In this document: piece by piece, positions 1 through 64,000 of the stretch
Layout: every line of letters begins with the position of its first letter
Numbering within the stretch: position 1 is the first letter of the stretch
Assembly: GCA_902773665.1 (NCBI GenBank)
Contig: CACYFF010000009.1
Location: 1-64,000 of the forward strand
Reading direction: 5' to 3'
Source of the DNA: an uncultured Eubacteriales bacterium
GTDB lineage: Bacteria > Bacillota > Clostridia > Peptostreptococcales > Anaerovoracaceae
DNA: 64,000 bases
Position numbers and translations under genes: made by a program
The notes under the pieces: model-generated
What the model was told of the DNA's origin: nothing
Database searches by the model: none
What the model saw: the letters and a program-made list of their open reading frames with translations, nothing else

Positions 1-717
1 ACTACATATCAGAGGGAACTGAATCCCGAAAGAGTAAAGAGAATATCCGGATCGTTTGATGAAAGGATCGCCAATGAACCTAAAGTCAGTATGAGAGACG
101 GTCATTACTATGTGTTTGACGGGCAGCATGTGATCGCAGCAAGAGTTGAAAAGAACAGTGGTGAGGATCTTCCTATCAGATGCAAAGTTTACTCAGGACT
201 TTCTGAAAAGGAGGAAGCCAGACTTTTTGCAAACCAGACCGGTTGCTCGGTTCCACCGAGTATCGGCATGAAGCTCAGAGCGATGGTCTTTGCCGGAGAC
301 CCTGAAGCCTGCAGCTTTCTTAACAACACTGAAGCAGTTGGTCTTAGGATCGATTACGGACAGCACAAGGGAAGAAAGCGTATCGCATGTATCGCTGCAG
401 CACTGACTGAGTTCAGAAAACTGGGACCCGAGAAGTATCGGGCAGCTATGAAGATGATCCTGGACGGATGGGACGGTGAACCGGACTCTCTCAGAGCAGA
501 GACTGTGACAGGCATCTGCAGATTTGTCGATCTGTACTACGGTGAATACGATCCTAAAAGGGCAGTCAAAAGATTTCGAACCGTGGATCCTCTGAAGATC
601 TATCGTGATGGAAAAGCGATGGGTGACAATCTCCCAGGGTATAAAAAGTATCTGTATCAGGTTCTGATGATCTACAACGGTGCAAGTAAGAAGGCTGCAC
701 TTCCCATGAAATTCTAA
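1..717 (+). CDS. ParB-like nuclease-domain protein, 5' end outside window
   Basis: The frame is open from the first base, so the gene starts upstream of the window. The visible N-terminal part has the ParB/sulfiredoxin-fold pattern: a YQR-L-NPERV segment, then a valine-rich strand and RDGHYYVFDGQH, which matches the family's DGQHR box with V for R. About 150 further residues have no motif I recognise. ParB-like proteins of this kind are common on conjugative and mobilisable elements of Firmicutes, where their role is not settled (DNA binding or partition-like). The stop lies 11 bases before the PemK-like toxin start, so the two are probably co-transcribed. The first ATG visible (91) is inside the conserved domain and is not the real start. 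Confidence 0.75.
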   Translation, partial: TTYQRELNPERVKRISGSFDERIANEPKVSMRDGHYYVFDGQHVIAARVEKNSGEDLPIRCKVYSGLSEKEEARLFANQTGCSVPPSIGMKLRAMVFAGDPEACSFLNNTEAVGLRIDYGQHKGRKRIACIAAALTEFRKLGPEKYRAAMKMILDGWDGEPDSLRAETVTGICRFVDLYYGEYDPKRAVKRFRTVDPLKIYRDGKAMGDNLPGYKKYLYQVLMIYNGASKKAALPMKF

Positions 718-728
718 GGGGGATAGGT

Positions 729-1148
729 ATGAAGAAGCATAATTCAAATCATCCTCGCAGAGATCCCAGCAACACGAAGGACTGGATATACAGACGAGGT
801 GATATATATCTAGCCAACCTGAATCCGTTTACAGGCAGTGAGCAGGGCGGTACGAGGCCGGTTTTGGTCCTTCAGAACAATGACGGTAACATATACTGCC
901 CGACACTGATTATCGCTCCTATCACAACAAAGCTGAAGAAACAGAGCCTTCCCACTCACTGCTGCTTTGACTTCGTTAGAGGACTTCCGGAGCCATCGAT
1001 GGTGTCTTTAGAACAGATCAAGACGATAGATAAAAGCAGGATCAAGCAATATCTGGGGAAGCTTACAAAAGAGCAGATGTCAGAGGTTGAAGAAGCATGC
1101 CTCACTAGTCTCGGAATGGTCATTCCGGAGTCAGTTGAAGCTCCATGA
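729..1148 (+). CDS. PemK/MazF-family endoribonuclease toxin
   Basis: This is a 139-residue protein with the PemK/MazF core: RRGDIYLANLNP near residue 22, GGTRPVLVLQN near 38, a TLIIAPITTK strand near 57, and LEQIKTIDKSRI near 94. These are the usual substrate-loop and dimer elements of the MazF fold. The family cleaves mRNA at short specific sites and is normally held by a small antitoxin encoded just upstream. Here the upstream neighbour is a ParB-like protein, and no typical antitoxin is visible. The N-terminus has about 20 extra polar residues before the RRGD strand. A purine-rich ribosome binding site (AAGGGGGA) precedes the start. A hairpin terminator follows at about 1193. Confidence 0.85.
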   Translation: MKKHNSNHPRRDPSNTKDWIYRRGDIYLANLNPFTGSEQGGTRPVLVLQNNDGNIYCPTLIIAPITTKLKKQSLPTHCCFDFVRGLPEPSMVSLEQIKTIDKSRIKQYLGKLTKEQMSEVEEACLTSLGMVIPESVEAP

Positions 1149-1192
1149 TCAATCGACATCCTCAACAAATGAAAAGAAGTTCGTTATTCTAT

Positions 1193-1219
1193 GGCCAGAG
1201 CAAAAGAATCTGGCCTTTT
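1193..1219 (+). terminator. Rho-independent terminator after the toxin gene
   Basis: A perfect 7-bp stem (GGCCAGA / TCTGGCC) with a 9-base A-rich loop is followed by TTTT. It separates the ParB-like/PemK pair from the recombinase genes downstream. Confidence 0.65.
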
Positions 1220-1245
1220 ACATACATCGAAAAGGAGGCTCAGAG

Positions 1246-1401
1246 ATGAATAAACCTCAGGAACAGATTCTTATGCTCATGCTTATGGATCTAGTCGATA
1301 AGAATCTTCTGACAATGGAAGAGGCTGAAACGGCTAAGAGATTCTATTTAAAAAACGAAAAACCTAAAGCACAATCTACCGCTGACAGCATAGCGGCATA
1401 G
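1246..1401 (+). CDS. Small protein of unknown function
   Basis: This 51-residue ORF starts at ATG 1246 behind a strong AAAGGAGG site at 1231-1238. A longer open frame begins at 1087, but that start lies inside the toxin gene and lacks such a site. The protein is Met- and Leu-rich at the start (EQILMLMLMDLVDKNLLTMEEAE) and predicted helical. It ends 11 bases before the resolvase-like gene, so it is probably translated with it. I do not recognise the family. Small helical ORFs at this position next to recombinases suggest an accessory or regulatory role, which is inference. Confidence 0.6.
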   Translation: MNKPQEQILMLMLMDLVDKNLLTMEEAETAKRFYLKNEKPKAQSTADSIAA

Positions 1402-1412
1402 GAGATAAAGAA

Positions 1413-2177
1413 ATGATAGAAGAGAAGAAAGTCGTTGGATATGTCAGATCACTCAGACAGATGGACGATGACTGTGAAATCCAAATTAAGCTTATCAACA
1501 GGTATTCGCAGCTTATCGGACTCGGTGCTCCCAAGATGTTCATCGACAGAGGTTTTGTTAAGAAAAGAACCCTGAAGGATATTGACAGAGGGAGACCGCT
1601 TGGCTTTGCGCATCCGCAGGCAACCAGATGTTACCCCGCATGGGAAGACATGCTGCTGGAAGCGATGAACGATAGGGTCGAAGTAATTATCGTTGATCGC
1701 ATGGAGCGGCTCTACGGCAATGCTGAAGATAAAAGTATTCTCGAAAAGATCGTTCAGGACCACATGATTCGGATCCTTGAAGTCGAAAATCTGGACTGGC
1801 CTGAGGTGACCGGCATAAGAAAAGTCTGGGCATATCACTATTATGTCCCGAACCGATATTGTGAAGGTATAAGGACGGCAACCCTTATAAATGAAATCGG
1901 GACGTTTTATGAGGCTGTGGCGGCCCATTCTGACTGGCGATTCTGCGGCATATATATGGATTCAAGCATAGACAAGAGAAGAGAGTTTGCAAAGTTAATG
2001 CAGAGGAAAGATGTTGATGTCTTTATCTGCAAATCTCTTTATCACATCAGCCGAAAACCGCTAGCCTTTTTAAGTCTCATCAAGGACATGAATGCCAGGG
2101 GAATAACGGTCATAAGTACAGAAGAGGGGACGGTACACTACGATCCGATCGGCGCCTCATTTCTAAAAAAAAACTGA
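1413..2177 (+). CDS. Resolvase-like protein with two tandem N-terminal-type domains
   Basis: The 254-residue protein contains two serine-recombinase N-terminal folds. The first (about 5-120) reads VVGYVRS with a possible catalytic serine, later FIDRGF and VEVIIVDRMERLYG, matching the usual LDRLGR segment. The second (about 128-250) has AYHYYVPN where the serine should be, then YMDSSIDKRREF and VDVFICKSLYHISRKP. The second domain therefore looks catalytically dead. There is no DNA-binding C-terminal domain. The ORF stops just after a run of nine A residues (2165-2173). In the -1 frame the protein continues without a stop into the next ORF. It may be an accessory subunit for the integrase downstream; that is inference. 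Confidence 0.65.
   Translation: MIEEKKVVGYVRSLRQMDDDCEIQIKLINRYSQLIGLGAPKMFIDRGFVKKRTLKDIDRGRPLGFAHPQATRCYPAWEDMLLEAMNDRVEVIIVDRMERLYGNAEDKSILEKIVQDHMIRILEVENLDWPEVTGIRKVWAYHYYVPNRYCEGIRTATLINEIGTFYEAVAAHSDWRFCGIYMDSSIDKRREFAKLMQRKDVDVFICKSLYHISRKPLAFLSLIKDMNARGITVISTEEGTVHYDPIGASFLKKN
2165..2173 (+). other. A9 slippage site or frameshift
   Basis: Nine consecutive A residues sit four bases before the TGA stop of the resolvase-like gene. A -1 shift (one extra A in the transcript) joins the frame to an open reading frame running to 2539. The bridging peptide (KLKAATYDCCRSEHEKQYHS) looks like ordinary protein. This is either transcriptional or ribosomal slippage, a real inactivating indel, or a homopolymer sequencing error. 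Confidence 0.5.
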
Positions 2178-2245
2178 AGGCTGCGACATATGACTGCTGC
2201 AGATCAGAGCATGAGAAGCAGTACCACTCAATCGACCGCAAAAGG

Positions 2246-2539
2246 ATGGACCTATTTTATAGGACCATTGCCTGCAGGTGGAAAGAGATTGTAAGGGTTG
2301 AAGAAGAAAGTGCAAGCCCAGGAGCGGAATATGACAGGCTTACAGCCAGTGCGAAGGCCTATCAGGTAATCGTTATAGACTCATTTGCCAAGCTGGGCAG
2401 AAATGTGAACGAGCTTATCGCCAACCTGAAAAAAGCAGGGTTGCCCATTTACAGCTTAAAGGAAGGATTATTGTACATAGATGGAGAAGAGAGGGTTATA
2501 CAAAGCAATACTGTACAGCCGGGTATCGACAGTGCATGA
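2246..2539 (+). CDS. Third resolvase-like segment, probably the continuation of the preceding gene
   Basis: As a separate ORF it gives 97 residues, but the frame is open back to the A9 run at 2165 and no good ribosome binding site precedes ATG 2246. The segment AYQVIVIDSFAKLGRNVNELI, followed by LKKAGLPIYSLKEGLLY, matches the second half of a resolvase domain. The first half lacks a catalytic serine motif. With slippage at 2165 the whole product would be about 375 residues with three resolvase-like folds. It overlaps the large integrase gene by 59 bases in another frame, which would allow translational coupling. Confidence 0.5.
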   Translation: MDLFYRTIACRWKEIVRVEEESASPGAEYDRLTASAKAYQVIVIDSFAKLGRNVNELIANLKKAGLPIYSLKEGLLYIDGEERVIQSNTVQPGIDSA

Positions 2540-4277
2540 CGAGCAGGCTGAATCTATCGATAATCAGATCTTACTTGCCAAGAATTATCTGGACAAGCAC
2601 CCTAATATCGAACTGGCCGAACCCTTAGACAAGTACAGTGAAAGGATCAGCGGCAAGACCGACATAAGGCCAAAGTTTCAGGAGATGTGTGAAAGGCTTG
2701 CCAAGGGCGATATTCACTATCTGATGATAAAGGATCTCAAGAGACTGTCCAGAAGTGTTGAGACAACCTATGCATTTCTCAACCTGATGAAGCAGTATGG
2801 ATTTGAGATCATTCAGCTTTCTTCCGGGAACATTATAGACAGCAGCGCTTTTGAGGAGGTCGAATCCAATCTTCTGATCGGAATCGAAGCTCTGTTTGCC
2901 CAGAATACGGTACTGACACAGTCCAGATACGGGAAGACGGTTCAGAAAGTCCGGTGCGAGAATAAGATACTGTCATATAAAGATTCCACGCTCTTTGGAT
3001 ATGAATGGGATCGGGAACTGAAGGATATAGTGATCGTAGAAGAAAAGGCAGCTATTATCCGCGAAGTATTCAACCGGTTTGTATTTGGTTTGCAGAGCAT
3101 ACGGGAGATAAGAGAGTATTTATCATCACTTGGATATCATTATTCACATGTGTCAGTATCAAAATGGCTCCAGGAGGGTAAATATGTTGGAGACTGGACT
3201 ATCAACCGTAAAGGTTCAGTTCTTGGTATTGGTCAGGGAGCGAAAACAAAGAGATTCAGACGAGAAAAAGATGAATGGGTACATATTCAAAGACCGGATC
3301 TTGCGATCATAGATAAGGATGTATTCGATCTGGCTCAGGAAATCAGGCTGAGCAGAGTTGAGACATACTTTACAGATGAGGGATCTGAGAAGGGCAGAGG
3401 CAACTTCAGTGGGAGACACCTGTTTTCACGCAAAGTATTCTGTGCTGAGTGTGGCAGCATTTATAGATTCAAATGGTCAGACAGGAAGCGAACAGTTGGC
3501 ATTTACTATGATACCTATAAACAGAGCAAAAGAGATGCTTCTTTTGAATGTCCCAATAAAGACTACAGACGGGTATCTGAGAACGAACTAAAGCAAATAG
3601 TTGTAAACGCTATCATGGCTCTAAACATCAATGGACAGGTCAGTATAGATCGTATGTTAGAATCTATCTCTTCAGCTATTCAGGCCAATAATAATGACAG
3701 CAAGAAAAGAGATGCAGAAGAGCAGCAACTGAAAATGCTTGAGGCTGAAGCAGATAGAATATCGGAAGCTTTTATAGATGCAACTTCCCAAATGAGGGCG
3801 AGGCTAAACAAGCAGCTCGAAGAAACAGAAGAACAAATTGCTGCCTGTAAAAAAAGGCTTCTTAAGCTTGATAACAATTCAGCTGATGAAAAAGCTCTTC
3901 GTAAAAGACTTACGGAGATTCGCAAGCAACTGTCCGGCTGGGTGGACATAAATATAAATTCGCTTGATAGAAACATGGTAGAAAGACTGGTTTCCAAAAT
4001 CGTTGTACATATGGATGGGGGTATAGAGATCTCATTGGCATTAGGCGGGTTCATGCAATATCAGCTTGAACGCAAGAATAGTGAAAAGATTTCACAGAAG
4101 AGATCTCCGTCAGTTACTATGCCTTCGACCAGGACGATCAACGATAACTTAATGACAGTTTTAGAGGAAGTCGAAAAAGAAGAATCTCCGCAGGCAGTAT
4201 TAAACGTCATGAGCTTTAAAAGGCGGCGAAAAGGCGAGGAGGATACTGTTGTTGTGAAACTGGATACAAGGAAGTAA
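2481..4277 (+). CDS. Large serine recombinase (integrase)
   Basis: At 598 residues this has normal length and a full domain order for a large serine integrase. The N-terminal catalytic domain starts KAILYSRVST with the nucleophile at Ser16, followed by ESIDNQ and MIKDLKRLSRS. A recombinase domain follows (about 165-275, including FGYEWD and VSKWLQEGKYVGDW). A zinc ribbon begins with CAECGSIYRF near 321 and has a further Cys in FECPNKDYRR. A long Lys/Glu-rich coiled coil runs at about 395-470, then a C-terminal tail. It would catalyse recombination between short attP and attB sites without needing high sequence identity. It is the obvious candidate for the recombinase that acted at the repeat at 5167-5327 and at cpaF (20,922). 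Confidence 0.92.
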   Translation: MEKRGLYKAILYSRVSTVHDEQAESIDNQILLAKNYLDKHPNIELAEPLDKYSERISGKTDIRPKFQEMCERLAKGDIHYLMIKDLKRLSRSVETTYAFLNLMKQYGFEIIQLSSGNIIDSSAFEEVESNLLIGIEALFAQNTVLTQSRYGKTVQKVRCENKILSYKDSTLFGYEWDRELKDIVIVEEKAAIIREVFNRFVFGLQSIREIREYLSSLGYHYSHVSVSKWLQEGKYVGDWTINRKGSVLGIGQGAKTKRFRREKDEWVHIQRPDLAIIDKDVFDLAQEIRLSRVETYFTDEGSEKGRGNFSGRHLFSRKVFCAECGSIYRFKWSDRKRTVGIYYDTYKQSKRDASFECPNKDYRRVSENELKQIVVNAIMALNINGQVSIDRMLESISSAIQANNNDSKKRDAEEQQLKMLEAEADRISEAFIDATSQMRARLNKQLEETEEQIAACKKRLLKLDNNSADEKALRKRLTEIRKQLSGWVDININSLDRNMVERLVSKIVVHMDGGIEISLALGGFMQYQLERKNSEKISQKRSPSVTMPSTRTINDNLMTVLEEVEKEESPQAVLNVMSFKRRRKGEEDTVVVKLDTRK

Positions 4278-4390
4278 AGAGTAAGCTTTGTTGTTGATAA
4301 AGCAATTATCTTTTAAATCGCTGCCGAATGATACATAGGACTGCGTAAGAGTTCGTATTAATAGTTTTACGACATTCTGGAGGGATAAGT

Positions 4391-4930
4391 CTATTCAAAT
4401 CTCATAAATGTTTTGTATATTAGAAAGCCCACCGCGGTGCCCAGAGTATTCAATATCACATCATCTATATCCGCACTTCTGGCAAAGAAATACTGCACGC
4501 ACTCAATAGCAGTGCTGACAGCTAACCCAATCAGTACGGTCTTATGCCATCTGTCGCATTTCTGAAAAACGATCGGCAGCAGTATCCCCATCGGAACAAA
4601 TAGAAGTATATTCCCCAGGACGTTAGCTAATGATATTCCGGCAACTGAGCCGCCTTGTACAACGTACTCTGCAATCGTGTTAAAAGGGATCAAATTGATG
4701 CTGCGGTATATGCCGTTCATTCTCTGTGTCCCATATCTAAGGATCATATATATTGGTATCGTCTGCGAAACAAGTCCGACACAATAGGAAACGAAAAGTA
4801 AAGCTGAAAAATCTTTTCTTAATGCATATTTTCGATGTTTAACACGGCAAATAATGATCTGAATCGCAAAGCATATAATTGCACCAACACAACAGTATAC
4901 CGCCATGTTGTAAATGAATCTCTTTAGCAT
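4391..4930 (-). CDS. VanZ-like membrane protein
   Basis: This 179-residue protein has about five hydrophobic segments and the VanZ signature: NLIPF near residue 81, GNILLFVPMGILLP near 107, IECVQYFFARSADIDDVILN near 142, and a closing LGTAVGFLIY helix. VanZ family members are inner-membrane proteins; some confer low-level teicoplanin or lipoglycopeptide resistance, but most are uncharacterised. It is encoded opposite to the integrase and ends about 110 bases from it, at the element's right-hand side. It is probably cargo of the element. There is no van operon here, so glycopeptide resistance should not be assumed. Confidence 0.8.
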   Translation of the reverse strand: MLKRFIYNMAVYCCVGAIICFAIQIIICRVKHRKYALRKDFSALLFVSYCVGLVSQTIPIYMILRYGTQRMNGIYRSINLIPFNTIAEYVVQGGSVAGISLANVLGNILLFVPMGILLPIVFQKCDRWHKTVLIGLAVSTAIECVQYFFARSADIDDVILNTLGTAVGFLIYKTFMRFE

Positions 4931-5410
4931 AACACTCTGAGCCTCTGGTCACATCATGAATTGGCTATAGCCAGTACTATCAATAAAAGTCAGAACCATT
5001 ATTTCCCCTAATGGCTGCTGACGACTTACTGAGATTTTAACACCAACTTTATTATCAATCAAAGTAAAACGTACATTGGAGATAAATATCACAAGCCTTG
5101 ATTGCTAAAGGAAACGAGAATTGCAGCTTCGAAAAAGCGTTAGAAAAAGTGTTAGAAAAAACGCTGAAGCGGATAATAAATGACTCATAAAACACGAAAG
5201 CGTAAAAAATATGATCAGAATTATCCCTTTTTATTTTTGCGATCAATGGCTATAAATCGTTTAAATTTCAAGCATTGTTGGCTTTTGATCTCTTGAAAAT
5301 GTAGTCAAGATGATAATACGGCGCACGCCGTGTTGACAGCCTGACCACAAAAGATAAGTCCGGAAAATGTTGAATTTTCAATATGTTTCAGCTTTAGGAG
5401 GAAAAATACG
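4931..5410. other. Non-coding stretch containing element attachment region
   Basis: No convincing gene lies here. The DNA is AT-rich. At 5119-5170 it contains an imperfect inverted repeat (GCTTC...GCGTT against AACGC-GAAGC) with a tandem GTTAGAAAAA motif, directly followed by the 161-bp repeat. The start of symE lies at the right edge behind AGGAGG. Confidence 0.6.
5167..5327 (+). repeat. 161-bp direct repeat, left copy (probable recombined attachment site)
   Basis: This matches 20,768-20,928 base for base at a constant offset of 15,601, with five mismatches and no gap (about 97%). Both copies end in ACGGCGCACG. After that point the sequences diverge completely: here to CCGTGTTGACAGCC, there to the coding sequence of cpaF. 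A break at a short common core is what a serine integrase leaves at its crossover. This copy would be the right end of the first element joined to the left end of the second. Confidence 0.85.
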
Positions 5411-5683
5411 ATGAGCGAAAATAGAAAGCTTAAAGTTTATGAAACCAGCGATAAAAATTACATCCCGACACCTACGATTGTCTTAAAAGGAAAGTGGTTG
5501 GGGAAGTATGGCTTCGATATGAATACTTTAATATCTGTTCATTGTGAGGAAAGAAGGATAATAATTGAGCCTCGGGATCCCGATCCAATCATTATGGATG
5601 AAACTATAGACGGGTTTCTGAAATCTTTATCTAAAAAGAAGTTAAGATCTCTAAAGAGAACTCTTCAAAGCAGCAATATCTGA
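5411..5683 (+). CDS. SymE-like toxin-fold protein
   Basis: The 90-residue protein carries the SymE core: an IVLKGKWLGKYGF strand-turn, then NTLISVHCEERRIIIEPR, a SpoVT/AbrB-like swapped-hairpin fold. SymE in E. coli is an SOS-induced RNA- or nucleoid-targeting toxin controlled by an antisense RNA. Mobile-element homologues in Firmicutes are mostly uncharacterised. A strong site (TTAGGAGG) stands 5' of ATG 5411, and a long hairpin terminator follows at 5717. It is the first gene of the second element. No antisense promoter was identified, so its toxin status is only by family. Confidence 0.7.
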   Translation: MSENRKLKVYETSDKNYIPTPTIVLKGKWLGKYGFDMNTLISVHCEERRIIIEPRDPDPIIMDETIDGFLKSLSKKKLRSLKRTLQSSNI

Positions 5684-5716
5684 TTGCGGTTCCAGACGCA
5701 GGGGGATCTTTTACAT

Positions 5717-5757
5717 ATAGCCCGGTTACGACTTACGTATCGTATCTGGGCTATTTT
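5717..5757 (+). terminator. Terminator after the SymE-like gene
   Basis: A roughly 15-bp stem begins ATAGCCCGG and closes TGGGCTAT with an inner TACGA/TCGTA continuation, followed by TTTC. The T-run is short but the stem is long. Confidence 0.55.
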
Positions 5758-5798
5758 CATGTCTGAAGAATCATTCGGATAACAGAGGAGGTCTATTA

Positions 5799-6041
5799 AT
5801 GGAAAAAGAAACAATCATAATCGACGGCGTGCGTTATTACGCTGAACGTCCAAGGAACTGCAGAGGATGTTACTTCTGGAAGAATCAGAAAAAAGGCTGT
5901 GTTCTCAGAAAGGAAAACTGCTATTACCTGGCAGAGTCTCCAAAGAGGAAGTCTCCGTGCGAAGGATGCACATACGGCCCTTGTGTGAGTTTTTGTATGA
6001 AAAAGGTTCTAGGATACAGGGAGGTACCAGAAAATGCGTGA
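5799..6041 (+). CDS. Small cysteine-rich ICE-type protein
   Basis: This 80-residue protein has nine cysteines in CxxC-like spacing (NCRGCYFW, GCVLRKENCYY, PCEGCTYGPC, FCMKK). Proteins with this layout are familiar from Tn1549-like conjugative elements of Clostridia, encoded close to the VirD4 coupling protein; their function is unknown, and metal binding is plausible from the cysteines. A strong AGAGGAGG site precedes the start. The next gene is a VirD4 fragment, so the order fits a decayed conjugation region. The C-terminal residues may come from a deletion junction. Confidence 0.6.
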   Translation: MEKETIIIDGVRYYAERPRNCRGCYFWKNQKKGCVLRKENCYYLAESPKRKSPCEGCTYGPCVSFCMKKVLGYREVPENA

Positions 6042-6068
6042 GAAAGGCGAACAGGACCGTTTTACCCG

Positions 6069-6494
6069 GTCTCATTCGTTGTGACCGATCCGAAAGGAGA
6101 TATAGCTGTTTCCTGTGCCCATGCATTAAAACGCTCCGGGTATCAGATACGCCTGTTCAATGTCCAGAACTTCAAAAAGAGCATGCATTACAATCCATTT
6201 GCCTACGTTCACAGTGAAAAGGACATTCTGAAACTGGTAACTACACTCATGGCCAATACAAAAGGTGAAGGGAAGAGTGCGGATCCTTTTTGGGAAAAAG
6301 CAGAAACTCTGCTTTACTGCGCCTTAATCGGATACATCCACTATGAGGCGCCGATAGAAGAGCAGAACTTCGCAACGCTGATTGAATTTATCAATGCAAT
6401 GGAAGTCAGGGAGGATGACGAGGACTTTAAAAACCCAGTCGATATCATGTTCGACAATCTTGAGAAAAAGAACCCCAGACATTTCGCAGTATGA
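6069..6494 (+). pseudogene. Fragment of VirD4/TraG-type conjugal coupling protein
   Basis: The frame encodes the stretch of a type IV coupling protein that follows its Walker A region: SFVVTDPKGD (the Walker B-side strand), then FNVQNFKKSMHYNPFAY, MANTKGEG, DPFWEKAETLLYCALIGYI and LEKKNPRHFAV. The membrane anchor and Walker A motif are missing upstream, where only about 30 bases separate it from the preceding ORF. The C-terminal half is missing after HFAV. An intact homologue would be about 600 residues. This is debris of a conjugation module and cannot work as an ATPase. Confidence 0.75.
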
Positions 6495-7205
6495 TGTTGA
6501 TACTTTTGAGAAATTCCAGAACCGGATTCAGGGAGAAAAAGGTCGAAACCTGATGAGGGCGCATTATGCGGTTGGTTTTGTCAATAGCGAAGGTGCGGAT
6601 AATCAAAAGGACGCGAACAGAAAAGACAGTATACGTGGAGCTTTTAACTCTCCTCTTAAGCCATTTGTCCTGGCAACAACATCTATTGGTCAGGAGGGAC
6701 TGGATTTTCATAATTATTGTAGAAGGATAATGCACTGGAATCTTCCGGGGAACCCCATTGATCTGGAGCAGCGGGAGGGCAGAATCAATCGTTTTAAGTG
6801 CCTGGCAATCCGGCAGAATGTTGCCGAGAAGTATGGCACAATTCACTTTTACGATGATATTTGGAAGGAGATGTTTGAGGCTGCAGAATCCGAGAAGGCC
6901 TCCTCTCAGTCCGATTTGGTACCGTACTGGTGTTTCGGAAAAGACCAGAGTGTCAAGATTGAGCGCATTGTTCCAATGTATCCAATGAGCAAGGATGAGA
7001 TCACGTATGAAAGGCTAATCAAAATACTATCCTTGTATCGTTTAACTCTTGGGCAAGCGAGGCAGGAAGAACTTCTGGAATATCTATTTCACGAGTACAA
7101 AAATCCGGAAAAACTAAAAAAACTGTTTATTGATTTAAGTCCTTTTTCTAAGGAAGGTTATGCAGGGAGCAGGCCGCTCGATACCATTCAGAGAGAAGAA
7201 AAAGC
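6490..7205 (+). pseudogene. C-terminal fragment of an SF2/SNF2-type helicase
   Basis: The frame enters helicase sequence at about 6490 (YDVDTFEKFQNRIQGEKGR). It shows the C-terminal RecA-like lobe: FVLATTSIGQEGLDFH (motif V), HWNLPGNPIDLEQREGRINRF (motif VI, Q..GR..R), and a C-terminal extension. Motifs I-III, including Walker A, are absent. It starts exactly where the VirD4 fragment ends, in a different frame, so two truncated genes are fused at this point. Helicases with this motif VI style often sit in phage-defence or restriction loci, but that cannot be told from a fragment. After about 7205 the frame runs out of phase into recombinase DNA. Confidence 0.7.
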
Positions 7206-7208
7206 CTC

Positions 7209-7559
7209 TCAGCAAAGGGAGTCCGTTTCATTGCGGTCAATGATGGTGTAGATTCTCTGGTGGCAAGCAGCACCGATTTCAATCCCATACGCAACCGGGC
7301 AAACGAACTCCATGCCAAGAACATCAGTAAAAAGGTGCGTGCCATCAAGCGGATGCAGGCCGAGCGTGGTGAGCGCTACGGCGGCAAGGCACCGTATGGC
7401 TATAAGAAGCGTGCCGCAGACAGCAAGGAGATTGTTCCCGATGAAGAAACTGCTCCCATTGTAGAATATATCTTCAAACTGTGTGCAGGCGGCAAAGGTC
7501 CGAATCAGATCGCACGTATTCTGCAGAATGAGCAGATACTCACTCCCGCCCATTACTAA
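7209..7559 (+). pseudogene. Internal fragment of a TndX/Tn1549-type large serine recombinase
   Basis: The open frame reads GVRFIAVNDGVDS, then NPIRNRANELHAKNISKKVRA, GKAPYGYKK and IVEYIFKLCAGGKG. This is the end of the catalytic domain and the first half of the recombinase domain of a second large serine recombinase, distinct from the one at 2481. The catalytic serine region and everything after LTPAHY are missing. A 26-codon ORF (7561-7638) follows directly; I cannot assign it. Together with the two fragments upstream it marks a graveyard of conjugative-transposon parts. Confidence 0.8.
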
Positions 7560-7638
7560 CATGGAGAAGGGAGAGCAGCCAGTTCACATGGTCACTCTCC
7601 CTCAAAGCATCGATGAAATTGTAAAAATGTTGGCCTAA

Positions 7639-7953
7639 CGGCCCGAACGCACAGAGGCGGACGGCTTCCGCCGCCCGCCTCTGCTTCTAATAATGGATAG
7701 GTCACAAATTGGACCTATGAACACTATCAGAAAGGAACCGGGCTTTCTGATTTGGCCATGAGAAAGGGGAAAAAGAGGGCAATTCGCCCAAAATACTGGA
7801 AAATTACGGAAATTGCACAGTTTCCTGCAAAAAAGCTGTGCACTGTGCACAGTGGACAGGCGGAATGTCGAATATTGTGCCTAATTGCAAGCAAAGGGAG
7901 ATTTTGTATTATATAGACAATAGATACGAAAATATCTTGTATTGGTGATAGTA
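7639..7953. other. Non-coding junction between element debris and cargo operon
   Basis: I see no gene. The stretch contains a GC-rich hairpin (AGAGGCGGACGG ... CCGCCCGCCTCT, about 7660-7683) and a perfect 17-bp palindrome at 7836-7852 (CTGTGCAC T GTGCACAG). A weak promoter-like pair sits just upstream of aroM: TTGCAA at about 7885 and TATTAT at about 7907, spacer 16. The palindrome may be an operator for the cargo operon. Confidence 0.45.
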
Positions 7954-8661
7954 ATGTTCACAATTGCGGTTATAACCATTGGGCAATCTCCCCGGCCGGA
8001 CATCACCTCCGATCTGCGGAAACTGCTGCCGGAAGGGGTCTGCATGACCGAATACGGCGCGCTGGACGGTCTGACCCGTCAGCAGGCCGAAGAACAATTC
8101 GGTTATCGGGGCAGGGGAGAGCTGCTGATCACCCGGATGGGCGGCAACGGATCCTCCCTCAAGGTGGACGGCGACAGCATCATGGGGCAGCTGCAGACCT
8201 GCATCTGCCGGGCCCAGGAAGACGGCGCCGACGCTGCCCTCATCGCCTGCACCGGTGTATTTCCGGATTATGAACATCAGATCCCCCTGCTTCTGCCGGG
8301 GGAGCCCCAGCGCAAAGCCACCATGAACCTGGCCGGAGAACAGCTGATGGGCGTGGTGATCCCAAAGGAGCATCAGCGGGAACAGATCGCCGGCTGGTGG
8401 CGCGAAAGCGGCGCGCGGCACATTCTGTTCGGTATCGCCGATCCTTATGAAGATCCAAAAAAAATCGTGGAGGCGGCGCTGGAACTGAAAGCCGCCGGCG
8501 CCCGGGTCCTTTGTCTGGACTGCTTTGGTTATACCACCCGGCAGCAGGCCGACGTCCAAAAGGCCACCGGACTGGAGACCGTTCTTCCCAGAACCGTTCT
8601 GATAGAAGAACTGACGGCCCTCCGGAACATTACTCCAAAAGACTCAGCTGACGCCAGATAA
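7954..8661 (+). CDS. AroM-family protein, racemase-like
   Basis: The 235-residue protein matches the AroM family: TIGQSPRPDIT at the N-terminus, EYGALDGL, LITRMGGNG, and ALIACTGVFPD. AroM has no proven function. Two features resemble Asp/Glu/hydantoin racemases: Cys99 in IACTG and Cys190 in LDCFGYT, the two-cysteine arrangement those enzymes use to move the alpha proton. In a cluster of D-aminoacylase and dipeptide-transport genes a racemase role is attractive, but it is inference. I prefer ATG 7954 over TTG 7942. The 3' end overlaps the convergent regulator gene by 32 bases. Confidence 0.75.
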   Translation: MFTIAVITIGQSPRPDITSDLRKLLPEGVCMTEYGALDGLTRQQAEEQFGYRGRGELLITRMGGNGSSLKVDGDSIMGQLQTCICRAQEDGADAALIACTGVFPDYEHQIPLLLPGEPQRKATMNLAGEQLMGVVIPKEHQREQIAGWWRESGARHILFGIADPYEDPKKIVEAALELKAAGARVLCLDCFGYTTRQQADVQKATGLETVLPRTVLIEELTALRNITPKDSADAR

Positions 8662-9784
8662 GGGCCAGATGGATGGCATCCCGCACCGACTTGGCATTGA
8701 GATCGTGGCGCAGCAGCTTTCCGATCTTGCGGAAACGGTCATACAGGGTATTTCGATGAATCCCCAGCAAGGCGCAGGCCTTCTGCATATTGTAACTGCA
8801 CTCGTCGGCAACACACAGGGTCTTTACCAGCTCTGCCGACTTCCGCTGGTCATAATCCATTACCGGACGGAGATATTCCTCCACCATCTGCAAAAGGATG
8901 TCGCTGTCCATGTTTTCCCGGATAAAGGCGTATTCGATGTAATCGGTGTAGCGGTAAACCGGCTTTCGGGGCGCGCAGCAGCGGCCGATCTCCAGGGCGA
9001 CGCCCGCGTGTTCATAAGCCGAACGAAGGGTGGCTGCCGTGGTGGAAAGCTCGCTGATACCCACGGTACAGCCGGGATTACAGTAGCTGTAAAACAGCTG
9101 CTGGCCATATTGAAGCCCCTGCTCTGCGGAAGCGCCGGGGCGTAGCGTGAAAATACCGATGATTTGCTGACGCAGCTCATCATACAACAAAAAAAGATCA
9201 GGTGAGGGCCGCAGCAAAAGCCGGTCGATGGCATCCTTGGCAGTGCCGGGATCCATGGCCGCCGCAAAGATCAGCCGGTCAGAACGAAAGCTGAGACCGG
9301 CCCGCTCCGAAAGGGTCTTCAGACCGGAGAGACTGTGGTCGCCGCCCAGCAGCACCTGAGAATAAAAGGCCACGATGTCGCTTCGCCCTGTGGCCTGGGC
9401 GGCGCCGGAAGGGCCATCCTCCCGGGGATGCACCAAGATCCGCTGAATATCCCGGTAGCTCAGCTCCATGGGAATGGACAAAATGGGGAAGCGGTTTTCC
9501 TCGGCCAGCTCCCGGACGGAATCGGGGATCTGGTGGACATATTTTCCGATCTTGATGCCCAGTCCCACCACCTGGTTGTCGATCAGGCGGGTGACCAACC
9601 GTTCAAAGTCGGCGGGGGACTGGAGAAAATAACCGGTGGTGATGATCAAATCACCGGGCGAGGTCCAGGCGGAACCCTCCGGGATTTCCACAATATCAAT
9701 GTAGCGAACGGTCCGGCTTCCGCCGGACGGCGCGCAGAGATAGGTCATGTTGGCGTGGAGTTTTGTCAAATCGTCAACGATCAT
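8630..9784 (-). CDS. PucR-family transcriptional regulator
   Basis: This is a 384-residue regulator. The N-terminal PucR ligand-type domain (about 1-115) includes GDLIITTGYFL and GLGIKIGKYVHQIP. A central region of lower conservation follows, then a C-terminal helix-turn-helix near 330-375 (KACALLGIHRNTLYDRFRKIGKLL), as in the HTH_30 family. PucR-type proteins control purine and nitrogen-compound catabolism in response to intracellular metabolites. I start at 9784 because GGAGG stands directly upstream; longer frames reach 9916 without support. It is divergent from the DUF917 gene and is probably the local regulator of the cargo operon. Confidence 0.88.
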   Translation of the reverse strand: MIVDDLTKLHANMTYLCAPSGGSRTVRYIDIVEIPEGSAWTSPGDLIITTGYFLQSPADFERLVTRLIDNQVVGLGIKIGKYVHQIPDSVRELAEENRFPILSIPMELSYRDIQRILVHPREDGPSGAAQATGRSDIVAFYSQVLLGGDHSLSGLKTLSERAGLSFRSDRLIFAAAMDPGTAKDAIDRLLLRPSPDLFLLYDELRQQIIGIFTLRPGASAEQGLQYGQQLFYSYCNPGCTVGISELSTTAATLRSAYEHAGVALEIGRCCAPRKPVYRYTDYIEYAFIRENMDSDILLQMVEEYLRPVMDYDQRKSAELVKTLCVADECSYNMQKACALLGIHRNTLYDRFRKIGKLLRHDLNAKSVRDAIHLALIWRQLSLLE

Positions 9785-9832
9785 GGAAAGACCTCCCAAA
9801 ACGCAGAGTAGGTCAAAAACTGATAGATTTTT

Positions 9833-9861
9833 ATTATAACATTTCACGGTCGTTTTTTCAA
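9833..9861 (-). promoter_or_regulatory. Sigma-70-type promoter of the PucR gene
   Basis: On the minus strand a TTGAAA box (9856-9861) and a perfect TATAAT (9833-9838) are 17 bases apart, about 50 bases from the start codon. An inverted repeat GCAGA-GAGA-TCTGC at 9867-9880, between the divergent genes, is a possible operator. Confidence 0.75.
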
Positions 9862-9903
9862 TCATTGCAGAGAGATCTGCGGAAAAAAGAGGTGTCGACA
9901 AGG

Positions 9904-10971
9904 ATGAAACTGACAAAAACCACAGGTAAAGAGATCCTGCTGGGCAGCTGGTTCCTGGGTGGCGGAGGCGGTGGCCTTCCCGAAGGGGGCGAAGCGGTTC
10001 TGGAGCAGGTGCTGCAGACCGGCGAGGTAGTCTTCCGGGACGTGGCGGAGCTGGCCGATGACGAGGTCATCGTGACGGCTTCTCTGGTGGGTTCGCCTGC
10101 CAGCACCACTTCCTGCATCAAGGACGTACATTACCGCCAGGTCTATGACTGGTTTTGTCTGAACAATCAAAAGCCCCTTTCCGCCGTGGTCACCAACGAG
10201 CCGGGCGGCCACAGCGTCACCAACGGCTGGATGCTTTCGGCCATCACCGGCCTGCCCATGCTGGACGCCGCCTGCAACGGCCGTGCCCACCCCACAGGCG
10301 TCATGGGCGCCATGGGCCTCAACGCCATTCCCGATTACCGGAGCCTGCAGACGGCAGCCGGCGGCGATGGCCCCCGGGAGATCGGCATCACCGCCACCGG
10401 AACGGTGGACGGCACCTCTCAGATGGTGCGGATGGCAGCGGTACAGGCCGGCGGTTATGTGACCGTCCTGCGCAACCCGGTAACGGCTGCTTATTTCCGG
10501 GAAAACGCCTCGGTGGGCGTGGTTTCCCAGGCACGGATGATCGGTCAACACTGGCAGCAAAGCATGGGAGATCTGCCCACCCTGCTGCAGACACTGAAGG
10601 CGCTTTTGAACTGCACCCTGCTGGGCGAAGGCCGGATTCGGGCCATTGATCTGCAGATGTCCGGCGGCTTTGATGTGGGCACCTTCACGCTGGAAACGGC
10701 GGGAGCGCCGCTGGAAGTCACCGTTATGAACGAATACATGACGGCCCAGCGGGAGGGCGCCCGACTGGCGACCTTCCCCGATCTGATCGCCGTGATTGAT
10801 ACCCAAAAGCGCCTGCCGGTGTGCTCGGCCCAGCTGAAGCCCGGCATGGATGTGGCAGTGGTCTGTGTCCCCCGGGAAAAGCTGATTCTTGGACGGGGCA
10901 TGAAGCTGCCCGAACTGTTTGTCCCCTGTGAAAACGCCATTGGAAAGCCCATGCGGCAGTATATTTTCTGA
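9904..10971 (+). CDS. DUF917-family protein
   Basis: The 355-residue protein has the DUF917 hallmarks: a Gly-rich N-terminal loop (WFLGGGGGGLPEGG), VTASLVGSPAST, then NEPGGHSVTNGW, DAACNGRAHPTG and a C-terminal FPDLIAVIDT. The family is uncharacterised biochemically. It is often found beside hydantoinases and amidohydrolases, which fits here. It is the first gene of the rightward run and is 18 bases from the D-aminoacylase gene. I start at ATG 9904 behind AAGAGGTG; a longer frame back to 9763 would cross the regulator promoter. Confidence 0.8.
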   Translation: MKLTKTTGKEILLGSWFLGGGGGGLPEGGEAVLEQVLQTGEVVFRDVAELADDEVIVTASLVGSPASTTSCIKDVHYRQVYDWFCLNNQKPLSAVVTNEPGGHSVTNGWMLSAITGLPMLDAACNGRAHPTGVMGAMGLNAIPDYRSLQTAAGGDGPREIGITATGTVDGTSQMVRMAAVQAGGYVTVLRNPVTAAYFRENASVGVVSQARMIGQHWQQSMGDLPTLLQTLKALLNCTLLGEGRIRAIDLQMSGGFDVGTFTLETAGAPLEVTVMNEYMTAQREGARLATFPDLIAVIDTQKRLPVCSAQLKPGMDVAVVCVPREKLILGRGMKLPELFVPCENAIGKPMRQYIF

Positions 10972-10989
10972 CAAAAGGGGGGAACGCCC

Positions 10990-12594
10990 ATGTATGACAT
11001 TCTCATCAAAAACGGCCTGATCGTGGACGGCAGCGGAAAGCCTGCCTTTTACGGTGATCTGGCTGTAAAGGACGGAAAAATCGCCAAAATTGCTCCGTCC
11101 ATCCAGGAGTCGGCGGACGAGGTCATGGACGCTTCCGGCCTGCAGGTGGCTCCCGGTTTTATCGACAACCACAGCCACAGCGACAGCTCGGTGTTCACCG
11201 GCAGCGACAGCTATAACTATCTGGAGCAGGGCGTCACCACCCAGGTCGCCGGACAGTGCGGCAGCTCGCCGGCACCCTACTCCGAAACCGAACTGGCCGA
11301 CGCCAAGGCAAAGCTGGATCCCGAAGAGTTCGCCTGCTGGGCCGCCAAGGCGCAGACCCCCACCACCTTTATGAAGGCGGCGGAAGAGCAGACCTTCGGC
11401 ACCAACATGGCCTTCTTCATCGGCCAGGGCTCCCTGCGGGAAAAGGCTCTGGGCTATTCCGACGCCGCTCCCACCAAAGAGCAGATGGACATCATGCAGA
11501 AGGATCTCATCGAGGCCATGGAGGCAGGCTATCTGGGTGTGTCCTCCGGTCTGGTGTACGCCCCTTCGGTTTACGCTTCCACCGAGGAGCTCATTGAACT
11601 GGTAAAGGTCATGAAGCCTTACGGCGGCATTTACGCTTCCCACATTCGGGGCGAGGGCGACAACGTCCTCCGTTCGGTGCAGGAGGCCATTCGCATCGGT
11701 GAAGAGGGCGGGGCCCCCGTGCTGATCTCTCACCTGAAGGTCATGGGCAAGCACAACGAAGGCACCAGCCAGAAGCTTCTGAAGGAGATCGACGACGCCA
11801 ACGCCCGGGGCACCACCGTCTGGGCCGACCAGTATCCCTATACCGCCAGCTCGGCCCCGCTGCCCAGTCAGATCCCGCCCAAATATCTGGTGGGCGGCAT
11901 CCCGGTGCTGCTGGAACGGCTGAAAAATCCCGAGATCCGGCAGCAGATCCTGTATTCCATCTTCCACGAGGTGGACGAGTTTGAAAGCGCCATCTATTCG
12001 GCCGGCTTTGATGGCACCCTCATTGTGGGGGCCTCTAAAACGCCCGAATATGTGAACAAAACCATCGGCCAGATCGCCAGGGAAGAGGGCAAGGAGCCCA
12101 TCGACGCCCTGTGCGACGTGCTGCTGGCCAACGACGCCAGTATGCAGGGCGTGTACTTCAACCAGTGCGCCTCCGATCTGCTGCGGATCATGGCCCATCC
12201 CAGAGTGTTCCTGGGTTCCGACTGGTCGGACTACCCCGACAGCAAGGTGGACTATGAACAGGCCGGCGGCGGCCATCCCAGAGGCACCGCATCCACCGTA
12301 CGCCGTCTGGAACTGGTTCGTGACTTCCGCCTGCGGACGCTGGAAGATTCGGTGAAAAACCTCACCTATGACACCGCCCAGGCCATGGGCATTCCCGAGC
12401 ACGGTCTTTTGAAAGAGGGCTGGGACGCCAACGTGTGCGTCTTTGACTATGACCGGCTCCATGCCACCGCCGACTTTGCCCATCCCTATCGCCAGAGTCA
12501 GGGCATCCACTACGTTCTGGTCAACGGCAAGCTGGCCGTCCGGGACGGAAAAGCCCTTGGCGTCCGGGCCGGCAAGGTATTGAAACGTAAGTAA
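10990..12594 (+). CDS. N-acyl-D-amino-acid deacylase (D-aminoacylase)
   Basis: At 534 residues this is an amidohydrolase of the D-aminoacylase branch. It hydrolyses N-acyl-D-amino acids to D-amino acid plus carboxylate in the cytoplasm. Metal and active-site residues are in place: DNHSH (His61, His63), GQCGSS with the branch-specific zinc ligand Cys90, His218 in YASHIRGEGDN, His248 in ISHLKVMGK, and Asp411 in LGSDWSD. The Cys ligand separates it from dihydroorotases and hydantoinases. It is followed closely by the ABC importer genes, suggesting that imported acylated or peptide-bound D-residues are its substrate. RBS AAGGGGGG precedes the start. Confidence 0.9.
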   Translation: MYDILIKNGLIVDGSGKPAFYGDLAVKDGKIAKIAPSIQESADEVMDASGLQVAPGFIDNHSHSDSSVFTGSDSYNYLEQGVTTQVAGQCGSSPAPYSETELADAKAKLDPEEFACWAAKAQTPTTFMKAAEEQTFGTNMAFFIGQGSLREKALGYSDAAPTKEQMDIMQKDLIEAMEAGYLGVSSGLVYAPSVYASTEELIELVKVMKPYGGIYASHIRGEGDNVLRSVQEAIRIGEEGGAPVLISHLKVMGKHNEGTSQKLLKEIDDANARGTTVWADQYPYTASSAPLPSQIPPKYLVGGIPVLLERLKNPEIRQQILYSIFHEVDEFESAIYSAGFDGTLIVGASKTPEYVNKTIGQIAREEGKEPIDALCDVLLANDASMQGVYFNQCASDLLRIMAHPRVFLGSDWSDYPDSKVDYEQAGGGHPRGTASTVRRLELVRDFRLRTLEDSVKNLTYDTAQAMGIPEHGLLKEGWDANVCVFDYDRLHATADFAHPYRQSQGIHYVLVNGKLAVRDGKALGVRAGKVLKRK

Positions 12595-12639
12595 TAGACC
12601 CCATATAAATCAAATCCAAACAAAAAGGAGAGTAAGACC

Positions 12640-14181
12640 ATGAAAAAGACATTAGCACTCGTAATCGCCATGATGATGATCGCTGCTCTGCTTGCCGGCT
12701 GCGGCGGCAATGAGCAGGTCTCTGATGGCAAGCGCACCGACATCAACATCCCCCTGGCATCCATCGGTAACACTCTGGACCCCCATGACGCCAGCCTGCT
12801 GGTCGACCAGTACGTTTGTAACCAGATCTACGAGCCCCTGTGGTACGTGGAAGACGACGCTTCTCGGACCCCCCGTCTGGCGACTGGCCTCACCGTCAAC
12901 GATGCCGGTAACGAGATCACCGTTACTCTCCGTGACGACGTCAAGTTCCAGAACGGCGAGCCTCTGAAGGCTTCTGACGTTGTTTACAGCTATCAGCGCT
13001 GCCTGGACAACTACTACAAGACCGCCTCTCTGCTGGGCCTGACCAAGGTGGAAGCCATCAATGACACCACCGTCAAGTTCACTCTGGATGGACCCAACTC
13101 GGTCTTCCTGACTACCATGAATGATGTGTGGATCGTCTCTGAGAAGGCCGTTGAGGAGGCCGGTGATCGCTTCGGCGCGATCCCCACTCTGGCTGGTACC
13201 GGTCCCTATATCCTGGAGTCTTATGACCAGAATACCAAGATCGTCCTGCAGGCCAACAAGGATTATTGGCGTGAGGAAGCCACTATCAAGACCATCAACT
13301 TCACTCCCATGGCCGACTCCTCCACCCAGCTGCTGGCCTTCCAGAACGGCGAGTTCGACTTCTGTAACATCCCCTCTGCCGACTGGAACAACGTAGTCGC
13401 CAGCGGCAACTTCACCACCGTCCAGGCTCCCAGCCGTCACGTCTCCTACATCGGCCTGAACGTCGGTAAGCCCGAGAGCCCCCTGTATGACCTCCGCGTC
13501 CGTCAGGCTATCCACTACTGCATCGACAAGGAATCCATGTGTCTGGTCGCCGCTGACGGCTTTGCCGATGTGGCCACCCACTATGTCCGCGTTGGTTACT
13601 TCGAGGGTGCCGAAGGTAAGGGCACTGACTTCTCCTACAATCCCGAAAAGGCCAAGCAGCTGCTGGCTGAGGCCGGCTATCCCAACGGCTGTGACGTCGG
13701 CACCATCTCCGTCATCAACGGCGGCGGCGGCCGTTACATCAAGATCGCCCAGCTGCTGGAGCAGAACATGAAGGACGTTGGCATCACCTGTAAGATCGAG
13801 ATCGGTGAGACCGGCGCCATGCTGGATGATATTGCACAGAACCACACCTACGATATGTTCATTTCCGGCATCACCTACGGCGTCAGCTTCAGCTTCTATG
13901 ATTCTTACGGCAACTACGGTAAGTTCGACAACGCAGAAGTCCGGCTGTACGAGAACGAAAGCATTGATGCTGACTGGGTCGATGAAATGTTCCAGAAGGC
14001 CCGCTGCGAGATGGATGCCGCCAAGCGTCTGGCCATCTACAACGAGCTGGAAGCCTATGTCCACGATCAGTGCTGCTACCTGGGCGTCATGCACATTCAG
14101 AACCTGTATGCCTGGAACAAGAACCTGGATGCTTACGCTCCTCTGAAAAACTATCTGGTCTATGACTGGAGCTGGAAATAA
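12640..14181 (+). CDS. Peptide-type ABC transporter substrate-binding lipoprotein
   Basis: The 513-residue family-5 solute-binding protein has a lipoprotein signal (MKKTLALVIAMMMIAALLAGC, lipid-anchored Cys21). Typical SBP-5 segments follow: YVCNQIYEPLWYV, LRDDVKFQNGEPL, SDVVYSYQRCLD, GTGPYILESYD, and RQAIHYCIDKESM. It would capture a peptide or peptide-like ligand outside the membrane and deliver it to the permeases encoded next. The ligand cannot be read from sequence, but the flanking D-aminoacylase and M20/M55-type hydrolases suggest D-residue-containing peptides or acylated amino acids. Codon usage is very biased, consistent with strong expression. Confidence 0.92.
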   Translation: MKKTLALVIAMMMIAALLAGCGGNEQVSDGKRTDINIPLASIGNTLDPHDASLLVDQYVCNQIYEPLWYVEDDASRTPRLATGLTVNDAGNEITVTLRDDVKFQNGEPLKASDVVYSYQRCLDNYYKTASLLGLTKVEAINDTTVKFTLDGPNSVFLTTMNDVWIVSEKAVEEAGDRFGAIPTLAGTGPYILESYDQNTKIVLQANKDYWREEATIKTINFTPMADSSTQLLAFQNGEFDFCNIPSADWNNVVASGNFTTVQAPSRHVSYIGLNVGKPESPLYDLRVRQAIHYCIDKESMCLVAADGFADVATHYVRVGYFEGAEGKGTDFSYNPEKAKQLLAEAGYPNGCDVGTISVINGGGGRYIKIAQLLEQNMKDVGITCKIEIGETGAMLDDIAQNHTYDMFISGITYGVSFSFYDSYGNYGKFDNAEVRLYENESIDADWVDEMFQKARCEMDAAKRLAIYNELEAYVHDQCCYLGVMHIQNLYAWNKNLDAYAPLKNYLVYDWSWK

Positions 14182-14243
14182 TTCCAACGACGCGTCCAAC
14201 CACTGATCCAAACCAAGTAATCTGAATCAGCAAGCATCTTTGC

Positions 14244-14274
14244 TGTCTCCCACCGGCTTTGTCGGTGGGAGACA
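14244..14274 (+). promoter_or_regulatory. Intercistronic hairpin after the binding-protein gene
   Basis: A perfect 12-bp stem (TGTCTCCCACCG / CGGTGGGAGACA) with a 7-base loop lies between the binding-protein and permease genes and has no T-run. Such hairpins commonly protect the upstream message and raise binding protein over permease levels. Confidence 0.65.
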
Positions 14275-14302
14275 GTCCACTACCTGAAAAGGAGTATACA
14301 CG

Positions 14303-15235
14303 ATGATTCGATATGTCGTTAAACGTTTTCTAATGCTCATTCCGCTGGTTCTTTGTATCACGTTCGTTGTCTATGGCCTGATGTCATTGGCCCCTGGCGA
14401 TCCCGCGAGTATCATGCTGCCCTCCAATGCTCCGCAGGAACAGAAGGATGCTTTGAACCATAAACTTGGATATGACCGTCCCTTCCTTGTCAAATATGCA
14501 GATTTTGTCTACAATTTGGTGTTCAAGGGCGACTTTGGTATTTCCTATCGAACCCAGCAGCCCATTATCAACGAGTTTAAGACCCGTCTCCCCATTTCCA
14601 TCACACTGGCATTTACCAGCTTGACATTGGCAGCCTGTATCGGCATACCGTTAGGCGTGCTGTCGGCCGTCAAGCAGTATTCTCTGCTGGACACCATCCC
14701 CTCTGTGATGGCATTGACCCTGTCGGCCGTACCATCCTTCTGGTTTGGTATGATGCTGATATACTTCCTTGCGTATAAGCTAGGCCTGTTCCCATCCTAC
14801 GGTATGGGCGGAATCGAGCACTGGGTCCTGCCCACCCTGACCATCGCGGTGGTCTATGCGGCAGAGATCCTGCGTTACACCCGTTCCTCCATGCTGGAGA
14901 CCATCCGCGCAGACTATGTGCGTACCGCCCGAGCCAAGGGCGTTGCCGAGCGTACCGTTATCTGGAAGCACGCCATGAAGAACGGCCTGCTGCCGGTGAT
15001 CACCCTGCTGGGCAGCTCTTTTGGTGCACAGATCGGCGGCGCCATCGTCACCGAAAACCTGTACAATCTGCCTGGTCTGGGAACGCTGACTCTGGTGTCC
15101 ATCAATATGCGTGATACACCTACCGTCGTGGCTACCTCGGTGATTTTCGCCACGCTGTATAATATCATCCTCATTCTGGTGGACCTGATGTACGCCTTCA
15201 TCGATCCCCGTATCAAGGCCAAGTATTCCAGATAA
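14303..15235 (+). CDS. Dipeptide-type ABC permease, DppB-like
   Basis: The 310-residue inner-membrane permease begins MIRYVVKRFLMLIPLV, the usual DppB/OppB start, followed by LAPGDPAS. It has six hydrophobic segments and the cytoplasmic EAA loop near residue 200 (YVRTARAKGVAERTVIWKHA), which docks the ATPases. It also has the LLGSSFGAQIGGAIVTENLYNLPGLG segment characteristic of the B subunit. It forms the channel with the DppC-like protein encoded 12 bases downstream. Confidence 0.93.
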   Translation: MIRYVVKRFLMLIPLVLCITFVVYGLMSLAPGDPASIMLPSNAPQEQKDALNHKLGYDRPFLVKYADFVYNLVFKGDFGISYRTQQPIINEFKTRLPISITLAFTSLTLAACIGIPLGVLSAVKQYSLLDTIPSVMALTLSAVPSFWFGMMLIYFLAYKLGLFPSYGMGGIEHWVLPTLTIAVVYAAEILRYTRSSMLETIRADYVRTARAKGVAERTVIWKHAMKNGLLPVITLLGSSFGAQIGGAIVTENLYNLPGLGTLTLVSINMRDTPTVVATSVIFATLYNIILILVDLMYAFIDPRIKAKYSR

Positions 15236-15247
15236 GGAGGCAGAACG

Positions 15248-16120
15248 ATGAAAAAGAACAGAAGACAATCCCGCGCAATCGTGCGGTTAAAAGAAATCTG
15301 GCGTCGATTCTGCAAAAACAGAATTGCTTTGGCCGGCTTCATTGTATTTATGTGCATCATGATGGTGGTGGTATTTGCCGACGTCATCGTGCCTTATGAA
15401 ATGACGGAAAAACCCTCTCCCCCGGACCGCCTTACGCCCCCCTGCGCCGAGCATCCCTTCGGCACCGATGAGTTCGGACGCAGCGTGTTCGCCCGAATCA
15501 TCCACGCGGCCCCCAACTCGCTGTTCATCGGCTTTACCGTTTCGTTCGGCAGCTTGCTGGTGGGCGGTACCCTGGGCATCGCCTGCGGCTATTTCGGCGG
15601 CAGATTTGACAACCTGATCATGCGTTTCCTGGATATGATCTCCGCTCTGCCCGGAAGCCTGCTGGCCATCGTCATGGTGGCCGTGCTGGGTCCCAATATG
15701 CGCAACCTGATCATCGCGCTGATCGTGGGTCACATTGCCGGCTTTGCCCGAATGTGCCGTTCGGTGGCGCTGAGCATTTCCGAGCAGGAATACATCAAGG
15801 CCGCAAAGGCCGGCGGTTCCAGCGACCTGCGCATCATTTTCCGTCACGCGGTTCCCAACGCGGCCAGTACGCTGATCATCAACACCACCATGAGTATTTC
15901 CGGTGTTATCCTCAGCGCCTGCTCCCTGAGCTTTATCGGTCTGGGCGTTCAGCCTCCCAAGCCCGAGTGGGGCGCTATGCTGAACGACGCGCGACAGTAC
16001 TTTAACGGCAGTCCCTATCTGATGGTCATTCCCGGTCTGGCGATCTTGATCACCTCCATTTCGATCAACATGATGGGCGACGGTCTTCGGGACGCTCTCG
16101 ACCCGAAACTGAAGTCGTAA
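15248..16120 (+). CDS. Dipeptide-type ABC permease, DppC-like
   Basis: This 290-residue partner permease has the DppC pattern: a cytoplasmic basic N-terminus (RFCKNRIALAGF), the HPFGTDEFGRSVFARI motif, and an extracytoplasmic loop before the BPD_transp_1 domain. An EAA loop follows (YIKAAKAGGSSDLRIIFRHAVPNA), then LSACSLSFIGLGVQPPKPEWG. It ends with NMMGDGLRDALDPK, as is standard. It is preceded by AAGGAGG and 12 bases from both neighbours, within one operon. Confidence 0.93.
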   Translation: MKKNRRQSRAIVRLKEIWRRFCKNRIALAGFIVFMCIMMVVVFADVIVPYEMTEKPSPPDRLTPPCAEHPFGTDEFGRSVFARIIHAAPNSLFIGFTVSFGSLLVGGTLGIACGYFGGRFDNLIMRFLDMISALPGSLLAIVMVAVLGPNMRNLIIALIVGHIAGFARMCRSVALSISEQEYIKAAKAGGSSDLRIIFRHAVPNAASTLIINTTMSISGVILSACSLSFIGLGVQPPKPEWGAMLNDARQYFNGSPYLMVIPGLAILITSISINMMGDGLRDALDPKLKS

Positions 16121-16132
16121 GGAGGTCTCTTT

Positions 16133-17131
16133 ATGAGTGAAGTCAATCATACTCCTTTCCTTGAAGTCAAAGATCTCCGGATCATCTATAAGACCGATCT
16201 GGAAACGGTCTATGCTGTCAACGGCATCAGCTTTAAGCTGGAAAAAGGCCAGACCCTGGGTCTGGTAGGTGAGACCGGCGCCGGCAAGACCACCACCGCT
16301 CTGTCGCTGCTGCGGCTGCTGCCCGAGCGCACCGGTAAGGTGGTAGACGGCACCATCACCATCGAGGGTCAGGATCTGGCCACTATGGACGACGAAGCCC
16401 TGCGCCAGATGCGCGGCGGCCAGATCGCCATGATCTTCCAGGATCCCATGACCTCTCTGAACCCCGTCATGACGGTTGCCGATCAGATCGGCGAGTCCAT
16501 CATGATCCACAACCCCGAGTTCAACAAAGAACAGATTCTGGCCCGTGTCAAAGAGGTTCTGAATCTGGTGGGTATCGCCGAAAACCGCGCTTCCGACTAT
16601 CCTCACCAGTTCTCCGGCGGTATGAAGCAGCGCGTGGTCATCGCCATGGCCCTGGCCTGTAATCCCCATCTGATCATCGCGGACGAGCCCACCACCGCTC
16701 TGGATGTTACCATCCAGGCACAGGTGATCTCCATGATGCGCAATCTGCGTGATACCCTGGGCACCGCTATGATCATGATCACTCACGACCTGGGCATCGT
16801 GGCCCAGACCTGTGACAACGTGGCCATCATGTATGCCGGTGAGCTGATCGAAGTGGGCACCGCAGAGGATATCTTCTGCGCCGAAAAGCACCATCCCTAT
16901 ACCGTCGGTCTGTTCGGTTCCATTCCCAACCTGAACGTCAAGGTCGACCGTCTGAGCCCCATCCCCGGCCTGATGCCCGACCCCACCAACCTGCCCGAGG
17001 GCTGCCCCTTCGCCCCCCGCTGCAACAAGTGTATGCCCATCTGTGAGAAACAAAAACCCGGAGTCTATCAGGACGGCGAACACCAGATCCGCTGCCACCT
17101 GTTCACCGGCGCCGCAAAGGGGGGTCAGTAA
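16133..17131 (+). CDS. Dipeptide-type ABC ATPase, DppD-like
   Basis: The 332-residue ATPase has Walker [10 protein letters not shown] near 46, Q-loop [13 protein letters not shown], signature FSGGMKQR, Walker [14 protein letters not shown] and H-loop [13 protein letters not shown]-terminal oligopeptide/dipeptide extension follows, with the Cys cluster ([21 protein letters not shown]) that often binds an Fe-S cluster in this family. It pairs with the DppF-like ATPase; the two start/stop codons abut directly (17131/17132). Confidence 0.94.
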
Positions 17132-18100
17132 ATGGCTGAACTGAAAACTGCTGCTCCGTTGATGGAAGCAAGAAACCTGACCAAGATCTTCAACGTGTCC
17201 CGCGGCATGCTGCACGCGGTGGACGGCGTTGACTTCAAGATCTATCCCGGTCAGACCCTGGGCGTTGTCGGTGAGTCCGGCTGCGGTAAGTCCACCCTGG
17301 GCAATACTATCCTGCGGCTGACCGAGCCCACCTCCGGTGAGATGTACTTCGAAGGTAAGGAATACTCCAAGGTCGGTAAGCGTGAAATGCGCGAAATGCG
17401 CAAGGATATGCAGATGATCTTCCAGGATCCCTATTCCAGTATCGACCCCCGTATGTGCGTGGCCGATATCATTGCCGAGTACATGATCATCAACCGTACC
17501 TATAAGACCAAGCGCGAGATCTATGCCCAGGTGGAAAAGCTGATGGACACCGTCGGCCTGGCCAAGCGCCTGGCAGAAGCCTATCCCCATGAGCTGGACG
17601 GCGGCCGCCGCCAGCGTATCGGCGTTGCCCGCGCTCTGTCCCTGAACCCCAAGTTCATCGTCTGCGACGAGCCGGTTTCCGCTCTGGACGTGTCCATTCA
17701 GGCACAGATCCTCAACCTGCTGATGGACCTGCAGGATGAGTACAAGCTGACCTATCTGTTCATCACCCACAACCTGAGCGTGGTCAAGCAAATTTCCTCC
17801 GACATCATGGTTATGTATCTGGGTAAGTGCGTGGAGCGGGCCACCTCTGACGAGCTGTTCGCCAATCCCCGCCATCCCTATACCAAGGCCCTGCTGTCCG
17901 CCATCCCTGTTCCCGACATTTCCATGCGCAACAAGGAGATCCACCTGATCCAGGGCGAAGTTACCAGCCCCATCAACCCCAAGCCCGGCTGCCGTTTCGC
18001 CGCCCGCTGCCCCATGGCCCGTCCCGAGTGCAGCCAGGAGAGCCCGCACCTGCGTGAAGTGTCGCCCAACCATTTCGTCGCCTGTCATTTGGAGGAATAA
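17132..18100 (+). CDS. Dipeptide-type ABC ATPase, DppF-like
   Basis: The 322-residue second ATPase has Walker A GESGCGKST, Q-loop MIFQDPYSSIDPR, Walker B FIVCDEPVSALDV and H-loop LFITHNLSVV. A C-terminal Cys-containing oligo_HPY-type extension follows (GCRFAARCPMARPEC). The ABC signature is unusual: LDGGRRQR in place of LSGGQRQR, with Asp replacing the conserved Ser. This may lower or asymmetrise ATP hydrolysis in the heterodimer; the partner has a normal signature. That is inference from one residue. Confidence 0.93.
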   Translation: MAELKTAAPLMEARNLTKIFNVSRGMLHAVDGVDFKIYPGQTLGVVGESGCGKSTLGNTILRLTEPTSGEMYFEGKEYSKVGKREMREMRKDMQMIFQDPYSSIDPRMCVADIIAEYMIINRTYKTKREIYAQVEKLMDTVGLAKRLAEAYPHELDGGRRQRIGVARALSLNPKFIVCDEPVSALDVSIQAQILNLLMDLQDEYKLTYLFITHNLSVVKQISSDIMVMYLGKCVERATSDELFANPRHPYTKALLSAIPVPDISMRNKEIHLIQGEVTSPINPKPGCRFAARCPMARPECSQESPHLREVSPNHFVACHLEE

Positions 18101-18103
18101 GTC

Positions 18104-19288
18104 ATGGATCTGTGCTTTTTGAAATCCGCTGCCGCTCAGGCCGCGTCTTATGCCGTCGCCCTTCGCCGTGAGATCCACAGCCATCCCGAACTGTCCGACC
18201 GGGAGGAGCAAACCTCCGCTCTGGTCTGCCGGGAACTGGAACGGCTGAACATTCCCTACACCGTGCTGCCCGGTATGCACGGTGTGGTGGGCATGATCTC
18301 TTCCGGCAGAGAGGGCCCCACGGTGGCCCTGCGGGCCGACATGGACGCGCTGCCCATTCAGGAGCAGACCGGGCTCGCGTTTGCCTCTCAAAAGGAGGGC
18401 GTGATGCACGCCTGCGGCCATGACGTTCATACCGCGGTCCTGTTGGGAACCGCCTCGGTGCTGGCAGAGAACAAGGCGCTTTTCCGTGGCAATGTCAAAC
18501 TGTTTTTCCAGCCCGCGGAAGAAGGGGTTGGCGGCGCGAAGCGTATGATTGCCGCAGGATGCATGGAAAATCCCCATGTAGAGGCCGTGTTCGGCCTGCA
18601 CTCCGCCCCCAGACTGCCGGCGGGAAAAATCGGCACCAAGCCCGGTTGGACCTCTGCCAGCAGCGATGAGATCAAGATCCGTGTGCACGGCAAAAGCGCC
18701 CACGGCGCTTCTCCCGATGAGGGTGTGGACGCCATCTACATCGCCAGCCAGCTGGTGGTGGCCCTCTACGGGCTGATGGCCCGCCGTGTCCGGGGTACCG
18801 ATTCCATCGCCCTGAATGTAGGTAAGTTCCATGCCGGCAACGCAAATAACATCATTTGCGAATGTGCCGAGCTGGAAGCGATGTATCGCACCTTCCGGGC
18901 CGACACCCGTCAGCGCATGAAGCAGGAGATCTGTGACCTGGTGCACAGCCTCTGCAAGGGCTTTGGCGGTTGGGCCGAGATCACCATTGAGGAAGGCTAT
19001 GACGGTCATGCCAACGACGCCGACCGAACCCGCCGGCTGATGGAACTCAGCCGGGAGCTGATGGGGGAGGACGCCTTCGTTTTGCGGGAGACCCCCGATA
19101 TGGGCACCGAAGACTTCTGTTACTTTGGCCAAAAGGCCCCCGCGGTCTTTTTTGACCTGGGTACCGGAAGCGCTCCCGGCCATCCCGTCATGCCCCTTCA
19201 CAGCAGCCGGTTCACCGTGGACGAGGATGCGCTAAATTACGGCATCCTGATGGAAGCGGCGCTGGCGCTGGACTACTTATCTCTGTAA
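18104..19288 (+). CDS. M20-family amidohydrolase/carboxypeptidase
   Basis: This is a 394-residue M20D-type metallohydrolase. Signature motifs are REIHSHPELSDREEQT, ALRADMDALPIQEQTG, HACGHDVHTAVLLG (metal Cys/His cluster), FQPAEEGVGGAKRMI, FGLHSAPRLPAG and a C-terminal MGTEDFCYF. Members remove acyl groups from amino acids or cleave short peptides. The central insertion (about 185-300) is the dimerisation domain, with HGKSAHGASPDEGVDA. It is three bases from the ATPase gene, so it belongs to the uptake operon and probably acts on the imported compound in the cytoplasm. Confidence 0.9.
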   Translation: MDLCFLKSAAAQAASYAVALRREIHSHPELSDREEQTSALVCRELERLNIPYTVLPGMHGVVGMISSGREGPTVALRADMDALPIQEQTGLAFASQKEGVMHACGHDVHTAVLLGTASVLAENKALFRGNVKLFFQPAEEGVGGAKRMIAAGCMENPHVEAVFGLHSAPRLPAGKIGTKPGWTSASSDEIKIRVHGKSAHGASPDEGVDAIYIASQLVVALYGLMARRVRGTDSIALNVGKFHAGNANNIICECAELEAMYRTFRADTRQRMKQEICDLVHSLCKGFGGWAEITIEEGYDGHANDADRTRRLMELSRELMGEDAFVLRETPDMGTEDFCYFGQKAPAVFFDLGTGSAPGHPVMPLHSSRFTVDEDALNYGILMEAALALDYLSL

Positions 19289-19313
19289 GGTTCGAATAGA
19301 CATACTCTCCTAA

Positions 19314-19352
19314 GGAAGAACTCTGCCGACGCTTTGTCGACAGGGTTCTTCC
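19314..19352 (+). promoter_or_regulatory. Hairpin between the M20 gene and the DppA remnant
   Basis: A 17-base imperfect stem (GGAAGAACTCTGCCGAC against GTCGACAGGGTTCTTCC) lacks a T-run. It is like the hairpin at 14,244 and likely stabilises or processes the operon mRNA. Confidence 0.55.
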
Positions 19353-19406
19353 GCGTATAGGCTCTGTTGCAGCCGTCACCGATTTTTTGAAAGGAGCGCT
19401 TGTGCT

Positions 19407-19487
19407 ATGCGTGTTTTTATCAGTGCCGATATCGAAGGCAGGTGCCGTCAAGATTTATGCGCAAATTTGTTTGCAGACTCCGACTGA
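19407..19487 (+). pseudogene. Truncated D-aminopeptidase (DppA-like, M55) gene
   Basis: After AAAGGAGCG, ATG 19407 opens a frame whose first 11 codons, MRVFISADIEG, are the invariant start of M55 D-aminopeptidases; the Asp and Glu are zinc ligands. From about 19,440 the sequence is unrelated and stops after 26 codons, where the IS256-family element begins. No remainder of the gene is found on the other side of the IS element. The enzyme would have released D-amino acids from imported peptides, which strengthens the D-residue reading of the operon. Confidence 0.75.
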
Positions 19488-20767
19488 GTGAAGTCAGCCG
19501 GCAATAGAGGCGTCGTCCATGACCGCCTCCAAGTGCTTCATGTTTATGTATTTCTTGCAGCCCCACTGCGTCCCCGCCACATGGCGGAGCCGTGCACAGA
19601 CCAGCATCAGGGCGGAATTTCCGTCAGGGAACGTCCCCACCACACGGGTCCTGCGGCGGATCTCACGGTTCAGCCGTTCGATCACATTGTTGATCCGGAT
19701 CCGGGTCCAATGTTCATAGGGAAAATCGCAGTAGGTCAGCGTCTCCTCAACACCGTCCTCGACCTTCTTGGCAGCTTCCTTCAGTTTCATGGCGCGCAGC
19801 TCGGCGACCACGGCCTTCGCCTTCTCGCGGGACGCCTTCTTACTCTCCTGGGCGTGGATCGCCTTGAGCATTTTCGCCACAATTTTGACCTTGGATTTAG
19901 GCACAACAGAGAAAAGGTTGCGGTAGAAATGCACCGTGCAGCGCTGGTATTTGGCGTCCGGAAACACCTCGCCCACGGCCTCCAGCATCCCCATGCACTT
20001 GTCGCCCACGATGAGCTTCACGCCGTCCAAGCCGCGTCCGCGGAGCCACTGGAAGAAACTGACCCAACTGGCCTTGTCCTCTTTCATGCCCTCGGCAGCG
20101 CCTAAAACCTCACGGTATCCGTCCTCATTTACCGCAATCGCCACCAAAATCGTAACATTTTCGTACTCTCCACCCCAGTTGCGCCGCAGGTAGATACCGT
20201 CCACATAGACATATGGATATTTGCCGCCCTGCAAAGGGCGGTTCCGCCAATCCTCGATATGGACATAGGCTTTCTTGTTCAGTTCACTGATGGTAGCCGG
20301 AGATACCTTGCTGCCCCACAGGGCTTCCGTAATATCGTCCACACGGCGCACCGAGACACCGGCAAGGTACATCTCGATGAGGGCTTCCTCCACGCGGCTC
20401 TCCCGGCGACGATACCGCTCGATAATGGCGGTCTCGAAGGACACACCCTTGAGTCGGGGCACATGGAGCGTCACGTCTCCGGAGGTGGTGGTAAGGTTCC
20501 GGTCATAGTGGCCGCTGCGGTAACCCTGGCGAGCTTCGCTGCGCTCATAGCGGGCCGCCTGCGTCAGCGACTCCGCCTCCTTCTCCAGCAGCTCGTTCAG
20601 GGTTTCCTCCACACTGCCGCGAACCAATTCCTTGATTTGGCCCTTGATTACTTCCTCGTTTAGCTGTACAATTTTCTCGGACATAGTTTGCTGTCTCCTT
20701 TCAGAATGGTGTGTGGTAACTCCATTCTATCAGAGATCTGCAAACCGTGTCTCTTTTTATTCCTAAA
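19440..20767 (-). mobile_element. IS256-family insertion sequence (ends approximate)
   Basis: The element encodes one transposase on the minus strand. Subterminal sequences resemble each other in inverted orientation: GTTTGCAGAC at about 19,469 on the left, and GGTTTGCAGATC read on the minus strand near 20,745 on the right. Exact tips are not certain. Left flank is the 5' end of the D-aminopeptidase gene; right flank is the 161-bp repeat. No 8-bp target duplication is visible, which suggests loss of adjacent DNA after insertion. Confidence 0.75.
19494..20684 (-). CDS. IS256-family transposase
   Basis: The 396-residue transposase of the mutator/IS256 type appears intact. The DDE pieces are visible: YVYVDGIYLRR (first D), KLIVGDKCMGMLEAV (second D) and NNVIERLNREIRRRTRVVGTFP around the conserved E (C-terminal catalytic Glu). 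The N-terminal DNA-binding region includes RSGHYDRNLTTTSGDVTLHVPR. The start has a clear AAGGAGAC site on the minus strand. The element could still be mobile. Confidence 0.95.
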   Translation of the reverse strand: MSEKIVQLNEEVIKGQIKELVRGSVEETLNELLEKEAESLTQAARYERSEARQGYRSGHYDRNLTTTSGDVTLHVPRLKGVSFETAIIERYRRRESRVEEALIEMYLAGVSVRRVDDITEALWGSKVSPATISELNKKAYVHIEDWRNRPLQGGKYPYVYVDGIYLRRNWGGEYENVTILVAIAVNEDGYREVLGAAEGMKEDKASWVSFFQWLRGRGLDGVKLIVGDKCMGMLEAVGEVFPDAKYQRCTVHFYRNLFSVVPKSKVKIVAKMLKAIHAQESKKASREKAKAVVAELRAMKLKEAAKKVEDGVEETLTYCDFPYEHWTRIRINNVIERLNREIRRRTRVVGTFPDGNSALMLVCARLRHVAGTQWGCKKYINMKHLEAVMDDASIAG

Positions 20768-20928
20768 AAGCGGATAATAAATGACTCATAAAACACGAAA
20801 GCGTAAAAAATATGATCAGAATTATCGCTTTTTATTTTTGCGATCAATGGCTGATAATCGTTTAAATTTCAAGCATTGTTGGCTTTTGATCTCTTGAAAA
20901 TGTAGTCAAGATGTTAATACGGCGCACG
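20768..20928 (+). repeat. 161-bp direct repeat, right copy, at the cpaF junction
   Basis: This is the second copy of the repeat at 5,167-5,327 (five mismatches, no gaps). Its last bases, ACGGCGCACG, run straight into the cpaF reading frame as T-A-H-D-G-S. It is therefore the element-chromosome boundary: bases to the left are element, bases to the right are host. The repeat's left edge is set by the IS256 insertion. Confidence 0.85.
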
Positions 20929-21260
20929 ACGGATCGCTCTCCACGGGTCACGCAAATTCCGTACGGGGCATGATCGGCCGTCTGGAGACGATGCACATCT
21001 CCTCGTCGGGATTTCCGGCGGAATCGGTCCGCGCACAGATCGCGGAGGCGATCGATATTTTCGTTCATCTGGCCCGTACGCCGGACGGACACCGGCGCGT
21101 CGTGGAGATATGCGAATGCGCCGGCGTAAAGGACGGGGAGATCGCGCTGAATCCTCTGTACTGCTACGATCCCGAGAAGGGACTGGTCTTTACGGGAAAT
21201 CCGCTCATCCGCGTCGCGAAACTGAAACTGCACGGACTTTCGGAGGAGGTCGAGCCATGA
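20922..21260 (+). pseudogene. cpaF: 3' part of Tad pilus ATPase gene (cpaF/tadA), interrupted
   Basis: The open frame from the repeat core encodes the final 112 residues of a CpaF/TadA secretion ATPase: AHDGSLSTGHANSV, then MIGRLETM, RAQIAEAIDIFVHLAR and RRVVEICECAGV. These form the C-terminal part of the ATP-binding domain after Walker B. Walker A, Walker B and the N-terminal domain are missing and would lie left of the inserted elements, outside the window. Without precise excision the pilus motor cannot be made. The TGA overlaps the next ATG (ATGA). Confidence 0.88.
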
Positions 21261-22000
21261 CGGATTACGCTGTCTACAGCCCCGGGAAAAGGGAACGCAT
21301 CCGCTACTATCTTACGGCCTGTCCGCTGCTGATGCTGCTGGGGCTGCTGTTTTACCGGCATATCGCCGCGGCAGCAGTGTGCGCCGCACTGGCCGTTCCG
21401 CTGGAGCGTTTCTACCGGCAGCACATGGCGCACGAACGCAGACAGAGACTGCTGGAAGGGTTCCGGGATGCGCTCTATACGATCTCCGCTTCCGTCGCAG
21501 CAGGGCGCTCCATGCCAGCGGCGCTGGAAGACGCCGCGATGCAGTCGGAGGCTTCCTACGGTGTGGAAGCGGATATCACGGGCGAACTGCGCAGCATCGT
21601 GGACAGCTACCGTTCGGTCCACGGAGACCCTGCGGAGCTGCTGACCGATCTCGGAAAACGGAGCGGTCTGGCGGAGATCGCGCTGTTCGCATCGTCTTAC
21701 GCGATCTGCCGCCTCTGCGGCGGCGATCTGGAAGACGTCTGCTTAAAGAGCGCTTCTCTGCTTTTGGATAAACTGGCGTTCCGCAGCGAAACGGACAGCC
21801 TGATGGCGCAGAAAAAACTGGACATTCTGCTGCTTCTGTCGCTGCCGCTGCTGATGCTCGTCTTTTTAAACCTGACGGCGTTCAGCTATATCGCCGTATT
21901 GTACACGAGCGCTGCCGGCAGGCTCCTGATGAGCATGTGCCTGGCGGCGATAGGAGGTGCCTTGTATTGGAGCATCCGCATCATCGACGTCGAATTGTAG
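21257..22000 (+). CDS. tadB: Tad pilus inner-membrane platform protein, TadB-like
   Basis: This 247-residue T2SSF-type protein has two hydrophobic segments near residues 16-45, then a cytoplasmic domain with the family feature FRDALYTISASVAAGRSMPAALEDA. The C-terminal part includes KKLDILLLLSLPLLMLVFLNL and another hydrophobic stretch. TadB and TadC form the platform on which the CpaF ATPase assembles Flp pili. GGAGGAGG stands just 5' and the start overlaps the cpaF stop by four bases. Gene symbol is by position and family, not by close identity. Confidence 0.8.
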   Translation: MTDYAVYSPGKRERIRYYLTACPLLMLLGLLFYRHIAAAAVCAALAVPLERFYRQHMAHERRQRLLEGFRDALYTISASVAAGRSMPAALEDAAMQSEASYGVEADITGELRSIVDSYRSVHGDPAELLTDLGKRSGLAEIALFASSYAICRLCGGDLEDVCLKSASLLLDKLAFRSETDSLMAQKKLDILLLLSLPLLMLVFLNLTAFSYIAVLYTSAAGRLLMSMCLAAIGGALYWSIRIIDVEL

Positions 22001-23307
22001 GACCGTTGGCCGCAAAACTGCGAAGAGTGGGAGAGATCCTGCGGCAGAAAGACGAGCAGGCTCTCGAAGGGTATGCGTTTCTGCAGCAGGCAGGGGAGGA
22101 TGTTTCATCCGAACTGGACCGTCTGCAGAAACGGCTTGGCCGGTTGCTCCTGTTCTGCGCGGGAACGTGTCTGCTGTTATTTCTGCTTGCCGCGCTTATC
22201 GGCAGACAGGATGCAGGTTTGGAAATGCTGCTGCAGAGACCGTCCATTACAGAAGACGATGCCTATGCGGACGTGTGCGTTACGCTTCAGTGGCAGGAGG
22301 CTTCCTGGAAGCAGGACGTCCGGCTGGACGTGCCGAGACAGGAGATCTCCGCCAAAGATGCGCGCGCTCTGTTCGAACGCTGCCGGCAGTGGCTCGAAAC
22401 GGAGGTGTTCGGCAGCCGTCAGGATCTGGGAAGGGTCACCGGGGATCTGAAACTGCCGCTGCAGGACGAGACGGGCCTCGTCGCGATAGGCTGGAGCAGT
22501 TCCGACCCCTCGCGCATCGCAGAGGACGGCCGCGTGAACCTGACAGGCGTAAGGGACGGAGAGTCTGTGGAGCTCGCCGCCTCGCTGCAGGCGGGTGATC
22601 ACGGTGCGGTATTTGCGCCGTCTGCGGCGAAAGATCTGACGCCTTCGCTGCAATATGAGGCGGAAGAGATGCTGCAGCAGCTGCCGGAGCTCCTGACAGA
22701 GGTTCGCCAGGAACTGCCGGAAAAGACGCCCGGCGGCGCTGATGCGGACTGGGTCCTCAAAAGAGGAGGACTTCCCTGGGAGATCGCAGGCGTCTTCTTT
22801 CTTGCGGCTGTCTTTCTCGTCTTCAGCCGGACAGACTCCCTGAAAAAACACCTGAAAGAGCGGAAGGCAGCATTCGAGCAGGAGATCCCGAACATGAGCC
22901 TTCAGATGATCCTGCTTCTGAACGCCGGCCTCACGGTGGAAGGGTCGTTTCAGCGTCTCGTGCAGGAGAACCGGGACAGGGACCATCCGCTGTACCGGGC
23001 GCTTTGCTCGCTGGACGCGGAGAGCCGGGCAACGAATCTGCCGTTCGTGAACGCGTTGTATGTCTATGCGCGGCAGAGCGGCATCCGGGATCTCATCCGC
23101 TTCTCGTCTCTGGCGCTGGATTGCAGCGGACGGGGCGCGGAACTGTCCGAAAAGCTGGACCGGGAGCGGCAGCAGCTCTGGAATGTCCGGCTCAATCAGG
23201 CGAAAGCCAGAGCGAAGGAAGCCGAGACGAAACTCTGTCTGCCGCTGATGATATTGCTGCTGGTGCTGGTGGTGATCGCCATCGCGCCGGCTTTGATGGA
23301 AATGTAG
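21967..23307 (+). CDS. tadC: Tad platform protein, TadC-like, with extra extracytoplasmic domain
   Basis: The protein has about 446 residues from a TTG start at 21967, chosen because AGGAGG lies nine bases upstream and no ATG is available. Order: short cytoplasmic helix, membrane segment (about 57-78), about 190 residues of soluble domain (WSSSDPSRIAEDGRVNLTG is Ig-like in character), and a second membrane segment near 273-290. Then comes a T2SSF domain (PNMSLQMILLLNAGLTVEGSFQRL) and a C-terminal membrane helix. Ordinary TadC is about 300 residues without the inserted domain. It overlaps tadB by 34 bases. Confidence 0.8.
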   Translation: MEHPHHRRRIVGPLAAKLRRVGEILRQKDEQALEGYAFLQQAGEDVSSELDRLQKRLGRLLLFCAGTCLLLFLLAALIGRQDAGLEMLLQRPSITEDDAYADVCVTLQWQEASWKQDVRLDVPRQEISAKDARALFERCRQWLETEVFGSRQDLGRVTGDLKLPLQDETGLVAIGWSSSDPSRIAEDGRVNLTGVRDGESVELAASLQAGDHGAVFAPSAAKDLTPSLQYEAEEMLQQLPELLTEVRQELPEKTPGGADADWVLKRGGLPWEIAGVFFLAAVFLVFSRTDSLKKHLKERKAAFEQEIPNMSLQMILLLNAGLTVEGSFQRLVQENRDRDHPLYRALCSLDAESRATNLPFVNALYVYARQSGIRDLIRFSSLALDCSGRGAELSEKLDRERQQLWNVRLNQAKARAKEAETKLCLPLMILLLVLVVIAIAPALMEM

Positions 23308-23321
23308 AACAGGAGGAAAGT

Positions 23322-23495
23322 ATGGACCGTTTGCTCGTTGGGATCGAAACAAAACTCAAGGCGCAGGAGGGCATGGAATTGGTGCAGGTCGCGATCCTGA
23401 TCGCCATCGCCGTCTTTTTAGGTCTTATCTTCAAGGATAAGATCGGAAAGTTTGTCAACAATGTATTTGGAGACCTTCTTAAGGCGGATTTCTGA
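23322..23495 (+). CDS. Flp-like small pilin
   Basis: The 57-residue protein starts MDRLLVGIETKLKAQ, followed by EGMELVQVAILIAIAVFLGLI and a short amphipathic tail. A basic leader, Gly, Met-Glu and a long hydrophobic helix is the class IVb (Flp) prepilin layout, with processing expected after the Gly. AGGAGG precedes ATG 23322. It would be the major or a minor pilus subunit. No prepilin peptidase is present in this window. Confidence 0.72.
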   Translation: MDRLLVGIETKLKAQEGMELVQVAILIAIAVFLGLIFKDKIGKFVNNVFGDLLKADF

Positions 23496-23709
23496 TCCGT
23501 CCGGCAGCGCAATCGTGGAGGCTGCGCTGGTCTTTCCGCTGGTCGTACTGCTGCTGACCGCGATCATCGGACTGTCGCTGCAGGTGTTGGCCGGAACGGA
23601 GGCGGATGCTTCACGCCACAGGGAAGAAGCGAAGGAAGAACTGGAGCCGAAATTGCTGGAGGTGGAGAACGTGCTGCGGGGAGTGTGGCTGATGGATGAA
23701 GAAGAATAG
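23461..23709 (+). CDS. TadE-like pseudopilin
   Basis: This is an 82-residue protein with the TadE signature GSAIVEAALVFPLVVLLLTAIIGL (residues about 14-37), an N-terminal membrane helix after a short basic leader, then an acidic tail. TadE-like proteins are minor pseudopilins of Tad systems. I start at ATG 23461, in frame with an earlier TTG. It overlaps the pilin gene upstream and the next gene downstream, so the series is translationally coupled. Confidence 0.75.
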   Translation: MYLETFLRRISDPSGSAIVEAALVFPLVVLLLTAIIGLSLQVLAGTEADASRHREEAKEELEPKLLEVENVLRGVWLMDEEE

Positions 23710-25018
23710 CGGATTTTCGTCGATCTACGTCTTGCTGTGCCTCTCTTCCCTTGTCCTGTTTTTGCTGTGCGTCTGTGAACTGTGCAGCGGATACGCTGCC
23801 GGCAGCATCTGCGAAAACGTCTGCCTCGTAGCCGGCAAGTCCGTGCTGTCCGAATATCAGCCGGACCTGCAGCGGCGGTACGGCGTGTTTGCGGTCACAG
23901 CCTTTCCCCAGAAACTGGAGCCCTTAAACGCATTCTATATCCGGCAGAACCTCAACGGGACGTCTCTGCTGATCCGGCCAAAACTCAGAGAGTGCACCGT
24001 TTCCTGCGAAGAGACGCAGGGACTGGATGTGGAGAGTCTGGCGGATCAGATCGATACGTTAGGTCTGATGATGCTGGGAAAGGATGCGTTGGACGAGACC
24101 GGCGCGCTCCGGCTGCTGAAGGAACTGCTGGATCCGCTGGAGAACAGGGAGGACAAAGAGGCTGCCAAACAGGTGAAAGATCTCCCCCCGCCGTCCCCGG
24201 AGGGGCAGTCTGGAAAGTCCCCGGCGGAACTGATGCGGGAATACGACGATGCGATGCATCCGGATCTCGGGGAACACGAAGGGCGCAGCCTGGTGAGCGC
24301 ACACAAGGAGCAGCTGCCGACCCGTCTTCTGGACGTGCGTCCTTCGTCCTCTCTGCTGAAATACGCCGCGTCCGCACTGCTGCAGGACGGGTTGTCTGTC
24401 GGTGCGCTGCTGCAGTCCCGCTACGTAGTCTCCGTATGCTCGGATCTGCTGCACCAGAGAGACGATACGGTTCTGGGCCTTGAAACGGAATACGTGCTGT
24501 TCGGCAGGGATTCCGACCGGGAAAACGAGGCGGAGATGAAAGATGCGCTGTTCAAGATCCGGATGGCGGTCGATCTGGCGCGAAACCTCAGAAACGAGAC
24601 GAAACTATCGACATACGCGGCGGCTGCCGCTGCCTTTCCCGCTGTGCCGCAGCCCCTGGCTGTGCTTATCCTGGCCGCGATCGACGCGGCCGTGCAGGCG
24701 GAAGGGGAAGTGCAGACGCTCTGCGGCGGCGGATTCGTTGCCATAGCGCCGGGCAGTGGAGAACAGCAGGGCCGATTCGGCACCTACCGGGATTACGCCA
24801 TGCTGCTGCTCCTCCTGCTGCCGCAGCAGACGCGGCTCGCCCGCCTGATGGACATGATGCAGGCCGACGTCGCATACATGGACGGCGCCTCCTTTGCGTT
24901 CCGGGATTATTGTTATGGGTTTGTTTTGCATGCGGAATTCGAAAAGAAAAGTTTTCTCCCGGTCCTTTCCGGGCCGCTGCGCCATGGGACGGTGGAACAG
25001 GCGCATGTCTACCGGTGA
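23696..25018 (+). CDS. DUF5702-type Tad-associated protein
   Basis: This 440-residue protein has one N-terminal membrane helix (SSIYVLLCLSSLVLFLLCVCEL) and a large extracytoplasmic part. The helix after a short leader resembles TadE/TadG pseudopilins. The rest has Ala/Leu-rich helices, a Pro-rich linker near 165 (PPPSPEG), and a C-terminal region with a GYVFHAEFE-like segment. The layout matches DUF5702 proteins, which occur in Tad loci of Clostridia and have unknown function. It overlaps tadE by 14 bases. Confidence 0.7.
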   Translation: MKKNSGFSSIYVLLCLSSLVLFLLCVCELCSGYAAGSICENVCLVAGKSVLSEYQPDLQRRYGVFAVTAFPQKLEPLNAFYIRQNLNGTSLLIRPKLRECTVSCEETQGLDVESLADQIDTLGLMMLGKDALDETGALRLLKELLDPLENREDKEAAKQVKDLPPPSPEGQSGKSPAELMREYDDAMHPDLGEHEGRSLVSAHKEQLPTRLLDVRPSSSLLKYAASALLQDGLSVGALLQSRYVVSVCSDLLHQRDDTVLGLETEYVLFGRDSDRENEAEMKDALFKIRMAVDLARNLRNETKLSTYAAAAAAFPAVPQPLAVLILAAIDAAVQAEGEVQTLCGGGFVAIAPGSGEQQGRFGTYRDYAMLLLLLLPQQTRLARLMDMMQADVAYMDGASFAFRDYCYGFVLHAEFEKKSFLPVLSGPLRHGTVEQAHVYR

Positions 25019-25790
25019 CCCCGAGAGCGGTTCGCTGATCGTGGACGCCGCCATCTGCCTTCCCATTTTTCTGATCGCAGCGGGGCTTCTGATGCTCCTG
25101 CTGATGCAGGCGGGAACGGAGGATACGGTGGTGCGGGCTGCTGCGGATGCCAGCCTGACCTGCGTGGAAGCTGCTGCCGGTATGGAGGCCGTGGAGGCCG
25201 GCATTGCCGAAGATGTGCTGCAGGGCGCTTTTTATGCGGGAAAACTGTACGCCTATCTGAGCAAGGAATGGGACGACGGTCCGGACGTCTGGGTGACGGG
25301 TTTCCTGACAGATCAGAGGAGCCTGGCAGCCGGAAACCTTCGCATCGATCATCTGGTGCGCACCACGGTGACGACGCGAAGGAAAGCGCTGCATCCGCTG
25401 GGCAAGACGGAAGGCATTCTGTCGCTTCGCACGTTTTTATTCCGCCCCTGGGTCGGGGAGTCCAGGCAGGATACGCAGATGGACGATACGCGGGTCTACG
25501 TGTTTCCGAAATATGGGGAAAGGTATCACGCATACGGCTGCCGCATCATGAAGGAAGGCAGCGTGGAAGCGGTCCTCACGGAACAGTTGAAGCGCCGCTA
25601 CGCAGCCTGCAAGACCTGCAGACCTTCTTCGCTGCCGTACGGCAGCCTGGTCTTTCTGTTCTCGAAAGGATCGCGGGTCTATCACAGAAAAGAATGCCCC
25701 TGCATTACGAAGTACTACGTGAGCATGCCGAAAGGCGAAGCCGTCGCGGAAGGGTATACGCCTTGCCTGTTCTGCCAGGAGGGACTGTGA
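25005..25790 (+). CDS. Second TadE-like protein with two His/Cys metal-binding-like motifs
   Basis: The protein has about 261 residues from ATG 25005; longer frames to 24894 lie inside the upstream gene. The N-terminal pseudopilin helix is SGSLIVDAAICLPIFLIAAGLL. The C-terminal third holds two copies of a pattern. The first is YHAYGC ... AACKTC and the second is VYHRKECPCI ... YTPCLFC, that is Y-H-x3-C, about 20-25 residues, then C-x2-C. This resembles small metal-binding modules seen in nuclease-associated proteins and is unusual on a pseudopilin. The stop overlaps the next start (TGATG). Confidence 0.7.
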   Translation: MSTGDPESGSLIVDAAICLPIFLIAAGLLMLLLMQAGTEDTVVRAAADASLTCVEAAAGMEAVEAGIAEDVLQGAFYAGKLYAYLSKEWDDGPDVWVTGFLTDQRSLAAGNLRIDHLVRTTVTTRRKALHPLGKTEGILSLRTFLFRPWVGESRQDTQMDDTRVYVFPKYGERYHAYGCRIMKEGSVEAVLTEQLKRRYAACKTCRPSSLPYGSLVFLFSKGSRVYHRKECPCITKYYVSMPKGEAVAEGYTPCLFCQEGL

Positions 25791-26275
25791 TGCCGGACCA
25801 CATGCTCGCGCTCTGGAGGAGCGGGCGTTGTCCGTTTCTCGTCCCCGCCTCCTTCTGGGAAAGCCCGGACGGGCTGCGGATCCGCCTGGATGCGGAAGGA
25901 CTGGTGCAGGTCGCTTCCTATGCGGCCGCCTGCCCGGATGGACTGGAGGAAGGGTTCTGTCTGCTCCTGACTTCTCTTGCGTCAGCTGCCCGCGCATTCG
26001 CCTCGCTGCAGCAGTGGCTTGCCGATCCCGCTTATATCTCGCTGGATCCCTCGCTGCTGTTTTTTGACCGGGATAAGGGAAGCAGCCTGCTGATGTTATC
26101 GGACAGCCCGGACAGCAGGCCGTTTTTGGCGCGCTTTTCGGATCTGTGCCGGGGACTGGGGCCAAGCGGTGCGCTGATCGCAGAACGGCTGGAAGAAGCC
26201 GGCCGGTCCGTCCGGATGGAAGAGCAGGGAACTGCATGCTTTCTCGAAAAATGGCTGCTTCAGATCCTGGCGTAA
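25790..26275 (+). CDS. DUF6382-like protein of the Tad operon
   Basis: At 161 residues it has no membrane segment. The pattern (FLVPASFWESPDG, then LLTSLASAARAF, YISLDPSLLFFDRD, PFLARFSDL) resembles the N-terminal DUF6382 domain that, in other Clostridial Tad operons, is fused to an FHA domain. No FHA domain is present here. It is the last gene of the operon before a strong terminator. A role in regulating pilus assembly through phosphopeptide recognition is therefore not supported for this version. Confidence 0.6.
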   Translation: MPDHMLALWRSGRCPFLVPASFWESPDGLRIRLDAEGLVQVASYAAACPDGLEEGFCLLLTSLASAARAFASLQQWLADPAYISLDPSLLFFDRDKGSSLLMLSDSPDSRPFLARFSDLCRGLGPSGALIAERLEEAGRSVRMEEQGTACFLEKWLLQILA

Positions 26276-26280
26276 CGCAA

Positions 26281-26315
26281 TAGAAAAGGACCGGAGCGCT
26301 TCCGGTCCTTTTCTA
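26281..26315. terminator. Bidirectional terminator between the Tad operon and zinc-ribbon gene
   Basis: A perfect 15-bp stem (TAGAAAAGGACCGGA with its complement) has a 5-base loop, A-rich on the left and T-rich on the right. It serves the rightward Tad operon and the leftward zinc-ribbon gene. Confidence 0.88.
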
Positions 26316-26336
26316 TGTCTTCCTGATTATTCGAAT

Positions 26337-26513
26337 TTATTCAGCAGATCCCGTTTCTCTCATGGCTCTTCTTGCCTGTTTCCGCTTGTCTCTGCATTCC
26401 TTGCATCTCTTGGGTTCGTTGTCGAAGCCTTTTTCCTTGTAGAATTGCTGTTCACCTACTGTGAAAATAAATTCCTTACCACAGTCCTGACATACTAATG
26501 TCTTGTCTTCCAT
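26337..26513 (-). CDS. Small zinc-ribbon protein
   Basis: This 58-residue protein has two Cys pairs: VCQDCGKEF (Cys8, Cys11) and KRCKECRDKR (Cys37, Cys40), with FTVGEQQFYKEKGF between them and a basic helical tail. This is the common Firmicute zinc-ribbon small protein (often annotated as a probable zinc-binding domain). A typical AAGGAG site lies upstream on the minus strand. It may bind nucleic acid or act as a zinc store; the function is unknown. The stop lies 22 bases from the terminator. Confidence 0.88.
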   Translation of the reverse strand: MEDKTLVCQDCGKEFIFTVGEQQFYKEKGFDNEPKRCKECRDKRKQARRAMRETGSAE

Positions 26514-26634
26514 TGCTTTAACTCCTTGGCAATTATGTAGTAGAATATGAGATAGTTAATCATATAATGCTTTTTTGAATTTGTAAACAGTTTTTTACAT
26601 TCATATCGCAATTTTCATAAGAAGGAAAAAGGTT

Positions 26635-28653
26635 ATGAATTATATTATTTCAGTTGCAGAACATGCAGGCTTTTGCTTTGGTGTAAAGCGCGCGGTAGAC
26701 GCAGCGGAGCAGGAGCTGAAACGGGCGAAGGCAGACGGCGTCAAACTGTATTGCCTCGGTTCCCTCATCCACAACAAAGCCGTTACGGAAGATCTGGCGG
26801 AGAAGGGGCTCATCACGATCCGTTCGATCGAAGAGGCGGATCCCGGCAGCCGGGTGCTCATCCGGGCCCACGGGGAGCCGGACAGCACGTATCGGGCTGC
26901 GGAAGCCGCAGGGATCGAGATCCTGGACGAGACATGTCCGTTCGTATACCGCATCCACGACGCGGCGAGAAAAGCAGGAGAAGCCGGACGGCTCGTCTTT
27001 GTCATCGGTGACCCGGATCATCCGGAGGTGAAAGGCATCCTCGGGTCAACGGACCGGGCGGTAGGCGCCTGCGACGATCCGGAGCGCATTGCATATTATG
27101 CAGATCTCTTCCGGGATAAACCAGTCACGGCGCTGGCCCAGACGACGCTCACCCGGGCAAAATTCGATGCCTGCTGCGACGAATTGAAGAAGATCTGCGG
27201 CGACCTTCAGATCGAGGATACCATTTGCAACGCCACGAAACAGCGGCAGGACGCGGCCGCAAAACTTGCGGCAAACTCCGATGCGATGGTGGTGATCGGC
27301 GATAAAACGAGCTCTAACTCCCGCAAGCTATTCGACATCTGTTCACAGAATTGCATATTTACAGTTTTTATCGAAAAATTCGACGATTTACCGTTGCAAG
27401 AAATTTCAAAATATAATAAAATAGGCGTTGCAGCGAGTGCATCCGCACCGCAACAAATTATTTTGGAGGTTATTGCTAACATGAGTGAAGTACTCAAAGA
27501 TCAGAACACAGAAATGAACGAAATGCTCGCCTATATGGACGAGATCGAGAAGTCTCTTAAGCTTCCCGGTAGAGGCGAAGTAGTTACCGGAACGGTAGTA
27601 CAGGTCACGAACGATTACGTCGTAGTAAACCTGGGCTGCAAGAAGGACGGCATGCTGCCGAAGGAAGAGGTCACTCTCGAAGACGGTCAGGATCTTACTG
27701 CAGCATTTAAGGAAGGCGACGAAGTGCAGGCGAAAGTCATCAAGACCGATGACGGCGACGGCAACATCCTCCTTTCCAAGAAAAAGCTTCAGTCCGGCGA
27801 AAACTGGGAAGAGATTACCGCAGCACTGGACAGCAAGGAAGTACTCAACGTTACCGTCCTGAAGGAAGTCAAGGGCGGCGTTATCGCAGCATACAAGGAA
27901 GTTTCCGGCTTCATCCCCATGTCTCAGCTTGCAGACCACTATGTGGAGAACGCCGAGGAATTCATCGGAAAGACCCTGCCGGTCAAGGTCACGAGAGTCG
28001 ACCAGCGCAGAAACAAGGCTGTCTTCTCCCACAAGGCTTTCCTCACCGAAGAGAAGCATAAGAAGATCGCAGAAATTTGGGAGACCCTCAATGTCGGCGA
28101 CGTCGTCGAAGGCAAGGTCATGAGATTCACCGACTACGGCGCATTCGTAGACATCGGCGGCATCGACGGACTGCTCCACATCTCCGAGATCAGCTGGGGC
28201 AAGCTCAGACATCCCCAGGAAGCGCTGGAGATCGGTCAGATCGTCAACGTCAAGATCCTCAGCATGAACCCCGAAAAGGGCAAGATCTCTCTGGGTCTCA
28301 AGCAGAACGCTCCCGAACCCTGGTCCGTCATCGACGAGAACTATCACGAAGGCGACATCGTCAAGGGCAAGGTCGCTCAGATCAAGGAATACGGCGCATT
28401 CGTAGAACTGGCTCCGGGCCTCGACGGTCTGGTGCACATCTCCGAAGTAGCTCATAAGAGAGTCGGCAAGATCTCCGACGAGCTGCAGATCGGCCAGGAG
28501 ATCAATGCGAAGATCCTGGAGATCGACAAGGAGAAGAGAAGAATCTCCCTGTCCATCAAGGCTACGCTGCCTCTCCCCGGTTCCGAGGAAGAAGCGAAGG
28601 CCGAAGCTCCCGCAGAGGAAGCTCCTGCCGAAGAGGCTCCCGCAGAAGCTTAA
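26635..28653 (+). CDS. ispH: IspH (HMBPP reductase) fused to ribosomal protein S1
   Basis: The 672-residue fusion has two parts. Residues 1-280 are IspH, the Fe-S enzyme making IPP and DMAPP in the last step of the MEP pathway; the three cluster cysteines are Cys14, Cys101 and Cys198. From residue 283 there is a four-repeat S1 protein: GEVVTGTVVQVTNDYVVVNL, GGVIAAYKEVSGFIP, GDVVEGKVMRFTDYGAFVDI and GDIVKGKVAQIKEYGAFVEL, then an acidic Ala/Pro/Glu tail. This fusion is known in Clostridia. Met283 (27481) is preceded by GGAGG at 27463-27467, so internal initiation of S1 alone is possible. Confidence 0.95.
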   Translation: MNYIISVAEHAGFCFGVKRAVDAAEQELKRAKADGVKLYCLGSLIHNKAVTEDLAEKGLITIRSIEEADPGSRVLIRAHGEPDSTYRAAEAAGIEILDETCPFVYRIHDAARKAGEAGRLVFVIGDPDHPEVKGILGSTDRAVGACDDPERIAYYADLFRDKPVTALAQTTLTRAKFDACCDELKKICGDLQIEDTICNATKQRQDAAAKLAANSDAMVVIGDKTSSNSRKLFDICSQNCIFTVFIEKFDDLPLQEISKYNKIGVAASASAPQQIILEVIANMSEVLKDQNTEMNEMLAYMDEIEKSLKLPGRGEVVTGTVVQVTNDYVVVNLGCKKDGMLPKEEVTLEDGQDLTAAFKEGDEVQAKVIKTDDGDGNILLSKKKLQSGENWEEITAALDSKEVLNVTVLKEVKGGVIAAYKEVSGFIPMSQLADHYVENAEEFIGKTLPVKVTRVDQRRNKAVFSHKAFLTEEKHKKIAEIWETLNVGDVVEGKVMRFTDYGAFVDIGGIDGLLHISEISWGKLRHPQEALEIGQIVNVKILSMNPEKGKISLGLKQNAPEPWSVIDENYHEGDIVKGKVAQIKEYGAFVELAPGLDGLVHISEVAHKRVGKISDELQIGQEINAKILEIDKEKRRISLSIKATLPLPGSEEEAKAEAPAEEAPAEEAPAEA

Positions 28654-28665
28654 TTCCGGTCACCG

Positions 28666-28698
28666 AGCCCCAACCGCCCAGGCGGTATGGGGCTTTTT
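28666..28698 (+). terminator. Terminator after ispH-rpsA
   Basis: A 13-bp GC-rich stem (AGCCCCAACCGCC against GGCGGTATGGGGCT) is followed by TTTT. It overlaps an in-frame ATG of the next gene at 28687, which argues for the later start. Confidence 0.85.
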
Positions 28699-28716
28699 CC
28701 TTATACTAACGGCATC

Positions 28717-29244
28717 ATGAGTTCAGACAAGCGTACAAACATCATATTGATCGGCATGCCCGGCAGCGGTAAGACCACGGTGGGCCGCATCCTTGCGGAC
28801 AAACTGGATCTGCTGCAGGCCGACGGCGACAAGATCATCATCGAGTCGGAGGGACGTCCGCTCCAGGAGATCCTGGATACGGAGGGCAAGGAGTATTTCC
28901 TGTCCCTGGAAGGCCGTGTGCTGGCAAGCCTGGACTATGAGAACTACGTTATCTCGCCGGGAGGCAGTGCCTGCTATTATCCCGATGCCATGAAACACCT
29001 GTCGGAGATCGGCCACATCATCTATCTCAACGTGGAATTTCCGGAGATCGAACGGCGGGTCACGAACCTGGAGACCCGGGGCATCGTGTTCAAACCCGGA
29101 CAGACCTTCGAGGATCTGTACAACGAGCGCACGCCGCTGTACGAAAAGTACGCGGAATTCGTGGTCTGCTCCACGGGTCAGGAGCCGGAAGAAACGGCAA
29201 ACGAAGTATTGAAACTGCTGGGATACGACATTCCGGAAGAATAG
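28717..29244 (+). CDS. Shikimate kinase-like P-loop kinase
   Basis: The 175-residue kinase has Walker A GMPGSGKTT (13-21), ADGDKIIIE (35-43, the DxD that binds substrate and magnesium), a SPGGSACYY segment, and a lid NERTPLYEKYA. Shikimate kinases carry F-R-x-x-E after the DxD, where the Arg binds shikimate; here it is F-L-S-L-E (Leu62). The usual GGG is GGS. The substrate is therefore uncertain. It could be a diverged AroK or a kinase for another small acid. No aro genes are adjacent. I start at ATG 28717, after the terminator. Confidence 0.75.
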   Translation: MSSDKRTNIILIGMPGSGKTTVGRILADKLDLLQADGDKIIIESEGRPLQEILDTEGKEYFLSLEGRVLASLDYENYVISPGGSACYYPDAMKHLSEIGHIIYLNVEFPEIERRVTNLETRGIVFKPGQTFEDLYNERTPLYEKYAEFVVCSTGQEPEETANEVLKLLGYDIPEE

Positions 29245-29270
29245 AAAGGCCCAAGAGGCCTTTCTTTTTT
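29244..29270 (+). terminator. Terminator after the shikimate kinase-like gene
   Basis: An 8-bp stem (GAAAGGCC / GGCCTTTC) is followed by six or seven T residues and begins at the stop codon. Confidence 0.85.
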
Positions 29271-29316
29271 TATGCTCCATAATATGGTATAATGATATGT
29301 CTATCCGGAGGAGACC

Positions 29317-30462
29317 ATGTCCACAGTCACCATTCTAGCGATCATCATAGGCGTGCTGGCCATTGCCGTCATCGTACTGACGGTCGCTTTGACTGCCGTG
29401 CGCCGCGATATCAGCGCACAGCGGGTGGAGATCTACCAGACGCTGCAGTCGGAGTTTTCGGAGATGAACCGGGGATTGTCCGACCGCGCCTCGGAAGAGG
29501 ACAGGCGCATGGAGTATCTGCGGGCTACCATCGAGAACCGGCTGAACGCGCTGCAGTCCTCCAATGCCGCGGAACTGGATAAGATCCGCGCCTCCGTAGA
29601 CGAAAAACTGCAGAATTCCCTGGACGAGCGCCTGGCGCGCTCCTTTGCCCAGGTGAGGGGCAGCCTGGATCAGGTGTACCGGGGCCTCGGCGAGATGCAG
29701 GGCCTCGCGCAGGACGTGGGCGATCTGAGAAAGCTCATGACCAACGTCAAGAGCCGGGGCGTGATCGGCGAACTGCAGCTCGGAGCCATCCTGGAGCAGA
29801 TCCTGGCTCCCGGACAGTACGAGGTAAACGCGCAGGTTAAGCCAAACACGCAGGAAAGAGTGGAATATGCCGTAAAAATGCCCGGAAACGGAGGCGGCAG
29901 CGTCTATCTGCCCATCGATTCTAAATTCCCCGGTGACATCTACGGCGCGCTGCAGGACGCGTACGACAACGCGGACAGCGCCTATGCGGAAGTGCAGAGA
30001 AAACGGCTGGCGCAGTTCATCAAGTTGTCCGCGAAGGAGATCCGCGACAAATACGTCGAGCCTCCCTACACGACGGATTTTGCTGTCATGTTCCTGCCCT
30101 TCGAAGGGCTGTACGCGGAGGTCGTCAACATGGAACTGATGGAGATCTGCCAACGGGATTATAAGATCATGATCGCAGGGCCCTCCACGCTGGCTGCTCT
30201 ACTCAACAGCCTGCAGATGGGATTTAGGACCCTGGCGATCCAGAAGCGCTCCACGGAAGTCTGGGGCGTTTTAGGGCAGGTGAAGGGCGAGTTCGACAAG
30301 TTTGCGGACGTGCTGGCTTCCGCGCAGCAGCGGATCAACCAGGCCAACGCCGAGCTGGATAAGCTGATCGGCGTGCGCACCCGCAGCATCCAGAAGACCC
30401 TGTCCGGCATGCAGAAACTCAGCGATCCGGACGAAGAAGAGCAAGGCGGGTGGCTGCCATGA
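29317..30462 (+). CDS. rmuC: RmuC-family protein
   Basis: The 381-residue protein has an N-terminal membrane anchor (VTILAIIIGVLAIAVIVLTVAL), a coiled coil of about 110 residues, and the RmuC domain: SRGVIGELQLGAILEQILAPGQYE, then PIDSKFPGDIYGAL, PYTTDFAVMFLPFEGLYAEV and GPSTLAALLNSLQMGF. The fold belongs to the PD-(D/E)XK nuclease group; in E. coli RmuC limits inversion at short repeats. A TATAAT at 29288 fits a promoter. The stop overlaps the next ATG, so the phosphoesterase is coupled to it. Confidence 0.92.
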   Translation: MSTVTILAIIIGVLAIAVIVLTVALTAVRRDISAQRVEIYQTLQSEFSEMNRGLSDRASEEDRRMEYLRATIENRLNALQSSNAAELDKIRASVDEKLQNSLDERLARSFAQVRGSLDQVYRGLGEMQGLAQDVGDLRKLMTNVKSRGVIGELQLGAILEQILAPGQYEVNAQVKPNTQERVEYAVKMPGNGGGSVYLPIDSKFPGDIYGALQDAYDNADSAYAEVQRKRLAQFIKLSAKEIRDKYVEPPYTTDFAVMFLPFEGLYAEVVNMELMEICQRDYKIMIAGPSTLAALLNSLQMGFRTLAIQKRSTEVWGVLGQVKGEFDKFADVLASAQQRINQANAELDKLIGVRTRSIQKTLSGMQKLSDPDEEEQGGWLP

Positions 30463-31184
30463 ACGTATGGGCCATCGGCGATCTGCATCTGTCGCTTGAC
30501 CCCCGCATCGAAAAGCCCATGGACATCTTCGGCGGCAGCTGGGTGGGTCACGATAAAAAACTGAAGGATATCTGGCTGCGCATGGTGGAACCGGAAGACC
30601 TGGTCGTTCTCGCGGGCGACATCTCCTGGGCGCTGCGCCTGGAGGAAGCGCTGGAAGATCTGAAGTGGATCGATGCGCTGCCCGGCACGAAACTCATTTT
30701 AAAGGGCAATCACGATCTGTGGTGGTCCGGCATCTCGAAGGTGAAGAACGCCTGCAAGGACATGCCGACGCTGCGCTTTCTGCAGCACGACGCTTTCGTC
30801 TGGGGCCGCTGCATCGTCTTCGGTTCCCGGGGCTGGACCTGTCCCGGCGCCAAGGATTACCACGAGGAAGAAGACGGCGCCATCTACCGCAGGGAGGTGC
30901 TGCGGCTGGAGATGAGCGCAAAGGAAGCCGCGAGGCTGGCGGAGGGCGTGGATGACCCTTGCATCGTCGGCGTGATGCATTATCCGCCCATGAACGAGAA
31001 GTTCGAGCCCAACGGATTTACGCAGATCCTGGAGCAGAGCGGTGCAAAGCAAGTCGTTTACGGCCATCTCCACGGCCAGAACGCGTTCAAGAACGGTCCG
31101 CAGGGCACTTTTCACGGGATAGAGTACAGTTTGATCTCTTTGGACAAACTGGCATGTTGTCCGAAGCTGATTTATAAAGAATAA
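30459..31184 (+). CDS. Calcineurin-like metallophosphoesterase
   Basis: The protein has 241 residues from ATG 30459 (ATGA overlap with rmuC; an earlier GTG at 30450 is possible). The five metallophosphoesterase motifs are present: IGDLHLS, LAGDISWA, LKGNHDLWW, GVMHYPP and VYGHLHG. This is a dinuclear-metal hydrolase of unknown substrate. The family is widespread in Clostridia, often beside repair or recombination genes. The sequence contains DIFGGSWVGHDKK near residue 22, typical of this subfamily. Confidence 0.9.
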   Translation: MNVWAIGDLHLSLDPRIEKPMDIFGGSWVGHDKKLKDIWLRMVEPEDLVVLAGDISWALRLEEALEDLKWIDALPGTKLILKGNHDLWWSGISKVKNACKDMPTLRFLQHDAFVWGRCIVFGSRGWTCPGAKDYHEEEDGAIYRREVLRLEMSAKEAARLAEGVDDPCIVGVMHYPPMNEKFEPNGFTQILEQSGAKQVVYGHLHGQNAFKNGPQGTFHGIEYSLISLDKLACCPKLIYKE

Positions 31185-31202
31185 CGAAAAAACATAAAAG
31201 GA

Positions 31203-31321
31203 GCGGGTGGTGCCCAAAGAGGCTCATCGAGCGAGTGAGCGGTGCCGCGACAACCGAGTTTGCTCCCGTCGCGGCCATGCGAATGAGCGATGATGAGGAT
31301 GTGTTGGGCGACAGGACCCGC
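31203..31321 (+). repeat. Structured ~118-nt repeat upstream of deoB (copy 1)
   Basis: Nearly identical to 58,939-59,056, with a handful of differences. It folds on paper as an outer stem GCGGGT/ACCCGC, then TGCCCAA/TTGGGC, then CTCATC/GATGAG, and a central hairpin GCCGCGAC/GTCGCGGC (31,244-31,275). It lies between the phosphoesterase gene and deoB, in the same orientation as deoB, and ends about 40 bases before its start. It is probably a cis-regulatory RNA, small RNA, or dispersed repeat; I cannot match it to a riboswitch I know. Confidence 0.7.
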
Positions 31322-31361
31322 GCCGAGATTTTATTATCGTTTTACTAAGAAAGGCGAAACT

Positions 31362-32540
31362 ATGAAACGCGCGATCATTATGGTATTGGACAGCCTGGGC
31401 GTCGGCGAACTGCCCGATGCGGCTAATTACGGCGACGCCGGCAGCGATACCTTGGGCCATATCGCAGAACATGCGAAAAACTTTCATCCACAGAATCTGA
31501 TCGATCTCGGCATCGGCTGCATCGACGGGGTCAACCCCGCCGTGCCCAAAACGGACGCTCCCAAAGCCAGCTATGCGAAGATGAAGGAGATCTCCACCGG
31601 CAAGGATACGACCACCGGACATTGGGAGATCGCGGGGCTCTACACGAAGGTCCCCTTTAAGACATATCCCGACGGCTTCCCCAGGGAGTTCATCGAGGAA
31701 TACCAGAAGCGCATCGGCCGGGAAGTCATCGGAAACTATCCCGCCTCCGGCACCGTCATCATAGAGGAACTGGGAGATGAGCACGAAGCGACCGGCAAAC
31801 CCATCGTCTACACCTCTGCGGACAGCGTGTTCCAGATCGCCTGCAATGTGGATGTGGTGCCTCTGGAAGATCTGTACCATTACTGCGAGGTGGCAAGAGA
31901 GATGCTCGTGGGCGATTGGGCCTGCGGCCGGGTCATCGCGCGGCCCTATAAAAAGAATGCGGAAGGCAAGCGGGAACGCACGTCCGACCGCAAGGACTAT
32001 TCCGTTATGCCGCCCGCGCGCACGCTGCTCAACATGGTGCAGGATGCGGGGCAGGTGAGCGCCACCGTGGGCAAGATCTCCGATATCTTCGACCGCTACG
32101 GCGTGGACCTGGGCATCCATCTGCACGATAACATGGACGGCGTGGACCGCACCCTCCAGGCGCTGGCGACGGATTTCGAGGGCCTGCTCTTCGTCAACCT
32201 CGTGGATTTCGACGCGAAATACGGCCACAGAAGGGACGTGCAGGGCTACGGCGACTGCATCATGGAATTCGACGCCAGAGTGCCCGAACTGCTGGCCGCC
32301 CTCAAGGATGAGGACATCCTGATCTTCACGGCGGACCACGGCAACGATCCCACGGCCCACGGCACGGACCATACGAGAGAACACGTACCCCTGCTCGTCA
32401 TGGGAAAACCCGTCAAGGAAGGTGTCAACCTGGGCACGAGAACAACGTTTGCCGACATCGCCTGCACCTGCCTGGAGTGGCTGGGGATCGAAGAGAGACC
32501 CGCTATCGGAACTTCGTTCCTGAAGGAGATCTTAAAATGA
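31362..32540 (+). CDS. deoB: Phosphopentomutase
   Basis: This 392-residue alkaline phosphatase-superfamily enzyme interconverts (deoxy)ribose 1- and 5-phosphate in nucleoside salvage. Motifs: VLDSLGVGELPDA at the N-terminus (metal Asp), DTLGHIAEHA, STGKDTTTGHWEIAG containing the catalytic Thr, FTADHGNDPT and DHTREHVPLLV near the end. I start at ATG 31362, because the longer frame begins inside the structured repeat. It overlaps the next gene by four bases (ATGA), giving a deoB-deoA salvage operon. Confidence 0.96.
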   Translation: MKRAIIMVLDSLGVGELPDAANYGDAGSDTLGHIAEHAKNFHPQNLIDLGIGCIDGVNPAVPKTDAPKASYAKMKEISTGKDTTTGHWEIAGLYTKVPFKTYPDGFPREFIEEYQKRIGREVIGNYPASGTVIIEELGDEHEATGKPIVYTSADSVFQIACNVDVVPLEDLYHYCEVAREMLVGDWACGRVIARPYKKNAEGKRERTSDRKDYSVMPPARTLLNMVQDAGQVSATVGKISDIFDRYGVDLGIHLHDNMDGVDRTLQALATDFEGLLFVNLVDFDAKYGHRRDVQGYGDCIMEFDARVPELLAALKDEDILIFTADHGNDPTAHGTDHTREHVPLLVMGKPVKEGVNLGTRTTFADIACTCLEWLGIEERPAIGTSFLKEILK

Positions 32541-33844
32541 TCGACATGGTAAGCATCATCGAAAAGAAAAAGACCGGACACGCGCTCTCCGAGGAGGAGA
32601 TCCGCGGGTTCGTAAAGGGCGTTACGGACGGCAGCATTCCGGATTACCAGACGTCTGCGCTGCTGATGGCCATCTGCTTTCAGGGGATGACCCGGCAGGA
32701 GACGTTTACGCTGACGGACGCCATGCTGCACAGCGGTCAGACCATGGATCTTTCCGAGATCAAGGGCATTAAGGTGGACAAGCACAGCACCGGCGGCGTG
32801 GGAGACAAGACGACCCTCATCGTCGCCCCCATCGCGGCAGCCTGCGGCGTTCCCATCGCCAAGATGAGCGGCAGAGGCCTGGGCTTTACCGGCGGCACCA
32901 TCGACAAACTGGAATCCATCCCCGGATTCCGGGTGCAGCTGTCTCCGGAGGAGTTCCTGAACACCGTGGAGACGGCGGGCATGTCCGTCGTGGGACAGAC
33001 CCAGGACGTGGCGCCGGCGGACAAAAAGCTGTACGCCCTCCGGGACGTAACGGCGACCGTCAACAACATCTCCCTCATCTCTTCGTCCATCATGAGCAAA
33101 AAGCTGGCCAGCGGGTCCGATGCGATCGTGCTGGACGTAAAGTGCGGACAGGGCAGTTTTAACAAGACGCAGAAAGCGGCGGAGGATCTGGGCCGGCTGA
33201 TGGTGGACATCGGCACCGATGCCGGCAAGAAGGTGGTGGCGGTCATCACGGACATGGACCAGCCCCTGGGCAATGCCGTCGGCAACAGCCTCGAGGTAAT
33301 GGAAGCCATCGATACGCTCAAAGGCAAGGGTCCCGCCGACATGACGGAGCTGGCGCTCACGCTGTCCGGCTATATGATCTACTGCGGACAGAAGGCGGAT
33401 TCCCCGGAAGAAGGGCGCCGCAAGGCGGAAGAAGCGCTTGGTAGCGGCAGGGCGTTGGACGTGTTCCGCAAATTCGTAACGATGCAGGGCGGCGACGCTT
33501 CCTGCGCAGACGATTTCGGCATCTTTAAGCAGCCGCTGCACAAGGCGGAGCTGAAGGCGGCGGAGAGCGGCTACATCGCAGGCATCCAGGCGGACAGCAT
33601 CGGCCTCGCGTCCCAGCATCTGGGCGCCGGCAGACGCACGAAGGAAGACAGCATCGACCTTTCTGCGGGCATTCTGCTGAAGAAAAAGGTGGGTGACCCC
33701 ATCGAAAGCGGCGAAACGCTGGCCATCCTGTACAGCGACAGCGAGGAAAAACTGGCCAATGGGCTGAAGGAAGCGGGCTCCGCCTACACTTACGCTGCGG
33801 AGGCACCGAAAAGACCCGTTCTCATCAAGGAGATCATCGAGTAA
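32537..33844 (+). CDS. deoA: Pyrimidine-nucleoside (thymidine) phosphorylase
   Basis: The 435-residue type II nucleoside phosphorylase splits thymidine or uridine with phosphate, giving the pentose 1-phosphate used by DeoB. Motifs: DYQTSALLMAICFQGM, KHSTGGVGDKTTL (phosphate site), MSGRGLGFTGGTIDKLES (family signature), and SKKLASGSDAIVLDVKCG. The full C-terminal PYNP domain is present. It cannot be decided from sequence whether thymidine or both pyrimidines are used, so pdp is an equal name. The stop overlaps the next start (TAATG). Confidence 0.93.
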   Translation: MIDMVSIIEKKKTGHALSEEEIRGFVKGVTDGSIPDYQTSALLMAICFQGMTRQETFTLTDAMLHSGQTMDLSEIKGIKVDKHSTGGVGDKTTLIVAPIAAACGVPIAKMSGRGLGFTGGTIDKLESIPGFRVQLSPEEFLNTVETAGMSVVGQTQDVAPADKKLYALRDVTATVNNISLISSSIMSKKLASGSDAIVLDVKCGQGSFNKTQKAAEDLGRLMVDIGTDAGKKVVAVITDMDQPLGNAVGNSLEVMEAIDTLKGKGPADMTELALTLSGYMIYCGQKADSPEEGRRKAEEALGSGRALDVFRKFVTMQGGDASCADDFGIFKQPLHKAELKAAESGYIAGIQADSIGLASQHLGAGRRTKEDSIDLSAGILLKKKVGDPIESGETLAILYSDSEEKLANGLKEAGSAYTYAAEAPKRPVLIKEIIE

Positions 33845-34758
33845 TGAAGCATATCTTTGTGGTCAACCCGGCAGCGGGAAACGGCGCCGGATTAACGGAT
33901 ATCCTGCCGAAGATCCATAAGGCCCTCACCGGATTTGAAGAAGATTACGAGATCCACCGGACCTTGAGCGAGCAGGAGACCATCCTGTACTGCCGGCAGA
34001 AATGCGCTTTCGAAGGCGATGTGCGCTTTTATGCCTGCGGCGGTGACGGGACGGTCAACAACGTGCTGTCGGGCATCGCGGGACATCCGAACGCCCAGCT
34101 GGCGGTGGTACCCTGCGGCACGGGAAACGACTTCGTCCGGAATTTTACGGGAAAAGAAAACTTTTTGCAGATAGAAAAGCAGATTCACGGTTCAGTAATT
34201 CCCATCGATGTGTTAAAATGGTCGGGTGGATATGCGCTCAACATGTTCAACATCGGCGTGGACTGCGACGTGGTCGCGGAAGCCGCCGCCATGAAGAGCG
34301 ACAGGCTGAAGGGTACGGCCGCCTACGTGGCTGCTGCGCTCAAGGTTCTGCGGAAAGGCAAGACCTACCGCATGGCCTGGACCGTGGAGGATCACCCGGA
34401 GCAGGAAGGCGAGCTGATGCTGGCCGCCATCGCCAACGGCCACTTCTGCGGCGGCGGTTTTCGGAGCTGCCCGGACGCGGAACTGAACGACGGCTATATG
34501 GATGTCTGCATCGTGCATCCCGTTCGGGGCGTAAAACTGCCGATCATGCTGGCGAGGTACCGCAAAGGAACCCATCTGCAGGGGAAAGATGCAGATCGGT
34601 ATATCGAGTATATCCACTGCAAAAAGTTTAAACTCCGCGCCCTGGAACCGGTGCGCATCTCCGTGGACGGAGAGGTGCTGGATTTCCGGGATACGGAATT
34701 TGAAATATTGCCCGAGGCTCTACAGTTCGTATTGCCGGAAGGCAGCGCCTGCCTTTAG
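33844..34758 (+). CDS. Diacylglycerol kinase-family lipid kinase
   Basis: At 304 residues it is a YegS/DgkB/BmrU-type lipid kinase. Motifs: VNPAAGNGAG at the N-terminus, YACGGDGTVNNVLSG (nucleotide binding) near residue 60, and VPCGTGNDFVRNF near 90. The C-terminal beta-rich domain has NGHFCGGGFRSCPDAELNDGYMD. It phosphorylates diacylglycerol or a related lipid. It is coupled by overlapping codons to deoA, although there is no obvious metabolic link. Confidence 0.9.
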   Translation: MKHIFVVNPAAGNGAGLTDILPKIHKALTGFEEDYEIHRTLSEQETILYCRQKCAFEGDVRFYACGGDGTVNNVLSGIAGHPNAQLAVVPCGTGNDFVRNFTGKENFLQIEKQIHGSVIPIDVLKWSGGYALNMFNIGVDCDVVAEAAAMKSDRLKGTAAYVAAALKVLRKGKTYRMAWTVEDHPEQEGELMLAAIANGHFCGGGFRSCPDAELNDGYMDVCIVHPVRGVKLPIMLARYRKGTHLQGKDADRYIEYIHCKKFKLRALEPVRISVDGEVLDFRDTEFEILPEALQFVLPEGSACL

Positions 34759-34770
34759 CGCAGGTCTTAC

Positions 34771-34859
34771 GGAGACGTATCGAAGTGGTCATAACGGGGC
34801 TGACTCGAAATCAGTTTGGCTTAACCGCCACGTGGGTTCGAATCCCACCGTCTCCGCCA
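34771..34859 (+). tRNA. tRNA-Ser (anticodon CGA)
   Basis: The acceptor stem is GGAGACG with CGTCTCC, followed by discriminator G and encoded CCA. The anticodon stem is GCTGA/TCAGT with loop CTCGAAA, giving anticodon CGA. A long class II variable arm (TGGC/GCCA stem) fits serine. The T-arm is GTGGG TTCGAAT CCCAC. Confidence 0.95.
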
Positions 34860-34860
34860 T

Positions 34861-34948
34861 GGTTTTAAACGGTGGGTTCGAACCCACGTGGGTTCACGTG
34901 AGGGCGAGCCGAGAGGCGACGCCCGAACGATCCCACCGTCTCCGCCAT
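34861..34948 (+). repeat. Duplicated tRNA 3' end with palindromes
   Basis: The 19 bases ATCCCACCGTCTCCGCCAT at the tRNA 3' end (34,842-34,860) occur again at 34,930-34,948, 88 bases on. The DNA between has a perfect 16-bp palindrome (GTGGGTTCGAACCCAC) and an outer inverted repeat GGTGGG/CCCACC. It lacks any tRNA 5' half. It looks like the scar of an element that used the tRNA 3' end as attachment site, or a decayed tRNA copy. Confidence 0.6.
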
Positions 34949-34956
34949 TTTGTTTA

Positions 34957-35011
34957 AAAGGGACCGCACCCACGGTCCCTTTCAAAAAGCCTTGAATCCT
35001 CAAGGCTTTTT
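34957..35011. terminator. Two hairpin terminators downstream of tRNA-Ser
   Basis: Stem 1: AAAGGGACCG / CGGTCCCTTT (34,957-34,982). Stem 2: AAAAAGCCTTGA / TCAAGGCTTTTT with a 4-base loop (34,984-35,011). Both are symmetric enough to act on either strand. Confidence 0.8.
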
Positions 35012-35056
35012 GTTGCTGCATCCAGAAATTTTCCCAGTTACAGAACCGGTTACTAT

Positions 35057-36457
35057 ATGCCTCAGAAACAAAAGTCCAACAATATCGACATGGTGAACGG
35101 ACCTCTGTTCGGCAACATCATCCGCTATGCCATCCCGCTCATGCTTACGGGCGTGCTGCAGCTGCTGTTCAACGCGGCGGATCTCGTCGTTGTCGGCCGT
35201 TACTGCGGCCGTCTCAGCATCGCGGCGGTAGGCGCCACCGGTGCCATCATCAACCTCATCATCAACCTGTTTATCGGGCTTTCCGTCGGTGTGGGGGTCA
35301 CCGTGGCGGTGTCTCTGGGCGCCCAGGACGATGACCGCTGCAGCAGAGCCGTGCACACCGCCATGCCAGTAGCCGTGATAGGCGGGGCTGTCCTCACTGT
35401 GGTGGGCGTGCTCATCTCGCGCACGCTGCTTTCCTGGATGCAGACCCCGGACGACGTCATCGGCCTGTCGGCGCTGTACATGCGCATCTATTTCTGCGGC
35501 ATGATCCCATCCCTCGTGTTCAACTACGGCGCAGCCATCCTGCGGGCGGCGGGAGATACGAAGCATCCGCTGTATTATCTGGTGACCGCAGGCATCATCA
35601 ACGTGGTGCTCAACCTGTTCTTCGTCATTGTGCTCAAGCGCAACGTGGACGGTGTAGCGCTGGCGACTATCCTGTCCCAGTGCGTATCCGCCTTCCTCAT
35701 CGTGCGCTTCCTGCTGCGCACGGAAGGGGCCTATAAGCTGGTGTTCCGGAAGATGCACATCTACGGCTCGGAACTGAAGCAGATCGTCAAGATCGGCCTT
35801 CCCGCCGGCATCCAGAGCTCGATGTTCTCGATCTCGAACGTCATCATCCAGTCCTCGATCAACTCGTTCGGCTCCGTCGCGATGGCGGGCAATTCCGCGG
35901 CAGCGAACATCGAAGGCTTTACATTCATCGCCATGAACGCCATCCATCAGACCGGCATGAACTTCGTCGGCCAGAACGTGGGCGCGCAGCGGCTTGACCG
36001 GGCGAGGAGAGTAACGAAGGACGTAATGTTCGACGTGTTCGTTACGGGTCTCGTGCTGGGCGGATTGAGCTATCTGTTCTCCCATCAGCTGCTGTCCATC
36101 TACATCCCCGGCGACGCATCTGCCATCGCCTATGGGCGCCTGCGGATGAAATACCTGTGCCTGCCGTATTTCCTGGACGGCATGATGGATGTGATGACCG
36201 GCGTGCTGCGGGGCCTCGGCTCTTCGCTGCTGCCCATGATCATCACGGTGTTCAACATCTGCGTGTTCCGCGTGGTCTGGATCTATACGATATGGCAGGT
36301 GCCGCGTTTTCATAACCTGGACATGCTGTACATAACATATCCCATCTCCTGGATCCTTACGCTCTCGCTGCTGCTCATCTGCTATTTCATCACGATGCGC
36401 AGGAAGAGCAGGGAATTCAAGAGCGCCGAGACCAGACTTGCGGAATCCGACCTTTAA
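35057..36457 (+). CDS. MATE-family multidrug exporter
   Basis: The 466-residue, 12-helix protein has the two-fold MATE repeat. The N-terminal half contains PLMLTGVLQLLFNAADLVVVGRY (the NorM/DinF-type first helix) and GVGVTVAVSLGAQ. The C-terminal half starts near 235 with IVKIGLPAGIQSSMFSISNVIIQSS and contains GMNFVGQNVGAQ. It is a cation-coupled drug or metabolite exporter in the inner membrane with unknown substrate. There is no clear Shine-Dalgarno sequence before the ATG. The next gene begins 18 bases downstream. Confidence 0.92.
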   Translation: MPQKQKSNNIDMVNGPLFGNIIRYAIPLMLTGVLQLLFNAADLVVVGRYCGRLSIAAVGATGAIINLIINLFIGLSVGVGVTVAVSLGAQDDDRCSRAVHTAMPVAVIGGAVLTVVGVLISRTLLSWMQTPDDVIGLSALYMRIYFCGMIPSLVFNYGAAILRAAGDTKHPLYYLVTAGIINVVLNLFFVIVLKRNVDGVALATILSQCVSAFLIVRFLLRTEGAYKLVFRKMHIYGSELKQIVKIGLPAGIQSSMFSISNVIIQSSINSFGSVAMAGNSAAANIEGFTFIAMNAIHQTGMNFVGQNVGAQRLDRARRVTKDVMFDVFVTGLVLGGLSYLFSHQLLSIYIPGDASAIAYGRLRMKYLCLPYFLDGMMDVMTGVLRGLGSSLLPMIITVFNICVFRVVWIYTIWQVPRFHNLDMLYITYPISWILTLSLLLICYFITMRRKSREFKSAETRLAESDL

Positions 36458-36475
36458 ACGATAAAAGAAGGCATC

Positions 36476-38491
36476 ATGATAAATACCACCAACACCGAAG
36501 AAAAACCTCTGAAATCGAAGAATAACGGCCTCAGAAGGGCTCTCAGCATGCTGGCTCTGCCGCTGGCCTTCATGTATCTGGAATGGCGGCTGGCATCGGA
36601 CTGCGGCCTGGCTTCCGGCTACCATCCTGCCAGCGCGTTTTTGGCCGGATTTGCCTGCGGCATGCTGTGCAACTGCGTGGCGTTCGCCTTCAAAAACCGG
36701 AAGGCAGGTTTTGCGGCAGCCCTCATCCTGGCGGAGATCGGCGCGTTCTATTTCTGCGTGCAGTTCTTCGTCAACAATTCCTACCAGACATTTATGGATC
36801 CCCTGACGATCTTCCAGGGCGCCGGCGGGGTTATGGATGAATTCGGCGAAGACCTTGCCCGGCTCATCCGGGAAGGAGTGGGCATCATCGCGCTGTATCA
36901 CGTCCCCGTGTTCGTCCTTCTCGCGCTGTATAAAGTCTGGGACTTTACCCGCAAGGACCGCTGGACCCTCGTCTATCTGGCCCTGGCCGGCGTCGTCTGC
37001 CAGAGCATGGCGGCGGGCAGCACCCAGCTGGACACCTTCGCCGCACCGAAGTATTCCTACGAGTATGTGTTCAACGACGGCATCCGCAATTTCGGGCTCA
37101 TCACGTCCACGCAGCGCGACGTGGTGTACGGCGCATTCGGAAAGCCGGAGAAGCCTAAAAAGCCGGAGGGGCTCGTGACCCGGGGCAGCAGTTCCAACGG
37201 CGCGCCCGCGTTCCACGGCCTCAACAAGCGCGACATCGATTTTAACGCGCTGGCGGCTGCCGAGACCGACCCCGCCATCAGTGCGGTCCACAGCTACGTG
37301 GCTTCCCAGAAGGCTACGGTCAAGAACGAATACACAGGCCTGTTCGAGGGCAAGAATCTCATCGTCATCTGCGCGGAGAGCTTTGCGGCAGAGGCGGTGA
37401 GCGAGGAACTGACGCCGACGCTGTATAAAATGGCAACGGAAGGCATTACGTTCGAAGACTATTACCAGCCGTTCTGGGGCGGCAGCACCACGTCCGGTGA
37501 ATTCGCGACGCTTACGGGCATCGTGCCGGTCAACCATGCCAACTCCATGCAGCAGATCATCGGCCACAACAACGCCACCTGCGTCGGTTATCACCTGATG
37601 CCTCTGGGGTATACGGCGACAGCTTACCATAATGGGGATTATGACTACTACAACCGGTATCTGACCCACCCCTGGCTGGGCTTTGAGTCCTTTATTTCCA
37701 ACGGTACCGGCATGGAGGACTACCTGACGGACATGTGGCCTCCCAGCGACACGGAGATGATGAACTGCACCGTAGACGACTGGATCGACGACGAAAAGTT
37801 CTACGTGTATTACATGACCTACAGCGGTCACAGCATCTATAACTTTACGCACCAGGAGCAGGCCATCAAGCATAAGGACCTCGTGGAGGGCCTGGACGCC
37901 AGCACGAAGATCAAGTCCTACGTGGCGGCGCAGCTCGAACTGGAAGATGCCGTCAAGATCGTCGTGGACCGTCTGGAGGAGGCGGGCCGGCTGGACGATA
38001 CCCTCATCGTCCTCACCTCGGACCACTATCCCTACGCCCTGCAGAACAGCATGATCTGGGCCAACGACAGGGATTACGTGTCGGAACTGTACGGATATCC
38101 GGCCACCGATGAGGCGAAACGCGACCACAACCTGCTGATATTCTACAGCGGCGCGTTCCGGGATATGGACCCCATTACCGTGACCCAGCCGATCAGCAGC
38201 ATCGACATCGTGCCGACGATACTCAACCTGATGGGCGTCGAGTACGATTCCCGCCTGTATCCGGGCCGGGACGTGCTGTCCACGGACGAAGGGCTCGTGA
38301 TGTGGAACAGCTACAGCTGGAAGACGGAAAAGGGCTTTTACGACGCCGGCACCGGACGGTTTACGCCGGCGGAAGGTCAGACGGCGGATGCGGATTACAT
38401 CGATTCCGTAAAGGATATCGTTCGTGATAAACTGAATTATTGCAAGAACGTCATCGAAAAGGATTATTTCAGCTATGTCTTCGGAGAATAA
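36476..38491 (+). CDS. LtaS-type sulfatase-fold glycerophosphate transferase, copy 1
   Basis: This 671-residue protein has about five N-terminal membrane helices (to about residue 195), a linker, then an extracytoplasmic sulfatase domain. Domain motifs are KNLIVICAESFA (metal Glu), PFWGGSTTSGEF with the likely nucleophilic Thr, YHNGDYDYYNRY, SGHSIYNF and VLTSDHYPY (metal Asp-His). Such enzymes polymerise glycerol phosphate from phosphatidylglycerol to make lipoteichoic acid or related polymers. It is one of a tandem pair; the next gene overlaps it by 17 bases. Confidence 0.88.
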   Translation: MINTTNTEEKPLKSKNNGLRRALSMLALPLAFMYLEWRLASDCGLASGYHPASAFLAGFACGMLCNCVAFAFKNRKAGFAAALILAEIGAFYFCVQFFVNNSYQTFMDPLTIFQGAGGVMDEFGEDLARLIREGVGIIALYHVPVFVLLALYKVWDFTRKDRWTLVYLALAGVVCQSMAAGSTQLDTFAAPKYSYEYVFNDGIRNFGLITSTQRDVVYGAFGKPEKPKKPEGLVTRGSSSNGAPAFHGLNKRDIDFNALAAAETDPAISAVHSYVASQKATVKNEYTGLFEGKNLIVICAESFAAEAVSEELTPTLYKMATEGITFEDYYQPFWGGSTTSGEFATLTGIVPVNHANSMQQIIGHNNATCVGYHLMPLGYTATAYHNGDYDYYNRYLTHPWLGFESFISNGTGMEDYLTDMWPPSDTEMMNCTVDDWIDDEKFYVYYMTYSGHSIYNFTHQEQAIKHKDLVEGLDASTKIKSYVAAQLELEDAVKIVVDRLEEAGRLDDTLIVLTSDHYPYALQNSMIWANDRDYVSELYGYPATDEAKRDHNLLIFYSGAFRDMDPITVTQPISSIDIVPTILNLMGVEYDSRLYPGRDVLSTDEGLVMWNSYSWKTEKGFYDAGTGRFTPAEGQTADADYIDSVKDIVRDKLNYCKNVIEKDYFSYVFGE

Positions 38492-40751
38492 AGACAACAG
38501 GGAACGGCTCAGCAAGGAAGAACTGGACAGAGCGATGCAGGAGCGGCGCGAAAAGCGAGCCAAGGCGAGGGCAAAGAAGGATAAGCGGTCCGGCAAGTCC
38601 GGAACATCCGCTAAGACTTCTGCGTCCCATACCCATGCCGCGAAGTCTGCAGAACCGGATCTGAAGGGCCTCCTGCCGAAAAAAGAAACGCCGAAAAAGG
38701 ATAAGAAGAAGACCCGGACTGCTGCGGCCAAAGCTTCCGCTGCCAAGTCCGCTTCTGCCAAGGGCTTCCGGCCCTTTGCCTGCCTGCTTCTGGGGCCTAT
38801 CTTCGCGCTGTTCGAGATCCTGCTTACGGTGCTCACCGGTTCGGGTTTCCTGCACGTGGGCGTGTTCCATGCTTTCGGCATCGGCCTCGTGCTTGGCGCG
38901 GTCTGCAGCCTGTTCGCCGAGAAGATCTCCTTTATCCTGGAGGCGGTCGTTCTCGAGATCTTTACGATCGCTTTCCTGGTAGAATATTTCATTTATAACA
39001 GCTACCGCGTGTTCATGAGCAAGACGGATATCGCGACGGGAGCAGGGGACGTGGTGACGGGCTTCGGCGGTGTGGTCGTCGGGCTCATCCTGCGGGGCAT
39101 CCCCATCATCCTGCTGTTCCACGTGCCGCTGGCGCTCATGATCTGGCGGCGCAAAGATCTGGGGTTCCGCAAGCCGATGAACTTCCGGCCGGCAGGCGTG
39201 CAGGCGCTGGCCGGCGTCGTACTGCTCATCCTGGGCGCTCTGTTTGCAGGGATCGGCGGCAGGGAAGGCAACTTCAGCTCCGACGTGCAGACGAAGGGAC
39301 TCATCTACGCCACCGGAAAAGACCTGCGGGGCGGCTACGAGCTGGATATGGAAGCGGCGCTCGATGCGCCGGACGTCCTGTCCGCGGCTCACGGCACCGG
39401 GTCTTCCTCCGGCCCGTCTTTCTTCGGCCTCAACAAGCTGAATGTGGATCTGGACGCGCTCATCGCATCCTCTTCGGGCAACATCAAGGCGGCGCACCAG
39501 TACGTGCAGCAGCAGAAACCCTCACCGAAGAACGAATATACAGGGCTGTTCGCCGGAAAGAACCTCATTTTTATCACGGCGGAGGCGTTCTCTGAGGAGC
39601 TTATCAGCGAAGAGCTGACGCCCGCGCTCTACCGCATGGCGACGAAGGGCATCAACTTCAACGATTATTACCAGCCGGCCTGGGGCGGCAGCACGTCCAC
39701 CGGCGAATATTCCAACATGATGGGCATCGTGCCCATGGACGGGGTCAACTCCATCCAGGACACCATCGGAAAAGATAACTCCATCAACATCTTCCACAAG
39801 CTGCGCAGCCTCGGCTACTTCAGCGAATGCTATCACAATGGCCTGTACGACTACTACGGCCGCAACCGGACCCATACGGGCCTGGGCTTCGACAACTTCA
39901 TCGCCAAGGGCAACGGCATGGAGGACTATCTGCTGGACGTCTGGCCGGATTCGGACCTGGAGATGATGAAATATACCATGACTCGGTACATGGATCACCA
40001 GCCGTTCTCCGTCTATTACATGTCCATCAGCGGCCACACGAACTATGCCTGGTCCGCCAACGCCATGTCCAAGAAGAACCGCGACGCGGTGGCAGAGCTG
40101 CCGTATTCCGAGCAGGTAAAGGGCTATTTCGCCTGCAACCTGGAATTGGAATACGCTCTGGAATACGTCATCCAGACCCTGGAGGAGGCGGGTATCGCGA
40201 ACGATACCGTCATCGTGCTCGGCACGGACCACTATCCCTACGGTCTCGAAAAGAGCGCAGCCTGGGGCACGGATAAGGACTACCTGCAGGAGCTGTACGG
40301 CTACGCCTATCAGACGCCGAAGGAAAGAGACCACTCCCGGCTGCTCATCTGGAGCGGGTGCCTGGAGGAGAGTGACCCCATCCAGATCGATTTCCCGACC
40401 TACAGCCTGGATATCCAGCCCACGCTGTGCAACCTGTTCGGCGTGGATTACGATTCCCGTCTGTTCGTCGGTCAGGACGTCTTCTCCGAGGAAGAGCCTC
40501 TGGTGCTGTGGACCAACGGATCGTTCCTGACGGACAAGGGCTATTATTACGGCGGCAAATGGACGGACGCGGATGCGTCCCAGCCGGCCAGTCAGGATTA
40601 CATCAACGCGATGCGTTCGAAGGTGCAGGGCAAGCTCAGCTATTCGAAACTTGTCCTGAGTACGGATTACTTTAGATCCTTCAATGCCGGGGTCATCCCA
40701 AGCGCGCCGAAAACGGAGGATGCCGCACCGGCCCCGGAAACAGGTGAATAA
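38475..40751 (+). CDS. LtaS-type sulfatase-fold glycerophosphate transferase, copy 2
   Basis: The 758-residue protein is clearly paralogous to copy 1 in its second half: KNLIFITAEAFS, AWGGSTSTGEYSNM, YHNGLYDYYGR, SGHTNYAW and VLGTDHYPYGLE. It differs by a basic, Lys/Ala-rich cytoplasmic N-terminal region of about 95 residues (KAKKDKRSGKSG-type) before the membrane helices, and by an acidic Pro-rich tail. One copy may start and the other extend the polymer, as known for LtaP/LtaS pairs; which is which cannot be told. A terminator follows at 40,783. Confidence 0.87.
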   Translation: MSSENKDNRERLSKEELDRAMQERREKRAKARAKKDKRSGKSGTSAKTSASHTHAAKSAEPDLKGLLPKKETPKKDKKKTRTAAAKASAAKSASAKGFRPFACLLLGPIFALFEILLTVLTGSGFLHVGVFHAFGIGLVLGAVCSLFAEKISFILEAVVLEIFTIAFLVEYFIYNSYRVFMSKTDIATGAGDVVTGFGGVVVGLILRGIPIILLFHVPLALMIWRRKDLGFRKPMNFRPAGVQALAGVVLLILGALFAGIGGREGNFSSDVQTKGLIYATGKDLRGGYELDMEAALDAPDVLSAAHGTGSSSGPSFFGLNKLNVDLDALIASSSGNIKAAHQYVQQQKPSPKNEYTGLFAGKNLIFITAEAFSEELISEELTPALYRMATKGINFNDYYQPAWGGSTSTGEYSNMMGIVPMDGVNSIQDTIGKDNSINIFHKLRSLGYFSECYHNGLYDYYGRNRTHTGLGFDNFIAKGNGMEDYLLDVWPDSDLEMMKYTMTRYMDHQPFSVYYMSISGHTNYAWSANAMSKKNRDAVAELPYSEQVKGYFACNLELEYALEYVIQTLEEAGIANDTVIVLGTDHYPYGLEKSAAWGTDKDYLQELYGYAYQTPKERDHSRLLIWSGCLEESDPIQIDFPTYSLDIQPTLCNLFGVDYDSRLFVGQDVFSEEEPLVLWTNGSFLTDKGYYYGGKWTDADASQPASQDYINAMRSKVQGKLSYSKLVLSTDYFRSFNAGVIPSAPKTEDAAPAPETGE

Positions 40752-40782
40752 ATTTCTTCAGACATCTAAATATTTACAAATT

Positions 40783-40812
40783 AAGGCCCCAGCGCTGAAC
40801 CGGGGCCTTTTT
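40783..40812 (+). terminator. Terminator after the LtaS-type pair
   Basis: An 8-bp GC-rich stem (AAGGCCCC / GGGGCCTT) is followed by a T-run. Confidence 0.85.
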
Positions 40813-40826
40813 AACGGCTTAAAGTG

Positions 40827-40855
40827 TTGTACTCCGCTATTAATCGTGTTATATT
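40827..40855 (+). promoter_or_regulatory. Promoter of the APC permease gene
   Basis: TTGTAC (40,827-40,832) and TATATT (40,850-40,855) have a 17-base spacer, 55 bases upstream of the start. A further TATAAT-like box lies nearer the gene (about 40,877). Confidence 0.55.
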
Positions 40856-40910
40856 ATGAATATCACGTAATATTTCTTTTATAATCTTTTTAGAAGAGAA
40901 AGGCTACATT

Positions 40911-42287
40911 ATGGATGAAAACAAGAATCTCCAAATGCACGAGGCCGAGCTTGCTTCTGAAGAGACCGAATTCCGGCGCGAAATAGGCCTGTTCGGCGGC
41001 GCGTCCATCCTGGCCGGTATTATGATCGGCGGCGGTATCTTCTACCTGGGCTCCTACGTTATGATGCGTACGGGCTACAGTCTCGGCATGTGCCTGCTCG
41101 CGTGGATCTTAGGCGGTGTCGTCTCCATGCTGGGCGGTATCTGCTATGCAGAACTTGGTGCCATGATGCCCAAAGCCGGCGGTAAACTCATCTATCTGAA
41201 CGAAGCATTCCACCCCGTCGTAGGCTTTATCTCCAGTTTCAGCGACTGGCTCATCGGCTCCCCGGGGTCCATCTCCGCAGGTGCGCTGGCGCTGGCTGCC
41301 ATGTTCTCCATCGGCGGCACCACAGGCAAGATCTTCGCGACTGCTATCGCCGTTGCGTTCACGGTCTTCAACCTGCTGGGCGTAAAACAGGGCTCTATCC
41401 TCACCAACATCACCGTTATCGGTAAGGTCATCCCCATCCTCATCATCCTGTTCGCAGCGCTGTTCAAGGGCGATTCCGGCAACACGCTGTCCATGCAGCC
41501 CATGGCAGGCGAGGGGACCGGCAACTTCTTCGGCATGGTCGCGTTCGCTACCGTTGCCACCCTGTGGGCGTATGAAGGCTGGACGAACCTCAATATCGTA
41601 GCGGAAGAGATCAAGAACCCGAAGAAGAATCTGCCTCTGTCCATCATCGTCGCTATCGGTGCCATCACCATCCTGTATTGCCTGTTCAACTACGCGATCT
41701 GGAAGGTCCTGCCCCTGCAGGAGATGCACGATCTGATCGAAGGCGGCACCTACTTCCTGGGTACCGAGGCTGCAAAGCGGATCTTCGGCGCTGCCGGCGC
41801 TACGCTGGTATCCGTCGGTATGGCGATCTCCCAGCTGGGCTCCATCAACTCCATGACCCTGGCATTCCCGAGACTCGGTTACGCCATGGGTAAGGAAGGC
41901 CACTTCTTCAAGGGCTTGGGCAAGCTGAACAAGAACGCCGTTCCCGCCAACGCCATGTGGGTACAGCTGGTCCTCATCCTGCTGCTCATCTGGATCCGTT
42001 CCCTGGATCAGCTCACTAACCTGATCGTCTTCACCGGTCAGCTCACCAACGTTCTCATCATCGCATCCGTGCTCATCCTGCGTAAAAAGATGCCGGATCT
42101 GCCGCGTCCCTACAAAGTATGGGGCGGTGCCGTTACCGTCATCATCGCCGTGCTGGTCAACATCGCTCTGATGTACAACACGTTTATGGAAGACCGTACT
42201 TCCGCCATCATGGGCCTGGGAGTCTGGGTCATCGGTGCGATCGTCTACTTCATCTTCGATAAGAAGAACAAGAACGAGGCTAAATAA
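40911..42287 (+). CDS. APC-superfamily amino acid permease
   Basis: This 458-residue, 12-helix transporter has the APC helix 1 motif ASILAGIMIGGGIFYLG, helix 2-3 MLGGICYAELGAMMPKAGG, and helix 6 FGMVAFATVATLWAYEGWTNLN, as in LAT-type exchangers. An acidic leader of about 25 residues precedes helix 1. It likely takes up or exchanges a neutral amino acid or dipeptide-like compound. The two amidohydrolases encoded just downstream suggest that the substrate or product of those enzymes passes through it; that is inference. Confidence 0.88.
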   Translation: MDENKNLQMHEAELASEETEFRREIGLFGGASILAGIMIGGGIFYLGSYVMMRTGYSLGMCLLAWILGGVVSMLGGICYAELGAMMPKAGGKLIYLNEAFHPVVGFISSFSDWLIGSPGSISAGALALAAMFSIGGTTGKIFATAIAVAFTVFNLLGVKQGSILTNITVIGKVIPILIILFAALFKGDSGNTLSMQPMAGEGTGNFFGMVAFATVATLWAYEGWTNLNIVAEEIKNPKKNLPLSIIVAIGAITILYCLFNYAIWKVLPLQEMHDLIEGGTYFLGTEAAKRIFGAAGATLVSVGMAISQLGSINSMTLAFPRLGYAMGKEGHFFKGLGKLNKNAVPANAMWVQLVLILLLIWIRSLDQLTNLIVFTGQLTNVLIIASVLILRKKMPDLPRPYKVWGGAVTVIIAVLVNIALMYNTFMEDRTSAIMGLGVWVIGAIVYFIFDKKNKNEAK

Positions 42288-42302
42288 GTTTTTTAACAAC
42301 GC

Positions 42303-42337
42303 GCCCGGTCCGAAACTGTTTCGGGCCGGGCATTTTT
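42303..42337 (+). terminator. Terminator after the permease gene
   Basis: A 13-base stem (GCCCGGTCCGAAA / TTTCGGGCCGGGC) with a 3-base loop is followed by TTTTT after CA. Confidence 0.88.
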
Positions 42338-42369
42338 AAAGGAGGCTGCGGCCTTCGGGAGGTGTATTC

Positions 42370-44004
42370 ATGAAAAAACTTGCGCTCATCAACGGTAAGG
42401 TCTACGTGGAAAGAGGCGATTTCCGCCAGGCTGTTTACGCTGAAGACGGCGTCATCAAAGCGGTTGGAACGAACGATGAGATCCTGGCTCTGGCAGGCAG
42501 CGATGCCAAAGTCGTCGACGCTGCCGGCAAGACCGTCATCCCCGGCATCAACGACGCCCATCTGCATTTCCTGTTCGTAGGCATCGGTCTGTCCCGGGTC
42601 GACACCATGGGCTGCAAATCGCTGGACGAGCTCATCAGCCGCTGCAAGAACTTTATGGCGGCCCACCCCGAAGAGTGCAAGCACGGCATTTTCTCCATGG
42701 GATATAACGAAGATCTGTTTACGGAAGGTCCCAAGCGGGCACCCAACCGCTACGACCTGGACAAGATCTCCACGGAGGTCCCCGTCATCATGGTGAGAGT
42801 CTGCGGCCATATCGCGGTCACCAACTCCAAGGCTCTGGAAATACTGGATGTAAAGCCCGGCCCGCTGCCCAAAGGCGGCTATCCCGTGTTCGACGAGAAC
42901 GGCGAACCTACCGGTGCCTTCAACGAAGCCGCTTACTATCCCCAGCAGCTGCTGCCGGAATTCACGGTGGAAGACTTCGAGCGGCTCTTCATGCTGGCCG
43001 ACGCCCACGCCATCGAATGCGGCGTTACGAGCGTCCAGTCCAACGACCTCAACCAGATCGTCGGCAACCGGGAAGACCTGCACACCGCCATCGATAACGT
43101 CTATAAGACCAACAAAGCGCACATCCGCTATCATCACCAGATCTGCTACTACAGCCCCGCAGAATTCGAGAAGGCATGCGCCAGCGGCGAGTACTTCAAG
43201 ATCGGCGAAGTCGGCAATCCCAAGATGACGAACGGTCCCCTCAAGCTGTTCGGCGACGGTTCTCTGGGCGGCCGTACCGCCACGATCCGCGGCGGCTACA
43301 AGGATGACCCGGGCAACTTCGGCGTACCCAATATCCAGCCCGAAGAACTGCTGGAATACTGCCGCATCGCAGATAAGTACGGCGTGCAGGTCTGCACCCA
43401 CGTGATCGGCGACAAGGCGGTGGAAGACACCATGAAGGCCTACGAGACCGTGCTCCACTACGGCGAGAAGGAAGTCAATCCGTACCGCCACATCCTGATG
43501 CACTGCCAGATCACGGATGCCGACATGATGCAGGAGATCGCGAAGAACGACCTCATCCCGTGCTATCAGCCCATCTTCCTGGATTACGACATGCACATCG
43601 TCGAGAGCCGCTGCGGCAAGGAGCTCTGCTCCACGTCCTACGCTTTCGGCACTGCGGACAAGCTGGGCATCCATCAGAGCTTCGGCACCGACTCCCCGGT
43701 GGAGGACCTCAATCCGTTCCCCGGCATCTATTGCGCCGTGACCCGCAAGGATAAGAAGGGCTGGCCGGAGGGCGGCTGGAATCCCCAGGAATGCATCGAC
43801 GTCTGCACCGCCGTGGATGCTTATACCACCGGCTCTGCCTATCAGGAATTCAAGGAGAACGAGAAGGGCCGCATCAAGCCCGGCTTCCTCTGCGACATGG
43901 CGGTGCTGGATACGGACATCTTCACCTGCGATCCCATGCAGATCAAGGACATCAAGTGCGACATGACCATCATTGACGGCGACGTCGTCTTTGAGAGAAA
44001 ATAA
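42370..44004 (+). CDS. YtcJ-like metal-dependent amidohydrolase
   Basis: The 544-residue protein belongs to the amidohydrolase_3 (YtcJ) group: VIPGINDAHLHFLF (HxH metal pair), FGDGSLGGRTA, VCTHVIGDKAVEDTM, ILMHCQITDADMM and FGTDSPVEDLNPFPGIYCAV (metal Asp). The protein closes with IKPGFLCDMAVLDTDIF, the usual C-terminal composite beta domain. Substrates for this group are largely unknown (amidic or cyclic nitrogen compounds). It lies just after the terminator of the permease gene, with its own AGGAGG-like site, and is followed by a second amidohydrolase. Confidence 0.88.
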   Translation: MKKLALINGKVYVERGDFRQAVYAEDGVIKAVGTNDEILALAGSDAKVVDAAGKTVIPGINDAHLHFLFVGIGLSRVDTMGCKSLDELISRCKNFMAAHPEECKHGIFSMGYNEDLFTEGPKRAPNRYDLDKISTEVPVIMVRVCGHIAVTNSKALEILDVKPGPLPKGGYPVFDENGEPTGAFNEAAYYPQQLLPEFTVEDFERLFMLADAHAIECGVTSVQSNDLNQIVGNREDLHTAIDNVYKTNKAHIRYHHQICYYSPAEFEKACASGEYFKIGEVGNPKMTNGPLKLFGDGSLGGRTATIRGGYKDDPGNFGVPNIQPEELLEYCRIADKYGVQVCTHVIGDKAVEDTMKAYETVLHYGEKEVNPYRHILMHCQITDADMMQEIAKNDLIPCYQPIFLDYDMHIVESRCGKELCSTSYAFGTADKLGIHQSFGTDSPVEDLNPFPGIYCAVTRKDKKGWPEGGWNPQECIDVCTAVDAYTTGSAYQEFKENEKGRIKPGFLCDMAVLDTDIFTCDPMQIKDIKCDMTIIDGDVVFERK

Positions 44005-44039
44005 GAAAAAAGACAGGATTATCTGAACGGAGGTTCTCC

Positions 44040-45281
44040 ATGATCGTTTTAAAGGGAAGAGTGATCGACGGAAACGGCGGCATGCCGATCGAAAAGGGTG
44101 CCGTCATCCTGGAAGACAATAAGATCCGGACCGTATGCCGGCAGGCGGACCTGCCGGAGCTGCCGGAAAGCGCAAAAGTTTACGAGATCGAGGACGGCAG
44201 CATATTGCCGGGGCTCATCGATGCACACGTGCATATGGGCTGGGGCTCGGCCACGGCGCTGGACTGGGTATCGAGCACGCCTCAGATGCAGACCTGCATC
44301 GCCCTGCGGGACATGCAGCAGCTGCGCGATTCGGGCTACACCGCGTTCCGGGACCTGGGTTCCGACGTGGTGCTGCTCAAACCGGCGGCGGCTGCGGGGC
44401 TCATCAGCTGTCCGCGGATCTTTTCCGCCGGCCGCATCATCTCCCAGATCGGCGGTCATGGAGACTCCTATCAGAAACTGACCCTGGAAGCCAGCGAGAA
44501 GGTCTATACGATCTCCTATCTGGTCACCGGTGTCGACGAGATGCGCAGGGCCTGCCGCATCAACATGCGCAACGGCGCGGATCTCATCAAGATCATGACG
44601 ACGGGCGGCGTGTTCTCCAACGGCGACAAGGCAGGGGAGCACTCCCACTTCAGCCGGGATGAGATCCGGGCTGCGGTGGAGGAGGCGGAGAACATGGGTT
44701 CGTACGTCTCGAGCCACGCCCAGGCCAACCGGGGCATCCGCACGGCGCTGGAGTGCGGGGTAAAGTCCATCGAACATGGATTCTATCTGGACGACTACTG
44801 CATCGATCTGATGATCAAAAACGACTGCTGGCTGGTGCCCACGCTGTCCATCATGCACACGTCCAAACTGTACTTCGAAAACAAGGAGGGCGTGCTGCCA
44901 TATCTGAAGGAGAAGACCCTCAAGTCCTACGAGGCGCACTACCGTTCCCTGGAGATGGCAAGAAAGGCCGGCGTCAAGATCGGCATGGGCTGCGATTTCC
45001 TGGGCGATGCGGACTTCGGCTGCAGCTACGACAAAGCTACGATGGAGTTCGAGCGCATGGCCTATGCCGGGTTCACCCCGCTGGAGATCGTCCGCATGGC
45101 CACGAAGGTGAACGCCGAGATCCTGCTGATGGGAGATCAGTTGGGGACTCTGGAAGAGGGCAAACTGGCGGACGTCATCCTGGTGAAGGGCGATCTATCC
45201 CAGTCAGTTGCGCCCATCACCGATCCAAACAACGTAAAACTCGTCATTCAGGACGGAAAGATCGTAAAAAATATTATGTAA
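44040..45281 (+). CDS. Imidazolonepropionase-type amidohydrolase
   Basis: This is a 413-residue amidohydrolase of the imidazolonepropionase/Xaa-Pro dipeptidase branch. Motifs: LPGLIDAHVHMGWG (HxH), the active-site Lys region LIKIMTTGGVFS, YVSSHAQANRGI (metal His), SIEHGFYLDD (metal His) and MGCDFLGD (metal Asp). Relatives hydrolyse dipeptides with C-terminal Pro, Arg or Lys, or N-acyl and cyclic substrates. It lies 35 bases after the first amidohydrolase, so the two likely act in one pathway, fed by the APC permease. Confidence 0.87.
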   Translation: MIVLKGRVIDGNGGMPIEKGAVILEDNKIRTVCRQADLPELPESAKVYEIEDGSILPGLIDAHVHMGWGSATALDWVSSTPQMQTCIALRDMQQLRDSGYTAFRDLGSDVVLLKPAAAAGLISCPRIFSAGRIISQIGGHGDSYQKLTLEASEKVYTISYLVTGVDEMRRACRINMRNGADLIKIMTTGGVFSNGDKAGEHSHFSRDEIRAAVEEAENMGSYVSSHAQANRGIRTALECGVKSIEHGFYLDDYCIDLMIKNDCWLVPTLSIMHTSKLYFENKEGVLPYLKEKTLKSYEAHYRSLEMARKAGVKIGMGCDFLGDADFGCSYDKATMEFERMAYAGFTPLEIVRMATKVNAEILLMGDQLGTLEEGKLADVILVKGDLSQSVAPITDPNNVKLVIQDGKIVKNIM

Positions 45282-45290
45282 ACATGCTTG

Positions 45291-45320
45291 ACCGGCAGTG
45301 AATTTCTGCCGGTTCTTTTT
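45291..45320 (+). terminator. Terminator after the amidohydrolase pair
   Basis: An 8-bp stem (ACCGGCAG / CTGCCGGT) is followed by TCTTTTTT. Confidence 0.85.
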
Positions 45321-45340
45321 TATTCTTTGCCGATCTGTTG

Positions 45341-45349
45341 TGGTATGAT
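45341..45349 (+). promoter_or_regulatory. Extended -10 promoter, leaderless start of the FGGY kinase gene
   Basis: TGGTATGAT is an extended -10 element (TGnTATGAT) ending seven bases before ATG 45,356. No good -35 is seen, as is usual for extended -10 promoters. Transcription would start at or next to the ATG, giving a leaderless message. Confidence 0.55.
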
Positions 45350-45355
45350 GCTTAT

Positions 45356-46888
45356 ATGATAAACAGAGATTGTACAAGAGCATATATTTTGGGCATCGAC
45401 GTCGGAACGTCGGGCCTGAAGGCCTGCATATTGGATGAAAACGCGCGGCAGGCAGCCCGTACGAGGGCCGCCTACCGCTCTTTTGCCTTGCACGAAGGCT
45501 GGGCGGAGATCGATCCGGACAGCTTATGGAACGCGATGCTGCAAGCCATCCGGGATCTACGGGACAGCGGCATCGACCTCTCTCGCGTGGCCGGCATCGG
45601 GCTTTCCGTGCTTTGCCCGGCATTCGTCTGCATGGATGAGACCGGCGGCGTTCTGGCAGGTCCCATCCTGTATTCCGACCGGCGCAGCACGAAGCAGGCG
45701 GAAGATATCCTGAAGCGCGTTGGCGCGGAAAAACTGTTTGCGGTCACCGCCAACGGCGCGATGGCGGGCGGACTGTCCGGTTCTTCTTTGCTGTGGGTGA
45801 AGGAGAACATGCCGGAGGCCTTTGACAGGGCTCGCTGGTTCGGTCACCTCAACAGCTGGCTGTGCCTGAAAATGACGGGACAGACCGCCATCGACCCCAC
45901 GAACGCCTCCTATACGAACCTGTTCGATACGGTGAAGGGCGACCGCTGGTCGGAAGAACTGTGCGAAGCGCTTGGCGCGGACCGGGAGAAGCTGCCGCCC
46001 TTAAAGCAGTCCTGCGAACCCGCCGGCTTTTTAAACTGCAGGGAACTGACGGCTCTCGGCCTTCCTGCGGGCATTCCGGTGGCGGCGGGGGCAGGGGATA
46101 CCCCCTGTGCGGCGCTGGGCTGCGGCGTGTTGAAAGAAGGTGACGTCTGCGAATCCGTGGGCACCTCCAACGTGCTGACGGTCTGCGTGGAAAAGCCTGT
46201 CTTCGATCCGCGTTTTATCAACCGGGCATATCTTTCCCCTGGTACCTGGGTCTACCAGGGCTCCATGTCCTTTACGGGTGCCGCGAACGAATGGTTCTGC
46301 CGGGAATTTGAAAACGGCGGACAGAAGCCGGACGGAGCGGTATTCGAACGGGCAGGCGAACAGGCAGCCAAAGCGGCTCCCGGCTGCGGCGGCGTGGTCT
46401 TTCTGCCTTACATGCAGGGCGAGCGCAGCCCCGTATGGGATCCGTTCGCCCGGGGCGTTTTCTTTGGGATGACCCTCGCCACCACCCGGGCGGACCTGAA
46501 CCGGGCGGTGCTGGAGAGCTGCGGATACGGTCTGCGGCAGTTCCTGGAATGGAGCGAGCAGCTTACCGGAAAACCGATCGAACGATTCGCCTCCATCGGC
46601 GGCGGCGCAAAGAGCGCCGTGTGGGCACAGATCAAGGCGGATATCACGGGACGCACCATCGACGTGCTGGAGGAGAGCGACATGGCGGCGGCAGGGGCGG
46701 CGCTGCTGGGCGGGGTCACGGCCGGGGTCTGGCAGGATCTGCAGACGGCCGCGGACGCTCTGGAACGCCCCGTCTGGCGCACCTTTGTCCCAAACCATGA
46801 AAACGATGGCGTCTATGCCAGAAATTACGCGGTCTACCGAAGCCTGTATCCCTCTCTGAAGGATCTGTTTGCGTCGGCAAGAAAATGA
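45356..46888 (+). CDS. FGGY-family carbohydrate kinase, xylulokinase-like
   Basis: The 510-residue kinase has YILGIDVGTSGLKACILDE (phosphate loop 1), HEGWAEIDPDSLW, GIGLSVLCPAFVCMD, and VAAGAGDTPCAALGCGVL, SVGTSNVLTV in the second half. A later segment, IERFASIGGGAKSAVWAQIKADITG, is the FGGY C-terminal signature. It phosphorylates a sugar or polyol; the overall pattern is closest to xylulokinases, but the sugar is not certain. I start at ATG 45356, where the -10 box (TATGAT) suggests a leaderless transcript; an earlier in-frame start at 45338 lies upstream of that box. Confidence 0.88.
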   Translation: MINRDCTRAYILGIDVGTSGLKACILDENARQAARTRAAYRSFALHEGWAEIDPDSLWNAMLQAIRDLRDSGIDLSRVAGIGLSVLCPAFVCMDETGGVLAGPILYSDRRSTKQAEDILKRVGAEKLFAVTANGAMAGGLSGSSLLWVKENMPEAFDRARWFGHLNSWLCLKMTGQTAIDPTNASYTNLFDTVKGDRWSEELCEALGADREKLPPLKQSCEPAGFLNCRELTALGLPAGIPVAAGAGDTPCAALGCGVLKEGDVCESVGTSNVLTVCVEKPVFDPRFINRAYLSPGTWVYQGSMSFTGAANEWFCREFENGGQKPDGAVFERAGEQAAKAAPGCGGVVFLPYMQGERSPVWDPFARGVFFGMTLATTRADLNRAVLESCGYGLRQFLEWSEQLTGKPIERFASIGGGAKSAVWAQIKADITGRTIDVLEESDMAAAGAALLGGVTAGVWQDLQTAADALERPVWRTFVPNHENDGVYARNYAVYRSLYPSLKDLFASARK

Positions 46889-46921
46889 ATACCGATATAC
46901 AAGTATTATGAATTTAAACCG

Positions 46922-46951
46922 TTGCACAATTTGATGTAAAAGGCATATACT
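46922..46951 (+). promoter_or_regulatory. Promoter of ppdK
   Basis: TTGCAC (46,922-46,927) and TATACT (46,946-46,951) with an 18-base spacer lie about 60 bases 5' of the start codon. A GAAAGGAG ribosome site follows. Confidence 0.65.
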
Positions 46952-47010
46952 ATGCTTTGAATACGAGTTAATCATTTCATTCACAATATAAACGAAAGGA
47001 GTATTGTTTT

Positions 47011-49641
47011 ATGAGCACAAAGTACGTCTACATGTTCTCGGAAGGCAACGCGAAGATGCGCAACCTCCTGGGCGGCAAGGGTGCCAATCTGGCTGAGATG
47101 AGCAACATCGGCCTGCCCGTGCCCCAGGGCTTTACCATCACCACCGAAGCCTGCACCCGTTACTACGAAGATGGCAAAAAGATCGACGACGCCATCAAAG
47201 CCGAGATCATGGAGTACATCGAGAAGATGGAAGAGGTCAACGGCAAGAAGTTCGGCGACAAGGAAAATCCGCTTCTCGTCTCCGTCCGTTCCGGCGCCAG
47301 AGCATCCATGCCCGGCATGATGGACACCATCCTCAACCTGGGTCTCAACGAACAGGTCGTGCGCACCATCGCCGACAAGTCCGGCAACCCCAGATGGGCG
47401 TGGGACTGCTACAGAAGATTCATCCAGATGTTCTCCGACGTCGTCATGGAAGTGGGCAAGAAGTACTTCGAGGAACTCATCGACAAGATGAAGGCCGAGA
47501 AGGGCATCACCTACGACGTGGAACTCACGGCGGAAGATCTGGAAGTGCTCGCAAATCAATTCAAGGCAGAATATAAGAGCAAGATCGGAGCGGACTTCCC
47601 CGACGATCCGAAGGAACAGCTGTTCGCAGCCATCGAAGCCGTATTCCGCAGCTGGGACAACCCCAGAGCCAACGTCTACAGAAGAGACAACGACATCCCC
47701 TACAGCTGGGGCACCGCCGTCAACGTCATGCCGATGGTATTCGGCAACATGGGCGACGATTCCGGCACAGGCGTTGCCTTTACCCGTGACCCGGCCACCG
47801 GCGAAAAGAAGCTGATGGGCGAGTTCCTCGTAAACGCCCAGGGCGAAGACGTGGTAGCCGGCGTCCGTACGCCGATGCCCATCGCCCAGATGGCGGAGAA
47901 GTTCCCCGAAGCCTATAACGAATTCGTCAAGGTCTGCGGCATCCTGGAAGACCACTACAGAGACATGCAGGACATGGAGTTTACGGTAGAGAACCGCAAG
48001 CTGTACATGCTGCAGTGCAGAAACGGCAAGAGAACGGCTCAGGCTGCTCTGAAGATCGCCTGCGACCTCGTGGACGAAGGCATGATCGACGAAAAGCAAG
48101 CTGTTGCCATGATCGATCCCAGAAACCTGGATACGCTGCTGCATCCCACCTTCGACGCTGCCGCTCTGAAGGCTGCGACGCCGCTGGGCAAGGGTCTGGG
48201 CGCATCCCCGGGCGCTGCTTCCGGCAAGGTCGTCTTTACTGCGGACGACGCCAAGGAATGGGCCGATAAGGGCGAAAAGGTCATCCTCGTAAGACTGGAG
48301 ACCTCCCCCGAGGACATCGAAGGCATGAAGGCCGCGCAGGGCATCCTGACCGTCCGCGGCGGCATGACCTCCCACGCTGCCGTCGTCGCCAGAGGCATGG
48401 GCGAATGCTGCGTCTCCGGCTGCGGCGACATCAAGATGGACGAAGCGAACAAGAAGTTCGAACTGGCAGGCAAGACCTTCCGCGAAGGCGACTTCATCTC
48501 CATCGACGGCTCCACCGGCAATATCTATGAAGGGGTCATCCCCACGGTAGACGCTCAGATCGCCGGCGAATTCGGCCGCATCATGGGCTGGGCCGATAAA
48601 TACAGAAGACTCAAGGTAAGAACGAATGCGGATACCCCGAAGGATGCCGCCAAGGCCATCGAACTGGGCGCTCAGGGCATCGGCCTGACGAGAACCGAGC
48701 ACATGTTCTTCGAAGAAGACAGGATCGCTGCATTCCGCGAGATGATCTGCGCGGATACCGTGGAGGAGAGAGTCGCGGCGCTGGCCAAGATCGAACCCAT
48801 GCAGCAGAGCGACTTCGAAGGCATCTACGAGGCGATGCAGGGCTATCCCGTTACGATCCGCTTCCTGGATCCTCCTCTCCACGAATTCGTTCCCAAGGAA
48901 GAGGACGACATCGAAGCGCTGGCTAAGGCCCAGGGCAAGAGCGTGGAAGCCATCAAGAACATCATCGCAGGGCTGCACGAATTCAACCCGATGATGGGTC
49001 ACAGAGGCTGCCGCCTTACCGTGACCTATCCGGAAATCGCAGAGATGCAGACCAGGGCGGTCATCAAGGCAGCGCTGGCCGTCCAGAAGAGACATCCCGA
49101 ATGGACCATGGTCCCCGAGATCATGATCCCCCTGGTAGGCGAGGTCAAGGAGCTCAAGTTCGTCAAGGATATTGTCGTAAAGGTCGCGGATGAACTCATC
49201 AAGGCGTCCGGCATCGAGATGAAGTATCTCGTCGGCACCATGATCGAGATCCCCAGAGCCGCGCTCACGGCGGACGAGATCGCGACCGAAGCCGAGTTCT
49301 TCTCCTTCGGCACCAACGACCTCACCCAGATGACCTTCGGCTTCTCCAGAGACGACGCCGGCAAGTTCCTCTCCGCTTACTACGACGCCAAGATCTACGA
49401 GAACGATCCGTTCGCGAAGGTCGATCAGAAGGGCGTAGGCAAGCTGGTCGACATGGCCTGCAAGCTGGGCAGAGCCACCAGACCCGACCTGCACCTGGGC
49501 GTCTGCGGCGAGCACGGCGGTGACCCCTCCAGCGTGGAATTCTTCCACAAGGTGGGCCTCGACTACGTCTCCTGCAGCCCGTTCCGCGTACCCATCGCGA
49601 GATTGGCAGCAGCGCAGGCAGCGATCAAGGAAAACGCATAA
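47011..49641 (+). CDS. ppdK: Pyruvate, phosphate dikinase
   Basis: The 876-residue full-length enzyme interconverts pyruvate, ATP and phosphate with phosphoenolpyruvate, AMP and pyrophosphate. Three domains are visible: N-terminal ATP-grasp (GGKGANLAEMSNIGLPVPQGF, SVRSGARASMPGMMDTILNLG), the swivelling phosphohistidine domain (GGMTSHAAVVARGMGECCVSG) with catalytic His in TSHA, and the C-terminal PEP/pyruvate barrel (IGLTRTEHMFF, FGTNDLTQMTFGFSRDD, and VCGEHGGDPSS with catalytic Cys). Anaerobic Clostridia use it in PPi-linked glycolysis. The codon bias is strong. It has its own promoter and terminator. Confidence 0.97.
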   Translation: MSTKYVYMFSEGNAKMRNLLGGKGANLAEMSNIGLPVPQGFTITTEACTRYYEDGKKIDDAIKAEIMEYIEKMEEVNGKKFGDKENPLLVSVRSGARASMPGMMDTILNLGLNEQVVRTIADKSGNPRWAWDCYRRFIQMFSDVVMEVGKKYFEELIDKMKAEKGITYDVELTAEDLEVLANQFKAEYKSKIGADFPDDPKEQLFAAIEAVFRSWDNPRANVYRRDNDIPYSWGTAVNVMPMVFGNMGDDSGTGVAFTRDPATGEKKLMGEFLVNAQGEDVVAGVRTPMPIAQMAEKFPEAYNEFVKVCGILEDHYRDMQDMEFTVENRKLYMLQCRNGKRTAQAALKIACDLVDEGMIDEKQAVAMIDPRNLDTLLHPTFDAAALKAATPLGKGLGASPGAASGKVVFTADDAKEWADKGEKVILVRLETSPEDIEGMKAAQGILTVRGGMTSHAAVVARGMGECCVSGCGDIKMDEANKKFELAGKTFREGDFISIDGSTGNIYEGVIPTVDAQIAGEFGRIMGWADKYRRLKVRTNADTPKDAAKAIELGAQGIGLTRTEHMFFEEDRIAAFREMICADTVEERVAALAKIEPMQQSDFEGIYEAMQGYPVTIRFLDPPLHEFVPKEEDDIEALAKAQGKSVEAIKNIIAGLHEFNPMMGHRGCRLTVTYPEIAEMQTRAVIKAALAVQKRHPEWTMVPEIMIPLVGEVKELKFVKDIVVKVADELIKASGIEMKYLVGTMIEIPRAALTADEIATEAEFFSFGTNDLTQMTFGFSRDDAGKFLSAYYDAKIYENDPFAKVDQKGVGKLVDMACKLGRATRPDLHLGVCGEHGGDPSSVEFFHKVGLDYVSCSPFRVPIARLAAAQAAIKENA

Positions 49642-49653
49642 CAGCAAGCATTT

Positions 49654-49685
49654 CAGGCCCCCGGTCCTTCCGGGGGCCTGTTCAT
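49654..49685 (+). terminator. Terminator after ppdK
   Basis: A perfect 11-bp stem (CAGGCCCCCGG / CCGGGGGCCTG) with a 5-base loop is followed by a T-rich stretch. Confidence 0.88.
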
Positions 49686-49731
49686 TTTTATTCCGGCAGG
49701 GTGTATACTATACATAAGGAGGATGAGGACC

Positions 49732-50037
49732 ATGAGCATGAATATGGATCTGATCAAACACGGCAATGATGCCGAGCTGAAGCTGGACGGCTACATCGAC
49801 GCGACGAACGCACCGGAAGTGGAGAAGATCCTTCTGGACGTGGCGTCCAAGTTCGACAACCTTACGCTGGACATGGAGAAACTGGAGTACGTCTCCAGCG
49901 CCGGTCTTCGCACGTTTAAGCTCGTCTATATGGAACTGCACCGCAAAAGCGGCGTTCTGTTTGCGAAGAATACCGGTAAATCCGTCATGGAAGTGCTGGA
50001 AGTAACGGGCTTTACCCGCCTGTTCAAATTTATCTGA
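49732..50037 (+). CDS. STAS-domain anti-sigma factor antagonist
   Basis: This 101-residue SpoIIAA/RsbV-type protein has ELKLDGYIDATNAPEVEKIL at the N-terminus and LEYVSSAGLRTF, where a serine is the expected phosphorylation site. Start ATG 49732 has AAGGAGG nine bases upstream; ATG 49723 is too close to that site. It is the switch protein of a partner-switching module: phosphorylated by the HATPase encoded next, dephosphorylated by the PP2C encoded after that. Confidence 0.9.
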   Translation: MSMNMDLIKHGNDAELKLDGYIDATNAPEVEKILLDVASKFDNLTLDMEKLEYVSSAGLRTFKLVYMELHRKSGVLFAKNTGKSVMEVLEVTGFTRLFKFI

Positions 50038-50053
50038 TGGGGAGGTACCGGTC

Positions 50054-50461
50054 ATGGAGAATCTGATCGTAACGGCGGAGGTGAAGAATCTCGACGCGGT
50101 CACGGATTTCGTCCTGCAGCGTCCCGAGATCGCCGCCTGCCCCAAAAACACGCAGCTGCAGCTGCGCCTCGCCGTCGAGGAGGTCTTTGTCAATATCGCG
50201 AGCTACGCGTATGACCCGGCCATCGGCCCTGCGGAAGTGCGCTGCGAGGTGCTGGACGATCCGCTGCGGGTGGTCATCCAGTTCCTGGACCACGGAAAAC
50301 CCTTCGACCCCTTGGCGAGGGAAGACGCCGACACGTCCGAGGAAGCGCTGATGGAGCGCATCGGCGGTCTGGGTATCCTTCTCGTGAAGGAGACCATGGA
50401 TGAAGTGTCCTATTCCTATGAGGAAGGCAAGAATATCTTAACGATCTTAAAGAAACTGTAA
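50054..50461 (+). CDS. RsbW-like anti-sigma/serine kinase (HATPase_c)
   Basis: The 135-residue GHKL-fold kinase has the N box LRLAVEEVFVNIASYAYDP, then DHGKPFDPLARE (G1) and GGLGILLVKETMDEVSYSYEEG (G2 and end). It is similar to RsbW/SpoIIAB-type kinases in size and motif spacing. It would phosphorylate the STAS protein encoded 16 bases upstream and sequester an unknown partner. No sigma factor gene is near, so the target must be elsewhere or not a sigma factor. Confidence 0.9.
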   Translation: MENLIVTAEVKNLDAVTDFVLQRPEIAACPKNTQLQLRLAVEEVFVNIASYAYDPAIGPAEVRCEVLDDPLRVVIQFLDHGKPFDPLAREDADTSEEALMERIGGLGILLVKETMDEVSYSYEEGKNILTILKKL

Positions 50462-50481
50462 ACGAAACAAACGGGGGAATC

Positions 50482-52203
50482 ATGCCGGAAAAAAGCGTAA
50501 GAGAAATGAGCTGGCGGGAACGGAGGATGTATTCTTTGGAAGCCCGCACGTTTTGGGGAAGCGTCATCGGTTCGGTCATCGTGGGGCTCGTCGCCTTTCT
50601 GATCGGGCTCGGTCTGTTTGCCTACGCGTTGGTCGGCCAGTATACGGGCGAAGCTTTCGGGCTTTGCCGCAGTACCGCGATGGTCGTGGAGAACATCGTG
50701 GACGTGGAAGATCTGACAGGCGACATCTTAACGATCTATAAGGGACTGTACCGCGAAGAGCTGGAGAAGACCCGCACGGAAGAGTACCGGGCGCATTTCG
50801 AGGAGATCGCGCAAAGAGAAGATTATCAATATCTGAAGAAAGTTCTGGGAGAATTCCTGAAGACCAGCGACGTAAACGACCTGTACGTCGCGACCTACGA
50901 CGCGGCCACCAGCTCCCTGGTGATGATCGCGGATCCTGACACATCGGCAGAATCCGGCTTTCTGCCTGGCGACCGCGAGCCTGCTTCCAAAAAGGAACGG
51001 GAAAAGTTCATGAACTGGGACGGCGAGGGAAAACTCTATTCCATCGTAAAGAATCCGCTCCACGGACGCATGTGCACCGCGGGCATGCCGCTCTATGGAA
51101 AAGACGGCAAGCCGGTGGCCTTCGTGATGTCCGACGTCACCCTCAACAACGTGGCCCGCGGTATGAAGACCTTCACGTTCCTGTATACGCTGTTGCTGGC
51201 GGCGGTCATGTTTATTTACTCCGTCCTCATCACGAAGCATACGAAGAAGACCGTGATCGATCCCATCAACCAGATCGCTCAGGCTTGCCAGGATTATAGA
51301 GACGATAAGAAGGCCGGAAGGGACATCAAGGACCGCTTCTCCATGCTCAACATCCGCACCGGCGACGAGATCGAGAACCTCGCCCTCACCATGGCGGACA
51401 TGGAGAAGGACGTGGCGGATTACGTGGAGAATCTGACGAGAGTCACGGCTGAGAAGGAGAGGGTAAGCACGGAGCTGAACATGGCTGGAGAGATCCAGGC
51501 CTCCATGTTGCCCCATATCTTCCCGCCTTATCCGGACAGAAAAGAGTTCGATCTGTATGCTTCCATGGAGCCTGCCAAGGAGACCGGCGGCGACTTCTAC
51601 GATTACTTCCTGATCGACGACGACCATTTGTGCGTCGTCATGGCGGATGTCTCCGGCAAGGGCGTACCCGCCGCGCTGTTCATGATGGTCTCCAAGGTGA
51701 TCATCCAGAGCTGCGCCATGTTGGGCAAGAACGCGGCGGAGATCCTCACGAAGACCAACGAAGCGCTGTGCTCCAACAACCAGATGCAGATGTTCGTAAC
51801 GGCCTGGCTGGGCATCCTGGAGATCTCCACGGGCAAGTTCACGGCGGCGAATGCCGGCCACGAATTCCCCGTCATCAAGGAGCCGGACGGCCGGTACGAG
51901 CTGCTGAAGGACAAGCACGGCTTCGTGCTGGGAGGCTTCGACGACGAGTTCTATCTGCCCTATGAATTCCAGCTGAAACCCGGCGGCCGCCTGTTCCTGT
52001 ACACGGACGGCGTGCCCGAAGCCATGGATAAAGACAGAAACGCTTTCGGCCTGGACCGTATGCTGGACGCCCTCAACAAAGAGGCGGAGGCAGGTCCCGA
52101 GACCGTGCTGAAGAACGTCCGCGAGGCCGTGTCCGGCTTTGTCGGCGACGCAGAACCCTTCGACGATCTTACGATGCTGTGCCTGGAATATAAGGGTCAG
52201 TAA
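50482..52203 (+). CDS. Membrane sensor SpoIIE/RsbU-type PP2C phosphatase
   Basis: The 573-residue protein has a cytoplasmic basic start, membrane helix 1 (about 28-52), an extracytoplasmic sensor domain of about 170 residues, membrane helix 2 (about 230-250), a HAMP-like linker, then a SpoIIE-type phosphatase domain from about 335. Metal-binding motifs are GGDFYDYFLIDDDHLCVVMADVSGKG, ANAGHEFPV and LYTDGVPEAMDK. It would dephosphorylate the STAS protein in response to an external signal, completing a three-gene module. Operon spacing is 20 bases. Confidence 0.92.
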   Translation: MPEKSVREMSWRERRMYSLEARTFWGSVIGSVIVGLVAFLIGLGLFAYALVGQYTGEAFGLCRSTAMVVENIVDVEDLTGDILTIYKGLYREELEKTRTEEYRAHFEEIAQREDYQYLKKVLGEFLKTSDVNDLYVATYDAATSSLVMIADPDTSAESGFLPGDREPASKKEREKFMNWDGEGKLYSIVKNPLHGRMCTAGMPLYGKDGKPVAFVMSDVTLNNVARGMKTFTFLYTLLLAAVMFIYSVLITKHTKKTVIDPINQIAQACQDYRDDKKAGRDIKDRFSMLNIRTGDEIENLALTMADMEKDVADYVENLTRVTAEKERVSTELNMAGEIQASMLPHIFPPYPDRKEFDLYASMEPAKETGGDFYDYFLIDDDHLCVVMADVSGKGVPAALFMMVSKVIIQSCAMLGKNAAEILTKTNEALCSNNQMQMFVTAWLGILEISTGKFTAANAGHEFPVIKEPDGRYELLKDKHGFVLGGFDDEFYLPYEFQLKPGGRLFLYTDGVPEAMDKDRNAFGLDRMLDALNKEAEAGPETVLKNVREAVSGFVGDAEPFDDLTMLCLEYKGQ

Positions 52204-52319
52204 AATATTTTTAAAATTTATCGAAAAGCCCCGGATTCGTTGGACATTTGTTGGACAGCGAAAACCGCAAGCTCTATCAGGACGTAGGCAGCCGGCCCAG
52301 CCGCAGGCCTAAACAAGGC

Positions 52320-52349
52320 TTGACTTTTTTCGCCCCGCGGTGCTAAAAT
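52320..52349 (+). promoter_or_regulatory. Promoter upstream of the MATE remnant
   Basis: TTGACT (52,320-52,325) and TAAAAT (52,344-52,349) have an 18-base spacer. The promoter is still intact although the gene behind it is broken. Confidence 0.65.
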
Positions 52350-52414
52350 CCCATCGTTGATTAAAAAGATACGGTTGTGGCAGCTTCCCATAAAGTCTCC
52401 GGAAAGGATATTTT

Positions 52415-52705
52415 ATGGATAACGAAGCGCGCTCCAACCGTTTTTTAGTGGAGGAAAAGCCCTCCAAACTCATGCGGATATATTCCGTCCCTTGCATCAT
52501 CTCTCTGCTGGTGGCGGCGCTCTACAACATCGTCGACCAGATCTTTATCGCCAATGCCTCTTATCTCGGGTCATACGGCAACGCGGCCAATACCGTCGTC
52601 TTTCCCATGACGGTCCTCGCGCTGGCTGTCGCGGTCATGATCGGAGACGGTACGTACCGGCAGCTGAACATGCCGGATCTTGCCTGGCAATTGGAGGCGC
52701 AATAG
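52415..52705 (+). pseudogene. N-terminal remnant of a MATE exporter gene
   Basis: The 96-residue product has a good MATE start (PCIISLLVAALYNIVDQIFI, then GNAANTVVFPMTVLALAVAVMIGDG), equivalent to helices 1 and 2. After that, where the family continues with the rest of helix 2 and ten further helices, it changes to an unrelated short tail (TYRQLNMPDLAWQLEAQ) and stops. An intact member is about 450 residues. The remainder is absent from the window; the next gene begins 53 bases later, so the deletion removed about 1 kb. Confidence 0.8.
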
Positions 52706-52757
52706 CGGCATACATGTGCTATAATGTCTTGGTATCAAAGTATGCGGAGGAAAAACG

Positions 52758-53075
52758 ATGAGAGAAACGAAACAGATCCGGCGCATCCGGGACATGGAAG
52801 CAAAGATGGACGAGGCGAAAGCGGTGCTGGAACGGTTCAGCGCGGCATTCCAGGACTATGTGCAGATCCAGGATGAGATGGCGGAACTGGAAGATTATTA
52901 TGCAGGCGATTGGATGAAGGATTACGAGGCGGACGAGGCCGGAAAGCTGCCTGCGGATCTGAAGCGGGGCGTTCTATCCGAGGACGCGCTGTTCGATCTG
53001 CTGGAGGAAAACCGTCTGGCGGCCTCCGACGTGCTCTACGCCTTCGCACAGCTGATGAGCCAGGGAGCGCTTTAA
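52758..53075 (+). CDS. DUF4298 protein
   Basis: The 105-residue helical protein has the DUF4298 pattern: IRRIRDMEAKMDEAKAVLERF, a middle YYAGDWMKDYEADEAGKLP, and LKRGVLSEDALFDLLEENR. Its function is unknown. An extended TATAAT (TGCTATAATG) at about 52,719 and a GGAGGAAAAACG site precede it, so it seems to have its own promoter at the edge of the MATE remnant. Confidence 0.85.
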   Translation: MRETKQIRRIRDMEAKMDEAKAVLERFSAAFQDYVQIQDEMAELEDYYAGDWMKDYEADEAGKLPADLKRGVLSEDALFDLLEENRLAASDVLYAFAQLMSQGAL

Positions 53076-53096
53076 GGGAAAGGAACACGTAACACT

Positions 53097-53366
53097 ATGT
53101 ACGATACCATATTCGGGGAGATCTTCTCCTCGATCAACAATATGATGACTGTGGTACTTTGCCTTACCGCAGGCGTCGGTGCCGTCTGGTGCGGCATCTT
53201 ATACAACCGCTATTCGAAAGAAAAGAAAAAGAAGGAGAAGGAAAAGCAGAAGCAGATCCTGAAGAACCGCATCCTTCTCTTTGCGATGATCTTTATCATG
53301 CTGGCCGCCATCCGGATCGCGATGCCTTACGCTGCGGCGTGGATCGGCACGAAACTGGCGGCTTAG
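53097..53366 (+). CDS. Small membrane protein of unknown function
   Basis: This 89-residue protein has two membrane helices (about 15-36 and 60-80) separated by a strongly basic segment rich in Lys and Glu (SKEKKKKEKEKQKQ). There is no recognisable family. It is 21 bases after the DUF4298 gene and eight bases before the next, so the three form one transcript. Confidence 0.65.
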   Translation: MYDTIFGEIFSSINNMMTVVLCLTAGVGAVWCGILYNRYSKEKKKKEKEKQKQILKNRILLFAMIFIMLAAIRIAMPYAAAWIGTKLAA

Positions 53367-53373
53367 AGCGGAC

Positions 53374-53964
53374 ATGAGGATATGGGCGCATTTTAAAACC
53401 ATAACGAGACACCGCTGGGCCGTACGAAGACTGTGTTTTAAGGTAGGCCTGTACTGGCAGGGGCTTACCCACGATCTCTCGAAATACAGTCCGCAGGAGT
53501 TCCTTCCGGGATGCCGCTACTACCAGGGCTTCCGCAGCCCCAACGACCAGGAGCGGCAGGAGACCGGCAGCAGCCGGGCATGGATGCACCACAAGGGGCG
53601 CAACCGGCACCATTTCGAGTATTGGATCGACTATCCCCGGCGGGATGACCCCACCCAGACGACGGATGAAAAGCGGCGTTTTCAGGCGGTGGAGATGCCT
53701 CTGAAATACGTGGCGGAGATGTTCTGCGACCGGGTGGCGGCCTGCAAGATCTACCGGGGCAAAGACTATACGCCGGCGGATCCGCTCGCTTATCTGGAAA
53801 AGGGCAGAGGGTATGTCTTTATCCATCCGAAGACCCAGGAACTCATTACGCAGATGCTCACCGTGCTGCGGGACGAAGGGGAAGACGCGGCCTGCGCCTA
53901 CGTAAAAAAACTGCTGCAGGATGAAAAATCGAATATTTCTGTGGAAGAAAGATCTTCTCTTTGA
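53374..53964 (+). CDS. DUF5662 protein
   Basis: The 196-residue protein matches DUF5662: HFKTITRHRWAVRRLCFKVGLYWQGLTHDLSKY at the start (written here in parts: HRWAVRRLCF, then GLTHDLSKYSPQEF), HHKGRNRHHFEYWIDY, and MPLKYVAEMFCDRVAACKIY. The H..DLSKY and RNRHHFEYW blocks look like metal-binding residues of an HD-like fold; catalytic function is unknown. It is common in Clostridia and phages. Confidence 0.82.
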   Translation: MRIWAHFKTITRHRWAVRRLCFKVGLYWQGLTHDLSKYSPQEFLPGCRYYQGFRSPNDQERQETGSSRAWMHHKGRNRHHFEYWIDYPRRDDPTQTTDEKRRFQAVEMPLKYVAEMFCDRVAACKIYRGKDYTPADPLAYLEKGRGYVFIHPKTQELITQMLTVLRDEGEDAACAYVKKLLQDEKSNISVEERSSL

Positions 53965-54014
53965 TATAATACCGATTCGTGTGAATTCGTAGAAAGAGAA
54001 GGTCTTTTGTTTTT

Positions 54015-55652
54015 ATGGAACCTATCAAACCCATGCTGTGGACCACCCTGAAGGACTATTCCGTCAAGGACTTGACTTCAGATCTGATCTCCGGCGTCAT
54101 CGTAGCCGTTATCGCATTGCCTCTCTCCATCGCTCTGGCGCTGGCTTCCGGCGTCGGTCCGGAGGAGGGCCTTTATACCGCCATCATCGCGGGCTTCCTC
54201 ATCTCCGCCTTCGGCGGCAGCAAGGTGCAGATCGCAGGCCCCACGGCGGCCTTTGCCACCATCGTGGCGGGCATCGTCGCCAATTCCGGCATGGAAGGGC
54301 TGATGATCGCCACCATCATGGCTGGGCTTTTGCTCATCCTGATGGGCGTGCTGCGGCTTGGAAAACTCATCCGCTTTATCCCCAGCACCATCACGATCGG
54401 TTTTACCACAGGCATCGCCGTCACCATCCTCGTAGGACAGCTGAAGGATTTCTTCGGCTTAACGTATCCGGCAGGGACCGTTACGATCGAGACCGTGGAT
54501 AAGGTGCAGGCCGTTGTGAAGAACTTCGGCACCCTCAACCCGGCGGCGCTGGGCGTCGGCGTGCTCAGCCTCGCCATCCTCATCCTGTGGCCGAAAGTAT
54601 CGAAGAAGATCCCCGCGTCGCTGATCGCTGTTCTTGTAGGCGCTCTCCTGGTCAAACTGGCGCATCTGCCGGTCAACACCATCGGCGACCTCTATACCGT
54701 TAGCAGCAAACTGCCGACCCTGCACATCCATTCCATTTCCTTCGGGATGATCCGCGCCATGTTCCCCAACGCCGTCACCATCGCCATCCTGGCGGCCATC
54801 GAATCGCTGCTGTCCTGCGTCGTGGCAGACGGCATGACCGGCGACAAGCACCGCCCGGACACGGAGCTCATCGCCCAGGGCATCGGCAACATCGGCTCCG
54901 CACTGTTCGGCGGCATTCCGGCGACGGGCGCCATCGCGAGGACGGCGGCCAACATCAACAACGGCGGCAAGAGCCCCGTAGCCGGCATGGTGCATTCGAT
55001 CGTGCTGCTCCTGGTGCTGGTGCTCTTAATGCCGTACGCGTCCTTCATCCCCATGCCCGTCATCGCGGCGGTGCTGTTCATCGTAGCGTACAACATGTGC
55101 CAGTGGCGGCCCTTTGTCAGCATGGTGAAGACGGCGCCCAAGAGCGATATCATCGTTCTCATCATCACGTTTGTCCTCACCGTCGTGTTCGACCTCGTCG
55201 TCGCGATCGCCGTGGGACTGGGCCTTGCCTGCCTGCTCTTCATGAAGCGCATGAGCGAGGAGACGGACATCCGCAAGTGGGAAGATGCGCCCGAGGACGA
55301 GGAATCCGGTCTTCGCCGCATCCTGCCCCAGGTTAGCATCTACGAGATCGAGGGACCGCTGTTCTTCGGCAGCGTCGAAAAACTGTCCCAGATCACAGCC
55401 AAGGAAAAGACGAAGGCGCTGGTGCTGCGCATGCGGAGCGTAACGGCGCTGGATGCCACGGCTCTGGCTTCCCTGGAGAAACTGTATGACCGCTGCATCG
55501 CCCAAGGGACGAAGGTCGTGTTCTCCCACGTCAATCCCCAGCCCATGAAGGTAATGGAGCACAGCCGGTTTACGGAAAAGGTGGGCAGAGAATACTTCTG
55601 CAGCCACATCGACGAAGCCATCGAGATGGCCGAAGCGATCGCCATGGAATAA
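54015..55652 (+). CDS. SulP-family anion transporter with STAS domain
   Basis: At 545 residues it has the SulP core (about 1-410, 10-14 membrane segments): DLISGVIVAVIALPLSIALALASG, then IAGPTAAFATIVAG, and the C-terminal half with GIGNIGSALFGGIPATGAIARTAANI. A cytoplasmic STAS domain covers about 435-545 (EIEGPLFFGSVEKLSQI, MRSVTALDATALASLEKL). These proteins carry sulfate, bicarbonate or dicarboxylates. The substrate is not clear here. A TATAAT lies at about 53,965. Confidence 0.93.
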   Translation: MEPIKPMLWTTLKDYSVKDLTSDLISGVIVAVIALPLSIALALASGVGPEEGLYTAIIAGFLISAFGGSKVQIAGPTAAFATIVAGIVANSGMEGLMIATIMAGLLLILMGVLRLGKLIRFIPSTITIGFTTGIAVTILVGQLKDFFGLTYPAGTVTIETVDKVQAVVKNFGTLNPAALGVGVLSLAILILWPKVSKKIPASLIAVLVGALLVKLAHLPVNTIGDLYTVSSKLPTLHIHSISFGMIRAMFPNAVTIAILAAIESLLSCVVADGMTGDKHRPDTELIAQGIGNIGSALFGGIPATGAIARTAANINNGGKSPVAGMVHSIVLLLVLVLLMPYASFIPMPVIAAVLFIVAYNMCQWRPFVSMVKTAPKSDIIVLIITFVLTVVFDLVVAIAVGLGLACLLFMKRMSEETDIRKWEDAPEDEESGLRRILPQVSIYEIEGPLFFGSVEKLSQITAKEKTKALVLRMRSVTALDATALASLEKLYDRCIAQGTKVVFSHVNPQPMKVMEHSRFTEKVGREYFCSHIDEAIEMAEAIAME

Positions 55653-55672
55653 AAGCACAGAAAGCGAAACGA

Positions 55673-55703
55673 TAGCACAGGGAAACCCTCCCTGTGCTAT
55701 AAT
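55673..55703 (+). promoter_or_regulatory. Perfect inverted repeat abutting a -10 box
   Basis: TAGCACAGGG and its exact complement (55,673-55,699) flank a 7-base loop. A TATAAT at 55,698-55,703 overlaps the right arm by two bases. It may be an operator for the next gene or the terminator of the SulP gene; there is no T-run, which favours an operator. Confidence 0.55.
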
Positions 55704-55731
55704 ATTATATTATGACAAAGGAGGACCGTTC

Positions 55732-56232
55732 ATGAGCGACAGAACGCTGCTCATCATCATATTTCTGCTGGAACTGCTGGCGGTCTATAACCTGTACGAC
55801 ACGGTGTGGGTGATGCTGCTGCATCTGAGCAGCCGCGGCGTGAGCGCCAGCGGTACGATCGCGGAACTGAAGAAAGCCATGCGCAGGGACAGGGCCAGAT
55901 TGTTCGTTCCCACCAACGGCAAGCTGGACTCCCGCGACATCAACTGCGACTATCTCGTGGATATCGATTACGAGAGAGAAGGCGGGGAGACCGTCCATCT
56001 GAAGAACTACGTCATCCCGTCCATCATGAAACTGACGGCCGGTTCCGCCAGCCCGATCTATAAGGAAGGGCAGACGCTGCCCCTGAAGGTGAGCCGCAGC
56101 ATCCGGAAGATGGCCGTCGTGGATCTGCCCGAGGTGCGCGCCCGCCAGGTGAGCTGGCTTTGGCTCATCCTCTGGGTGGTCACCGTCCTCGTTCTCGGCT
56201 TTGTTATCGTTTCTCTCATCTCTGCGCTGTAG
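55732..56232 (+). CDS. Membrane protein of unknown function
   Basis: The 166-residue protein has an N-terminal membrane helix (LLIIIFLLELLAVYNLYDTVWVML), a soluble stretch of about 95 residues that looks like beta-rich DUF3592-type domain (VDIDYEREGGETVHLKNY, GQTLPLKVS), and a second helix near the end (WLWLILWVVTVLVLGFVIV). The function is not known. RBS AAAGGAGG is strong. It probably forms its own unit with the GIY-YIG gene. Confidence 0.6.
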   Translation: MSDRTLLIIIFLLELLAVYNLYDTVWVMLLHLSSRGVSASGTIAELKKAMRRDRARLFVPTNGKLDSRDINCDYLVDIDYEREGGETVHLKNYVIPSIMKLTAGSASPIYKEGQTLPLKVSRSIRKMAVVDLPEVRARQVSWLWLILWVVTVLVLGFVIVSLISAL

Positions 56233-56255
56233 GCGCAGAAGAAAGGAAAAGGGTT

Positions 56256-56549
56256 ATGAGTGACCCATCCAGGACCGCACTGAAAAAGCGGGTCTACAGC
56301 CAGCGCTACGTATACCTGCTGCGATGCAAAGACGGCAGTCTGTACTGCGGCATCTCGACGGATCCCGAAGCGCGGCTGAAGCAGCACAACTACGGCGTCG
56401 GCGCAAAATATACCCGCAGCCACGGCCCCTGCACGCTGGTCTACACCGAGGGCCCCTATGAGTACGGGCATGCCCTCAGCCGCGAAGCGGCCATCAAGAA
56501 GATGACGAAGGAGCAGAAGGAGCGTTTACTTGACACCACAAATAGGTAG
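56256..56549 (+). CDS. GIY-YIG nuclease-superfamily protein (YhbQ/UPF0213-like)
   Basis: This 97-residue single-domain protein has RYVYLLRCKDGSLYCGIST (the GIY-YIG pair as VYLL..YCGI), DPEARLKQHNYGVGAKYTR with catalytic-type Arg, and a Glu in REAAIKKMTKEQKE. Relatives (UPF0213) may process DNA structures; the biological role is uncertain. I start at ATG 56256 behind AAAGGAAAAGG. Its last codons contain the promoter elements of ilvB. Confidence 0.88.
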   Translation: MSDPSRTALKKRVYSQRYVYLLRCKDGSLYCGISTDPEARLKQHNYGVGAKYTRSHGPCTLVYTEGPYEYGHALSREAAIKKMTKEQKERLLDTTNR

Positions 56550-56594
56550 TGTTACTATTTGTGGTAATTCAACAAAGCGTGTTGAACTTTTTTT
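56530..56594 (+). promoter_or_regulatory. ilvB promoter with embedded palindrome and adjacent terminator-like hairpin
   Basis: TTGACA (56,530-56,535) and TACTAT (56,553-56,558) are spaced 17 apart. A perfect 11-bp inverted repeat ACCACAAATAG / CTATTTGTGGT (56,535-56,565, loop 9) covers the spacer and -10, as an operator would. It is followed by a stem TTCAACA / TGTTGAA (56,568-56,586) and seven T residues, a normal terminator shape. That stem could end the upstream transcript or attenuate ilvB. Confidence 0.65.
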
Positions 56595-56618
56595 ATACTC
56601 TATCCCCCTGGAGGATCC

Positions 56619-58319
56619 ATGCATACCCAGAAACTCAAAGGCTCACAGATCATTATCGAGACCCTCATCGAGCAGGGTGTTACCCATATTTTCGGATATC
56701 CCGGCGGCCAGGTGCTGCAGATCTACGATCAGCTGTATAAAAATCAGGAGCGCATCACTCACGTGCTGACGGCCCACGAACAGGGCGCGGCGCACGCGGC
56801 GGACGGCTATGCCCGCGCGACGGGCAAGGTCGGCGTCGTCCTGGCGACCTCCGGCCCGGGTGCCACGAACCTGACGACGGGGCTCGCCGCCGCCATGATG
56901 GATTCCGTTCCGGTGGTGGCGATCACCGGCAACGTGCCGACTTATTTCATCGGTAAGGACTCTTTCCAGGAGATCAACACTATCGGCATCACCATGCCGA
57001 TCACCAAACACAATTTCTACGTCACCGACGTTACAAAGCTTGCGGAGACCATCCGCGAAGCCTTCCGCATCGCGAAATCCGGCCGTCCCGGCCCCGTCCT
57101 CGTGGACATCCCCAGCGACGTGCAGGCGGCGGAAACGGATTTTACAAAGTGGTACGAGGTGCAGCCTTATCAGGAAGACCAGGCGCCCGAGAGCGAGATC
57201 TGGAAAGCCGTGGAGCTGATCAACAAGGCGAAGCGGCCCTACATCTACGTGGGCGGCGGCGCAGCCAGCCGGAACCTGGGCAAGGCGGTCATGGCGCTGG
57301 CAGATAAGATCGACGCCTGCATCGGCAGCACGTTTATGGGTCTTTCCTGTGTTCCTGGCAGCTGCGAACGCTACCTGGGCATGCAGGGCATGCATGGCCG
57401 CTACGCTTCCACGAAGGCCAACTGGGAGGCGGACCTGATCATCGGCATCGGCGTGCGCTTTTCCGACCGGGCTACGGGCGATCAGAAAGCCTATAGAGAA
57501 AGCAAGAGCATCATCCAGATCGATCCGGACTTCTCTGAGATCAACAAGAATATCAGCGTGGATGTGGGGCTCATCGGCGACATCGTCTTCGCGGTCGGCC
57601 GCATCCTGAAGAACGTAAATAAAGCGGAGCATCCGGAATGGATGAGCCGCATTGCAGAACTCAAAAAGGAAGCGAAAGCCATCCGCGACCATGCGGAGGA
57701 GACGGCGGAAGATCCCTTTACGAGCATTAAACTGTTCGACGCCATCAACGAGCTGAAGACCGACGATACGATCATCACGACGGATGTGGGCCAGCACCAG
57801 ATGTGGGCGGGTCAGTTCCTGGAATTCGAAAAGCCGCGCAAATTCCTGTCTTCCGGCGGCCTGGGCGCCATGGGCTACGGCCTGGGCGCCGCCATCGGCG
57901 CAAACCTTGCCACGGGGGAAAGAACTGTAATGATCACGGGCGACGCCAGTTTCTCGATGAACCTTATCGAACTGGCGACGGCGGTCTCCTATAAGACGCC
58001 CATCGTCATCGTGCTGCTCAACAACAACTCCCTGGGCATGGTGCGGCAGCTGCAGGCCGTGTACTGCGACAGCCGCTATTCCGCTACGCTTCCGGACAGA
58101 AAGACCGATTTCTGCATGGTGGCGCAGGGGTTCGGCGCGGCAGCGAAGCGGGTCACAGACATCGGTGCCTTTAAGGCGGCTTTTGCGGAGGCTCTTGTCT
58201 CAGACAGACCTTACGTGATCGAGGCCATGATCGACACCTGGGAGATGGTGCTCCCCATGCTGCCCAACGGCGGAACGATAGACGATCTTATTACCGAAAA
58301 GCGGCAGAAGACAGAGTAG
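56619..58319 (+). CDS. ilvB: Acetolactate synthase, large subunit
   Basis: The 566-residue ThDP enzyme catalyses the first common step of branched-chain amino acid synthesis. Motifs: GVTHIFGYPGGQVLQIYD, HEQGAAHAADGYAR (catalytic Glu), TSGPGATNLTTGLAAAMMDSVPVV, VLVDIPSDVQ, and the ThDP motif MITGDASFSMNLIELATAVSYKTPIVIVLLNN with GDxS. The small subunit gene follows nine bases later. No T-box or leucine-rich leader peptide is visible upstream. Confidence 0.96.
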   Translation: MHTQKLKGSQIIIETLIEQGVTHIFGYPGGQVLQIYDQLYKNQERITHVLTAHEQGAAHAADGYARATGKVGVVLATSGPGATNLTTGLAAAMMDSVPVVAITGNVPTYFIGKDSFQEINTIGITMPITKHNFYVTDVTKLAETIREAFRIAKSGRPGPVLVDIPSDVQAAETDFTKWYEVQPYQEDQAPESEIWKAVELINKAKRPYIYVGGGAASRNLGKAVMALADKIDACIGSTFMGLSCVPGSCERYLGMQGMHGRYASTKANWEADLIIGIGVRFSDRATGDQKAYRESKSIIQIDPDFSEINKNISVDVGLIGDIVFAVGRILKNVNKAEHPEWMSRIAELKKEAKAIRDHAEETAEDPFTSIKLFDAINELKTDDTIITTDVGQHQMWAGQFLEFEKPRKFLSSGGLGAMGYGLGAAIGANLATGERTVMITGDASFSMNLIELATAVSYKTPIVIVLLNNNSLGMVRQLQAVYCDSRYSATLPDRKTDFCMVAQGFGAAAKRVTDIGAFKAAFAEALVSDRPYVIEAMIDTWEMVLPMLPNGGTIDDLITEKRQKTE

Positions 58320-58328
58320 GAGGATGCC

Positions 58329-58823
58329 ATGCGAAGCGTTGTAGCGATCTATGTGGAAAATAATTTCGGCGTCCTCACCAGAGTCGCCGGCCTGTTCATG
58401 AGAAAGGGATTCAACATCGATACCCTGAGCGTCGGCGAGACCGAAGACCCCCGGTATTCCCGCATCACCGTCGTCTTCGACGGCGACGAGTACGGGCGGG
58501 GCTTCCTCATCAAACAGGTGGGAAAACTCCACGAGGTAAAAAAGATCAAACTGATGGAGACCGACAACAACATCGAGCGCGAGCACATGCTCGTCAAGGT
58601 GCGCAATACGACGGAGAGCCGGGCGGAACTGAAATCCGCAGCGGACCTCTACCACGCCAGCATCGTGGATTTCAACCCGGACGTCATCTGCGTGGAGGTC
58701 TCGGGTGAGCGCAAGATCATGGAGGAATTCCTCAACAAGATGAAGCCTCTGGGAATCGTGGAGATGTGCCGCTCGGGCATCATCTGCATCGACTGTGCAG
58801 GCAATATCTTCGATGCGGTATAA
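58329..58823 (+). CDS. ilvN: Acetolactate synthase, small (regulatory) subunit
   Basis: The 164-residue ACT-domain subunit has VVAIYVENNFGVLTRVAGLFMRKGFNIDTLSVGETED, the canonical start (here given in parts: ENNFGVLTRVAGLF and RKGFNIDTLSVGETED). It continues with RITVVFDGDE, a C-terminal ALS_ss domain and the family-typical RSGII. It binds valine to inhibit and stabilises the large subunit. It is directly linked to ilvB, in the order usual for Firmicutes. Confidence 0.95.
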   Translation: MRSVVAIYVENNFGVLTRVAGLFMRKGFNIDTLSVGETEDPRYSRITVVFDGDEYGRGFLIKQVGKLHEVKKIKLMETDNNIEREHMLVKVRNTTESRAELKSAADLYHASIVDFNPDVICVEVSGERKIMEEFLNKMKPLGIVEMCRSGIICIDCAGNIFDAV

Positions 58824-58917
58824 TGGCGCGGACCGTTATTCAACGCTCGTCAACACTTTGTTCGCTTCGCTCACGCGTTTGCGATTTCCTCGCTTTTGAA
58901 TAACGGCTCCCCGCCAA
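58823..58917 (+). promoter_or_regulatory. Long inverted-repeat hairpin between ilvN and ilvC
   Basis: CCGTTATTCA at 58,833-58,842 is exactly complementary to TGAATAACGG at 58,897-58,906. The stem extends outward imperfectly (TGGCG ... CGCCA), giving about 18 pairs around a 54-nt loop rich in CGCT/GCGA motifs. It starts at the ilvN stop. With the structured repeat that follows it fills the 304-bp gap between ilvN and ilvC. Confidence 0.6.
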
Positions 58918-58938
58918 ATAATGACCAACCATCGCCGA

Positions 58939-59056
58939 GGGGTGGTGCCCAAAGAGGCTCATCGAGCGATTGAGCGGGTGCCGCGACAACCGAGTTTGCT
59001 CCCGTCGCGGCCAAGCGAATGAGCGAAGATGAGGATGTGTTGGGCGACAGGACCCC
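58939..59056 (+). repeat. Structured ~118-nt repeat upstream of ilvC (copy 2)
   Basis: This is the second copy of the repeat at 31,203-31,321. The central hairpin is GCCGCGAC/GTCGCGGC (58,980-59,011). The outer stem reads GGGGT/ACCCC where copy 1 reads CGGGT/ACCCG, a compensatory pair change (58,939 with 59,056). It lies in the same orientation as ilvC, 71 bases before its start. Confidence 0.7.
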
Positions 59057-59127
59057 GAGGCGAATAATAGGACTTAATATACTTAATGCTTTTATTACCA
59101 ATGCTTTTATAACCAAGGAGAGTAAAC

Positions 59128-60141
59128 ATGCAGAGAATTTTCTATCAGCAGGACTGCAATCTGGACAAGCTCAAGGATAAGACAGTTGCGATCATCGGTT
59201 ACGGTTCTCAGGGTCACGCCCATGCGCTCAACCTGATGGAATCCGGCATCAAGGTCATCGTTGGCCTGTACGAAGGCAGCAAGAGCTGGGAAAAGGCCGA
59301 ACAGCAGGGCTGCACGGTCATGACCGCAGCAGATGCCGCCAAGAATGCCGATCTCATCATGATCCTCATCAACGACGAGAAGCAGGCGAAACTGTACAAG
59401 GAAAGCATCGAGCCGTATCTGACCGAAGGCAAGACCCTGGCATTCGCCCACGGTTTTAACATCCACTTTGGATGCATCCGCCCGCCCAAGAACGTAAACG
59501 TCATCATGATCGCGCCCAAGGGCCCCGGCCACACCGTCCGCAGCGAATATCTGGCGGGCAAGGGCGTTCCCGTGCTGGTAGCGGTCGAACAGGATGCCAC
59601 CGGCGACGCGCTGGACATCGCGCTGGCTTATGCCCTCGGTATCGGCGGCGCCAGAGCAGGCGCGCTGGAGACCACGTTCCGCACCGAGACCGAGACCGAC
59701 CTCTTCGGCGAACAGGCCGTTCTGTGCGGCGGCGTCTGCGCGCTGATGCAGGCAGGCTTCGAGACGCTCACCGAAGCGGGCTACGACGCCAGAAACGCTT
59801 ACTTCGAATGCATCCACGAGATGAAGCTCATCGTCGACCTGATCTATCAGAGCGGCTTTGAGGGCATGCGTTACTCCGTTTCCAATACCGCTGAATACGG
59901 CGACTACACCAGAGGCCCCGTCATCATCGGACCCGAGGTAAAGCAGAACATGAAGAAGATCCTCAAGGACATCCAGGACGGCTCCTTCGCCAAGGAATTC
60001 CTGCTGGAGATGGGTGCCGGCGACCAGGTCCACTTCAACGCGCTGCGCAAGCTGGCTTCCGAACATCCCTGCGAAGTCGTGGGCAAGGAAGTCCGCGCCA
60101 TGTACAGCTGGAGCGACGAAGACAAGCTGGTGAACAACTAG
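59128..60141 (+). CDS. ilvC: Ketol-acid reductoisomerase
   Basis: This 337-residue class I enzyme performs the second step of valine and isoleucine synthesis. The Rossmann part has [17 protein letters not shown] and a cofactor loop [15 protein letters not shown]. The segment [15 protein letters not shown] is normal, then the knotted helical domain has [16 protein letters not shown] (metal Asp and Glu), [23 protein letters not shown] and [13 protein letters not shown]. An AAGGAGAG site precedes the start. It lies behind the structured repeat and probably has separate control from ilvBN. Confidence 0.96.
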
Positions 60142-60159
60142 TTTTAACAGGAGTTAGCT

Positions 60160-61830
60160 ATGATTAAAGAAACGATCGTTGACGGTTTCCAGAACGCGCC
60201 TCACCGCAGCCTTTACCATGCCCTGGGCATGACGAAGGAAGAGCAGGCGAGACCGCTCATCGGCATCGTCAGCTCTTATAACGAGATCGTGCCGGGTCAC
60301 ATGAACCTGGACAAGATCGTGGAAGCCGTTAAGCTCGGCGTCGCCATGGCGGGCGGCACGCCCATCGTGTTCCCGGCCATCGCGGTCTGCGACGGCATTG
60401 CCATGGGTCACACGGGGATGAAATACTCCCTCATCACCCGGGAGATGATCGCGGACTCCACGGAAGCCATGACTCTGGCCCACGGATTCGACGGCCTGGT
60501 GATGGTCCCCAACTGCGATAAGAACGTGCCGGGCCTGCTGATGGCTGCGGCCAGACTGAATATTCCTGCGATCTTCGTGTCCGGCGGTCCCATGCTGGCA
60601 GGCCGCATCGACGGCAAGAAGACGTCGCTTTCCAGCATGTTCGAGGCGGTGGGCGCCTACACGGCGGGCAAGATCGACGACGAGAAGCTCGAGGATTACT
60701 GCCTGCACACCTGCCCGACCTGCGGCAGCTGCTCCGGTATGTACACCGCGAACTCCATGAATTGCCTCACAGAAGTGCTGGGCATGGGTCTTCCCGGAAA
60801 CGGCACCATCCCCGCAGTCTATTCCGCTCGCATCGAGCTGGCGAAGCACGCGGGCATGCAGATCATGGAACTGGTCAAGAAGAACATCAAGCCCCGGGAT
60901 ATCATGACCCCGGCAGCGTTCCGCAACGCGCTGACGGCGGATATGGCCATCGGCTGCTCCTCCAACTCCATGCTGCACCTGCCGGCCATCGCCAACGAGT
61001 GCGGCATTGCCATCGATCTGGACATGGCCAACGAGATCTCCGAGAAGACGCCGAACATCTGCCATCTGGCACCGGCCGGCCGCACCTACATCGAAGATCT
61101 GAATGAAGCCGGCGGCATTCCCGCCGTGATGAAGGAACTGGAGGGTCTGGGCCTTCTGGATACGTCCGTGATGACCTGTACCGGCAAAACGCTGGGCGAG
61201 AACCTGGAGGGCGCTGTAAACCGGGACGAACAGGTGGTCCGCAAGCCGGAGAATGCTTTCAGCAAGACCGGCGGTCTGGCGATCCTGCGGGGCAACCTGG
61301 CTCCCGATGGCTGCGTCGTAAAGCGCTCCGCCGTCGACCCGGCCATGCTGGTCCACGAAGGTCCGGCCAAGTGCTTCGATTCCGAGGAAGAGGCCATTGC
61401 GGCCATCTACGGCGGAAAGATCGAGGCAGGGGATGTGGTGGTCATCCGTTACGAAGGTCCCTCCGGCGGCCCGGGCATGCGGGAGATGCTGTCTCCGACC
61501 TCTGCCATCGTCGGCATGGGTCTGGGCACTTCCTGCGCCCTCATCACCGACGGCAGGTTCTCCGGTGCCACGAGAGGCGCCTCCATCGGCCACGTTTCTC
61601 CGGAAGCGGCGAGAGGCGGTCTGATCGCTTACGTCAAGGATGGCGACCTGATCTCCATCAACATTCCGGAATATAAGATCGAGCTGAAGGTCTCCGAGGA
61701 GGAGATCGCAGCGCGCAAGGCGTCGATGACCCTGAAGAAGAAAGAGGGCATCAAGGGCGCTCTGGCCCGCTACGCCTCCATGGTAAGCTCCGCAGACAAG
61801 GGCGCCGTGGTGAATCAGTTCGTAGACTAA
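60160..61830 (+). CDS. ilvD: Dihydroxy-acid dehydratase
   Basis: The 556-residue Fe-S enzyme catalyses the third step of the pathway. Cluster cysteines and motifs are present: [56 protein letters not shown], and [21 protein letters not shown] in the C-terminal half. The segment [21 protein letters not shown] is the family signature 2. It is 18 bases behind ilvC. A strong terminator follows at 61,849, ending the ilv group. leuA-type genes and ilvE are not in this window. Confidence 0.96.
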
Positions 61831-61848
61831 TTATCGTTTGCTTTACCG

Positions 61849-61884
61849 GCCCGCGCCGCATTTTCAGCGGTGCGGGCTCTTTTC
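61849..61884 (+). terminator. Terminator after ilvD
   Basis: An 11-bp GC-rich stem (GCCCGCGCCGC / GCGGTGCGGGC) with a T-rich loop is followed by TCTTTT. A longer frame for the next gene starts before this hairpin and is not used. Confidence 0.88.
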
Positions 61885-61897
61885 GCAGGAGATCATT

Positions 61898-63082
61898 ATG
61901 GATTGGCAGGAGAAAAAGATCCTGGCGGCGAGGCTGCGGGGCTTAAGCGTTTTCCGCGGCGTGCTGGAAAACGGCGCTCCGATGGCCGTACTGGCGGAAC
62001 TGCTGGACAGCGACGCTTCGTACAGACAGCTGGAACTGCTCGGCGCGTTCTGTTACGGTCTTGCCCCCTGGGAGGGCGATTTCAGCCGTTTTCTGAAGGA
62101 AAATGTTTTTGAGGATGAGAATCCCGTCATCCGGGCGAAAGCCGCCGGAAAAACGGTCTCAGGGGCCTTAGAAGCGAACTGCAGGGCAGACCTGGACCTG
62201 TTCTCCATGCTCAGCCGTCTCTCCCCGGAAGATCTGTGCCCGGAATACGAAGATCTGAGGCCCGTATTTACTTCCGAACCGGTGGACTTTGCTGCCGCAT
62301 ACGAAGAGAGGCTGGTCAACGTTTCGAAGTACGGCTACGGCGTGTTCGCCGGCGCCGGCATGCTGCGTCTGGATGCGGACGGTAAGATCGTTCTCGTGGA
62401 ATCTCCGGACGCTATTACGCTGGACCGCTTCGTAGGCTACGAATACGAACGGGGCAGGGTGATGGACAACACGAAAGCGCTGCTGGCCGGACGGCCCGCC
62501 GCCAACATGCTGCTGTACGGCGACGCGGGGACCGGCAAGTCCTCGACGATCAAAGCCGTAGCGAACGCGCTGCGGGGCGAGGGACTGCGCCTGATCGAAC
62601 TGCGCAAGGACCAGCTTCTGAGCCTGTCTTCCGTGATGGGCCGCATCGCGGGAAATCCGTTAAAATTCATCATTTTTATCGACGATCTGTCCTTCAATAA
62701 GAACGACAGCGAATTCTCCATGCTGAAGGCAGCGCTGGAAGGGTCAGCCTCCGTGAAGGCCGACAACGCTGTCATCTACGCCACGAGCAACCGCCGGCAC
62801 ATCGTCAAGGAGAGTTTTGCGGACCGCTCCGCCGCCATGGACGACGTGCACATCAACGACACGATGCAGGAACTGATGAGCCTCTCGGACCGCTTCGGCG
62901 AAACGGTGTACTTCCAGAAGCCCAACAAGCAGCTGTATCTGCAGATCGTCAAGGATCTGGCGCAGCGGGCAGGCCTGGACATTCCTGAAGAAGAACTCTC
63001 GCAGAAAGCCGAAGCATACGCGCTGCGCAAGGGCAGCCGTTCCGCCCGGGCTGCAGAGCAGTTCGTGGACTCGCTGCGGTAG
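61898..63082 (+). CDS. DUF815 AAA-type ATPase
   Basis: This 394-residue protein has Walker A LLYGDAGTGKSSTIKAVAN (about residue 204), Walker B KFIIFIDDLSF (about 250), an Arg-bearing YATSNRRHIVKESFADR, and the C-terminal lid. Residues 1-170 form a helical N-terminal region typical of the family. The family is common in Firmicutes and of unknown role (chaperone- or loader-like is only a guess). I start at ATG 61898, after the ilvD terminator, behind GCAGGAGATC. Confidence 0.88.
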   Translation: MDWQEKKILAARLRGLSVFRGVLENGAPMAVLAELLDSDASYRQLELLGAFCYGLAPWEGDFSRFLKENVFEDENPVIRAKAAGKTVSGALEANCRADLDLFSMLSRLSPEDLCPEYEDLRPVFTSEPVDFAAAYEERLVNVSKYGYGVFAGAGMLRLDADGKIVLVESPDAITLDRFVGYEYERGRVMDNTKALLAGRPAANMLLYGDAGTGKSSTIKAVANALRGEGLRLIELRKDQLLSLSSVMGRIAGNPLKFIIFIDDLSFNKNDSEFSMLKAALEGSASVKADNAVIYATSNRRHIVKESFADRSAAMDDVHINDTMQELMSLSDRFGETVYFQKPNKQLYLQIVKDLAQRAGLDIPEEELSQKAEAYALRKGSRSARAAEQFVDSLR

Positions 63083-63106
63083 GGCGCAGTTTCCGCGGGG
63101 GTTTTC

Positions 63107-63994
63107 ATGAACGAACGCAGAGAGGGCATCCTTGCAGGGGTGCTGAGCAACATCATATGGGGCGTGCTTCCTATCTACTGGCACGCCCTGCGTCCCATCG
63201 ATTCCGGGGTCATCATCTTCTACCGGATCTTTTTGTGTACCGTCTCCAGCTATCTGGTGGCCCGGGCGAAATACAGCAGGGAAGAGCTGTTCGCACCCAT
63301 GAAAGACCGCAAACTGCTGGCGAAATTTGTGTGTGCCGGTATCCTCATTACGCTCAACTGGTCGCTGTACATCTGGGCCGTGAATGCCAACCATGTGATC
63401 GATACTTCCATCGGTTACTACATCGAACCGGTGGTGGTGTGCTGCTTCGGCGTGCTGTTTTTCGGTGACCGTCTCAGCAAATACAAAGGCATCGCGCTGG
63501 CATTTGCTGCGGCGGGCATTGCCGTCATCGTTCTGTACTACCGCCGGATTCCCTTGATCTCACTGGCTTTGGCGCTTTCGTTCTCTCTGTACGGAGCGGC
63601 GAAAAAGGGACTGTCGCAGCCACCGATCCTTTCTTTGTTTTACGAAACAATATTTCTGTCACCCATCGCTCTCGGGGTCATCCTGTACCTGGAGGGCACG
63701 GGGCAGGGGGCTTTCGCAGCTGTTTCGGATGCGCCGTGGAAGCTCCTGATGCTCCTGTTTGCCGGCATCCTGACGGCGACTCCCCTGATGCTGTTCGCCG
63801 AATCCGCCAACAAAGCCGGGCTGTTCGCCACCGGTCTCTGCGGATACATCTCTCCGACCATTTCGCTGTTTCTGAGCATCTATCTGTTCCACGAGCCCTT
63901 CGAACCGGTGCAGGCTATCGCGTTTGCCGTTATATGGGTCGGGCTGGCTTTCTTTACGTACGGGAAACTAAAAGAACCGTCCCCGAATGATTAA
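63107..63994 (+). CDS. rarD: RarD-type EamA transporter
   Basis: The 295-residue, 10-helix DMT-superfamily protein starts RREGILAGVLSNIIWGVLPIYWHAL, the RarD pattern, with NWSLYIWAVNANHVIDTSIGYYIEP in the middle. The second half includes LMLLFAGILTATPLMLFAESANK and GYISPTISLFLSIYLFHEPF. RarD proteins are permeases of uncertain substrate (chloramphenicol sensitivity in one case). It lies 24 bases after the DUF815 gene and could share its transcript. The stop is very close to the window end. Confidence 0.88.
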   Translation: MNERREGILAGVLSNIIWGVLPIYWHALRPIDSGVIIFYRIFLCTVSSYLVARAKYSREELFAPMKDRKLLAKFVCAGILITLNWSLYIWAVNANHVIDTSIGYYIEPVVVCCFGVLFFGDRLSKYKGIALAFAAAGIAVIVLYYRRIPLISLALALSFSLYGAAKKGLSQPPILSLFYETIFLSPIALGVILYLEGTGQGAFAAVSDAPWKLLMLLFAGILTATPLMLFAESANKAGLFATGLCGYISPTISLFLSIYLFHEPFEPVQAIAFAVIWVGLAFFTYGKLKEPSPND

Positions 63995-64000
63995 TAAAAC

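Follow-up and report, generated by a model that had tools for sequence, protein, structure and literature searches.

The Tad pilus motor gene cpaF of this bacterium has very probably been split by the integration of a large-serine-recombinase element, with later stacking of elements at the attachment sites. The sequence analysed, here called the window, is a stretch of 64 000 nucleotides (G000:C9:1–64000) from a 2.22 Mb draft genome that is 94% complete and consists of 41 contigs. The features of the window on which the analysis rests are the following.

1413–2539, plus strand: two short resolvase-domain ORFs (1413–2177 and 2246–2539) with partial PF00239 matches
2481–4277, plus strand: large serine recombinase, intact, 598 amino acids (PF00239, PF07508 and PF13408)
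5167–5327, plus strand: RE2, the right end of the first element, directly abutting LE3
5323–7559, plus strand: LE3 and the decayed left part of a second element, with a SymE-like gene (5411–5683) and TraG, helicase and recombinase fragments
7945–19288, plus strand: cargo-like block, 58% GC, with AroM, S-Me-THD-like, amidohydrolase, OppA/B/C/D/F-type peptide transporter and M20 peptidase genes
19494–20684, minus strand: IS256/Mutator-family transposase (PF00872, E = 1.6e-108), inside the element near its right end
20768–20928, plus strand: RE1, element right end, 30% GC, with the inverted half-site GTAGTCAAGATGTTAATACGGC, 98% identical to RE2
20924–20928, plus strand: attR core GCACG, common to the attL on contig C31 (C31:2694) and the inferred empty site
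20925–21260, plus strand: 3′ part of cpaF (tadA), 111 codons plus stop, beginning HDGSLSTGHANS, with the His box and C-terminal domain (PF00437 fragment)
21257–22000, plus strand: tadB (T2SSF), intact
21997–23307, plus strand: tadC (T2SSF), intact
23319–23495, plus strand: Flp1-like pilin gene (PF16982), intact, 87% identical in the congener G005
23452–26275, plus strand: TadE-like gene, DUF5702 protein gene and two further Tad-locus genes, intact

The first true cpaF codon in the window is that of the histidine at 20925. The Thr-Ala codons just before it belong to the element end and not to cpaF, the native uninterrupted motif being STGHDGSLSTGHANS. The initial annotation had placed the boundary within GAHDGSLST; the conserved motif is indeed the target, but the 'GA' of that reading is T-A and derives from the element. 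Its description of a cpaF remnant beside intact tadB, tadC, pilin and pseudopilin genes was borne out, all of these lying in place with intact frames. Compared with the nearest congener, G005, the Tad genes downstream of cpaF are open and full-length with no internal stops, and they show low dN/dS; dS to G005 is about 0.7–1, a divergence too large for dN/dS to be informative about the age of the insertion. A promoter scan from the element end to tadB gave no match near tadB and a single weak plus-strand match at 20644, within the transposase gene. Further downstream, the gene at 26635–28653 encodes a fusion of IspH with a ribosomal protein S1-like domain; it is 97% identical in G005 and adjoins the Tad locus in the congeners examined.

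The other half of the gene was located by a T2SSE search of the genome, which retrieved three places: the fragment in the window, contig C34 and C31:2680–3369. On contig C31, tadZ is accompanied by codons 1–301 of cpaF (C31:2694–3597), beyond which the contig enters the opposite element end. The core GCACG is common to both flanks (attL on C31, attR in the window), and joining them over it yields AGCACAGGGCACGACGGATCG, which codes for STGHDGS. The joined frame comprises 411 codons without internal stops and aligns ungapped with G005 CpaF (357/411 identical). Walker A, Walker B and the His-box region then all lie in one 411-residue frame, with GGTSSGKT at 207, ILVGEVRG at 280, STGHDGS at 298 and STGHANS at 306; following the motif roles of the secretion ATPase family, we take 207 to be Walker A, 280 to be Walker B and STGHANS at 306 to be the His box. 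Because the flanks rejoin exactly and the congener locus is uninterrupted, we infer that C31 and C9 flank one and the same insertion; their continuity is deduced rather than read through, since they are separate draft contigs and the element middle is unassembled. The two halves, the shared core and the 411-codon rejoin strongly support the earlier proposal that a serine-recombinase element entered cpaF and that no intact motor gene is left. The initial annotation had named two findings that would speak against it, another intact cpaF driving the same system and stop codons in the downstream Tad genes; the CpaF query returned no second CpaF in the 94%-complete genome, and re-reading gave no such stops. 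The other PF00437 match, on C34, is PilT-like and is not retrieved by the CpaF query; this PilT-like ATPase is accompanied by pseudopilin-like genes and a gene for a GGDEF-like protein (G000:C34:2451–5924, locus L002). The T2SSE search detected no PilB-type ATPase in the draft genome.

In five congeners (G005, G004, G003, G002 and G007) cpaF is intact and encodes 411–418 amino acids; a sixth, G001, has a contig-edge piece only. The order asparaginase–tadZ–cpaF–tadB–tadC–flp–tadE–…–ispH–rpsA runs without interruption in G005, G003 and G002, and alignment of the GHDG site in the loci of five relatives gives the target site in its empty state.

The insert consists of large-serine-recombinase elements arranged in tandem. 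The right end RE1 recurs at 5167–5327 (RE2) with 98% identity, and C31 carries two left ends at a spacing of 133 bp. The left half-site CGCCGGGCTAACATCTCGACCACA is near-identical to the reversed right half-site CGCCGTATTAACATCTTGACTACA, so that an inverted repeat surrounds the core; symmetric arms of this kind are expected of a serine-recombinase attP (PMC5595907). The central dinucleotide is probably CA (20925–20926). The candidate empty attB is the joined sequence given above and the candidate circular attP is GATGTTAATACGGCGCACGCCGGGCTAACATC; neither junction occurs in the draft contigs of this genome. The 598-residue recombinase contains resolvase, recombinase and zinc-ribbon domains and carries the catalytic-serine motif (YxRVST) as YSRVST at residues 12–17. 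It is likely to be the integrase/excisionase of the element, and we infer that it catalysed the insertion. Near it lie DUF6551, PemK-like and VanZ-like genes together with the two short resolvase-domain ORFs, which are probably degenerate or accessory recombinases. PemK/MazF-like and SymE-like genes are borne by the elements at 729–1148 and 5411–5683 in the window and at C31:2203–2475, the SymE-like gene adjoining two left ends.

The element segments have 43–44% GC, against 57–60% for host DNA. The cargo block, placed between element ends, has a host-like GC content. Its amidohydrolase has congener homologues at 35–39% only, for which reason the block at 7945–19288 is probably acquired DNA. 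Within the whole draft assembly TraG occurs only as the fragment in the second element, with the element middle unassembled; the insert is therefore described as a tandem array of serine-recombinase elements, and a functional conjugative element is not claimed. Present-day mobility of the array appears doubtful. A search of 297 genomes of the family with the recombinase gave a match in G255 alone, so this exact recombinase lineage is rare. As a single-protein query it gave no match in genome_contigs, a scan of viral_contigs likewise gave none, and a two-sequence scan of genome_contigs returned the record of G255 itself and two distant recombinases.

Sequence comparison across the family indicates that the STGHDGS codons of cpaF are a hotspot for mobile elements in other genera too, and the proposal that the conserved motif served as the integration target is upheld by these repeated breaks. 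G005 CpaF was searched against 350 genomes of the family, 320 of which gave a match, and weak or split matches were then re-examined. In G255, a metagenome-assembled genome from goat omasum, the cpaF break falls at the same codons, and the 3′ part of the gene adjoins a recombinase 35–37% identical to that at 2481–4277. The frame of this recombinase (L060:11659–13431, on G255:C1) runs across attR and ends at a stop codon within cpaF; the integrated and the circular form would therefore encode different C-terminal residues. In G293 a second Tad copy starts past a right end, GTCAAGATGCGAATAC..CATGACGG, similar to that of the window, on a contig that also carries a MobC/relaxase-like gene pair (called by eye); this break is probably due to a related serine element. 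In G288 a 3.2 kb insert with a recombinase remnant, read as a prophage remnant, lies between two copies of CATGACGG in a single contig. The cpaF halves of G325 are ∼41 kb apart in one contig. The insertion point of the element between them precedes the serine-element core by a few bases, and the element encodes a relaxase, TraG, a VirB4-like protein and three tyrosine recombinases; G023 has element ends similar to those of G325, and its break is probably the work of a conjugative element of the same kind. At least three types of recombinase thus strike this region of cpaF.

Contig ends fall at the same place. In G131 the N-terminal contig stops and the C-terminal contig begins at the CA (L065, L066); the C-terminal contig of G242 (L069) also begins at the CA, and that of G111 (L070) begins a few bases later. 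These ends at or near the core appear as if empty and integrated copies coexist in the source samples. Eight of 22 cpaF breakpoints lie in codons 295–305 (binomial P about 8e-7 versus a uniform expectation), a value that is approximate, since genomes were selected on the basis of weak matches and the 22 include ordinary contig ends; G293 was left out of this count. A second cluster of breaks lies at about codon 281 (between DRIIV and GE, Walker B), with a 2.5 kb insert in G302:C36 (L072) and two contigs of G442 (L094, L095) meeting at the same bases.

In the course of events proposed here, a large-serine-recombinase element would have entered by attP × attB recombination at the CA in the STGHDGS codons. 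This would have left a promoter-proximal portion of cpaF next to tadZ on C31 and a distal portion next to tadB and the genes after it in the window. Related elements would later have been added in tandem at the att sites; one of them would have acquired the peptide-uptake cargo, and an IS256-type element would have inserted inside the array. Integrated cells would make no complete CpaF, Walker A and B being encoded on one side of the insert and the STGHANS His box and C-terminal domain on the other. The distal Tad genes would also be detached from tadZ and the beginning of cpaF, the promoter scan having given nothing convincing in between. Cells in this state would be expected to lack the pilus. 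If the outermost attL and attR recombined, cpaF would be re-formed exactly, and such excision may be ongoing.

Two readings dispense with this integration. Since the gene is divided between two contigs of a 41-contig draft, a chimeric assembly or a binning error might have attached a foreign contig to cpaF. This is very improbable: C31 and C9 each contain the neighbouring genes to be expected, with identities at congener level, the two flanks fit together to the single base, and the same break occurs in independent genomes, in G288 and G325 within one contig. The gene nearest to the break is the IS256-type transposase, about 170 bp inside the element end, with the serine recombinase (2481–4277) placed deeper in the element, and cpaF might be thought to have been truncated by an IS256-type insertion and an adjacent deletion without any serine element. 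This was rejected and retains a negligible probability, as the right end recurs without the IS at 5167–5327 and the missing part of cpaF is intact on C31 beside the opposite element end.

Given integration of a serine-recombinase element, it may be asked what the insertion does. A regulated switch, in which conditional excision turns Tad pili back on, has precedents (PMC5595907; PMC6597384; compare comK, hlb and gin in gerE) and would suit the exact in-frame restoration, the intact recombinase and the intact downstream genes with low dN/dS; the G131 contigs meeting at the same CA form the pattern that an assembler gives for coexisting integrated and empty copies, although it could have other causes. 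We nevertheless regard such a switch as unlikely here. The genome has no excised junction and its contigs enter the element on both sides, the array is nested, with one decayed member and an IS256-type insertion inside, neither a regulator nor a directionality factor was identified, and dS to G005, at about 0.7–1, is too high for dating a recent insertion. The initial annotation's view that excision would restore the pilus holds at the sequence level, where reversal is exact, but its regulated form goes beyond the direct evidence; its suggestion of recent insertion or regulated excision is likewise weakened, as a nested, decayed and IS-hit array points to long residence no less than to a live switch. 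Somewhat less improbable, but still doubtful, is an intragenomic conflict in which elements gain by breaking the Tad motor, blocking either DNA uptake, through which transformation could remove them, or a phage receptor. It would accord with the variety of recombinases (at least three types) at one region of cpaF, with the ComEC homologue encoded in this genome, with the requirement for Tad/Flp pili in DNA uptake in Micrococcus and Liberibacter (PMC4322843; PMC8513845) and with the model that exists for prophages in comYC, comFA, comM and comK (PMC4774983). Strong DNA conservation of the motif suffices for recurrent targeting, however, with no benefit needed, and a motif made a dependable attB by its conservation, a situation described for other serine recombinases (PMC10083194), would be the plainer reading of the recurrence. 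That the STGHDGS codons are a hotspot shared, throughout a Clostridia-like family, by unrelated elements (serine-recombinase elements, a prophage and a tyrosine-recombinase conjugative element) and that pilus shut-off is itself selected, whether against uptake, against phage or as a reversible switch, is a tentative suggestion.

Conserved genes split by elements are already known, and a Tad ATPase as a hotspot for several elements is unusual. No report of a Tad ATPase as an element target was found in the open-access papers searched, which is weak evidence of absence. Together with the competence genes, the Tad pilus motor would count among the few host machines interrupted again and again by mobile elements at one exact codon. 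Should the elements excise, these bacteria would have their pilus production governed by a mobile element; should they stay in place, the pattern becomes a test of whether elements disable pili used in DNA uptake. Both the recombinase and the att sites are known in enough detail for a direct assay. Diverse large serine recombinases are described as converging on conserved coding sites, with competence genes enriched among the targets; the main text of that study names magnesium chelatase and prolyl isomerase, in contrast to the Tad ATPase here, and the words 'secretion' and 'ATPase' are absent from that main text (PMC10083194). The G325 element, with its Tn554-like trio of tyrosine recombinases, meets cpaF at nearly the same point with another class of recombinase. 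Prophages in comYC and other competence genes (PMC4774983) also target conserved genes for pili and DNA uptake and recur across species. Their target in the comYC case is a competence pseudopilus and a pilin, whereas here it is a Tad system and an ATPase, and unlike those prophages the occupants of the cpaF site include conjugative or mobilizable elements, a prophage remnant and a tyrosine-recombinase element. Closest in kind is gin in gerE of Bacillus cereus (PMC5595907), which is likewise non-phage, uses serine recombinases, splits a coding sequence and is exactly reversible, with a short core inside imperfect inverted repeats as in the cpaF element; its target is a sporulation gene and its excision is demonstrated and developmentally timed, whereas the target here is a pilus motor and excision is putative.
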